Positions 1 to 29,344 of a stretch of DNA of 29,344 nt are shown here, in pieces. Below the pieces are notes generated by a model that saw nothing but the letters and a program-made list of their open reading frames with translations, had not been told where the DNA came from and did no database searches. The stretch comes from a virus, in IMG/VR virus record IMGVR_UViG_3300033996_002166, positions 1 through 29,344 of that record. One strand, written 5' to 3'. The translations under genes and the position numbers were made by a program. Numbering within the stretch: position 1 is the first letter of the stretch; every line of letters starts with the position of its first letter.

Positions 1-1697
1 CTGGTCTTCGGGACGTACTTCCAGGGAAACAGCTCCCGCAGGAACTCATCTGTAGAAACCTGCCCAAAATGCAGGTATCGAGGCCCCGGCTGCTCAACCC
101 GCAACATCGCCTTCAGCATGTTCACACTGGCGTCATATCCAGTGGTGTAAAGCAATCCGCCGCGCCGGGTGACTGATTGATTCTTGCGGTTGACCTCCGT
201 CGGCTTGCCCTTCTGGATGATTGGCAGCCCCTTGGTGCCCGATCCTTTCATGGCCACCCACCGATCAGGACGGGCCCGGCAGAAGTCCTCTACCTGCTTG
301 CTGCACAGGCCGCCATGGTCAACCCCTCCCAGGTTGGCCTTCATGGTTCCCCCGTCCTGACGGGCCCAAGCCTTGGTGCTGATCACGTCCAGCTGCTCCC
401 ATACATCCGGCTGCTGGGGGTCCCCCTCGATCTCGAAGTGGGCAATGTGCCACCCTTCCTCGCCGGTCCCCCAACCCCAGAGGGTGTAGACCAGCCGCTC
501 ACCCACGGTGCCACCGCCGCCCTGCACGTCCACACCATCGGTCAGCAGGAGCACCCCGGTCGGAATGTCCCACTCTTCGCCGTCCCATGGGTAGCCATTG
601 CCAAAGCCTACATTTTTTCGCCGCTCGGCTAGGCCATCGCCGGTGAGTTTGCTGGTGATCTCATCGGCCCACGGCACCCCTAAATCTGTATTATGAAACG
701 TTTGCATAGGCGCGACGTTCCCCATTTTCATTTGCTCCAGCGCCACCCGATGCCGGGCCACCAGCTCGGGCCACATGGCCGCCCGGTGGTAGCTCATGCC
801 AGGACCTACCTGCTGTGATCGCCAGATCGGCACACCGTTGCGCAAGACCTGCTTGCTGCGATCCAGGCCCAGCGGGCAGGCCCAGCCAGCAGCCTTGTCC
901 ATTGAATACAGGTTGCTGTAGTCAATTGGGGTTTCGCAATGCTCGCAACGAATCCGCCCCTCATCAGGGCCCTCCTTTATGAAATTCTCCCAGCGCAGTT
1001 GCTGATAGTGATTACAGTGCGGGCATGGATAATATCTATATTGTTGATCACCTTTCTTAAAGGCTTGCTCCATGTAATCGTTAGGATATATCGGCGTGCC
1101 ACCAATCGTAAAAAACGGGTTCCAGATGTTACCGGCTCGCTGGAACAGGTTTCCAATGGTGTCACCTTCGGGGCTGTCGTAGGTGGCCGGCTCTTCAAAC
1201 AGGATTGGGCTTCGCTCCACCCGACGACCAGACCGGGGCGTTGCGGCGCTTACTAAGTGAATCAACGCACCATTAACAAGCTGCTTAAAATCGTAGCTAT
1301 TTTTTAACGCTCCTTTTGTTTTTTTGTTGTTTAATTGTCCTTTTAATCTTGGGATTCCATGATTGTCGTCAAACATTGAATCTATATCTTCGGTGCTGTA
1401 TTTCTGTACTTCAGAGTCTGTAGGCTGCACCAACATAATCTTAGATCGGCGCCAGTCGGAGAAAAACACAATCACCGCTTTTACATACTCCGACCAGCCA
1501 ACCCGCGACGGCTTCTGGCAAACCATGCATTCAACCTCTGGATCAGTTGGCGCCAGGAACCAATCCTCTTGATATGGCCTGGTTCTCCACTTCTGCCGGC
1601 CATCAGTTGCGCTTGTAACATAATAATGAGTGTTGCTATATTCCAGCATCGTCATAAACGGTTTAGGCTTTACCATAGCGGCAAGCCGTTTGGCCAT
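1..1697 (-). CDS. Phage terminase large subunit, GpA type (partial, C-terminus off the left edge)
   Basis: This is the ATPase/nuclease that packages DNA into the prohead. I translated the minus strand from the ATG at 1697 and found an open frame to the window edge, about 565 codons. It shows a GpA-type Walker A variant (KPSRVGWSEY, near residue 65), the P-T-D segment after it (VQPTDSEV), a stretch resembling the lambda D-E-x-D region (LFEEPATYDSPEGDTIGN), a zinc-finger pair (CPHC...CEHC) and the start of the nuclease domain (LLTDGVDVQGG). An alternative GTG start at 1721 would give the 4-bp GTGA overlap with the upstream small subunit that is common in this genome, so the start is uncertain. 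The 5' part is AT-richer than its neighbours. GpA-type terminases normally cut at cos sites. Confidence 0.9.
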   Translation of the reverse strand, partial: MAKRLAAMVKPKPFMTMLEYSNTHYYVTSATDGRQKWRTRPYQEDWFLAPTDPEVECMVCQKPSRVGWSEYVKAVIVFFSDWRRSKIMLVQPTDSEVQKYSTEDIDSMFDDNHGIPRLKGQLNNKKTKGALKNSYDFKQLVNGALIHLVSAATPRSGRRVERSPILFEEPATYDSPEGDTIGNLFQRAGNIWNPFFTIGGTPIYPNDYMEQAFKKGDQQYRYYPCPHCNHYQQLRWENFIKEGPDEGRIRCEHCETPIDYSNLYSMDKAAGWACPLGLDRSKQVLRNGVPIWRSQQVGPGMSYHRAAMWPELVARHRVALEQMKMGNVAPMQTFHNTDLGVPWADEITSKLTGDGLAERRKNVGFGNGYPWDGEEWDIPTGVLLLTDGVDVQGGGGTVGERLVYTLWGWGTGEEGWHIAHFEIEGDPQQPDVWEQLDVISTKAWARQDGGTMKANLGGVDHGGLCSKQVEDFCRARPDRWVAMKGSGTKGLPIIQKGKPTEVNRKNQSVTRRGGLLYTTGYDASVNMLKAMLRVEQPGPRYLHFGQVSTDEFLRELFPWKYVPKT

Positions 1698-1717
1698 CTT
1701 TCGGATATTGCGATCAA

Positions 1718-2377
1718 TCACTCTGGTAGCTCTTCAAACTCGTTGGAAGATACAGACTCAAAAATCTCGGATATGATTCTTTCGATTTCGCTTAGTTCGT
1801 GGTGGGTAAGGTGGGGAATCATCGCCTTAATTCGCTTATGGGCTGAGCTTGCTAGCGTGGTTAATTGGAGCAGAACGGCGTTATAGGCTATTTCCATATC
1901 TTCAATATAGGCTAGTTCTTTTGCTTTTTCCATTCGCTCCATTCGAGCAATCAAACGCTTTTCGCGTTCGTGCAACGCTCGCTCCTTGTTGAAATCCGCT
2001 TCTTCTGTGTCTGGATCGTCGTCCAGTCCGTCGATGGGATCGGGAGCACCTGGCGACGTTTTCGCGTTTGCCTTAGGCGACGGCCTGGGCTTTGCCGGCT
2101 GCTGATCTTGTTTGGCCGTGGGCGCCTGACCTTCCGGCGTGGCAGCTTTCGGGCTGAGCTTTTGGCCTTGGTTGGCATTGGTCCCACGCGGCGCCGGGTC
2201 GGTGGCCTGGGCCCACTGCTCATCAGCAAGAGCCGGGTCAATCTCCCAGCCTTTTCCTTGACGCTCAACCGCTGGGGGCTGCAGCCGACCCGCCTTAATC
2301 GCCCTGAGCACCGAGACATGGGTGGCCCCCCGGAGACCCAGGGCCTGGCGGTGATCGGCGTACTGCTGTAGGTTCAC
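1718..2377 (-). CDS. Probable terminase small subunit (Nu1-like)
   Basis: 219 residues, just upstream of the large terminase, which is the usual position of the small subunit that recognises the packaging site. Residues 1-55 look like a winged-helix DNA-binding domain (MNLQQYADHRQALGLRG, then a helix and a short basic wing). Residues 60-130 are a low-complexity Pro/Ala/Lys linker. The C-terminal 90 residues are strongly helical and charged (ERLIARMERMEKAKELAYIEDM...), as expected for an oligomerisation or large-subunit contact region. The start is GTG at 2377. Seven codons upstream begins a mini-ORF (MLVTQAG) whose TGA overlaps this GTG, which may couple translation. The assignment is from position and architecture, not from a family motif. 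Confidence 0.7.
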   Translation of the reverse strand: MNLQQYADHRQALGLRGATHVSVLRAIKAGRLQPPAVERQGKGWEIDPALADEQWAQATDPAPRGTNANQGQKLSPKAATPEGQAPTAKQDQQPAKPRPSPKANAKTSPGAPDPIDGLDDDPDTEEADFNKERALHEREKRLIARMERMEKAKELAYIEDMEIAYNAVLLQLTTLASSAHKRIKAMIPHLTHHELSEIERIISEIFESVSSNEFEELPE

Positions 2378-2419
2378 CCTGCTTGCGTCACCAGCATTGA
2401 ATTTGTACCCATTGCCATA

Positions 2420-2451
2420 TTGTAACCAGCTGCGTACAAAATAGGTTACAA
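2420..2451. promoter_or_regulatory. Inverted repeat TTGTAACC-N16-GGTTACAA
   Basis: The two 8-base arms are perfect reverse complements, and their centres lie 24 bp apart, a little over two helical turns. It sits about 45 bases upstream of the small-terminase start. It could be an operator, a terminase binding site, or both. Confidence 0.5.
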
Positions 2452-2645
2452 CCTTGTGATAGCAATCGATTGCACCAATTGCAGGTTGTCTATGGCAGAG
2501 GCTGTACCTTTATTGAGAAGCGTTATCAACAGAAAAACCGTGGTCCGAATAACCCTCAAAATCCCAAGCCCCGGAAGGACCCAACGCAGACCCCAGTCAT
2601 GCCAAGGGTTTGCCTGCCGCGCCGAACCAGAAAATTTTTTAGGTC

Positions 2646-2670
2646 AACGCTTTGCGGCGCTTGACGCCTC
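2646..2670 (-). terminator. Weak hairpin downstream of the gpZ-like gene
   Basis: On the minus strand, GTCAA-g-CGC and GCG-TTGAC can pair around a short loop with one bulged base. It is followed by an A6T4 stretch rather than a clean U-run, so it is at best a weak intrinsic terminator after the gene ending at 2705. Confidence 0.25.
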
Positions 2671-2704
2671 TGAAACGTGTTCACCGTGATACAAAGCGGC
2701 TCGA

Positions 2705-3559
2705 TCATCGAATGCGTGGGTTCCGTTGGGCATAGGCCAGCGCCTCAGTGAAGTGCCGAGCGATCTCGGCTTTGAACTGCTGTTCTGCGATCGATCGCAC
2801 AGGAAATTGCACCTTGTACCTGGGCTGATCAACCAACCAGAACGCGGCACGCCGCCCGCGTTTGTAGCCAACGGTCTGGGGTCGGCCACGCTTGCCCGAT
2901 CCAAACCCGGTGCCACCTTTGGGTCCCCTACCAGTGCGTTGCATGATCGCGCCGCCCTTGCGCCGATCTAGGTAGAGATCAACATCGCGCCGCTTTGCTG
3001 CAGTGCGGCCTCGTGAACCAGGGCCTGCGGGTGCGTTGCTGGTTACGCCAATGTCTCGATTGGCCCCAAGCCTAGAGAGCAATTGCTGATATTTGCCGCC
3101 AGTAATATTTCCCGCTGAATTGGTCTTGCCAATTCCATAACCACCAGGTGTCAGGAATTTGTTGTAATACTCAGGGAACTTACGTCGAATAGCCAGCTCA
3201 GACGATTTGGCCGATCGCGTGCCGCCACGGGCCAGAACATCCATGTAGCGGCCAGAAGGCACCCCCATAGATGAATCACGCCCTGTTGGCGAGAATGACC
3301 CATCGCCATAGTTAAAGCCAACCACGGCGGTAGGGTTGGCTCTGGTGGAGTAGCGCACCAACAGACCGCGCTTGGTCCAATTGGTTGGCTGGTGAACCGC
3401 GCCACTGTTAAGGCGGCTTTTCAGGTTGGCATGAATCGATTTGGCGGTTGCGCTGATTGCCCGTGAGGCAACAAACGGCATCTGGCCTGTGATTGTTGCA
3501 AGCCATACATCAGCTTTGCGCAAATCAGAAGTATCGATGCTAATGTTGATATTTGCCAT
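2705..3559 (-). CDS. Putative virion/tail protein, minor tail protein Z-like
   Basis: 284 residues, very basic. Residues 1-45 (MANINISIDTSDLRKADVW... then FVASRAISATAKSIHANLKS) resemble the start of lambda gpZ/HK97 gp10-type neck or tail-completion proteins, which begin with a short strand and a helix rich in Ala and Ser. The C-terminal part (FWLVDQPRYKVQFPVRSIAEQQFKAEI) resembles the gpZ pattern of a hydrophobic strand followed by an amphipathic helix. The middle is Gly/Arg-rich. It has a good ribosome site (GGAGGA just before TAG-ATG) and starts right after the stop of the resolvase-like gene. Finding it upstream of the terminase, away from the tail genes, is unusual. The family call is tentative. 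Confidence 0.4.
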   Translation of the reverse strand: MANINISIDTSDLRKADVWLATITGQMPFVASRAISATAKSIHANLKSRLNSGAVHQPTNWTKRGLLVRYSTRANPTAVVGFNYGDGSFSPTGRDSSMGVPSGRYMDVLARGGTRSAKSSELAIRRKFPEYYNKFLTPGGYGIGKTNSAGNITGGKYQQLLSRLGANRDIGVTSNAPAGPGSRGRTAAKRRDVDLYLDRRKGGAIMQRTGRGPKGGTGFGSGKRGRPQTVGYKRGRRAAFWLVDQPRYKVQFPVRSIAEQQFKAEIARHFTEALAYAQRNPRIR

Positions 3560-3904
3560 CTATCCTCCCGTAAGCCCCATGGCCTGCAAGTAGCGCGCCC
3601 ACTGCTCCAGGGTGAGCACCACGCGCCAAGTACCGCCTCTGAATCGAATAATGCTGGCAGCGTGTTCCTCTTGGGCGTTGATGCGCTGCTGTTCTGCTGC
3701 GGTGGGCTTGGCCCTGGCTGCGGCAGCGGTGTCTTCCCAGTTGGCGATTTGGACGACATGTGCCGGAACCCCGTCAAGGTCCCCCGTGTCGTCTTGCCTG
3801 CCTGCCCCTAGTTTGCGTCGAATGGGCAAGCCAAGGGCTTCGGTAAGGATTGCAGCGGCTTCCAGCTCGCCTCGATCCCCTTTGCGTTTTGGTCGGTTTG
3901 CCAT
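3560..3904 (-). CDS. Resolvase-like PDDEXK-fold protein
   Basis: 114 residues. The pattern KGDRGELEAA (4-13), RRKLGAGRQDDTGDLDG (30-46), then a VVQIANW strand, matches small phage Holliday-junction-resolvase-like nucleases of the PDDEXK fold: a Glu in the first helix, an Asp in GDLDG, then normally E-x-K or Q-x-K on the following strand. Here that strand reads Q-I-A, so the usual Lys is absent. The C-terminal helix-strand-helix (RVVLTLEQWARYL) also fits the fold. It may be inactive as a nuclease, or the Lys may come from elsewhere. It lies between the NUMOD1 protein and the gpZ-like gene, with the stop directly before the next ATG. Confidence 0.55.
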   Translation of the reverse strand: MANRPKRKGDRGELEAAAILTEALGLPIRRKLGAGRQDDTGDLDGVPAHVVQIANWEDTAAAARAKPTAAEQQRINAQEEHAASIIRFRGGTWRVVLTLEQWARYLQAMGLTGG

Positions 3905-3913
3905 GCCCCAACC

Positions 3914-4549
3914 CTACCTCAAATCCCGGTTTGGTGGTTCAACTACGCGCCGGTAGTGAAAACCATTGGCAGCCCAGCCTTTAGCAATTGATGCAGAAAT
4001 ACCTGACTTACTAACGTATGCTGCCAGGGCTGCTTTTTTTATTGATTTATAGCGTTGGCCTGTTTCAATGCATTCAACTTCAACAGTTTGCTTTAATCGT
4101 GGTAAGCCCATGGCAACAATTCTGGAAGCGCGTACTTCAGAATCAAACAATTGCGTTAGCTCTGAATGACCAATACCGCCAAACTGTTGAGGATGCTTTA
4201 TAGCAAAAGCCCAAAGCTCGTCACGCGACACAAAGCGATGACCCTTACTAGGCTTATATGACTGAACGTATTTAAGTTGTTTTGAATCTAACCAATACTT
4301 AATACGGTCAAAGCTATGTCCTGTAAGTTTCTTGATTGCACCGGTTGAAATATATTCACCCTCTGATCTGGTCGATAGCCCCATGGACCAGGCCTTGCAG
4401 CGGAGGGAATTCCAGGACCTGAGGGGCCTGAGGCGGTTGAATTCGGCAACCAGCAACCGCATGGGCAGCTCACCTGCCAGCTCGACAAGCAGGCGGAGGT
4501 CTTCGGGGGTGTATGGCCTTGGTTGGCGCTTGGGTGCTGGCTGGGTCAT
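3914..4549 (-). CDS. DNA-binding protein with C-terminal NUMOD1-like domain
   Basis: 211 residues. Residues 10-50 (YTPEDLRLLVELAGELPMRLLVAEFNRLRP) look like a SANT/HTH-type helical unit. Residues 65-115 (STGAIKKLTGHSFDRIKYWLDSKQLKYV..., then KGHRFVSRDELWAFA) look like a MerR/excisionase-type winged helix. Residues 155-205 (VECIETGQRYKSIKKAA, then helix and GFHYR) match NUMOD1, a DNA-binding module usually attached to homing endonucleases. No GIY-YIG or HNH motif is present, so it is probably a regulator rather than a nuclease. It is the first gene downstream of the hexamer cluster at 4655-4833, which makes it a candidate to bind there. Confidence 0.65.
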   Translation of the reverse strand: MTQPAPKRQPRPYTPEDLRLLVELAGELPMRLLVAEFNRLRPLRSWNSLRCKAWSMGLSTRSEGEYISTGAIKKLTGHSFDRIKYWLDSKQLKYVQSYKPSKGHRFVSRDELWAFAIKHPQQFGGIGHSELTQLFDSEVRASRIVAMGLPRLKQTVEVECIETGQRYKSIKKAALAAYVSKSGISASIAKGWAANGFHYRRVVEPPNRDLR

Positions 4550-4850
4550 GGCTGCTGATGGGGATGTGGGGGAGATGGTTGGGTGTGAAATTCTGGGCCG
4601 CCAATGGCACCAGCAGACTGCTGATCCCTATTTATGGCAGTCCATCCCTTGTGAGTGAACAACCGAAAACGCAGACCATGACTGGTCGCTTCCTTGTTCA
4701 CATGAAGTTCACACGGCCTCTCGATGTGAATTCCCTAGGCCGCTTTTGAAATTGTCCTAGCAAGTTCACACGTGAACTTCAAGTGAACAACTCAAAACCC
4801 TGTCTCTGTCTGTCTTTTTAAAAGTTCATTCACACCGATAAGGGAGCCAT
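4550..4850. other. 301-bp intergenic region with GTTCAC/GTGAAC cluster
   Basis: I see no gene here on either strand. The region separates the primase-helicase from the NUMOD1 protein. Its right-hand two thirds are packed with copies of one hexamer in both orientations, listed in the next entry, and it ends in a pyrimidine-rich stretch (CTGTCTCTGTCTGTC at about 4800-4814). It is a good candidate for a replication origin or multi-site operator. Confidence 0.55.
4655..4833. repeat. Cluster of GTTCAC / GTGAAC hexamers
   Basis: Exact copies lie at 4655 (GTGAAC), 4696 and 4707 (GTTCAC, 11 bp apart), 4764 (GTTCAC), and 4772 and 4783 (GTGAAC, 11 bp apart). Near copies lie at 4726 (GTGAAT) and 4824-4833 (GTTCATTCAC). 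The 4764/4772 pair forms an 18-bp near-palindrome, AAGTTCACACGTGAACTT. The 11-bp spacing puts sites on the same face of the helix. Single further copies occur at 7284 (upstream of the RHH gene) and at 2372 (where GTGAAC is the start of the small terminase gene). Confidence 0.75.
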
Positions 4851-7058
4851 TTAAGGAGGATCGGAATTTGAGGAGAGAAGTTCGGCGAGCCTTGGGGCCA
4901 GTCGGTAATGACCTCTCAAGCTGGGAACCCTGATCACTTCAGGCCATTTGCCGCCGCTGACCCTGGTCAGGCCATTGCGGATCGTGCCCTGGCTGTACCT
5001 GAAGCGGCTCTGAAGCTCCTCGACGATCGCTCTGCTGCTCAGAGACGCCCTGCCGTTGTTCATGGCTTCAGTGAGCACCTCGACGATTGCAGCGCGGCAA
5101 TCCCTGATGACCTCAACGGTGTGGCAAACCGCGAGGCAGCCTGTTTCTTCGTCAATCCGGTACATAAACTCCCGCGCAGTCCCCTGGCGGCACTTGCGAA
5201 CTTTCCAACTGCGGAGCCTTGTGTTGAACCTGACGGCCTTGCCTTTCGGTCCGCCTTCCCCGTTTTCGTCCATCCCCTCGGGGACCATTTCGATCGAATG
5301 GACCACAGACGGGACCTCCTTCCAGGCCTTGGCCCCTGCAGCCTCACCGCCTGCGGTCCCATCATGGTTAACCCAAACCACGGCGCAATGGCGACAAATG
5401 ACCTCCTTGAAAAACGTAAGGAGGGCAGTGATCTGGCCATTGTCGCAATAGTTTAGATCGGCTTTGGAAGTGACGGCCTTGCAGGAATCGATGAGCACCA
5501 GTGAAATTTGCTCCCGCCGGACAAATTCCAGAAGCCGCAGGCAACCCCTTAGGGACGCCTCCCAAGCGATTGCCGCCTGTTCTGTGTCATGGGCCCACAC
5601 ATGCAGCCTGGGGCCACCTGCAGCGTCACTGATGGCCGGATCGGCGTCGCGGCCCATCTCCTGAATTGATCGAATCAGAGGGGCAGTGCCGGAATCGGAT
5701 GCAATCAACAAGACGTTGCCTTGAGGGGCATGAGTGGCGCGATCCAAAAACCCGGCGCCATCGGTAACAGCAAACGCCATGGCAAGGGCTGCTGTGGTCT
5801 TGCCGGCACCTGCTGGGGCGTACAGAAGTGCCTGATCCTTGTCGGGGATGAAACCCTCTAGGAGCCAGTCAATGCCGGTAACACGCGACAGGTCGATCGA
5901 TCGGTAGTCGGGCTTCTGCTCCTGGCACTTGTTTTCCTGCTCCTGGCGGCTGAGAAGGCGAAAGAGTGCGGCGGTGATTCGCGCATCAGTTTGGCGAAAG
6001 CGGGCCATGATTTCAGCCCGTATTGCCATTTCTGCATCCTCATCACCAGCTCGAACGGCATCAAGGACCAGGGCCAAAAGCTCGCCAAAGGTCGGTGGTT
6101 TTTCCGCCTCCTGCTGCTCCTGCTCTTGCTGGCGCTCAACATCCACCAGCGTCCAGTAGGCCTCGGTGGCCGCTTCGATGATGTCGAGGATCGCGCTCTC
6201 GGGACCGTCTGGGGCATCGTCAATGGAGCCGCCGTCTGGGATGCCGGGCCATAGGTCGATCGCCGGGATCACCAGCATCGGCAGCCCTGCCTGCGCTGCG
6301 GCCTCGGCTGCGTTCTCGGCCCGCCGTCGCCCCTCCTGCTGGTGCACCGGCCGGTCGGGGCCATCATGGTCGGCTAAGTAAACCACTCCTGGGCAGCCAC
6401 CAGCCTTGAGCCCTTGGTAGCGGGGCACGATCTGCTCAATGGTGCGGGCGTGTCCTGGCTGGCTGATCGTGACCACCCCCTCGGACAAGGCGATCTCTGC
6501 GCATTTTTCGCCCTCGGTTTCCAGAATCCAGCCATGGGCGCCGATCGTGTCGGCCAGGTTGAAAACGGGCCAAGGGTCAGGGCCGGCCCCCTTTTCCCAC
6601 CTGCCGGCCACCAGATGGAATCCGTAGAAGGCCTTGTCGCCATCTGGCAGCGGCACCCTCTTGACCAGTTGGGTATCGCTGTAGCTGTAGGGGCTGCCGC
6701 CTGGCTGGCTGGGGGTCATCCTGGCCAGGGCCGGGGGCCGGTCAGGCAAAGGCGCCGGCTGTGTCCGGGCTGGCTCTGGTTGTCGCCGCTGAATTGATCG
6801 CCTGGGGAAACGCTGGGCCCCGTCGCGGGGTTTATCGAGGGTGAAGTGTCCCGCCCTGCCGTCCCTTGTGTTGGCGGTGAAGGCCCAGGTCTGATCATCC
6901 GCCCCGGTGACCACCTCACCGGGGCGGTGGTCTTTGGGGTGATGGCAGATCACCTCCAGTCCGTCGGATGACACACGGCAGTCGCCGTCCTTCGTTCGGC
7001 CGCAGACAGGGCAAGGGTTGCGCCTACTGCTGGGGATCAATTTTTGTTTCTCGCTCAT
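4851..7058 (-). CDS. Primase-helicase fusion protein
   Basis: 735 residues with the layout of a phage bifunctional replication protein. Residues 16-40 form a zinc-binding site (Cys16, Cys19, Cys27, Cys38, His39/40). Residues 140-260 are TOPRIM-like, with ILETEGEKCA (Glu181) and YLADHDG (Asp230, Asp232). Residues 395-580 are a RecA/RepA-type helicase core with Walker A APAGAGKTT (414-422), Walker B LVLID (520-524) and a VVWVNH sensor strand (560-565). The last 80 residues look like a winged helix (LSSRAIVEELQSRFRYSQGTIRNGLTRV) of the kind that contacts origin DNA. Its start overlaps the stop of the upstream RHH gene by ATGA, so the two are probably co-translated. It would unwind DNA and prime synthesis by a host polymerase, since no replicative polymerase is visible here. 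Confidence 0.88.
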   Translation of the reverse strand: MSEKQKLIPSSRRNPCPVCGRTKDGDCRVSSDGLEVICHHPKDHRPGEVVTGADDQTWAFTANTRDGRAGHFTLDKPRDGAQRFPRRSIQRRQPEPARTQPAPLPDRPPALARMTPSQPGGSPYSYSDTQLVKRVPLPDGDKAFYGFHLVAGRWEKGAGPDPWPVFNLADTIGAHGWILETEGEKCAEIALSEGVVTISQPGHARTIEQIVPRYQGLKAGGCPGVVYLADHDGPDRPVHQQEGRRRAENAAEAAAQAGLPMLVIPAIDLWPGIPDGGSIDDAPDGPESAILDIIEAATEAYWTLVDVERQQEQEQQEAEKPPTFGELLALVLDAVRAGDEDAEMAIRAEIMARFRQTDARITAALFRLLSRQEQENKCQEQKPDYRSIDLSRVTGIDWLLEGFIPDKDQALLYAPAGAGKTTAALAMAFAVTDGAGFLDRATHAPQGNVLLIASDSGTAPLIRSIQEMGRDADPAISDAAGGPRLHVWAHDTEQAAIAWEASLRGCLRLLEFVRREQISLVLIDSCKAVTSKADLNYCDNGQITALLTFFKEVICRHCAVVWVNHDGTAGGEAAGAKAWKEVPSVVHSIEMVPEGMDENGEGGPKGKAVRFNTRLRSWKVRKCRQGTAREFMYRIDEETGCLAVCHTVEVIRDCRAAIVEVLTEAMNNGRASLSSRAIVEELQSRFRYSQGTIRNGLTRVSGGKWPEVIRVPSLRGHYRLAPRLAELLSSNSDPP

Positions 7059-7243
7059 TCGGCCTCGCGCCGGGCTTTGGCGGTTTCCCGCGCCGTGGCT
7101 GCCAAACTGGCCCGCCTGGCTCGCTCAATGGCCATAACCACCAGGGCATTGACCGCTAGGCCCCTGCTATCGGCCTCAGCCCGCAGCCAGAGCATTTGTT
7201 GCTCAGTGGGCCTGATTGAGATCGGGTGTCGTTTCGACGGCAT
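7055..7243 (-). CDS. Small ribbon-helix-helix-type protein
   Basis: 62 residues. KRHPISIRPTEQQMLWLRAEADSRG followed by an Ala-rich helix is the strand-helix-helix pattern of MetJ/Arc-type regulators (ISIRPTEQQ is the DNA-contact strand). It is the first gene of the leftward replication/terminase operon and overlaps the primase-helicase start by 4 bp, so it may autoregulate the operon. A GTTCAC hexamer lies about 40 bases upstream of its ATG. Confidence 0.6.
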   Translation of the reverse strand: MPSKRHPISIRPTEQQMLWLRAEADSRGLAVNALVVMAIERARRASLAATARETAKARREAE

Positions 7244-7376
7244 CGGTAGGGGCAGGGGAATCTCAACCAGTGTAGCCGGAGAGGTTCACCCTATGCTATG
7301 GTCCACCCATGGCCGCCGCGCCATGACCTGGCCGCCAGCTACCAATTCCGAGGCTCCCGCCATGCCCTAGCCCTAA

Positions 7377-7392
7377 AGCCCCGCCTGGGGCT
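7377..7392. other. Hairpin AGCCCC-GCCT-GGGGCT in the divergent intergenic region
   Basis: A perfect 6-bp stem with a 4-base loop in the 184-bp gap between the divergent genes at 7243 and 7428. There is no U-run after it on either strand, so it looks like a leader structure or operator rather than a terminator. Promoters for both directions should lie in this gap, but I could not pick convincing -35/-10 pairs. Confidence 0.4.
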
Positions 7393-7427
7393 GGTTCAAC
7401 AGCTTTGACAATCATTTCCCCAATCCC

Positions 7428-7784
7428 ATGACTCCCAATCACGAAGAATTTCCGCCGCTGACGCACCAGGCCAAGTGCGTTTTGATGAATACCATGAATG
7501 GTATTGATGTTTCTAAGCCTTATTGGGATCACCGCTTTGCCGCTGCCGTGATCCGTGAGGCAATGGTGCAGTCTGGCACTTGGAATATCAACAGCGACTT
7601 CCCGAGAGTTATAGACGCTAAAAATCTTGACGCCATCGCCGACAACCTCCACGCCCTACCACCAGAGCCCCCCTTAAAAAAGCAGGCCCTAGACATTTGG
7701 GGTCAAGTCGAGGGGGAGGTCAGCGACCAAGAGGCCCAGATCATGCGCACTGCCTTGGCTTTGATCCCAGACCCCACCCCCTAG
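7428..7784 (+). CDS. Hypothetical protein, first gene of the rightward cluster
   Basis: 118 residues, not recognised. It is acidic, probably mostly helical and soluble, with no signal peptide or membrane segment. The coding character is good: the leader reads CCCCAATCCC just before ATG, the C-rich context seen at several other starts in this window, and there is no Shine-Dalgarno sequence. Confidence 0.6.
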   Translation: MTPNHEEFPPLTHQAKCVLMNTMNGIDVSKPYWDHRFAAAVIREAMVQSGTWNINSDFPRVIDAKNLDAIADNLHALPPEPPLKKQALDIWGQVEGEVSDQEAQIMRTALALIPDPTP

Positions 7785-8038
7785 CCCACGGGGCATGGCG
7801 GGCAGTTCATGGCTCCCGGATATGCGCTCCCTGGCAACGCTGTCTACTGCCCGGCCCTGGCGGTAGCAACCACGGCCTCTTGCCCCTGCTACGGCAGGCG
7901 TCATCAACGAGGGACCCGTCGAGGTTTACCGCTGGCGCCAACCGTCACTGGAGGTGGGCGGTAACAAGCGCAGACCAGTAAGTCCCCGGCTTTTTTACAC
8001 AATTTTTTCCCTGTTTTTTCTTATGGAAGAGGCGCCCA
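7785..8038 (+). other. Gap with an uncertain small ORF
   Basis: 254 bases without a convincing gene. A 51-codon ORF (ATG 7809, stop 7962-7964) starts MAPGYALPGNAVYC but turns basic and repetitive. Another frame reads GVINEGPVEVYRWRQPS further on, which looks more protein-like. The two would join with one frameshift, but the evidence is too thin to call a gene. Confidence 0.25.
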
Positions 8039-8209
8039 ATGACCCACACCATCTGTGAAAACCAACGCGTCACTTTTGAGGACGGCCTCGTCTGGAAGCT
8101 GACGATGGCGGCCACCCCAGGTGTTGGCACCTGGAATGTGAAAGCCACCTTGACCCGCAACGGCAGGGTCAAGGAAAGGCATGGCCGGTGGTCAGCCCGA
8201 ACCGGGTAG
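8039..8209 (+). CDS. Small hypothetical protein
   Basis: 56 residues (MTHTICENQRVTFEDGLVWK..., ending WSARTG). It has one of the few good Shine-Dalgarno sequences in the window (GGAAGAGG, 7 bases before the ATG). The sequence reads as a compact strand-rich domain (VTFEDGLVWKLTM, GTWNVKATL). Function unknown. Confidence 0.55.
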   Translation: MTHTICENQRVTFEDGLVWKLTMAATPGVGTWNVKATLTRNGRVKERHGRWSARTG

Positions 8210-8218
8210 ACCAAAACT

Positions 8219-8329
8219 ATGTGGCACCCGCTGCCAGGCTCTGCGATTGCCCAGATTGCAGAGGAGTGGATGCGGGCCAATTCCGTCCCGATCTCAGATG
8301 GTGTGGCGGTTAGCCGGGTGAAGCCATGA
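8219..8329 (+). CDS. Very small ORF coupled to the Pol X-like gene
   Basis: 36 residues (MWHPLPGSAIAQIAEEWMRA...). Its TGA overlaps the next gene's start as ATGA, the coupling used throughout this cluster, which is the main reason to keep it. It may act mainly as a translational link. Confidence 0.4.
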   Translation: MWHPLPGSAIAQIAEEWMRANSVPISDGVAVSRVKP

Positions 8330-8850
8330 GCACCGGTCCCCGCATCCCCCTGGCAGAGGCCTTGGATATTGCCGCCAACGTGGTGGCCGTCCTGGGCCCG
8401 CACTGCCTGAAGATCGACGTTGCCGGCAGCGTCCGTCGGCATAGCCCAACGATTGGCGACCTGGAAATCGTCTGCCTGCCCAACCGCGACCCTCTTGAAT
8501 CGACGCCGCTGTTTGCCGGTGGCTTTGCAATGGCTGTGGAGCAGTGGCCCAAGATTATTGGCGGTCCCGACGGCCGCTACACCAGACGAATGCTCCCCTG
8601 CGGGCTGAAGTTGGATTTGTTCATGCCGCATCCCGATGGCTACGGCCTGATTCTGGCCATCCGAACAGGATCTGAAGACTGGTCGCACAAGGTTTTGGCC
8701 ACCGCATGGAAGCGAGCCGGCTTCTATTCATACAAGGGGTTGCTGCGCCGCGAAGATGAGTCGGTCATTCCCTGCCGCACTGAGCGGGAACTGTTCGACG
8801 TGATCGGACTGCGCTGGGTTGATCCGGTGGACAGGGAGGTTGGGCCATGA
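8326..8850 (+). CDS. Stand-alone Pol X-type nucleotidyltransferase (palm plus thumb)
   Basis: 174 residues. AGSVRRHSPTIGDLEIVC (33-50) is the Pol beta-family signature, G-S-x-R-R...G-D-x-E/D, with metal ligands Asp45 and Glu47. LKLDLFMP supplies the third carboxylate, Asp97. The following RTGSEDWSHKVLATAWKRAG and the C-terminal CRTERELFDVIGLRW-DP-R match the Pol X thumb (T-G-S, then S/T-E-x-x-I/L-F...P-x-x-R). The 8-kDa lyase and fingers regions of full Pol X enzymes are missing. It could fill short gaps or add nucleotides to an unknown substrate. The start overlaps the previous ORF by ATGA and the end overlaps the next gene by ATGA. Confidence 0.75.
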   Translation: MSTGPRIPLAEALDIAANVVAVLGPHCLKIDVAGSVRRHSPTIGDLEIVCLPNRDPLESTPLFAGGFAMAVEQWPKIIGGPDGRYTRRMLPCGLKLDLFMPHPDGYGLILAIRTGSEDWSHKVLATAWKRAGFYSYKGLLRREDESVIPCRTERELFDVIGLRWVDPVDREVGP

Positions 8851-9206
8851 GCGTTCTTGCCTCCCTGCTGCACCCGGCCTACGAACTCGCCACGGATTCT
8901 GGCGAAAAAATTGCAGATGGCGCCCAGCTGGTTGACTGCCAATGGTGGCATCCTCGGTTTGGTTGCGACTCGCTCCAGTTCGTGGTGGACAACGCCCGCC
9001 AGGCGCTGGCCCCAGAGGTCGCCACCCCCGGCGAGCAGTACCACGAGGATGACGGCCCGGTCCTCTGGTGGCGGTTCCCGGTTGTTGAGCCCCCATACTC
9101 AGGCACCCCCTGCGGGCCAGGTTGGCGGCTGAATTACTACACCCACTACACCCCGCTGCCGCCCGCCCCGGTGGCGCCGACCCAACTATCCAACGAGGCC
9201 TTATGA
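8847..9206 (+). CDS. Hypothetical protein
   Basis: 119 residues, acidic, rich in Trp, Pro and Tyr (CQWWHPRFGCDSLQF, VLWWRFPVVEPPYSG, WRLNYYTHYTPLPP). No family recognised and no membrane segment. It overlaps the preceding Pol X-like gene and the following gene by ATGA at both ends. Confidence 0.6.
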   Translation: MSVLASLLHPAYELATDSGEKIADGAQLVDCQWWHPRFGCDSLQFVVDNARQALAPEVATPGEQYHEDDGPVLWWRFPVVEPPYSGTPCGPGWRLNYYTHYTPLPPAPVAPTQLSNEAL

Positions 9207-9400
9207 GCACCCCCAGGCCACTGAGCCCCGCCGCGCAGGCGGTGTTGGATGCCGTCTTGAACGAAACGGCACCTTTGAGTGAGCAGCGCCAGCAGAGAAC
9301 AGATGCCGCCGCCGCCCTCTACGCCGCTGCCCATTACCTCAGCCACGGTCGCCGCCAATTGGCAGCCATCGCCACCGAGCTGGAAGGGCACCATGGCTGA
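9203..9400 (+). CDS. Small helical hypothetical protein
   Basis: 65 residues (MSTPRPLSPAAQAVLDAVLN...), two or three predicted helices. The start at 9203 is chosen over an in-frame upstream ATG because it gives the ATGA overlap with the preceding gene. LSPAAQAVLDAVLNE is a common opening for small phage and cyanobacterial helical proteins of unknown role. Confidence 0.6.
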   Translation: MSTPRPLSPAAQAVLDAVLNETAPLSEQRQQRTDAAAALYAAAHYLSHGRRQLAAIATELEGHHG

Positions 9401-9698
9401 CCCCACCCTCTCGGACCGCCTGGCCCTGGCTGCGTGCCCCCGGCAACGGTCAGGGGCAACCCCATGTTTTGCGCCGTGTATTGACTGCCTCGCCATTGCC
9501 AAGGCGGTTGCCCACGAAATTGCCGACCACTTCAGCGACGCGATTGGTTGCCACCAGCCCAACACCGAGCCGTCTATCCAGGACGAATGGAAAGCCCTGG
9601 AGCGCACGCAAGACCTGCGAATGTGGCCATCGATTGACCCAGGCCAGGAGGCTGCCGCGATGGCCGTTGCCCGTGAGCTAAGGAGACCCGATGTCTAA
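9393..9698 (+). CDS. Hypothetical protein with Cys pairs
   Basis: 101 residues (MADPTLSDRLALAACPRQRS...). Cysteines in AACPRQRSGATPCFAPCIDC could bind a metal, but spacing alone does not define a family. The rest is helical. The start at 9393 overlaps the previous gene by 8 bp, and the stop overlaps the next gene by 8 bp. Confidence 0.55.
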   Translation: MADPTLSDRLALAACPRQRSGATPCFAPCIDCLAIAKAVAHEIADHFSDAIGCHQPNTEPSIQDEWKALERTQDLRMWPSIDPGQEAAAMAVARELRRPDV

Positions 9699-10092
9699 CC
9701 CCGTGTCAAACGATGAGCTGGACTGGCTGATCTGGCACGCCCTGCGCAATGACGATCGTCACCCCACTTGGATTGATTCTGTAGTGCTTGCAGCAAGTGG
9801 CTGCAAAAAGCAACTTTGGCTAGGGCTTAGCAGAATCACAGGCAGGATCCAGGCCATGCGTCGCGCCGGTCGTATCCGTTTCTGGAGGCACCCTCCCGCA
9901 AATCCGAGCATCAAGTCCCACGGCTGGGAAGTGCTCGGCTGCCCTGGTGCCGGCATCCAGGAGAACGGGCAATTTGACTGGGCCTATAGCTGCGCCGATT
10001 GCCTGCGCCGCACCAGACCGGACCCTGCTGATGGGGTGATCGAGCCGCCGCTGATCATCGCGTTTGAATGTGAACTGAGGATTGAACCATGA
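9691..10092 (+). CDS. Hypothetical protein with winged-helix-like region
   Basis: 133 residues. Residues 5-65 (DELDWLIWHALRNDDRHPTWIDSVV..., then SRITGRIQAMRRAGRIRFWRH) read as a helix-turn-helix followed by a basic wing, so DNA binding is possible. The C-terminal part has C-x-x-C (SCADCLRR). It overlaps its neighbours by 8 and 4 bp. No confident family. Confidence 0.55.
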   Translation: MSNPVSNDELDWLIWHALRNDDRHPTWIDSVVLAASGCKKQLWLGLSRITGRIQAMRRAGRIRFWRHPPANPSIKSHGWEVLGCPGAGIQENGQFDWAYSCADCLRRTRPDPADGVIEPPLIIAFECELRIEP

Positions 10093-10373
10093 CCACCCCC
10101 GCGCTTTGCTTCCAGGTTCGCCCCTTTGGGGATGAGTACGTCGGCTATGTGTTTACGGAAGCCAGGGGCAAGGCCAAAGCGTTGGCCATGCAATCCGATC
10201 CCGGCAACTCACCGCCTTACCTGGTCGAAGACTTTACGAAATGGTCAGTTCGCCGCTGGCAGCAACTAGACGGACGGCTGCCGGTAGGCGCCGCCTTGTG
10301 GTGCCCGCAGGACGTGCCAGATGGCTCCGGTATCGATCCGGTTGCTTTGTGGACTGACTTTTCTTTTGCCTAA
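10089..10373 (+). CDS. Small hypothetical protein
   Basis: 94 residues (MTTPALCFQVRPFGDEYVGYVFTEARGKAKALAMQSDP...). It looks like a compact alpha/beta domain. The ATGA overlap with the upstream gene supports the start. Similar GKAKALA openings occur in small phage proteins I cannot assign. Confidence 0.6.
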   Translation: MTTPALCFQVRPFGDEYVGYVFTEARGKAKALAMQSDPGNSPPYLVEDFTKWSVRRWQQLDGRLPVGAALWCPQDVPDGSGIDPVALWTDFSFA

Positions 10374-10890
10374 CCCCAAACGCCCCGGCCGCCCCCGCAA
10401 ACCCGCTGTCCCCGGGGCCACACCAGAGCCCCCAGACACCACCCCGCAGGGCCCACCACCCCCTAGCGGGGATGCAGTGGTAGCGGCCCTGCTCGCCGTG
10501 GTATCTGGCGCCGTGCCGGTTGAGGCCTGGGAGGTTCGAGCTGACGAGCCCCTCGATCGGCAGCAGGTATGGGCCGGCGACGGCTGGCGGTTTGCGGTTT
10601 GGTGGCAGATGGGGGTGCTCCATCGCCTGGCTGTGGCGCTGGCCCCTGGTGGCGGCCGGTGGGAATACGGCTGCGGCCGGTGGCCAGATTGGCTGGCCGG
10701 GCCTGATGCCGTGGTGCTCGATCCGATCCACCACCTGCTGACAGCTCAGCAGCGGGCTCAGCTGCAAACCCGGCTGCTGGGTTGCACGTTGCGGCCTAGG
10801 CCTCCGGTGCCTGAGTATTTCACGCGCCCCTGGCCGTCGCTCGATGAGACGTTTCCGGCCGATGAAGACTGGCTAGAGCGGGCGAGCTAA
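10366..10890 (+). CDS. Hypothetical protein with AT-hook-like N-terminus
   Basis: About 174 residues if it starts at TTG 10366, which overlaps the previous stop by 8 bp. An ATG at 10321 is in frame but would overlap the previous gene by 53 bp. The N-terminus PKRPGRPRKP resembles an AT-hook (GRP core with basic flanks), followed by a Pro-rich linker and a Trp/Gly-rich domain (WAGDGWRFAVWWQMG...). It is the last gene of the rightward cluster and is followed by the inverted repeat at 10902. Confidence 0.5.
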   Translation: MPNPKRPGRPRKPAVPGATPEPPDTTPQGPPPPSGDAVVAALLAVVSGAVPVEAWEVRADEPLDRQQVWAGDGWRFAVWWQMGVLHRLAVALAPGGGRWEYGCGRWPDWLAGPDAVVLDPIHHLLTAQQRAQLQTRLLGCTLRPRPPVPEYFTRPWPSLDETFPADEDWLERAS

Positions 10891-10901
10891 AGGCCTAGCA
10901 G

Positions 10902-10932
10902 TTCAGTTGTCCGGAAATTCCGGATGACTGAA
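10902..10932. other. 31-bp inverted repeat between convergent operons
   Basis: Outer arms TTCAGT and ACTGAA enclose the perfect 15-bp palindrome TCCGGAAATTCCGGA, with two mismatched positions between. It follows the rightward cluster by 11 bases and could be its terminator (only a short T-rich tail follows) or a protein-binding site. Confidence 0.6.
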
Positions 10933-10943
10933 TTTGATGCTTG

Positions 10944-10969
10944 CCATGAAAAAGCCCCCGGATGGGGGC
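10944..10969 (-). terminator. Rho-independent terminator of the leftward small-gene operon
   Basis: On the minus strand GCCCCC-ATCC-GGGGGC (10954-10969) is followed at once by TTTTT (10949-10953). It lies 7 bases after the stop of the 124-residue gene at 10977, exactly where the operon should end. Confidence 0.8.
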
Positions 10970-10976
10970 GGTGGGG

Positions 10977-11351
10977 TCAGTCGTCGTCTTTGGAGTGATC
11001 GCGGTGCCTGTCCCGCGCTTCGGCATGATCGACCATTGCGATGGTCCTTGCACGTTCACGGTTGCGAATGCGTTGTTCTCGCAGGGCGTCGGCCGCATGC
11101 GCTTCCCACTGCTCAACATAGTTCGACACCAGCTGCAGCAGGCGGAAAGCTTCGGTCCGTTCGTCTCGGGCACGCTGCCAGGCACCGGGCTCCTGAGAGT
11201 AGAAATCTCTCAAGTTGCAGGTTGCGGCCCGCAGCAATTCTTCTGTAGCCGTAACTGCCTCCCGGACGGCTCGATACTCGGCCTCCAGGCTGGCGGCGCC
11301 GGTGCCGTTTAGGTGGATCGTGGGCAGGGTGACAGGGGTTGGCTCGTTCAT
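10977..11351 (-). CDS. Helical hypothetical protein, last gene of leftward operon A
   Basis: 124 residues. After a strand-like N-terminus it is a long charged helical protein (AEYRAVREAVTATEELLRAATCNLRDF...) ending in an Arg/Asp/His-rich tail. A coiled coil is possible. The ATG lies 3 bases after the stop of a 13-codon mini-ORF, which suggests re-initiation. The terminator follows directly. Function unknown. Confidence 0.6.
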   Translation of the reverse strand: MNEPTPVTLPTIHLNGTGAASLEAEYRAVREAVTATEELLRAATCNLRDFYSQEPGAWQRARDERTEAFRLLQLVSNYVEQWEAHAADALREQRIRNRERARTIAMVDHAEARDRHRDHSKDDD

Positions 11352-11354
11352 GGG

Positions 11355-11396
11355 TTAGATGCAGTTGGACGGTGTGGTCAGATTGGGGTCAGGCAT
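11355..11396 (-). CDS. 13-codon mini-ORF linking two genes
   Basis: MPDPNLTTPSNCI. It begins with the same MPDPN start as the genes at 11790 and 12764 and overlaps the stop of the upstream gene through the same 8-bp ATGCCTGA. It ends 3 bases before the next ATG. It is either a coupling peptide or the remnant of a lost gene from this family of starts. Confidence 0.4.
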   Translation of the reverse strand: MPDPNLTTPSNCI

Positions 11397-11790
11397 TGCC
11401 CTGGCGTCGGCCCCTGGCCCGGCGTGCTCGACGTTTCCGGCCGATGGTGGGGCCTCGTTCAAACTCCCACTGTTCCTGCATGGCCTTTAATAGAAGCGGG
11501 CTGATACTTGCCAGGGCTTTGCTGCAAACTCGCCCAAACGCAAGAAAGCTATCAGTGGTCCGCTTGATTGCAACTTCTAATTTGTCTAAATCAATTGTGC
11601 TGCCGTCAGCAATGCGTTTGATTGCATCATTGAATCTTTCCGAGGATTCATTTCGTTCCCAGTTCCAGCGCTCCTGCCAGGCTTCAAGCTTGCTGCCGCC
11701 CTCAAGGGCAGCCAAGAACCTTTCTTGATACGGCTGAGGGGTGCCGGGGGTTGAGAATGTGATGAGAGGTGGCAGGTTGGGGTCAGGCAT
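11389..11790 (-). CDS. Helical hypothetical protein
   Basis: 133 residues. It starts MPDPNLPPLITFSTPGTP and continues with long helices (EAWQERWNWERNESSERFND..., then KLEVAIKRTTDSFLAFG) and a very basic tail (GRKRRARRARGRRQG) suited to nucleic-acid binding. The start overlaps the upstream stop by ATGCCTGA. AT-richer than its neighbours. No family recognised. Confidence 0.6.
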   Translation of the reverse strand: MPDPNLPPLITFSTPGTPQPYQERFLAALEGGSKLEAWQERWNWERNESSERFNDAIKRIADGSTIDLDKLEVAIKRTTDSFLAFGRVCSKALASISPLLLKAMQEQWEFERGPTIGRKRRARRARGRRQGNA

Positions 11791-11968
11791 TGGAGCACTT
11801 GAGCTGGGATGCCATCTTTTCCGCCATGAGACAGGTGTCTAGTTCACGCCAAACAAGGGGGAATCCCTCGCCGGTTTCCATTGCCTCTTGATAGGCCGCT
11901 TGTGAACGCTCTTCGGCGCAACGGGCGATGTTTGCCCAGGCGGATGCTTGCATGGTGAGGTCAGGCAT
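11783..11968 (-). CDS. Small helical hypothetical protein
   Basis: 61 residues (MPDLTMQASAWANIARCAEERSQ...). The start at 11968 is preferred to an in-frame upstream ATG because it gives the 8-bp ATGCCTGA overlap used by its neighbours. Mostly helical and acidic. Function unknown. Confidence 0.6.
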   Translation of the reverse strand: MPDLTMQASAWANIARCAEERSQAAYQEAMETGEGFPLVWRELDTCLMAEKMASQLKCSNA

Positions 11969-12158
11969 CGACCGGCACCTTCTTGACGCGCAGGGTCCCC
12001 CCGCAAAGCCTCCTGGCCCGATCACGCAGTTGCCGCGCACCGGTGATGCTGAGCTGATCGGCCCTGGCCATGCTGCAAAATTCAGGCAACCGCCTGTCGT
12101 TAATGCGGATGCCGTGGGCCCATGTTTGGCCGTTGTGAACTTCGACGCGGTATGTCAT
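11961..12158 (-). CDS. Small hypothetical protein
   Basis: 65 residues (MTYRVEVHNGQTWAHGIRIN...), a strand-rich N-terminus then a basic helix (ARQLRDRARRLCGGTLRVKKV). The ATG lies 16 bases after intergenic hairpin copy 1. The stop is inside the ATGCCTGA overlap with the next gene. Confidence 0.6.
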   Translation of the reverse strand: MTYRVEVHNGQTWAHGIRINDRRLPEFCSMARADQLSITGARQLRDRARRLCGGTLRVKKVPVDA

Positions 12159-12174
12159 GGGAATGGAAGGCGAC

Positions 12175-12211
12175 GGGATTGAATTGTTGCCGGGAAGCCC
12201 CGGCGGGCTGG
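12175..12211 (-). repeat. Intergenic hairpin repeat, copy 1
   Basis: 37 bp identical to 13531-13567. The core is GCCGGG-AAGC-CCCGGC on the plus strand, a perfect 6-bp stem with a 4-base loop. It lies just after the stop of the gene at 12215 and just before the start at 12158. In the transcript it forms the same hairpin and may stabilise a 3' end, attenuate transcription or mark a processing site. Confidence 0.8.
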
Positions 12212-12214
12212 CGA

Positions 12215-12421
12215 TCAGATCACCCGGCCATTCAGCAGCAAAGTGGAATGAATGCCGCTGTCAAGGCTGAAGAACTCTTTAGCTGGCTTGGCGTCGTTGA
12301 TCTGATCAACCAGGCTACGAACGACAACCATGGCGGCTTCCCATGCGTCGGTGCCAAACTCCAGTGCGTTGACGGCGGCGCGGGCAGACTTGAGCTGGGA
12401 TTGAAGGATGGCGTCGGTCAT
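12215..12421 (-). CDS. Small helical protein, first gene of leftward operon A
   Basis: 68 residues (MTDAILQSQLKSARAAVNAL...). It is helical, with an AWEAAMVVVRSLVDQIND helix. I choose the ATG at 12421 over the in-frame ATG at 12463 because the latter touches the 59-bp upstream repeat, whereas 12421 leaves a 42-base leader, like the 46-base leader of the matching gene at 13988. Function unknown. Confidence 0.6.
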   Translation of the reverse strand: MTDAILQSQLKSARAAVNALEFGTDAWEAAMVVVRSLVDQINDAKPAKEFFSLDSGIHSTLLLNGRVI

Positions 12422-12463
12422 GGCTGGCTGGTTGGTGGGTGGCAACGGCTCGGGTTTCCCCAT

Positions 12464-12522
12464 AATGTAATCGGTAGATAACGCCCCAACGTCCTAAGGG
12501 TGTGACGCTTTACGGATTGTCA
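12464..12522 (-). promoter_or_regulatory. 59-bp upstream repeat, copy A (probable promoter/operator)
   Basis: It aligns without gaps to 14035-14093. The first 22 bases (12464-12485) are identical, and GTGTGACG-type and GATTGTCA blocks are also shared. It lies 42 bases from the start of a small leftward gene in both places. Reading leftward, TTATCT and TACATT in the identical block are possible -10 elements. It overlaps the stop of the gene ending at 12510. Confidence 0.7.
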
Positions 12523-12764
12523 CCTTTGCCCTTTGCTTTTTTCTGCTGGCGATGCTCCCACACCAACCGGGCCACCGTTGCCCGGCCCTCTGGGGTTTTG
12601 CGGGCACACTCCCAGCAGAGCAGGCCATGGGTGCCGGTGTGCAATCGAGGGCAGTTTTCGCACGGAATTCGCCGGCCACCTGGTGCCATGCCTTCATTGC
12701 GGCGTCGGTAGAGGTTTTGGCGCCAGGCTGCAGGATTGGGCTGTGGGGCGTTGGGGTCAGGCAT
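12510..12764 (-). CDS. Small zinc-ribbon-like protein
   Basis: 84 residues from the ATG at 12764 (MPDPNAPQPNPAAWRQNLYR...). CENC and LLCWEC form a C-x-x-C...C-x-x-C pair, so zinc binding is likely. The C-terminus is basic (HRQQKKAKGKG). The MPDPN start matches those at 11790 and 11396. A run of nine C's directly before the start separates it from an ATG at 12799 that overlaps the upstream stop. One extra C would fuse that start in frame, so the true N-terminus is open. Confidence 0.6.
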   Translation of the reverse strand: MPDPNAPQPNPAAWRQNLYRRRNEGMAPGGRRIPCENCPRLHTGTHGLLCWECARKTPEGRATVARLVWEHRQQKKAKGKGDNP

Positions 12765-12795
12765 TGGGGGGGGGTGGTGGTGGTCGTGGTGGCGG

Positions 12796-13028
12796 TCATT
12801 CCTTGTCAAACCCGATATGAAGCCATTGGCAAGGCTCGATCGTCAGCGGCGCGGGCCATTGCTCATGGGTTTCAACTCTCCCACCTTCGGTCATGGTGCC
12901 TTTAATTACCGTCCCTGTGCCTGGGTCACAGGCCAGCACGCCAAACAACAAACGCCCGAGGTGGTCGCGGACAATGGCGCCGTTGGGATACTGCTGGCGA
13001 AATGCGGGGGGTTGTTGAGGTCAAGCAT
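12796..13028 (-). pseudogene. Small gene interrupted by a one-base frameshift in a C6 run
   Basis: The ATG at 13028 overlaps the upstream stop through ATGCTTGA, like its neighbours, and reads MLDLNNPP. It then enters an implausible frame that stops after 40 codons. One extra C in the run at about 13006-13011 would instead continue into AFRQQYPNGAIVRDHLGRL and on to HIGFDKE before TGA at 12796. That frame is clearly protein-like but has no start of its own. The intact product would be about 77 residues. The cause may be an assembly error, a true mutation, phase variation or programmed slippage. Confidence 0.6.
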
Positions 13029-13518
13029 CAAAAGGCCCCCAGGCGATGCTGCAGGTGTAACGGCGTTGGAGCAGCTCCATTACTACGGCTGTACTGGAGT
13101 TGCGGAGCCCTATAGGTCGCAGCAGCTCTTGCAATTCCAGGTAGTTGTAGGCGTTGGCAACGTCCGCCAGCCCCTGACGCAGCAAGGCGACCCGTGCCCG
13201 ATCTGCTCGGGCCATGGTGCTCCGATCCACCAGCCCCCAGGCCGCTGCCAGGGTGGCAGTGATCGGCGCCAGGGCCGCAATCGGTTGACTGGGTAGCCGC
13301 CGCGCCGAATCAGCAGCCAGTTCCTCAACCTGCTGGAGGCCCCAGGCCCCGGCTGCGTAGGTGGCTGCTGCTGCTGTGATCAGCGCCGCGCCGATCTGCC
13401 GTCGGTGACGCCAGAGCCAGAGGCCCCCGGCCGCAATGGCCAGGCCGGCCAGGGTGATCAGCAGGGGGGCAATGCGTGCCGCCGCAGTGGCGGGGTGAAG
13501 GGTTCGAGATTTGAACAT
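13021..13518 (-). CDS. Small membrane protein
   Basis: 165 residues from the ATG at 13518 (MFKSRTLHPATAAARIAPLL). Two adjacent hydrophobic segments at about residues 15-35 and 40-62 (IAPLLITLAGLAIAAGGLWLW and IGAALITAAAATYAAG), separated by RHRRQ, form a membrane hairpin. The remainder is soluble and helical (GLADVANAYNYLELQELL). A holin role is possible from the topology but unsupported by position. It lies 12 bases after hairpin copy 2. Confidence 0.6.
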   Translation of the reverse strand: MFKSRTLHPATAAARIAPLLITLAGLAIAAGGLWLWRHRRQIGAALITAAAATYAAGAWGLQQVEELAADSARRLPSQPIAALAPITATLAAAWGLVDRSTMARADRARVALLRQGLADVANAYNYLELQELLRPIGLRNSSTAVVMELLQRRYTCSIAWGPFDA

Positions 13519-13530
13519 GGGATTGGGGGG

Positions 13531-13567
13531 GGGATTGAATTGTTGCCGGGAAGCCCCGGCGGGCTGG
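13531..13567 (-). repeat. Intergenic hairpin repeat, copy 2
   Basis: 37 bp identical to copy 1 at 12175-12211, placed between the stop at 13580 and the start at 13518. It is adjacent to a run of nine G's (13525-13533) on the plus strand. Confidence 0.8.
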
Positions 13568-13579
13568 GGTGCAATGGCG

Positions 13580-13756
13580 TCACCACCACTCGTTGAACTC
13601 GGCCCGTGCGTCGGACATGCCGCTATTGACCGCATCGGCCAGCTGGCGCATCTCGCTGGCCAGCGCCAGGCCCCGATCAATCGAGGCGGAGTAGGCCGCC
13701 ATCGCCGCGTCAATCTGCAGCAGCAGAGCGTCGGTATCAGCGTCAGGGCATGTCAT
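13580..13756 (-). CDS. Small helical hypothetical protein
   Basis: 58 residues (MTCPDADTDALLLQIDAAMA...), ending in ARAEFNEWW. It reads as a single helical, acidic, soluble protein. It is flanked on both sides by hairpin repeats (copies 3 and 2). Function unknown. Confidence 0.55.
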   Translation of the reverse strand: MTCPDADTDALLLQIDAAMAAYSASIDRGLALASEMRQLADAVNSGMSDARAEFNEWW

Positions 13757-13783
13757 GGCGGTGTGTGTGATGTGGGCGAGTGA

Positions 13784-13814
13784 CGCCGGGGATGCCCGGC
13801 GGACTGGTGATCGG
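13784..13814 (-). repeat. Intergenic hairpin repeat, copy 3 (diverged)
   Basis: GCCGGG-GATG-CCCGGC with the flank GGACTGGTGATCG, a diverged version of the GGGCTGGCGATCA flank of copy 1. It directly follows the stop of the gene at 13815, just as copy 1 follows the stop of the gene at 12215. Confidence 0.65.
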
Positions 13815-13988
13815 TCAGACCAGATCAGCGGCTTCCATGGCGGCGGTCAGTCCAATCAGGATTCCGTGTGCCCGGCTCAGCGCGTGCCGAGCATCGGCCG
13901 GCAGCTCCAGCCAGAAGTCGGTGGCCTGGAGGGCCTCCAGCTCTTCGGCTGCGTTGGAGGCGTGTGCGTGAGGCAGTTCGTAGTCCAT
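13815..13988 (-). CDS. Small acidic helical protein, first gene of leftward operon B
   Basis: 57 residues (MDYELPHAHASNAAEELEAL...), ending MEAADLV. Strongly helical with good coding character, unlike the longer overlapping frame on the same strand. It lies 46 bases from the 59-bp repeat copy B and is followed by hairpin copy 3. Function unknown. Confidence 0.6.
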   Translation of the reverse strand: MDYELPHAHASNAAEELEALQATDFWLELPADARHALSRAHGILIGLTAAMEAADLV

Positions 13989-14034
13989 GCTGCGGAGTGC
14001 GATTGGATCCGGGGATCTCCGCCCCGGCGATCAG

Positions 14035-14093
14035 AATGTAATCGGTAGATAACGCCACGGAGCGCTAGGGGTGTGACGGTTCACAGATTGTCA
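14035..14093 (-). promoter_or_regulatory. 59-bp upstream repeat, copy B (probable promoter/operator)
   Basis: Partner of copy A. 14035-14056 is identical to 12464-12485. This copy also carries the near-perfect dyad TGTGACGGTTCACA at 14072-14085, of the TGTGA/TCACA type bound by CRP-family regulators but with a 4-base rather than 6-base spacer. It heads the operon starting with the gene at 13988. Confidence 0.7.
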
Positions 14094-14110
14094 TGTGGTG
14101 GGGTTGTTTC

Positions 14111-14170
14111 GTGGCAAACCACGGCAAACCACGGCAAACCACGGCAAACCGTGGCAAACCGTGGTAAGTT
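14111..14170. repeat. Five 10-bp iterons plus a partial sixth
   Basis: Units at 14111, 14121, 14131, 14141 and 14151 all read (GT/AC)GGCAAACC, and 14161 begins a degenerate sixth (GTGGTAAGTT). The period of 10 bp is close to one helical turn. The end units make local palindromes, GTGGCAAACCAC at 14111 and CCACGGCAAACCGTGG at 14139. The array lies between leftward operon B and the rightward early genes, a place suited to an origin or a bidirectional switch. Confidence 0.85.
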
Positions 14171-14205
14171 CCGGAAACGCGCCACACCCGTGCGCCCCCA
14201 TCCCC

Positions 14206-14445
14206 ATGATCACCGACCCTCGACACCGCGAGCTGTTGCAGCGGGCAATCGATGCCCAGACCGTAGTGGCTGACGAGCTTCAGTCCGCGTATAACGCCCG
14301 AATAGCCTTGCCGATTGATCACCCCCAGCGGCTTGAAACGCGAGACCTGTGGCGCGATAGCAAAGCGCTTGAAGCCTTGATCTCTGGCGCCCATGGCCTG
14401 CTGACCGGCATTGCTGGCGCTGCCGCGCTGCAGGGAAGGTCCTAG
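14206..14445 (+). CDS. Small helical hypothetical protein
   Basis: 79 residues from ATG 14206 (MITDPRHRELLQRAIDAQTV...). Helical. The frame is also open upstream through the iterons to 14095, but the iteron-encoded residues are low-complexity, so I start it after them. It is the first gene of the long rightward operon. Confidence 0.6.
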   Translation: MITDPRHRELLQRAIDAQTVVADELQSAYNARIALPIDHPQRLETRDLWRDSKALEALISGAHGLLTGIAGAAALQGRS

Positions 14446-14447
14446 CC

Positions 14448-14582
14448 ATGACCCTCCCATTCACCGGGGGAGCGTTCCTCGCCGGCGTGGTCTGCATTGC
14501 CTGGATCAGCGCGACCCTTCGAGCCCCCCAGATCCCTCTGCCGCCGCCTCAGCCTCTGTTGTTCGAGCAGCGCCAGCCATGA
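14448..14582 (+). CDS. Small single-span membrane protein
   Basis: 44 residues with one hydrophobic segment near the N-terminus (GGAFLAGVVCIAWISATL) and a Pro-rich tail. Its stop overlaps the next start (ATGA). It may be a small membrane-anchored accessory protein. Confidence 0.55.
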   Translation: MTLPFTGGAFLAGVVCIAWISATLRAPQIPLPPPQPLLFEQRQP

Positions 14583-14923
14583 GTACGAAGCCGATCCCAA
14601 AGCGCCGCCCCGGCCCCGGCACACGGGTCAGCGGGGCGATTTACGACGCCGTCGGCAACAGCGTAACGGTGTACGCGCATCTATCTGCAGATGCCTACCA
14701 GCAGCTCAAGCTGCTGCAGGAGCAAACCGGCGACACCCAAGCAGGCGCCTTTCGCTCCCTGATTTTTAGGGGTGCCGAATCCCTTGGGTTTCGAGATTCG
14801 GTTTCCGCCATGGATGCGTTGGCCGCTGCCAATGGCGGGGCCAGCGATGCCAGGGCCGTGCATCACCTGATCCGGCTCGGTGCCGGGCTCAACCCAATTC
14901 TCTCCAATCCTCCAACGCCATGA
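14579..14923 (+). CDS. Possible ribbon-helix-helix regulator
   Basis: 114 residues from ATG 14579. VTVYAHLSADAYQQLKLLQEQTG followed by AGAFRSLIFRGAESLG is strand-helix-helix, compatible with an RHH DNA-binding fold. The N-terminus is basic (KPIPKRRPGPG). Overlaps both neighbours by ATGA. Confidence 0.5.
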   Translation: MSTKPIPKRRPGPGTRVSGAIYDAVGNSVTVYAHLSADAYQQLKLLQEQTGDTQAGAFRSLIFRGAESLGFRDSVSAMDALAAANGGASDARAVHHLIRLGAGLNPILSNPPTP

Positions 14924-15261
14924 ATCGACTATCTGATCGTGTGTCACTAGCTGAATTCTTGGACATCAAGCGCCTTGACGCGACGATGTATCACCTGTGG
15001 GGCTTGCGTGCATCCTGGAGGGCCATGGCCAAGCCCCAGCGGATTGATGCGCTGCGGGTTGCGGCTCTAAGCCTGGGCAACATCGCTGATCGGCAGCTCC
15101 CGCCTGGTCAGCGCCGCGCCCGATGCCAAGTCGCTGGATTTGAAAACTGCGTCTTGATGGGAGCAATCGGCCTGATTGCTTCCGCCCTGGCCTACACGGT
15201 AGGGGTTGAGCAGGGCCGCGCACGGTTCCCCGTGGGAAGCGCTGAGACGGTGGTGCGATGA
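14920..15261 (+). CDS. Hypothetical protein with C-terminal membrane segment
   Basis: 113 residues. The first part is helical and basic. Residues 78-95 (VLMGAIGLIASALAYTVGV) are a likely membrane span. ATGA overlaps with both the preceding gene and the exonuclease. Confidence 0.55.
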   Translation: MNRLSDRVSLAEFLDIKRLDATMYHLWGLRASWRAMAKPQRIDALRVAALSLGNIADRQLPPGQRRARCQVAGFENCVLMGAIGLIASALAYTVGVEQGRARFPVGSAETVVR

Positions 15262-15959
15262 AAATCGCCGACTACCACCGCCACCCGGCTTCGATTTATC
15301 ACCATGACATTGAGCAGGGCAGCGACAAATGGCACGCCCTGCGCCGGGGCGTGATCACCGCCAGCACGATCAGCAAGCTGATCACCGGCTCCGGCAAACC
15401 TGCCAACAACGACACCAGCCGCACCCAGCTGCTGCAGTTGCTGGCCGAGCGGATCACCGGTGAGACCGATGCCAGTTTCTACGGCGACGACATGGCCCGC
15501 GGGCACCTACTGGAACCGTTGGCCCGTGACATCTACGCCCAACACCGAGCACCGGTGCAGGAGTGCGGATTCGTCACCGCTGATTTCGACGGCACCGTGA
15601 TTGGCTACAGCCCCGACGGGCTAGTGGGTGATCAAGGCCTGATTGAGATCAAGAGCCCCCGGCAGAAGCATCATCTTCGGTCGCTGCTCAGTGATGACGT
15701 GCCCGCTGAATATGTGCCGCAGGTCCAGACCGGCCTTGCTGTCACTGGCCGCCACTGGTGTGACTACATCAGTTACGCCCCCGGCCTGCCGCTGTTTGTT
15801 CGCCGGTGCGAGCGTGACGATGTGGTGATCGCCCAGCTGATCACTGCAGCACAGGCCGCTGAAGCCGAGCTACGGATGCTGATGGAGCTCTACACCGCAA
15901 AAGCCGCCATTTTCCCGGCCACCGAACTTATCCAGCCTGAACAGGAGATCTTTATTTGA
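15258..15959 (+). CDS. YqaJ/lambda-exonuclease-type recombination nuclease
   Basis: 233 residues. GSDKWHALRRGVITAS near the N-terminus is the usual YqaJ opening (W-x-x-x-R-x-G-x-x-T-A-S). Catalytic residues visible are Glu86, Asp120 in GYSPDGL, Glu130 and Lys132 in LIEIKSP, and Gln155 in YVPQVQ. The enzyme resects double-stranded ends 5'-3' to give single strands for annealing-based recombination. It is followed by a conserved phage protein and an SSB, so the three form a recombination/replication unit. No recognisable Bet, RecT or Erf annealase is present. Confidence 0.88.
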   Translation: MKIADYHRHPASIYHHDIEQGSDKWHALRRGVITASTISKLITGSGKPANNDTSRTQLLQLLAERITGETDASFYGDDMARGHLLEPLARDIYAQHRAPVQECGFVTADFDGTVIGYSPDGLVGDQGLIEIKSPRQKHHLRSLLSDDVPAEYVPQVQTGLAVTGRHWCDYISYAPGLPLFVRRCERDDVVIAQLITAAQAAEAELRMLMELYTAKAAIFPATELIQPEQEIFI

Positions 15960-16903
15960 TGGACATTGCAGCCACTTTGGAGGCGAAATCCTCACAGCTC
16001 AACACAGACGACCTGATTGCCGGCCCGAAGACAATCACGATCACAAAGGTCTCGGCCGGCAGCGCTGAGCAACCTGTCGCCGTTTCGTTCGAGGGTGACA
16101 GCGGCAAGCCATGGTACCCCTGCAAAAGTATGCGCCGCGTCCTGGTCGCTGCCTGGGGCGCCGATGCCTCGCAGTACGTGGGCCGACGGGTGACATTGTT
16201 CCGAGACCCCGGCGTCACCTACGGCGGCATCCAGGTCGGCGGCATCAGGGTGTCGCACCTGTCAGACCTGGACGGCCCCCTGTCAATCGCGCTCACCGTC
16301 ACCCGGCAGAAACGCAGTCCCTACAAGGTGCAGCCGTTGCCTGCATCACCGCCGGCACCGGCCAAGCCCGCGCCGCCTGCGCCGCCTGCCGCCGCAGACC
16401 TGATCCAAGCCGCCGCCGACGCCTGCCGCCGTTCCGGTCTGACCAATGCCGGGATCATTGCGTTCGTGCTCGAATTAACCCAGGGGAACACCAGCGCCCT
16501 GAGCGATGCACCGCCTGAGGCGCTGGCCAAGATCGTCAGGCTGGGCGTCAGCCCTCAGACCGTTGAGCGCTGCAATGCAAAGCCTGAAGCGGAGCCCCAG
16601 GCCCCAAATTCTGAGCCCACCCCCAGCTCCCCGAATTTGGAGGCCAGCTCCCCGAATTTAGGGCCCAGCTCCCTGACGCTGCCCCCCACCAGCGGCCCGG
16701 AACAGCCCGCCCCGGCCGTCGAACCTGGCACGGTTCAGCGGCTGCCGGTGGGGCGAACCATCGTGGCCGCCGATCCCCAGCCAGCACCTGCGCCCGCCAC
16801 TGCAGCCCCTGCAGCTGGCCGACGGTCCGCCCCTGCTCCAGTCCGCCGGTCACCCCCAGCTGCTGCGCCTGGTGCTGACGCCCCGATCCTTGGCCTGGAT
16901 TGA
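15959..16903 (+). CDS. Conserved phage protein of the exonuclease-SSB unit
   Basis: 314 residues from the ATG at 15959 (a TTG one codon earlier is possible). The first 125 residues form a compact domain with GPKTITITKV, SFEGDSGKPWYPCKSMRRVL and GRRVTLFRDPGVTYGGIQVGG. From memory this domain recurs in phages as an uncharacterised protein near replication genes. The rest is low-complexity Pro/Ala with short repeats of SSPNLE/SSPNLG type. Between the two, a helical segment at about 145-200 may be a separate module. Its place between exonuclease and SSB makes it a candidate annealing or accessory factor; that is inference. Confidence 0.6.
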   Translation: MDIAATLEAKSSQLNTDDLIAGPKTITITKVSAGSAEQPVAVSFEGDSGKPWYPCKSMRRVLVAAWGADASQYVGRRVTLFRDPGVTYGGIQVGGIRVSHLSDLDGPLSIALTVTRQKRSPYKVQPLPASPPAPAKPAPPAPPAAADLIQAAADACRRSGLTNAGIIAFVLELTQGNTSALSDAPPEALAKIVRLGVSPQTVERCNAKPEAEPQAPNSEPTPSSPNLEASSPNLGPSSLTLPPTSGPEQPAPAVEPGTVQRLPVGRTIVAADPQPAPAPATAAPAAGRRSAPAPVRRSPPAAAPGADAPILGLD

Positions 16904-16944
16904 TCACTGCCCCATCCCATCTCATCCCATCAAATCCCCCCCCT

Positions 16945-17631
16945 ATGAATCGGCTCACTTTGCTGGCCTACATCACGTCGCCGCCGGCACTCTCTACCCC
17001 TTCCGCTGGTGGTCAACGCCAGGCATTTTTCAACGTTGAGATCAGCCCCTACAAACAAACGGATTCCCCCATGCCGCTGCAAGTGACAGCCTGGGATGCG
17101 CTGGCCCCCGACGTGATGGCAAACATCAGGTCGGGCTCCTGGGCGGTCATCACCGGACGGCTCAGGATCGAAAAGGGCACGCCGCCGGAGTTTCAGCTAG
17201 AGGGCTTCCATCGGGTCGGCGCGCTTCTCGATCTCCCCGGCGTCAATTCCGTTGCCCTGGTAGGCCGCGCCGGCCGCGACCCTGAGGCCAGCTACTTTGA
17301 GTCGGGCAGCATGGTTGCCAAATTCACCCTGGCCGTAAACCGCCGTAGCCGGGACGATCAGCCCGACTGGTTCCCCCTTGAGATATGGGGTAACCAAGCC
17401 CAGGTCGCTGCCGACTACGTGCGCAAGGGCTCCCTGCTGGGCATCATCGGCTCCTTCAAGCTCGACCGCTGGACCGACCGCAGCACCGGCGAGGAGCGCA
17501 CCAAACCGGTCATCAATGTGGATCAGCTGGAGCTGCTGGGCAGCAAGCGAGACGCCGAGGGTGGTGCTGGGGCAGGTGGGTATTCGGCCCCTGGTTACGG
17601 CGGCCAATCAGAGGAAGAGGCGCCTTTCTGA
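16945..17631 (+). CDS. ssb: Single-stranded DNA-binding protein with two OB folds
   Basis: 228 residues. Residues 100-200 are a standard SSB domain of cyanobacterial type (SVALVGRAGRDPEASYFESG, FTLAVNRRSRDDQPDWFPLE, YVRKGSLLGIIGSFK). Residues 1-92 are a second OB fold resembling the Ycf41-type SSB-like proteins of cyanobacteria and plastids (MNRLTLLAYI, LQVTAWDALAPDVMANIRSGSW, GRLRIEKG). The C-terminus ends in a Gly-rich linker and the acidic tip EEEAPF, the normal partner-docking tail. The start follows a pyrimidine-rich leader with a run of C's and no Shine-Dalgarno. Fusion of the two domains in one chain is unusual. Confidence 0.85.
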   Translation: MNRLTLLAYITSPPALSTPSAGGQRQAFFNVEISPYKQTDSPMPLQVTAWDALAPDVMANIRSGSWAVITGRLRIEKGTPPEFQLEGFHRVGALLDLPGVNSVALVGRAGRDPEASYFESGSMVAKFTLAVNRRSRDDQPDWFPLEIWGNQAQVAADYVRKGSLLGIIGSFKLDRWTDRSTGEERTKPVINVDQLELLGSKRDAEGGAGAGGYSAPGYGGQSEEEAPF

Positions 17632-18227
17632 TGGGACTCCTGAATTGGATCGTGGGGCTGCTGCCACCCAACGATTTTGATTTAGACCGCGAGATCGACC
17701 GCGAGATCGCTCGCCGCCGTGGCTCCAATCCTCCCGCGCCAGGCAGCAAGCCTGCAGCCCCGGCTGGCCCCCCCGCCAAACCCCAGCCAACTGGTGGGCG
17801 ACTGATCTATAGCGACCGCGACCCTGGCCCAGTCCCACCCCGCTTGCCCGATGACCTGGCTGATCTGCCGGTAATGCCAGCGGAGATATTGGACGGCGCT
17901 GCAGCGGCCCCCGCCCCGGCTGAGATGCCGAGCGACGAGCTGCTTGATCAATGGGTCCAGGAGGCCAGGCGCTTGCACACCGCCAGCGGCTATCACATAA
18001 ACGCCTCCACCACCATGGCTCGATTGGCCATTGCCTGGGCTCGCCAGCAGCAGGCCCAATCCCTCCAGCTCCCACCATCTGGCGCCGATCCGGTGGCGAC
18101 GGATGGGGATCTGCTGAAGGTTTGGGATCGCATTTTTTGGGCTGATGACGCACGCCGCGCCATCTACACCCGTGGCCGCGCAGACGAGCGCACCGCGATT
18201 CTGCGGGCGCTGGGGGTGCAGCCATGA
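17631..18227 (+). CDS. Hypothetical protein
   Basis: 198 residues. The N-terminus (MGLLNWIVGLLPPNDFDLDR) is an amphipathic helix, followed by a Pro-rich linker. The C-terminal part from about residue 100 is helical and charged. Not recognised. The ATG shares a base with the SSB stop (TGATG), so the two are probably co-translated, and it may act with SSB. Confidence 0.6.
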   Translation: MGLLNWIVGLLPPNDFDLDREIDREIARRRGSNPPAPGSKPAAPAGPPAKPQPTGGRLIYSDRDPGPVPPRLPDDLADLPVMPAEILDGAAAAPAPAEMPSDELLDQWVQEARRLHTASGYHINASTTMARLAIAWARQQQAQSLQLPPSGADPVATDGDLLKVWDRIFWADDARRAIYTRGRADERTAILRALGVQP

Positions 18228-18421
18228 CCGGCCCCTTCGACTTCCCCCGTCCACCTAGGCCACCAGGCAAGCTAAACCCCTATCTAAACGCCATGAGCGC
18301 TGCCAGTTTGATTGCTGGGTTTGCTTTTATTTTTGATGCCAATGTAATTGCATTTGTGTTTGGTATTTTGACCTGCATTTGCGCTGTTTTGACTATTCAT
18401 CACGCGAGGTTTCAACCATGA
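18224..18421 (+). CDS. Small membrane protein with two spans
   Basis: 65 residues. After a Pro-rich N-terminus there are two hydrophobic segments (SAASLIAGFAFIF and IAFVFGILTCICAVLTI). AT-richer than its neighbours, suggesting separate origin. ATGA overlaps at both ends. A holin or host-membrane effector is possible, unproven. Confidence 0.6.
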   Translation: MTGPFDFPRPPRPPGKLNPYLNAMSAASLIAGFAFIFDANVIAFVFGILTCICAVLTIHHARFQP

Positions 18422-19020
18422 GCACCCTCCCCGAAACAACCCTGGCCCATCTGCGGCATCTTGCAGCGGCTGGCCAGTATGACGCTCAGGCGCTACTGCA
18501 GCTGCTCGCCCGCGCCGATGCCCGCGATCAAGATGTTGCAGAGTTCGTGGACCACTACTCCAAAACCATCGCCGCGCTCTGCCGTCGACTGGAGGCCCTG
18601 GAGCGTGGGGCCAAGGATCTGCCAGCACCGGCCGCCCGGGTGGATGACGGCCCGGTTGCCAATGCCCTGACCGTGGCCGAATCTGCCCTGGCGGATGTTG
18701 CCGAGGGGGAGGCAGTCTCGCCCCACGCCGTTGGCTGTCTGCACTGGGCTGAGGCACGCTGCACCGAGGCCCTTGCCGCCATCCGCCCAGCGATGCGGCA
18801 GCACGGGATCCGGACATCGGACTTATCACCGGCGCCAACACCACCGCCTGCCGACCCTGCCGACCCTGCCGAGAGGCTGGTGGAAAGGGTGATAAGCGCA
18901 ATGGGCCGATCCACTTCCTTCGAAAACTCCTACGCCGCGATTCGTGAGGTAGCCGACTGGCTCGACACGCAGGGGCACCAAACCGGCGCCAATGCTGTGC
19001 GCTGTGAGCTGTGCAGATGA
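18418..19020 (+). CDS. Hypothetical helical protein
   Basis: 200 residues from the ATG at 18418, overlapping the previous stop by ATGA. Helical (TTLAHLRHLAAAGQYDAQAL...), with a Pro-rich linker around residue 140 containing PADPADPAE, and a helical C-terminal domain (AAIREVADWLDTQGH). No family recognised. Confidence 0.6.
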   Translation: MSTLPETTLAHLRHLAAAGQYDAQALLQLLARADARDQDVAEFVDHYSKTIAALCRRLEALERGAKDLPAPAARVDDGPVANALTVAESALADVAEGEAVSPHAVGCLHWAEARCTEALAAIRPAMRQHGIRTSDLSPAPTPPPADPADPAERLVERVISAMGRSTSFENSYAAIREVADWLDTQGHQTGANAVRCELCR

Positions 19021-19976
19021 CCATACCCGATCAAATCCAAATCACCCATCAACCCAGAACCATGACCACGCCCCGCGCCGCCCTGACATCTGACGACATC
19101 CCCCCTGGCCCGCTATCAGAGGACGATCTACGCCAGCGATGGAATCAACAGGCCGACGAGCACAACCAGTGGGAGTCGCTGGACTCCTGCGAGCAATTGG
19201 AATGGGCCCAAGCCCTGGCGATTAAGGCCGATCGACATGCCGCCACCCCGCCAGCCCCGGAGCCGGGGGGGTCAACCGAATGGGAGTGGAAAGACATCGG
19301 CGATGGCAAGCCGGTAAAGGTTCGGCGGTGCCATAAATGTGGAGTCTGCCCATCAAACGTTGACGACTGCGCCCACTTCGGTGATTCACGTTGCCCATAT
19401 TTTGGGATTGATGCTATGGCCACCCCGCCAGCGCCGGAGCCTGGCCCCACATTCCAAGACGCCATTCACCTGGCCGAGGGCTGCCACGATTACTCAGGCG
19501 GCCATAGCGGGGCAGAGGGGGAGGCCTGGCATGGCGCCATCGATACGGTCGTGGATGTGCTCAAGCGGGCGGCGGTTGGGGCCTGGGACAGCCAGACCAG
19601 AGCGGTGTATGGCGTTGGGGCGGAGGCCCAGGCTGGGGAGGTGGCGGAGCCGGAGCCGGTGGCCGAGCTTGACGACCAGCAGCGTGAGGGGGAATCGGGC
19701 TTGACACGGCAATCAGCTATTCATGGCTTTAGATCTCAGTTAACAGAAGAAGCCAGCTCCCGTTACGGACTAACCTCTCAGGACGCCGAATTTGATGCTT
19801 TTGCCTCAGGTGCATCTTGGGCGTGGGCCACTTACGTCACTGCAATTGCGGGCGGTTTCGGTCAAGCGCCCCAGGCTGGGGAGTTGGCTGTGCCGGAGCC
19901 AGTGGCTGAATGCCCAAATTGCGGCTATGAAGGCGAGATGGTACCAGTGCCACTGGCTGGGGAGGTGGAGGCGTGA
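19017..19976 (+). CDS. Modular hypothetical protein with Pro/Glu repeats and Cys motifs
   Basis: 319 residues from ATG 19017. The motif ATPPAPEPG occurs twice, and GEVAEPEPVAE / GELAVPEPVAE twice. These linkers separate small modules. One module is Cys-rich (CHKCGVCPSNVDDCAHFGDS), and the end has CPNCGYEGEMV, a zinc-ribbon knuckle. The protein seems built by shuffling short domains. Function unknown. It overlaps both neighbours by ATGA. Confidence 0.6.
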   Translation: MTIPDQIQITHQPRTMTTPRAALTSDDIPPGPLSEDDLRQRWNQQADEHNQWESLDSCEQLEWAQALAIKADRHAATPPAPEPGGSTEWEWKDIGDGKPVKVRRCHKCGVCPSNVDDCAHFGDSRCPYFGIDAMATPPAPEPGPTFQDAIHLAEGCHDYSGGHSGAEGEAWHGAIDTVVDVLKRAAVGAWDSQTRAVYGVGAEAQAGEVAEPEPVAELDDQQREGESGLTRQSAIHGFRSQLTEEASSRYGLTSQDAEFDAFASGASWAWATYVTAIAGGFGQAPQAGELAVPEPVAECPNCGYEGEMVPVPLAGEVEA

Positions 19977-20224
19977 GCGATTACAAAACCGTAAAGACCA
20001 GCCGCGAAGTCTGGGCCATTATTCGTGCTCGTCATCCTGAACTTGTGCCGTTTGGTACTGCATCATTTGAAGGCGACATGTTTACAAGTTATGGATTTCC
20101 TGCTGCCGATTTTCCACTAATAGAGGCTAGGACTACGTGGGAACTTGACCCAGACAGACCAAGCCACCGCATCAATGAACAAAGCCTTTTCTGGTTGTGT
20201 ATCCCAATCAAAGAAAAACCATGA
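19973..20224 (+). CDS. Small hypothetical protein
   Basis: 83 residues (MSDYKTVKTSREVWAIIRAR...), AT-richer than flanking genes. Compact alpha/beta appearance; not recognised. ATGA overlap with the preceding gene. Confidence 0.6.
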   Translation: MSDYKTVKTSREVWAIIRARHPELVPFGTASFEGDMFTSYGFPAADFPLIEARTTWELDPDRPSHRINEQSLFWLCIPIKEKP

Positions 20225-20268
20225 GCGCCAGCACCCCATCCACCCTCACCCCTGACCCCCAATGCTGA
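20221..20268 (+). CDS. 15-codon mini-ORF linking to the dCTP deaminase
   Basis: MSASTPSTLTPDPQC. Its ATG overlaps the upstream stop (ATGA) and its TGA lies inside the next gene's start region (ATGCTGA). Like the mini-ORF at 11355 it may serve only to carry ribosomes to the next start. Confidence 0.35.
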   Translation: MSASTPSTLTPDPQC

Positions 20269-20864
20269 AAAACGACCGCTGGATCAGAGCCCAAGCCGCC
20301 GCCGGCATGATCGAGCCGTTTCAGCGGGAGCTGGTGCGAAAAATTGATCGACCAGCGAATTGGAGGGGCCCTCTGAAGGTGCTGAGCTTTGGCACCAGCA
20401 GCTACGGCTATGACCTCCGCCTCTCCGCCGCCGAGTTCCTGACCTTCCGCCACGTGCCCGGCACGGTGATGAACCCCAAGCGGCCCAACCCCCGCAACTT
20501 GGAGCCCGCTCCCCTGCACGAGGATGAAGATGGCCGATTTTTCATCCTGCCGGGCCACACTTACGGGCTGGGGGTGGCGCTCGAAAAGCTGCTGGTGCCG
20601 CCTAACTGCACCGTGATCTGCCTGGGTAAAAGCACTTACGCCAGGCTGGGAATCATCGTCAACACCACGCCGGCAGAGGCCGCCTGGGAAGGGCATCTAA
20701 CCCTCGAGTTCAGCAACTCATCTGGTGCCGACTGCCGCATCTACGCAGAGGAGGGCATCTGCCAGCTGTTGTTCTTTGAGGGGGATCCTTGCGAGACGAC
20801 CTATGCCGATCGAGTGGGGAAATACCAGGGGCAGCCTGAGCGCGTGGTGGGGGCACGGGTATGA
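20262..20864 (+). CDS. dcd: dCTP deaminase
   Basis: 200 residues, the usual length. Motifs GTSSYGYDLRL (about 44-54), GKSTYARLGIIVNTTPAE (about 125-142), WEGHLTLEFSNSS with the catalytic-region Glu, IYAEEGICQLLFFEG and TYADRVGKYQGQ are all typical of the family. It converts dCTP to dUTP, the first step toward dTTP. Immediately followed by thymidylate kinase with an ATGA overlap, so the pair supplies thymidine nucleotides for phage DNA. No dUTPase or thymidylate synthase is visible in the window; the host or the missing part must supply them. Confidence 0.9.
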   Translation: MLKNDRWIRAQAAAGMIEPFQRELVRKIDRPANWRGPLKVLSFGTSSYGYDLRLSAAEFLTFRHVPGTVMNPKRPNPRNLEPAPLHEDEDGRFFILPGHTYGLGVALEKLLVPPNCTVICLGKSTYARLGIIVNTTPAEAAWEGHLTLEFSNSSGADCRIYAEEGICQLLFFEGDPCETTYADRVGKYQGQPERVVGARV

Positions 20865-21517
20865 CCAGCCCAACCCCAGCCCGTGGCCGCTTCATCGTCC
20901 TGGAGGGCATCGACGGCTGCGGCAAGACCACCCAGCTGGAGGCCCTGCGCCAATGGCTGCCCACCAGCGGCCTGCTGCCTCCTGGCGCCCGCGTGACCGT
21001 GAGTCGAGAGCCTGGGGGAACCGCCCTGGGCCAGGCCTTGCGGGAGCTGCTGCTGCATCCTCCCGATGGAACGGCCCCCGTGCCTCGCGCAGAGCTGCTG
21101 CTCTATGCAGCTGACCGGGCCCAGCATGTGGAAACCGTTTTGCGGCCAGCGCTGGATTGTGGGGATTGGGTGCTTTGCGATCGCTTCACTGGATCGACAG
21201 CCGCGTATCAGGGCTATGGCAGGGGATGGCCTGCGGCCCTGCTTGACACGCTGGAAACCCTGACCACAGGCGGTCTTCAGGCCGACCTTACCCTCTGGCT
21301 AGACGTGTCCCTGGCCGAGTCCTATCGCCGACGTGGTGGCCAATTAGCCGACCGCATTGAGGCGGCGGGGGAGGCGTTCCTGGCCCGTGTAGCTCATGGA
21401 TTCGAGCGCCTGGCCGATCTGCGTGGCTGGACCCGCATCGATGCAGGCCAGCCCGTAGCTGCCGTGACGGGGGACTGTTGCCGCGCCATGGTGCGCAGCT
21501 TTGAGGGGCGGGCATGA
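20861..21517 (+). CDS. tmk: Thymidylate kinase
   Basis: 218 residues, full length. P-loop LEGIDGCGKTTQ (about 14-25), REPGGT (about 50), LLYAADRAQHVE, DRFTGSTAAYQGYGRG and the LID region RRGGQLADRIEAAG all match. The sequence reads like the enzyme of marine and freshwater Synechococcus, suggesting capture from a host. It phosphorylates dTMP to dTDP. Overlaps dcd by ATGA and the next gene by ATGA. Confidence 0.92.
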   Translation: MTSPTPARGRFIVLEGIDGCGKTTQLEALRQWLPTSGLLPPGARVTVSREPGGTALGQALRELLLHPPDGTAPVPRAELLLYAADRAQHVETVLRPALDCGDWVLCDRFTGSTAAYQGYGRGWPAALLDTLETLTTGGLQADLTLWLDVSLAESYRRRGGQLADRIEAAGEAFLARVAHGFERLADLRGWTRIDAGQPVAAVTGDCCRAMVRSFEGRA

Positions 21518-21825
21518 AAAACCCAATCCCTGCAGCGTTGCTCACAGCCACCCTCGCCCGCCGCGGCACGGTTGCCCCTGACGCCCTGCTCGATTGCCTG
21601 TCTCTGGTGGCGGTCCTGGATGCACGCAGCCCCGACCTTGCCCACCCACTCGCGCTAACCGAGCGGCTGATCACTTTGGAGGATTTGCGCCGGGCCTGGT
21701 GCTGCTCCAACTGGGAAGCGATCCGCCGCATGGATACGCTTCGGTTTGAGCAGCTGGTTGACTGCACCTACCACTCTGCCGAGACTGCCTTTTGGCAAGT
21801 GCATCGCGTGGGGCCGGTGGCATGA
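21514..21825 (+). CDS. Hypothetical protein
   Basis: 103 residues (MKNPIPAALLTATLARRGTV...), helical, possibly HTH-like (TLEDLRRAWCCSNWEAIRRM). Sits between thymidylate kinase and the methyltransferase, overlapping both by ATGA. Not recognised. Confidence 0.55.
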   Translation: MKNPIPAALLTATLARRGTVAPDALLDCLSLVAVLDARSPDLAHPLALTERLITLEDLRRAWCCSNWEAIRRMDTLRFEQLVDCTYHSAETAFWQVHRVGPVA

Positions 21826-22799
21826 CCAGCACCCTGCACCTTGGCGACTGCCTGGAGGTGTTGCGCACCATGGCAGATGCGTCGGTCCATTGCTGTGTCA
21901 CCAGCCCGCCTTACTGGGGACTGCGGGACTATGGCCACGATGGGCAGCTCGGCATGGAGGCCACGCCGGAAGAATACGTGGCCCGCATGGTGGAAGTGTT
22001 CTGCGAGGTCCGCCGGGTGCTGCGGAATGACGGGACGCTGTGGCTGAATCTTGGGGATACGTACAACGCCTATAACGCCAACCGTGGGGCGTCAACTTCC
22101 ATCAGCGACGGGACTGCGGGGCGTGATCATCCCAAGCACCGGCAGGGGCTGACTGCGGCAACCCTTAAAAACAAAGACCTAGTCGGCATCCCGTGGCGCG
22201 TCGCCTTTGCCTTGCAAGCTGACGGCTGGTATCTGCGGCAGGACATCATCTGGCACAAGCCAAACTCGATGCCCGAGAGCGTTACGGACCGCTGCACAAA
22301 GGCGCATGAATATGTTTTCCTGTTGTCAAAATCGGCAAGGTATTACTACGACGCGGATGCGATAAAAGAGCCAGCAAGCTCTATGGGCAAATCAAGTGGC
22401 TCAAATTGCTTCCGTGGTGCTGGGCACTTTCGGGAATCCGCAGGGGGGCCAGCAAAGCGAGATGGCAGGGATATGGCATCTGTTGGGCGAGGGCCTGACC
22501 GCAATCGCCGCGATGTGTGGACCATTGCCACCAAGCCATTCAATGGCGCCCATTTCGCTGTCATGCCCCCGGAGCTGGTTGAGCCGTGCATCCTGGCTGG
22601 TTGCCCAAAAGGAGGGGTGGTCTATGACCCATTCACAGGAAGCGGCACCGTGGGTGAGCAAGCGCTGCTCCTGGGACGTCACTTTGAGGGCAGTGAGATC
22701 AACCCGGACTACCACGCCATCGCCCAGCATCGAATCAGCAGAGCCCAGGCCGCAGGCCATCAACCCGACCTGTTCGCCTCAGCGGGGCCGGTGGCGTGA
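21822..22799 (+). CDS. DNA methyltransferase, beta class (m4C or m6A)
   Basis: 325 residues from ATG 21822. Motif IV TSPPYW lies at 27-32 near the N-terminus, and motif I DPFTGSGTVGEQA lies near the C-terminus. This order defines the beta class, in which TSPPY favours N4-cytosine methylation but does not exclude N6-adenine. The middle (WHKPNSMPESVTDRCTKAHEYVFLLSKS) is the conserved block of this family. No partner restriction gene is seen, so it is probably an orphan that protects phage DNA or alters regulation. The stop is adjacent to the end of the convergent gene at 22800. Confidence 0.9.
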   Translation: MTSTLHLGDCLEVLRTMADASVHCCVTSPPYWGLRDYGHDGQLGMEATPEEYVARMVEVFCEVRRVLRNDGTLWLNLGDTYNAYNANRGASTSISDGTAGRDHPKHRQGLTAATLKNKDLVGIPWRVAFALQADGWYLRQDIIWHKPNSMPESVTDRCTKAHEYVFLLSKSARYYYDADAIKEPASSMGKSSGSNCFRGAGHFRESAGGPAKRDGRDMASVGRGPDRNRRDVWTIATKPFNGAHFAVMPPELVEPCILAGCPKGGVVYDPFTGSGTVGEQALLLGRHFEGSEINPDYHAIAQHRISRAQAAGHQPDLFASAGPVA

Positions 22800-23021
22800 T
22801 CACCCCTCTTGAACCGCAGCACAGGCCTCCAGTTCGCAGATGCGCCGGGCGGCCTGGCGGATGATCACGCCATTCGTTACCGACTGCTTGAGCAGCACGT
22901 GAGCCTGGGCCAACACCTGCTCTGGGGTCATCTGTTGCAGCATCATGCGGCCCCGTTCCAGGTCAGATTTAGCCTCTAGCGTGAGGTTCGGCACCATCCA
23001 ATTACTCGAAGTCGAGGCCAT
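22800..23021 (-). CDS. Small helical hypothetical protein
   Basis: 73 residues (MASTSSNWMVPNLTLEAKSD...), helical and charged from residue 10 (LERGRMMLQQMTPEQVLAQ, RQAARRICELEA). Its ATG shares CATG with the ATG of the divergent gene at 23020. An internal ATG at 22997 (MVPNLTLEAK) is an alternative. Convergent with the methyltransferase with no gap. Confidence 0.55.
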   Translation of the reverse strand: MASTSSNWMVPNLTLEAKSDLERGRMMLQQMTPEQVLAQAHVLLKQSVTNGVIIRQAARRICELEACAAVQEG

Positions 23022-23277
23022 GGCAGATCAGGATTTTCAGTTAAGGGTAGGAACAGACGCAGAGGGTAGCGGCTGCTGGGAGGTCACGATTGATGGGGTT
23101 TTGCACCAGGACCGATCACCCGTCCAGCTCCGCGCCTGGATCGAGCAGCGCCGCGCCCAGAAATCGGCACGGTGGGCCCAGCTGGAGCCGATCGAGGGGC
23201 TGGCTGAGGATGCCGACGCGGGGCGGCCTGGCTGGGGCGGCATGGTGCAGGACGAGGGGGGCTGGCGGGAGGGTTAG
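23020..23277 (+). CDS. Small hypothetical protein
   Basis: 85 residues from ATG 23020 (MADQDFQLRVGTDAEGSGCW...), strand-rich start and an acidic Gly/Trp tail. Start codon overlaps the divergent gene's start. Its TAG overlaps the TAA of the convergent peptidase gene (TTAG at 23274-23277). Confidence 0.5.
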   Translation: MADQDFQLRVGTDAEGSGCWEVTIDGVLHQDRSPVQLRAWIEQRRAQKSARWAQLEPIEGLAEDADAGRPGWGGMVQDEGGWREG

Positions 23278-23861
23278 CGAACCCGATCGGCGACGATCGC
23301 CCACCCCCGGCCTGGTTCAAACCGGTAGGCCCCATTTCCGATCGAGCGCACCATCCAGCGGCGGCCAAACCTATCCCTGCTGAAATTCAAACCCTGGCCG
23401 TTGGGGCTGAGCGTTTCGCCGGCGATCAGATCAGGATCCCCCCATGGGTCGTTCACGATCACGCTGTTGCGAGTGTGGCCGATGGCGATCATCCAGTGCC
23501 CCCCGCCGGTCGGGCGATGCACGGGCCCTCGATGCAGGTATCCGCAGGGAACCGGGATGCCGCGCAAGATCTGCTGCTCAATCGTCAAAAAATCAGCGCC
23601 CTGCTCAAACCGCGCAGCGATGCCGTAGTGGCCCAGGGCCTGGATCTGTGCAGCGGCCTGGGTGGTGTCACCAAACCGTTGCACCGTCGCCAGATACTGA
23701 TCATCCCCATTGGGCCCATGGAGCGTGCCAGGTTTCAGGGCTTCCAGCAGCATCGCGCAACTGGATGAGAAACAGGTGCGGTCCCGTTGGCCCAGCTGCG
23801 CCGAATCCCGCTGGCGGTAATAGGGCACGCCGGCCAGCGGGTTAGGGGGAGCAGCTGTCAT
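23274..23861 (-). CDS. C39-like cysteine peptidase, probable lysis or tail enzyme
   Basis: 195 residues. VPYYRQRDS then RTCFSSSCAMLLE (Cys30) is the Cys block of C39-like peptidases. GGHWMIAIGH contains His122 and VNDPWGD contains Asp138, completing the triad. There is no signal peptide or ABC transporter region, so it is not a bacteriocin exporter. In phages such domains act as endolysins or virion-associated peptidoglycan enzymes. Placement beside tail genes fits either role. Divergent from the virion gene at 23901 with only 39 bases between. Confidence 0.7.
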   Translation of the reverse strand: MTAAPPNPLAGVPYYRQRDSAQLGQRDRTCFSSSCAMLLEALKPGTLHGPNGDDQYLATVQRFGDTTQAAAQIQALGHYGIAARFEQGADFLTIEQQILRGIPVPCGYLHRGPVHRPTGGGHWMIAIGHTRNSVIVNDPWGDPDLIAGETLSPNGQGLNFSRDRFGRRWMVRSIGNGAYRFEPGRGWAIVADRVR

Positions 23862-23900
23862 GGGCTCGGTAGCATAGCGGCAACAATCTAGCCCCGCCCA

Positions 23901-24752
23901 ATGCCCGTCTTCACCCTCAGCAACCGGGCCTTGAATGCCCTAGCGACTGCTGAAATGCCGCTGACTGGCGTTTTCTATGCTCAGCTAATGCTGCCTAGCT
24001 TTACATTCAATCCTGATACGCATGACACAATGGCCGCAATCACAAGCGGCGAGATCACCCCTGTAACTGGGTATCAGGCAGGCGGCAAAGCGATAACGCT
24101 GAGCAACACGATGAACACTACAACCGGGATTAATACCCTAACCATTGCCCCGTTTCAATGGAGCGCCACCATCACGGGTGCCCAGAAAGTTCTGATATAT
24201 TATCGACCATCAACAACCCCTTCTCAACAGATTGTCCTAGGATGCAATGATATTGGCAGCCCTCAGAACAGTGTAGGCGGATTATTCAGGCTTGAGCAAA
24301 TGATAATCGAAACTGCAGCGGAGAACAGTTCTATTACGGTGCCTCATGCAACGATCAATGCAATAATCAACGAGACATTAAACCTCAGCGCCGGCAATTT
24401 CTGGGCAATGCTGCTGGGTACTGGCTACACCCCCAGCCCGTCGCATTCGCACCGGTCGAACCTAACCGCGTTTGAAGTGACCGGCACTGGCTATACCGCT
24501 GGTGGCGTGGCTGCCCCGCTGACGATCACGCGCAATGATGCCGCCGATGAGATCATCGTGCGGGCTGAGCAGATCATTCTTACAGGTTGCACGGTTTCGC
24601 CTAGATATGTGGTCATCTACCAGAAACTTGGCGGTGCCGCTACGGCCGACCGCGTTGTAATGATTGTAGATTGGGGCGCCGTTTACCCAGCAACTGGCGC
24701 TGCATATCCAATTAATGCCAACGAAATAATCATCGGCGGGGTCTACTCCTGA
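23901..24752 (+). CDS. Virion structural-type protein with a tandemly duplicated domain
   Basis: 283 residues. Two halves share a pattern: residues about 20-130 (VFYAQLMLPSFTFNPDTHDTM, ITPVTGYQAGGKAITLS, KVLIYYRPS) and about 165-275 (NFWAMLLGTGYTPSPSHSH, VTGTGYTAGGVAAPLTI, RYVVIYQKLGG). This beta-rich unit recurs in phage structural genes as a single copy, in my recollection, so this is a duplication. AT-richer than the replication genes. Probably a decoration or tail-associated protein; exact role unknown. Confidence 0.6.
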   Translation: MPVFTLSNRALNALATAEMPLTGVFYAQLMLPSFTFNPDTHDTMAAITSGEITPVTGYQAGGKAITLSNTMNTTTGINTLTIAPFQWSATITGAQKVLIYYRPSTTPSQQIVLGCNDIGSPQNSVGGLFRLEQMIIETAAENSSITVPHATINAIINETLNLSAGNFWAMLLGTGYTPSPSHSHRSNLTAFEVTGTGYTAGGVAAPLTITRNDAADEIIVRAEQIILTGCTVSPRYVVIYQKLGGAATADRVVMIVDWGAVYPATGAAYPINANEIIIGGVYS

Positions 24753-25093
24753 TGGATTTCCCTGAATCCTGCCTTCCAATCGGGAGGCCACATACCTTTG
24801 GGGATTTTAATATCGCCGCCGAACTTGATCGGCGGTTTCGGTTGAGCGATAGTCTGTCCGGTCAGACCGTGAGCTTACCCCTGCCGGTATTCACGGCCGC
24901 GCAGTTCAGCGATTTCAAGGGCCACTTCAGGACCGTGGGGCTGCTGTCATCCTGGGAGCTGCCGGCTGCGGTGTGGGTGGGGCGTGCGGTTCCCCCAGCG
25001 CCAGTTCGATGGCGCTATGCCTCGGCGCCGTCCTGGGAGTTGCTGTCTGGGGGTCTCTGGCAGGTGAGCGGGGTGGTGCTGCGTGCGGTGTGA
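24752..25093 (+). CDS. Small tail-region protein
   Basis: 113 residues. The FTAAQFSDFKGHFRTVGLLSS...W and final WQVSGVVLRAV pattern resembles short phage proteins found near tail genes. The ATG shares the A of the preceding TGA. It converges on the LamG fibre gene with a 4-base gap. Function uncertain. Confidence 0.5.
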   Translation: MDFPESCLPIGRPHTFGDFNIAAELDRRFRLSDSLSGQTVSLPLPVFTAAQFSDFKGHFRTVGLLSSWELPAAVWVGRAVPPAPVRWRYASAPSWELLSGGLWQVSGVVLRAV

Positions 25094-25097
25094 GCTG

Positions 25098-26312
25098 CTA
25101 GAAAATCGGTAACGGCCCGGTCGGGACAACGTGAGGCCGTGCGACTAGAGACACTTGGAAGTCGCTGATATATCCATTCCATCGGCGAGATGCAAAATTA
25201 CCACTTTGCAAGCCAATTGCTAGAAGAGTTTGGGTAATGCTACTGCCGTAAGGACTGGTGTCGGGGAATGGATCCGCCGCGCCGTTTACAGTTGTTGTTG
25301 CAATTCCGTCTGCCCTAGTATGTTGAAGAAATGCCCACTCATCATCAGCCGGGGTGTCAGGTGGCCCTTGATGAGTAAATCCGGCGCCGCTGACGGTAAC
25401 CCGATTAGAGCCCCACAAAGACTGCAAAGCATCGCTGGGAACAAAGAAGTTAGACCCATCAAAGTTATCATAAAATTGGAATAATCCATCAGTATTTGCG
25501 CCCGCAGGCTTCCTAAACCAAAACCGTATTGTATAGTCTGACGCGCCTATAATATCTGCCAGCGCAGCAGACATCCAGGCACCAGTAGCGCCGCTAAAGT
25601 ACGCGCTGCCAGCGCCCCATCTCCCTATCGTTGGGCTGATTGACACATTGCCTGGCGTCACTGACGCCGATCTGCCGCTTACATCAGTAAAGCCGCTGTC
25701 ATTTGTAAGCGTTAAATGCAGGATTACAGAGCTATAATCAGGATCATTTAATGGTGTTGTTATAGCATTTGCCCCGGTGGTCCGCAGTAGCAACAGCGTT
25801 GATTGCGATGGCGTGCCGACTTGCATCCCCGCGCCCGTGGTGGTGAGCGTCAGATTGACCGATGCCGATGGCGTGCCGGCGGGCAGCGCCCTGGCCCCCG
25901 TGGTTCGCAGCCGGATCCGGACCGATGCCGAAGGGGTCGATGCCCGCCGGATCCAGACCCCAACAAACTCAACAGTCAGGCTGTAGAACTCAGTCCCTGG
26001 CACCGCCCGAATGTCGTCCTGCTCGACTGGCCGGGCATAGGTCCACTGGAACCCTGGCGGGGTTTCCGATGGCGCCAGGGTGGCTGAGTTGAATCCGAAC
26101 GACCGGCCCTGTTGGCTCAGCTGGTGGTCTGGCACGCTGCGGGCCTCGGCCTCGGTGAGCCCTAGGAACGTCATCGCCAAAGTGTCACCCGTCGGCACCA
26201 GATCGGCGGTGCTGGTGGTGCTGCTGCCGTCGTAACCAATCTGCAGGGTGGCAGGGACCACGCCGGGGGTGATCGAGACGGTGGCGGGGCGGAGAGTGGG
26301 GAAGTCGGCCAT
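25098..26312 (-). CDS. LamG/concanavalin-type tail fibre protein
   Basis: 404 residues. Residues 1-123 form an N-terminal domain that probably attaches to the tail tip. Residues 124-186 contain three 20-residue repeats of TPSASVRIRLRTTGARALPAG type. Residues about 190-400 are a LamG/concanavalin-A-like jelly roll (SVILHLTLTNDSGFTD, YTIRFWFRKPAG, DEWAFLQHTR, RWNGYISDFQVS), which normally binds sugars. It is the last gene of the leftward tail operon and the likely receptor-binding protein. The ATG at 26312 overlaps the tail-tip stop. Confidence 0.75.
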   Translation of the reverse strand: MADFPTLRPATVSITPGVVPATLQIGYDGSSTTSTADLVPTGDTLAMTFLGLTEAEARSVPDHQLSQQGRSFGFNSATLAPSETPPGFQWTYARPVEQDDIRAVPGTEFYSLTVEFVGVWIRRASTPSASVRIRLRTTGARALPAGTPSASVNLTLTTTGAGMQVGTPSQSTLLLLRTTGANAITTPLNDPDYSSVILHLTLTNDSGFTDVSGRSASVTPGNVSISPTIGRWGAGSAYFSGATGAWMSAALADIIGASDYTIRFWFRKPAGANTDGLFQFYDNFDGSNFFVPSDALQSLWGSNRVTVSGAGFTHQGPPDTPADDEWAFLQHTRADGIATTTVNGAADPFPDTSPYGSSITQTLLAIGLQSGNFASRRWNGYISDFQVSLVARPHVVPTGPLPIF

Positions 26313-28462
26313 TAGAAATATCCGGGGCTAAGAGAACGACCCGTCCACATATAAGACCATGTTGCTATAGGGCTGCCGTCTACAAGGTGCTGATATCCAG
26401 TCTTGGAGCCAAGCGAGCCGTCAGCGTTTACTTTCTGAACATATGTAAATTGATCGTTTGAATCGCCATGAATAAATGCCGTTTGCCCTGGGCTAACCGC
26501 TATATCAACTTGTTCTATGTGTATGCCATAATTTGTCCATGGCTTCGTTCCTATAAAGTATAAGAGTAAGGTGTATTTTGTGTAATCCTGGGGCGGCTTC
26601 GGTGGTACTGGCGGATCCGCCGGGCCGTCAGGGGTGTCAGGTTGGGATGGGATCTCAGGTGGCTCGACCGGGCCGGTGGGCGGCAGCGGGGCAGGGGGGG
26701 CAGCACCACCTCCTCCACCAGCTCCTCCACCACCACCTCCCCCACTGCCACCGCCACCACCGCCGCCGCCACCCACGCTGAATCCGCCGCCCGCGTATTC
26801 GCCAGAAACCGGCCGACGCCCGTTGCGGCCATAGAACCAAACCTCGTCGGGCGTCCAGCTCTCCTCGTCAGGCGCGGGGATCGAACAATCAGCGGCCCGG
26901 CTGGGGTCCGCATCGCAGGAGGGGGCGGTGTCACCGGTAAGGAGGGTGATGTTCTCAACCTGAACCGCCGCTACGTCCAGGGCCACCAGTGATCGCCGCT
27001 GGCTATCAACCGGGCAGTGCTCCAGTTGCAGGGACAGGGTGCCCTCCCGTTCAGTGTTGGCAGAGACGATCCAGTAGCGCTCGACCATGGGGCTGCTCAC
27101 CCCATCCACGTCTTTGCGATCCAGCTGCACTTGAATCAGCTCGCCCTCTCCCAGGGTCGAGTTCCAATAGCCGGACTTGATCGCCACCGCAGCGGAGTGC
27201 GTAATGTGCCGGCGCTTTGCCTGGCCAAACCGGATCGCCCTGGCGGCATGGATCTCAGTTGTGCAGAACTGGCTCAGATCGTGCTCCTCCGTTGGCGCTG
27301 TATCCGGGGTGGCGTCATAGGCCACCTCCGTGGTCCGGATCATCCTGGACAATCCATCCGGGCCCTGCTGGCGCCATGCCACCACGGCCCGGTAGGGGCG
27401 CCTAGCCTCAGGGCTGACCAGCTGCCAGGTGTAACTCCCATCGACAATCGCCTCGCCATCAAACACCCACACGGGGCTCAGCGGCTCGGTGTCAATGGCC
27501 CCAGATGGAGTAACGGGCAGGAGTGGCCGCAAGCCATAGCGACCGGCAATTTTCGTTTCGCGCACCATGAAATAGGGCCCAACCTTGCTCATCCAGTCGC
27601 TAATGCTGGTCGGCTCTGATAGCACCCCATTCCACCAGAGACCGTTGGCATCCATGAACCGAGCTGCTGCGGTGATCGACTCCCGATCAATCCGAACCGG
27701 TGCTGTGCGGCCATCATTGTTTAGTAGGTATAAATAAAGCTCGCCTAGGTTGTTGGAGCTGCCGTAGACATTATCCAGCAGCCTGACCGATTCGACTCCA
27801 TTGCGGATGAATAGATTAATTTTTCGTTTCCAATGGCCACGGTCTGGCAGTCCGACGCCGTCAGCATCAAAACCGTTGAAGTTTACAGCGCTAAACGATA
27901 CAGTTGTTAGGTCTTTATGTGTGCCAACCGTGCCGCATTGCGTAGGGGCCTGCACTTTGTTGGCAATTAATTGCAACCCTGAATAAACATCGACAAGGAA
28001 GTTGCCAGGAGTCCAGGTGCCAGCAGTTTTTGGACCATAGGACTGGCTGAAGCTCCCGACCCGGCAGCGGCCCTGGAAGACGCCGTTGACCGAGATGCCA
28101 CCGAGCCGGCCCTGGCTGACAACAAGTCGCCACTTCACCGCCACGGCATTGGCTACGGGCTCGCCCTCCAGCAGCGGAGTATCAAACCGGCAGGCGCTGG
28201 CCTTCGGGCTGACGATCACCCCGCCGATGCCGGCATCTGATGGGCTGCCGCAGGTGTCGCCGATCCGCCGGCACCAGACAATGGGCGCCCGCTCCAGCAG
28301 CGTCATTGCCTGCTGGTTGGCATTCCAGTCGGACTGGGCCTCGGCAGCAGTCACGGCCGTGGGGCGGGCTGCTCCGCCCAGGGCTGTAGAGGTCCTACCC
28401 AGGGCAATCGACACTTTGCCCCCGGCGCTGCTACCTCTGCTGCCGCCCTTGAATGCAATCAT
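26312..28462 (-). CDS. Tail-tip/central tail protein with poly-Gly and Pro-rich hinge
   Basis: 716 residues. The bulk (residues about 60-500) resembles phage tail-tip or baseplate-hub proteins, with strand-rich segments such as IQVQLDRKDVDGVSS and YWIVSANTEREGTLSLQLEHC near the end of the folded part. Residues about 555-590 are almost pure Gly with single Ser/Ala, then a Pro-rich stretch to about 635, then a small beta-rich C-terminal domain (about 80 residues). The Gly/Pro segment looks like a flexible spacer presenting the last domain. Overlaps both neighbours by 1-4 bp. Confidence 0.7.
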   Translation of the reverse strand: MIAFKGGSRGSSAGGKVSIALGRTSTALGGAARPTAVTAAEAQSDWNANQQAMTLLERAPIVWCRRIGDTCGSPSDAGIGGVIVSPKASACRFDTPLLEGEPVANAVAVKWRLVVSQGRLGGISVNGVFQGRCRVGSFSQSYGPKTAGTWTPGNFLVDVYSGLQLIANKVQAPTQCGTVGTHKDLTTVSFSAVNFNGFDADGVGLPDRGHWKRKINLFIRNGVESVRLLDNVYGSSNNLGELYLYLLNNDGRTAPVRIDRESITAAARFMDANGLWWNGVLSEPTSISDWMSKVGPYFMVRETKIAGRYGLRPLLPVTPSGAIDTEPLSPVWVFDGEAIVDGSYTWQLVSPEARRPYRAVVAWRQQGPDGLSRMIRTTEVAYDATPDTAPTEEHDLSQFCTTEIHAARAIRFGQAKRRHITHSAAVAIKSGYWNSTLGEGELIQVQLDRKDVDGVSSPMVERYWIVSANTEREGTLSLQLEHCPVDSQRRSLVALDVAAVQVENITLLTGDTAPSCDADPSRAADCSIPAPDEESWTPDEVWFYGRNGRRPVSGEYAGGGFSVGGGGGGGGGSGGGGGGGAGGGGGAAPPAPLPPTGPVEPPEIPSQPDTPDGPADPPVPPKPPQDYTKYTLLLYFIGTKPWTNYGIHIEQVDIAVSPGQTAFIHGDSNDQFTYVQKVNADGSLGSKTGYQHLVDGSPIATWSYMWTGRSLSPGYF

Positions 28463-28944
28463 GTCGAAAAATCCAGCACACAGGGCGTGCCTATCCGCTC
28501 CTGCGTGAGCACGATTGGCGGAACCGATACTGCAACTGGGGGCGGTGAGATTGCGCCCGTGATCGTGATCCCGGTCAGGGTGCCGCTGGCGGTGATGCTG
28601 CCCACCAGGACCGAATCAACCCGGCTGAGCCCGCCCAGGACAACCTCGTATTGAGTCACCTCGATCAGCCATTGGTTGGCGTTCGCATCGAGCGCCAGGG
28701 CCATGACGGCAGGGGAGTACGCGCAGGTGATCGTGACCGATCCGGACGCCAGGCCCGAATCAAACCTTGGGCAGTTGAACTCCTGAAACTCCCAGCTCTG
28801 CAGCCCGTCGCCGTCGCCAGCATCAAAGGCAGTGAATGGGCTGTTGTTGATCCCATCGAGCCGGTGCCAACGTGCTTTGGCATTGCCGCTGCTATCCATC
28901 CACTTCAGGGTCTGGGTGTAAACGTGGGGGCCGTAGTCGGGCAT
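28459..28944 (-). CDS. Small tail protein between tape measure and tail tip
   Basis: 161 residues, beta-rich (WEFQEFNCPRFDSGLASGSV, WLIEVTQYEVVLGGLS, TGITITGAISPPPV). Position corresponds to the distal-tail/tail-tip adaptor genes of siphoviruses (between tape measure and hub), and it has a compatible size, but no specific motif was recognised. The ATG overlaps the tape-measure stop (ATGA). Confidence 0.6.
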   Translation of the reverse strand: MPDYGPHVYTQTLKWMDSSGNAKARWHRLDGINNSPFTAFDAGDGDGLQSWEFQEFNCPRFDSGLASGSVTITCAYSPAVMALALDANANQWLIEVTQYEVVLGGLSRVDSVLVGSITASGTLTGITITGAISPPPVAVSVPPIVLTQERIGTPCVLDFST

Positions 28945-29344
28945 CAGGCCATCCCCAGCGCCTGGCGGCCGTCATAACTCTGGATGTGATCCCAGAGCTG
29001 GCCAACGCCATCGCTCACCATGGCTTCGGCATCCTCGCGTCTGATCCACTGGGAGCCGTCGGGCTGCTGCTGGACCGGGCCGGTTTGAACCTGGATCGTT
29101 GGGGCGAAGGTGCCGCCGCTGGAGCCCCCGCCAGTAGTGGCACCCTGGCGAATGCCGAGGCCTGGGTCCCCCATTTGCGCAGCGATGAACTGCGGCACCT
29201 TCTTCTGAGGAACGATGTACTCGGGGCCCGCCTCGCCGGCCATGATCAGCGTTGGCCGATCCACTCGGCCGCCTACGGCAAACTGCGGCACCTCAACATA
29301 TTGAATCGGCTGAGCCGTTATGCCTACCCTACTTGAAACTGAAT
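28944..29344 (-). CDS. Tape-measure protein, C-terminus (partial, off the right edge)
   Basis: The minus frame is open from the right edge to the TGA at 28944-28946, about 133 codons. The stretch GGRVDRPTLIMAGEAGPEYIV is the signature seen near the end of phage tape-measure proteins (V...PTL...GEAGPE.V.P). The N-terminal bulk that sets tail length lies outside the window. The visible tail is flexible, with a Gly/Ser-rich segment (GATTGGGSSGGTF). Confidence 0.8.
   Translation of the reverse strand, partial: SVSSRVGITAQPIQYVEVPQFAVGGRVDRPTLIMAGEAGPEYIVPQKKVPQFIAAQMGDPGLGIRQGATTGGGSSGGTFAPTIQVQTGPVQQQPDGSQWIRREDAEAMVSDGVGQLWDHIQSYDGRQALGMA

Follow-up and report, generated by a model that had tools for sequence, protein, structure and literature searches.

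A two-block 59-bp element, probably a promoter-control region, heads an exchangeable cassette of small genes in cyanosiphoviruses

Why should two small leftward genes with dissimilar products be headed by the same sequence? The question arises in an IMG/VR virus record of 29,344 bp, analysed here as one stretch (the window), in which 12464-12522 and 14035-14093, both read leftward, align without gaps over 59 bp and have a 22-bp block in common. The original prediction had described these two copies, the identical 22-bp block and two further matching blocks, lying 42 and 46 nt upstream of the ATGs at 12421 and 13988, and all of these coordinates, matches and distances were correct. Read leftward, copy 1 (14093-14035) is TGACAATCTGTGAACCGTCACA-CCCCTAGCGCTCCGTG-GCGTTATCTACCGATTACATT and copy 2 (12522-12464) is TGACAATCCGTAAAGCGTCACA-CCCTTAGGACGTTGGG-GCGTTATCTACCGATTACATT. 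The element consists of block 1 (GACAAT...GTCACA, 22 bp), a loose 16-bp spacer (positions 23-38) and the core GCGTTATCT-N5-TTACATT, in which N5 is a pentamer at positions 48-52; its invariant positions are GACAAT (2-7), AA (13-14), GTCACA (17-22), GCGTTATCT (39-47) and TTACATT (53-59). At up to three mismatches, the 22-mer occurs in the 29,344-bp window only at the two copies; zero occurrences are expected by chance, and 100 dinucleotide shuffles of the window gave none. A weight matrix built from all copies of the element, these two included, gives the sites 92 and 90 bits and no more than -12 anywhere else in the window. Copy 2 begins at 12522 with 13 nt that are the final codons and stop of the upstream gene F2 (12510-12764), the stop codon being element positions 11-13, unlike the start of copy 1 (14093), which is non-coding. 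The two copies are laid out as follows:

14035..14093, minus strand: element copy 1, 59 bp; block 1 14093-14072, spacer 14071-14056, core 14055-14035; genome-specific pentamer ACCGA; -10-like TACATT 14040-14035; predicted transcription start near 14028
12464..12522, minus strand: element copy 2, 59 bp; block 1 12522-12501, spacer 12500-12485, core 12484-12464; -10-like TACATT 12469-12464; transcription start predicted near 12457; overlap with the 3' end of zinc-ribbon gene F2

A search of related phages for the block had been proposed with the original prediction, and scanning IMG/VR with exact and degenerate element patterns gave 14 contigs beyond the window that carry the element. Together with the window these hold 29 copies, 21 of them distinct, all 59 bp long and free of indels. 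Contigs have two copies each, except for G002 and G004, with three each, and three contigs cut at the locus, with a single copy. All 29 lie in one leftward locus and are aimed at small leftward genes, with both blocks at exact spacing and never split. No block was found alone, the runner-up position in any contig scores far under the sites with the weight matrix, and the pattern that the prediction had named as counting against it, the 22-bp block at random spots inside genes, was never seen in the contigs. Its term regulon is fair, but the regulon is small, each phage having two or three sites within a single leftward locus.

The window's tail protein (26312-28462) matches only the Synechococcus phages S-LBS1, S-CBS1 and S-CBS3, and the large terminase (TerL) of the sister contig G010 and that of S-CBS3 have 60% identity. 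By their related terminase and tail genes, these viruses are cyanosiphoviruses of the S-CBS1/S-CBS3/S-LBS1 group, and the same tail and TerL matches indicate that the host is probably a Synechococcus-like cyanobacterium. The element is absent from the genomes of S-LBS1, S-CBS1 and S-CBS3, neither F2 nor F4 (a conserved gene at the far end of the locus) has a match in cultured phages, and megablast of window positions 8000-20000 against phages returned nothing. Searching IMG/VR with F2 or F4 recovered only contigs already known from the element, so no diverged version of it is available. In 84,980 prokaryote species the core pattern gave 41 matches, which we take as the chance level: each is a single match, they are scattered over unrelated taxa with no cyanobacterium named among them, and none has block 1, the whole element being mismatched at 12 positions or more.

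The locus is ordered as follows: a rightward replication operon, a divergent region with 10-bp tandem repeats, copy 1, F3, F0, F2, copy 2, two to five variable small genes, an intrinsic terminator and the convergent gene F4. In the window, its features other than the element are:

14113..14160, no strand: tandem direct repeats of 10 bp (4.8 copies of the unit CCACGGTTTG) within the divergent region; differ between phages
13815..13988, minus strand: F3, 57 aa, first gene behind copy 1, in 13 of 15 contigs; function unassigned
13580..13756, minus strand: small ORF, 58 aa, with a hairpin leader upstream
13545..13560, minus strand: hairpin leader GCCGGG-gctt-CCCGGC before F0; second copy at 12189-12204 before F47
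14009-14027 and 13784-13801, minus strand: related hairpins of the leftward locus
13021..13518, minus strand: F0, probable membrane protein; N-terminus conserved, C-terminus variable
12510..12764, minus strand: F2, 84 aa, zinc-ribbon-like (CxxC...CxxC); conserved frame; candidate regulator
12215..12421, minus strand: F49, 68 aa, first variable cassette gene behind copy 2
11961..12158, minus strand: F47, cassette gene, 65 aa, with hairpin leader
11783..11968, minus strand: cassette gene, 61 aa
11389..11790, minus strand: F125, cassette gene, 133 aa
10977..11351, minus strand: F92, cassette gene, 124 aa
10954..10969, minus strand: intrinsic terminator GCCCCCATCCGGGGGC-TTTTT, closing the copy 2 unit; in 13 of 13 contigs reaching here
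10321..10890, plus strand: F4, conserved convergent gene past the terminator; right limit of cassette exchange

The element co-occurs with F2 and F4. G002 and G004 contain extra units, each an added element copy with its own gene ahead of the F3 unit, and the extra copy in G004 has a copy-2-type leader. The protein of this G004 unit (oriented 20162-20617) has a CxxCxGxG...CxxC zinc motif and is weakly Anti-TRAP-like (Pfam E 0.004, under the cut-off). The GC hairpins that the original prediction placed after the two small genes are present, but a better reading takes each as the leader of the gene that follows, some 30-45 nt ahead of its start codon. Across contigs, the GCCGGG-CCCGGCAA form is restricted to the leftward locus and the minus strand. 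Several genes of the locus have a GC hairpin, then an A/C-rich stretch and then the start, with no Shine-Dalgarno sequence, and the hairpins are possibly a Shine-Dalgarno-independent translation leader that travels with the cassette genes.

The divergent region varies between contigs. The tandem repeats at 14113-14160 are a probable operator of another regulator; variants such as CCGTGATCTG occur in G005 and G006, and 10-bp direct repeats are found in the divergent region of contigs encoding F10 and F38. By eye, F38 is ribbon-helix-helix-like, and Pfam gave no match. G001 and G008 are without the tandem repeats, F10 and F38 and have a perfect palindrome, TTACCATTTGGTAA, in that place. This pattern looks like a swappable operator-repressor pair for the rightward operon. 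G001 and G008 have retained the element, indicating that it is independent of the repeats, F10 and F38. Elsewhere in the window, the conserved 211-aa F6 (3914-4549) shows by eye a Myb/SANT-like segment, an HTH and a NUMOD-like repeat, with HTH_17 matched no better than E 0.05; it is truncated in G003 and is a possible phage regulator. The rightward operon encodes a RecE/YqaJ-type exonuclease (15258-15959), a dCTP deaminase (20262-20864), a thymidylate kinase (20861-21517) and a DNA methyltransferase (21792-22799), which suggests altered nucleotide metabolism or DNA modification.

What stands behind copy 2 is exchanged as a whole. G005 and G009 share 93% identity from the replication genes across copy 2 as far as 15 nt beyond the ATG and 99.75% identity from F4 on, and their cassettes are unrelated save one short 65-base match to another place. 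Judged from this alignment, near-identical phages swap the whole cassette, 645-1495 bp long in 12 contigs, between the start codon of copy 2 and the terminator. Furthermore, G004 and G007 share F97 (96% identical), which stands behind the third element copy in the former and, downstream of F3, in the copy-1 unit of the latter, an arrangement indicating that cargo and element move separately. These results agree with the original prediction that the downstream proteins are not similar (they form separate families at E<=1e-5) and that the control region is conserved apart from the genes: the element is kept in 15 contigs and the genes behind copy 2 are swapped wholesale. Nearly all cassette proteins are without a PHROGs or Pfam match; one from G006 (oriented 11801-12109) is a full-length member of phrog_9437, a small family of unassigned function also found in Rhizobium, Agrobacterium, Sinorhizobium and Vibrio phages.

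We consider it probable that each copy is a leftward, regulator-dependent promoter-control region, its start site and its factor being inferred from the sequence. TACATT (element positions 54-59) is invariant, and of 22 distinct contexts, 21 have A or G 7 nt downstream of it. The hexamer agrees with the sigma-70 -10 at four of six positions only; no consensus sigma-70 promoter (TTGACA, 16-18 nt, TATAAT) lies on the minus strand near either copy, and the element copies have no conserved -35 hexamer at the proper distance. The host (Synechococcus-type) RNA polymerase would use TACATT as its -10 hexamer and begin transcription at the purine 7 nt downstream, just ahead of the GC hairpin, which would form the 5' end of the message; in copy 1, the hairpin begins one base past this purine. 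Block 1, with its centre near -55, and GCGTTATCT-N5, spanning roughly -27 to -14, would be protein-binding blocks in place of a -35, recruiting, positioning or gating the polymerase through a sequence-specific factor whose N5 specificity varies between phages. Copy 1 would then drive an operon F3-orf58-F0-F2, and copy 2 a separate unit of small accessory genes closed by the intrinsic terminator. Framed in this way by copy 2 and the terminator, newly inserted cassettes would be expressed at once under the phage's own control.

A protein on the core would overlap the -10, an arrangement that would fit a repressor as well as an activator. The element may therefore be an operator at which an Aca-like or immunity repressor of the phage, bound to the core over the -10-like hexamer, shuts both units after an early burst, a reading that we regard as possible though not likely. 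It gains from the imperfect inverted repeat that block 1 and the core form in pentamer types A and B, with centres 42 bp apart, and from precedents: Aca1 and Aca2 repress acr promoters via inverted repeats overlapping the -10/-35 (PMC8434428), and the early genes of SIRV2 have one common regulatory sequence, thought to be repressed by Aca8 (PMC11065993). However, type C is without the inverted repeat, no strong -35/-10 promoter is visible that would need repressing, no HTH gene was recognised in the unit, and none of the eight contigs searched has an integrase. Both readings, activator and repressor, describe a promoter-control region, so the confidence that we place in one partly overlaps with that in the other.

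The pentamer provides a further clue to the factor. N5 is ACCGA (type A), ACGGA or AGGCG (type C), with the single variants GCCGA and GGTCG. Its agreement between copies 1 and 2 is 0.93 within a genome versus 0.53 between genomes (permutation p=0.0005, over nine genomes that are phylogenetically non-independent); such within-genome matching was not seen for block 1 (p=0.90) or the spacer (p=0.16). The window's F49 recurs with few changes in G010, whose element has the other pentamer type, so the pentamer follows the genome and not the cargo. The within-genome match suggests that N5 is read by a phage-specific, trans-acting DNA-binding factor, different in different phages. As this factor we tentatively propose F2, the most economical candidate: it is present in 13 of 13 contigs covering its interval, the other regulator-like candidates tested (F38, F5 and F6) are each absent or truncated in at least one contig, and the C-terminal half of F2 splits into the same two types as the pentamer. 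Several tail genes show this two-way split as well and F2 overlaps copy 2, so linkage could explain the match between F2 and the pentamer. The predicted structure of F2 is weak (pLDDT 71, pTM 0.40), and a structure search with this model gave no significant match. A comparable arrangement is found in phage P2, whose late promoters are activated by the small zinc-finger protein Ogr/delta from a site near -55 and have a -10 without a good -35. The proposed arrangement resembles it in all three respects, the small zinc protein, the site near -55 and the -10 lacking a good -35, whereas neither the Ogr cysteine spacing nor its TGT-N12-ACA site is matched here, and the genes controlled in P2 are late structural genes.

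Other explanations of the element are less probable. It might be a homology tract for recombination, which would suit the exchange limits at the element, leader and ATG, the movement of cassette genes between copies, and the RecE-like/YqaJ exonuclease and SSB encoded by the window. We find this unlikely, as a homology tract would not keep two invariant blocks around a loose 16-bp spacer, always upstream and in one direction, nor give matching at the pentamer alone, and unrelated backbones that share cassette genes differ at the pentamer. Action at the RNA level, as a 5'-leader switch, an antitermination site or a processing site, is more improbable still: copy 2 may be part of a readthrough transcript begun at copy 1, and both copies have a hairpin after them, but RNAalifold of the 21 copies gave -1.6 versus -0.6 (sd 1.0) for shuffled columns, the sole candidate stem (positions 5-12 with 47-54) is broken without compensation in type C, and the window has no Rfam match. 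Least probable of all is a promoter for a phage-encoded T7-type single-subunit RNA polymerase or sigma factor with N5 as its specificity region, since, although a conserved block of ~21 bp with a genome-specific central pentamer recalls the differences among T7, T3 and SP6 promoters and the relatives S-CBS1, S-CBS3 and S-LBS1 have a gene for an RpoD-like sigma factor, PF00940 is absent from 8 contigs of up to 53 kb by a search that detects T7's, sigma-70 region 2 was found in 0 of 15 contigs (some of them fragments), and block 1 would be left unexplained.

Returning to the regulator-dependent promoter-control region, phage control elements of such a kind are known; the 59-bp family, with its own anatomy in cyanosiphoviruses, is new and unrelated to them. 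First, in SIRV2 and other archaeal viruses, a conserved promoter-containing sequence precedes many small, dissimilar and poorly annotated genes, and as in the cyanophages the sequence is conserved and the genes behind it are not (PMC11065993). In that case, the promoter is of the TATA/BRE type, and for some of the genes the work established early timing and anti-defence activity (PMC11065993); the cyanophage element, in contrast, belongs to viruses of bacteria and has two or three copies per genome and two blocks. Second, the class I intergenic repeats of the archaeal halovirus HF2 are 58 bp long and were shown to be promoters, and they are like the element in near-equal length, conserved blocks with variable stretches, intergenic-only location and conserved position among relatives (PMC8707807). 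They differ in having seven copies across the genome and AT-rich motifs, and the passages of that report consulted describe no exchangeable cassette (PMC8707807). Third, the SAS and ESAS of cluster K mycobacteriophages also lie upstream of small phage genes, occur cluster-wide and have phage-specific consensus positions; SAS is a short motif directly at the start codon and ESAS carries inverted repeats of 17 bp (PMC3203893), whereas the element stands 42-46 nt from the ATG and has an inverted repeat in types A and B only. At last, acr-aca operons likewise place small accessory genes behind one promoter together with a small regulator-like gene (PMC8434428). Here, the candidate regulator is a zinc ribbon, and no HTH Aca homologue or known Acr was recognised by Pfam or PHROGs among the proteins scanned.

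For the cassette genes themselves, an early host-takeover or anti-defence role, as the original prediction proposed, is plausible by analogy with the archaeal viruses (PMC11065993) and from their high turnover. We also put forward, as a doubtful extension, that F2 reads the element, that its DNA specificity and the pentamer co-evolve to give each lineage a private promoter, and that the cassettes are a fast-exchanging cyanophage pool of anti-defence or host-takeover genes. In archaeal viruses, a shared regulatory sequence used as a key led to anti-defence genes (PMC11065993). If the present reading is true, the matched pentamer predicts a specific regulator-target pair, and the element would be a search key for accessory genes in uncultured cyanophages: everything between copy 2 and the terminator would belong to an exchangeable pool, in which many families of small proteins without assigned function are already visible.
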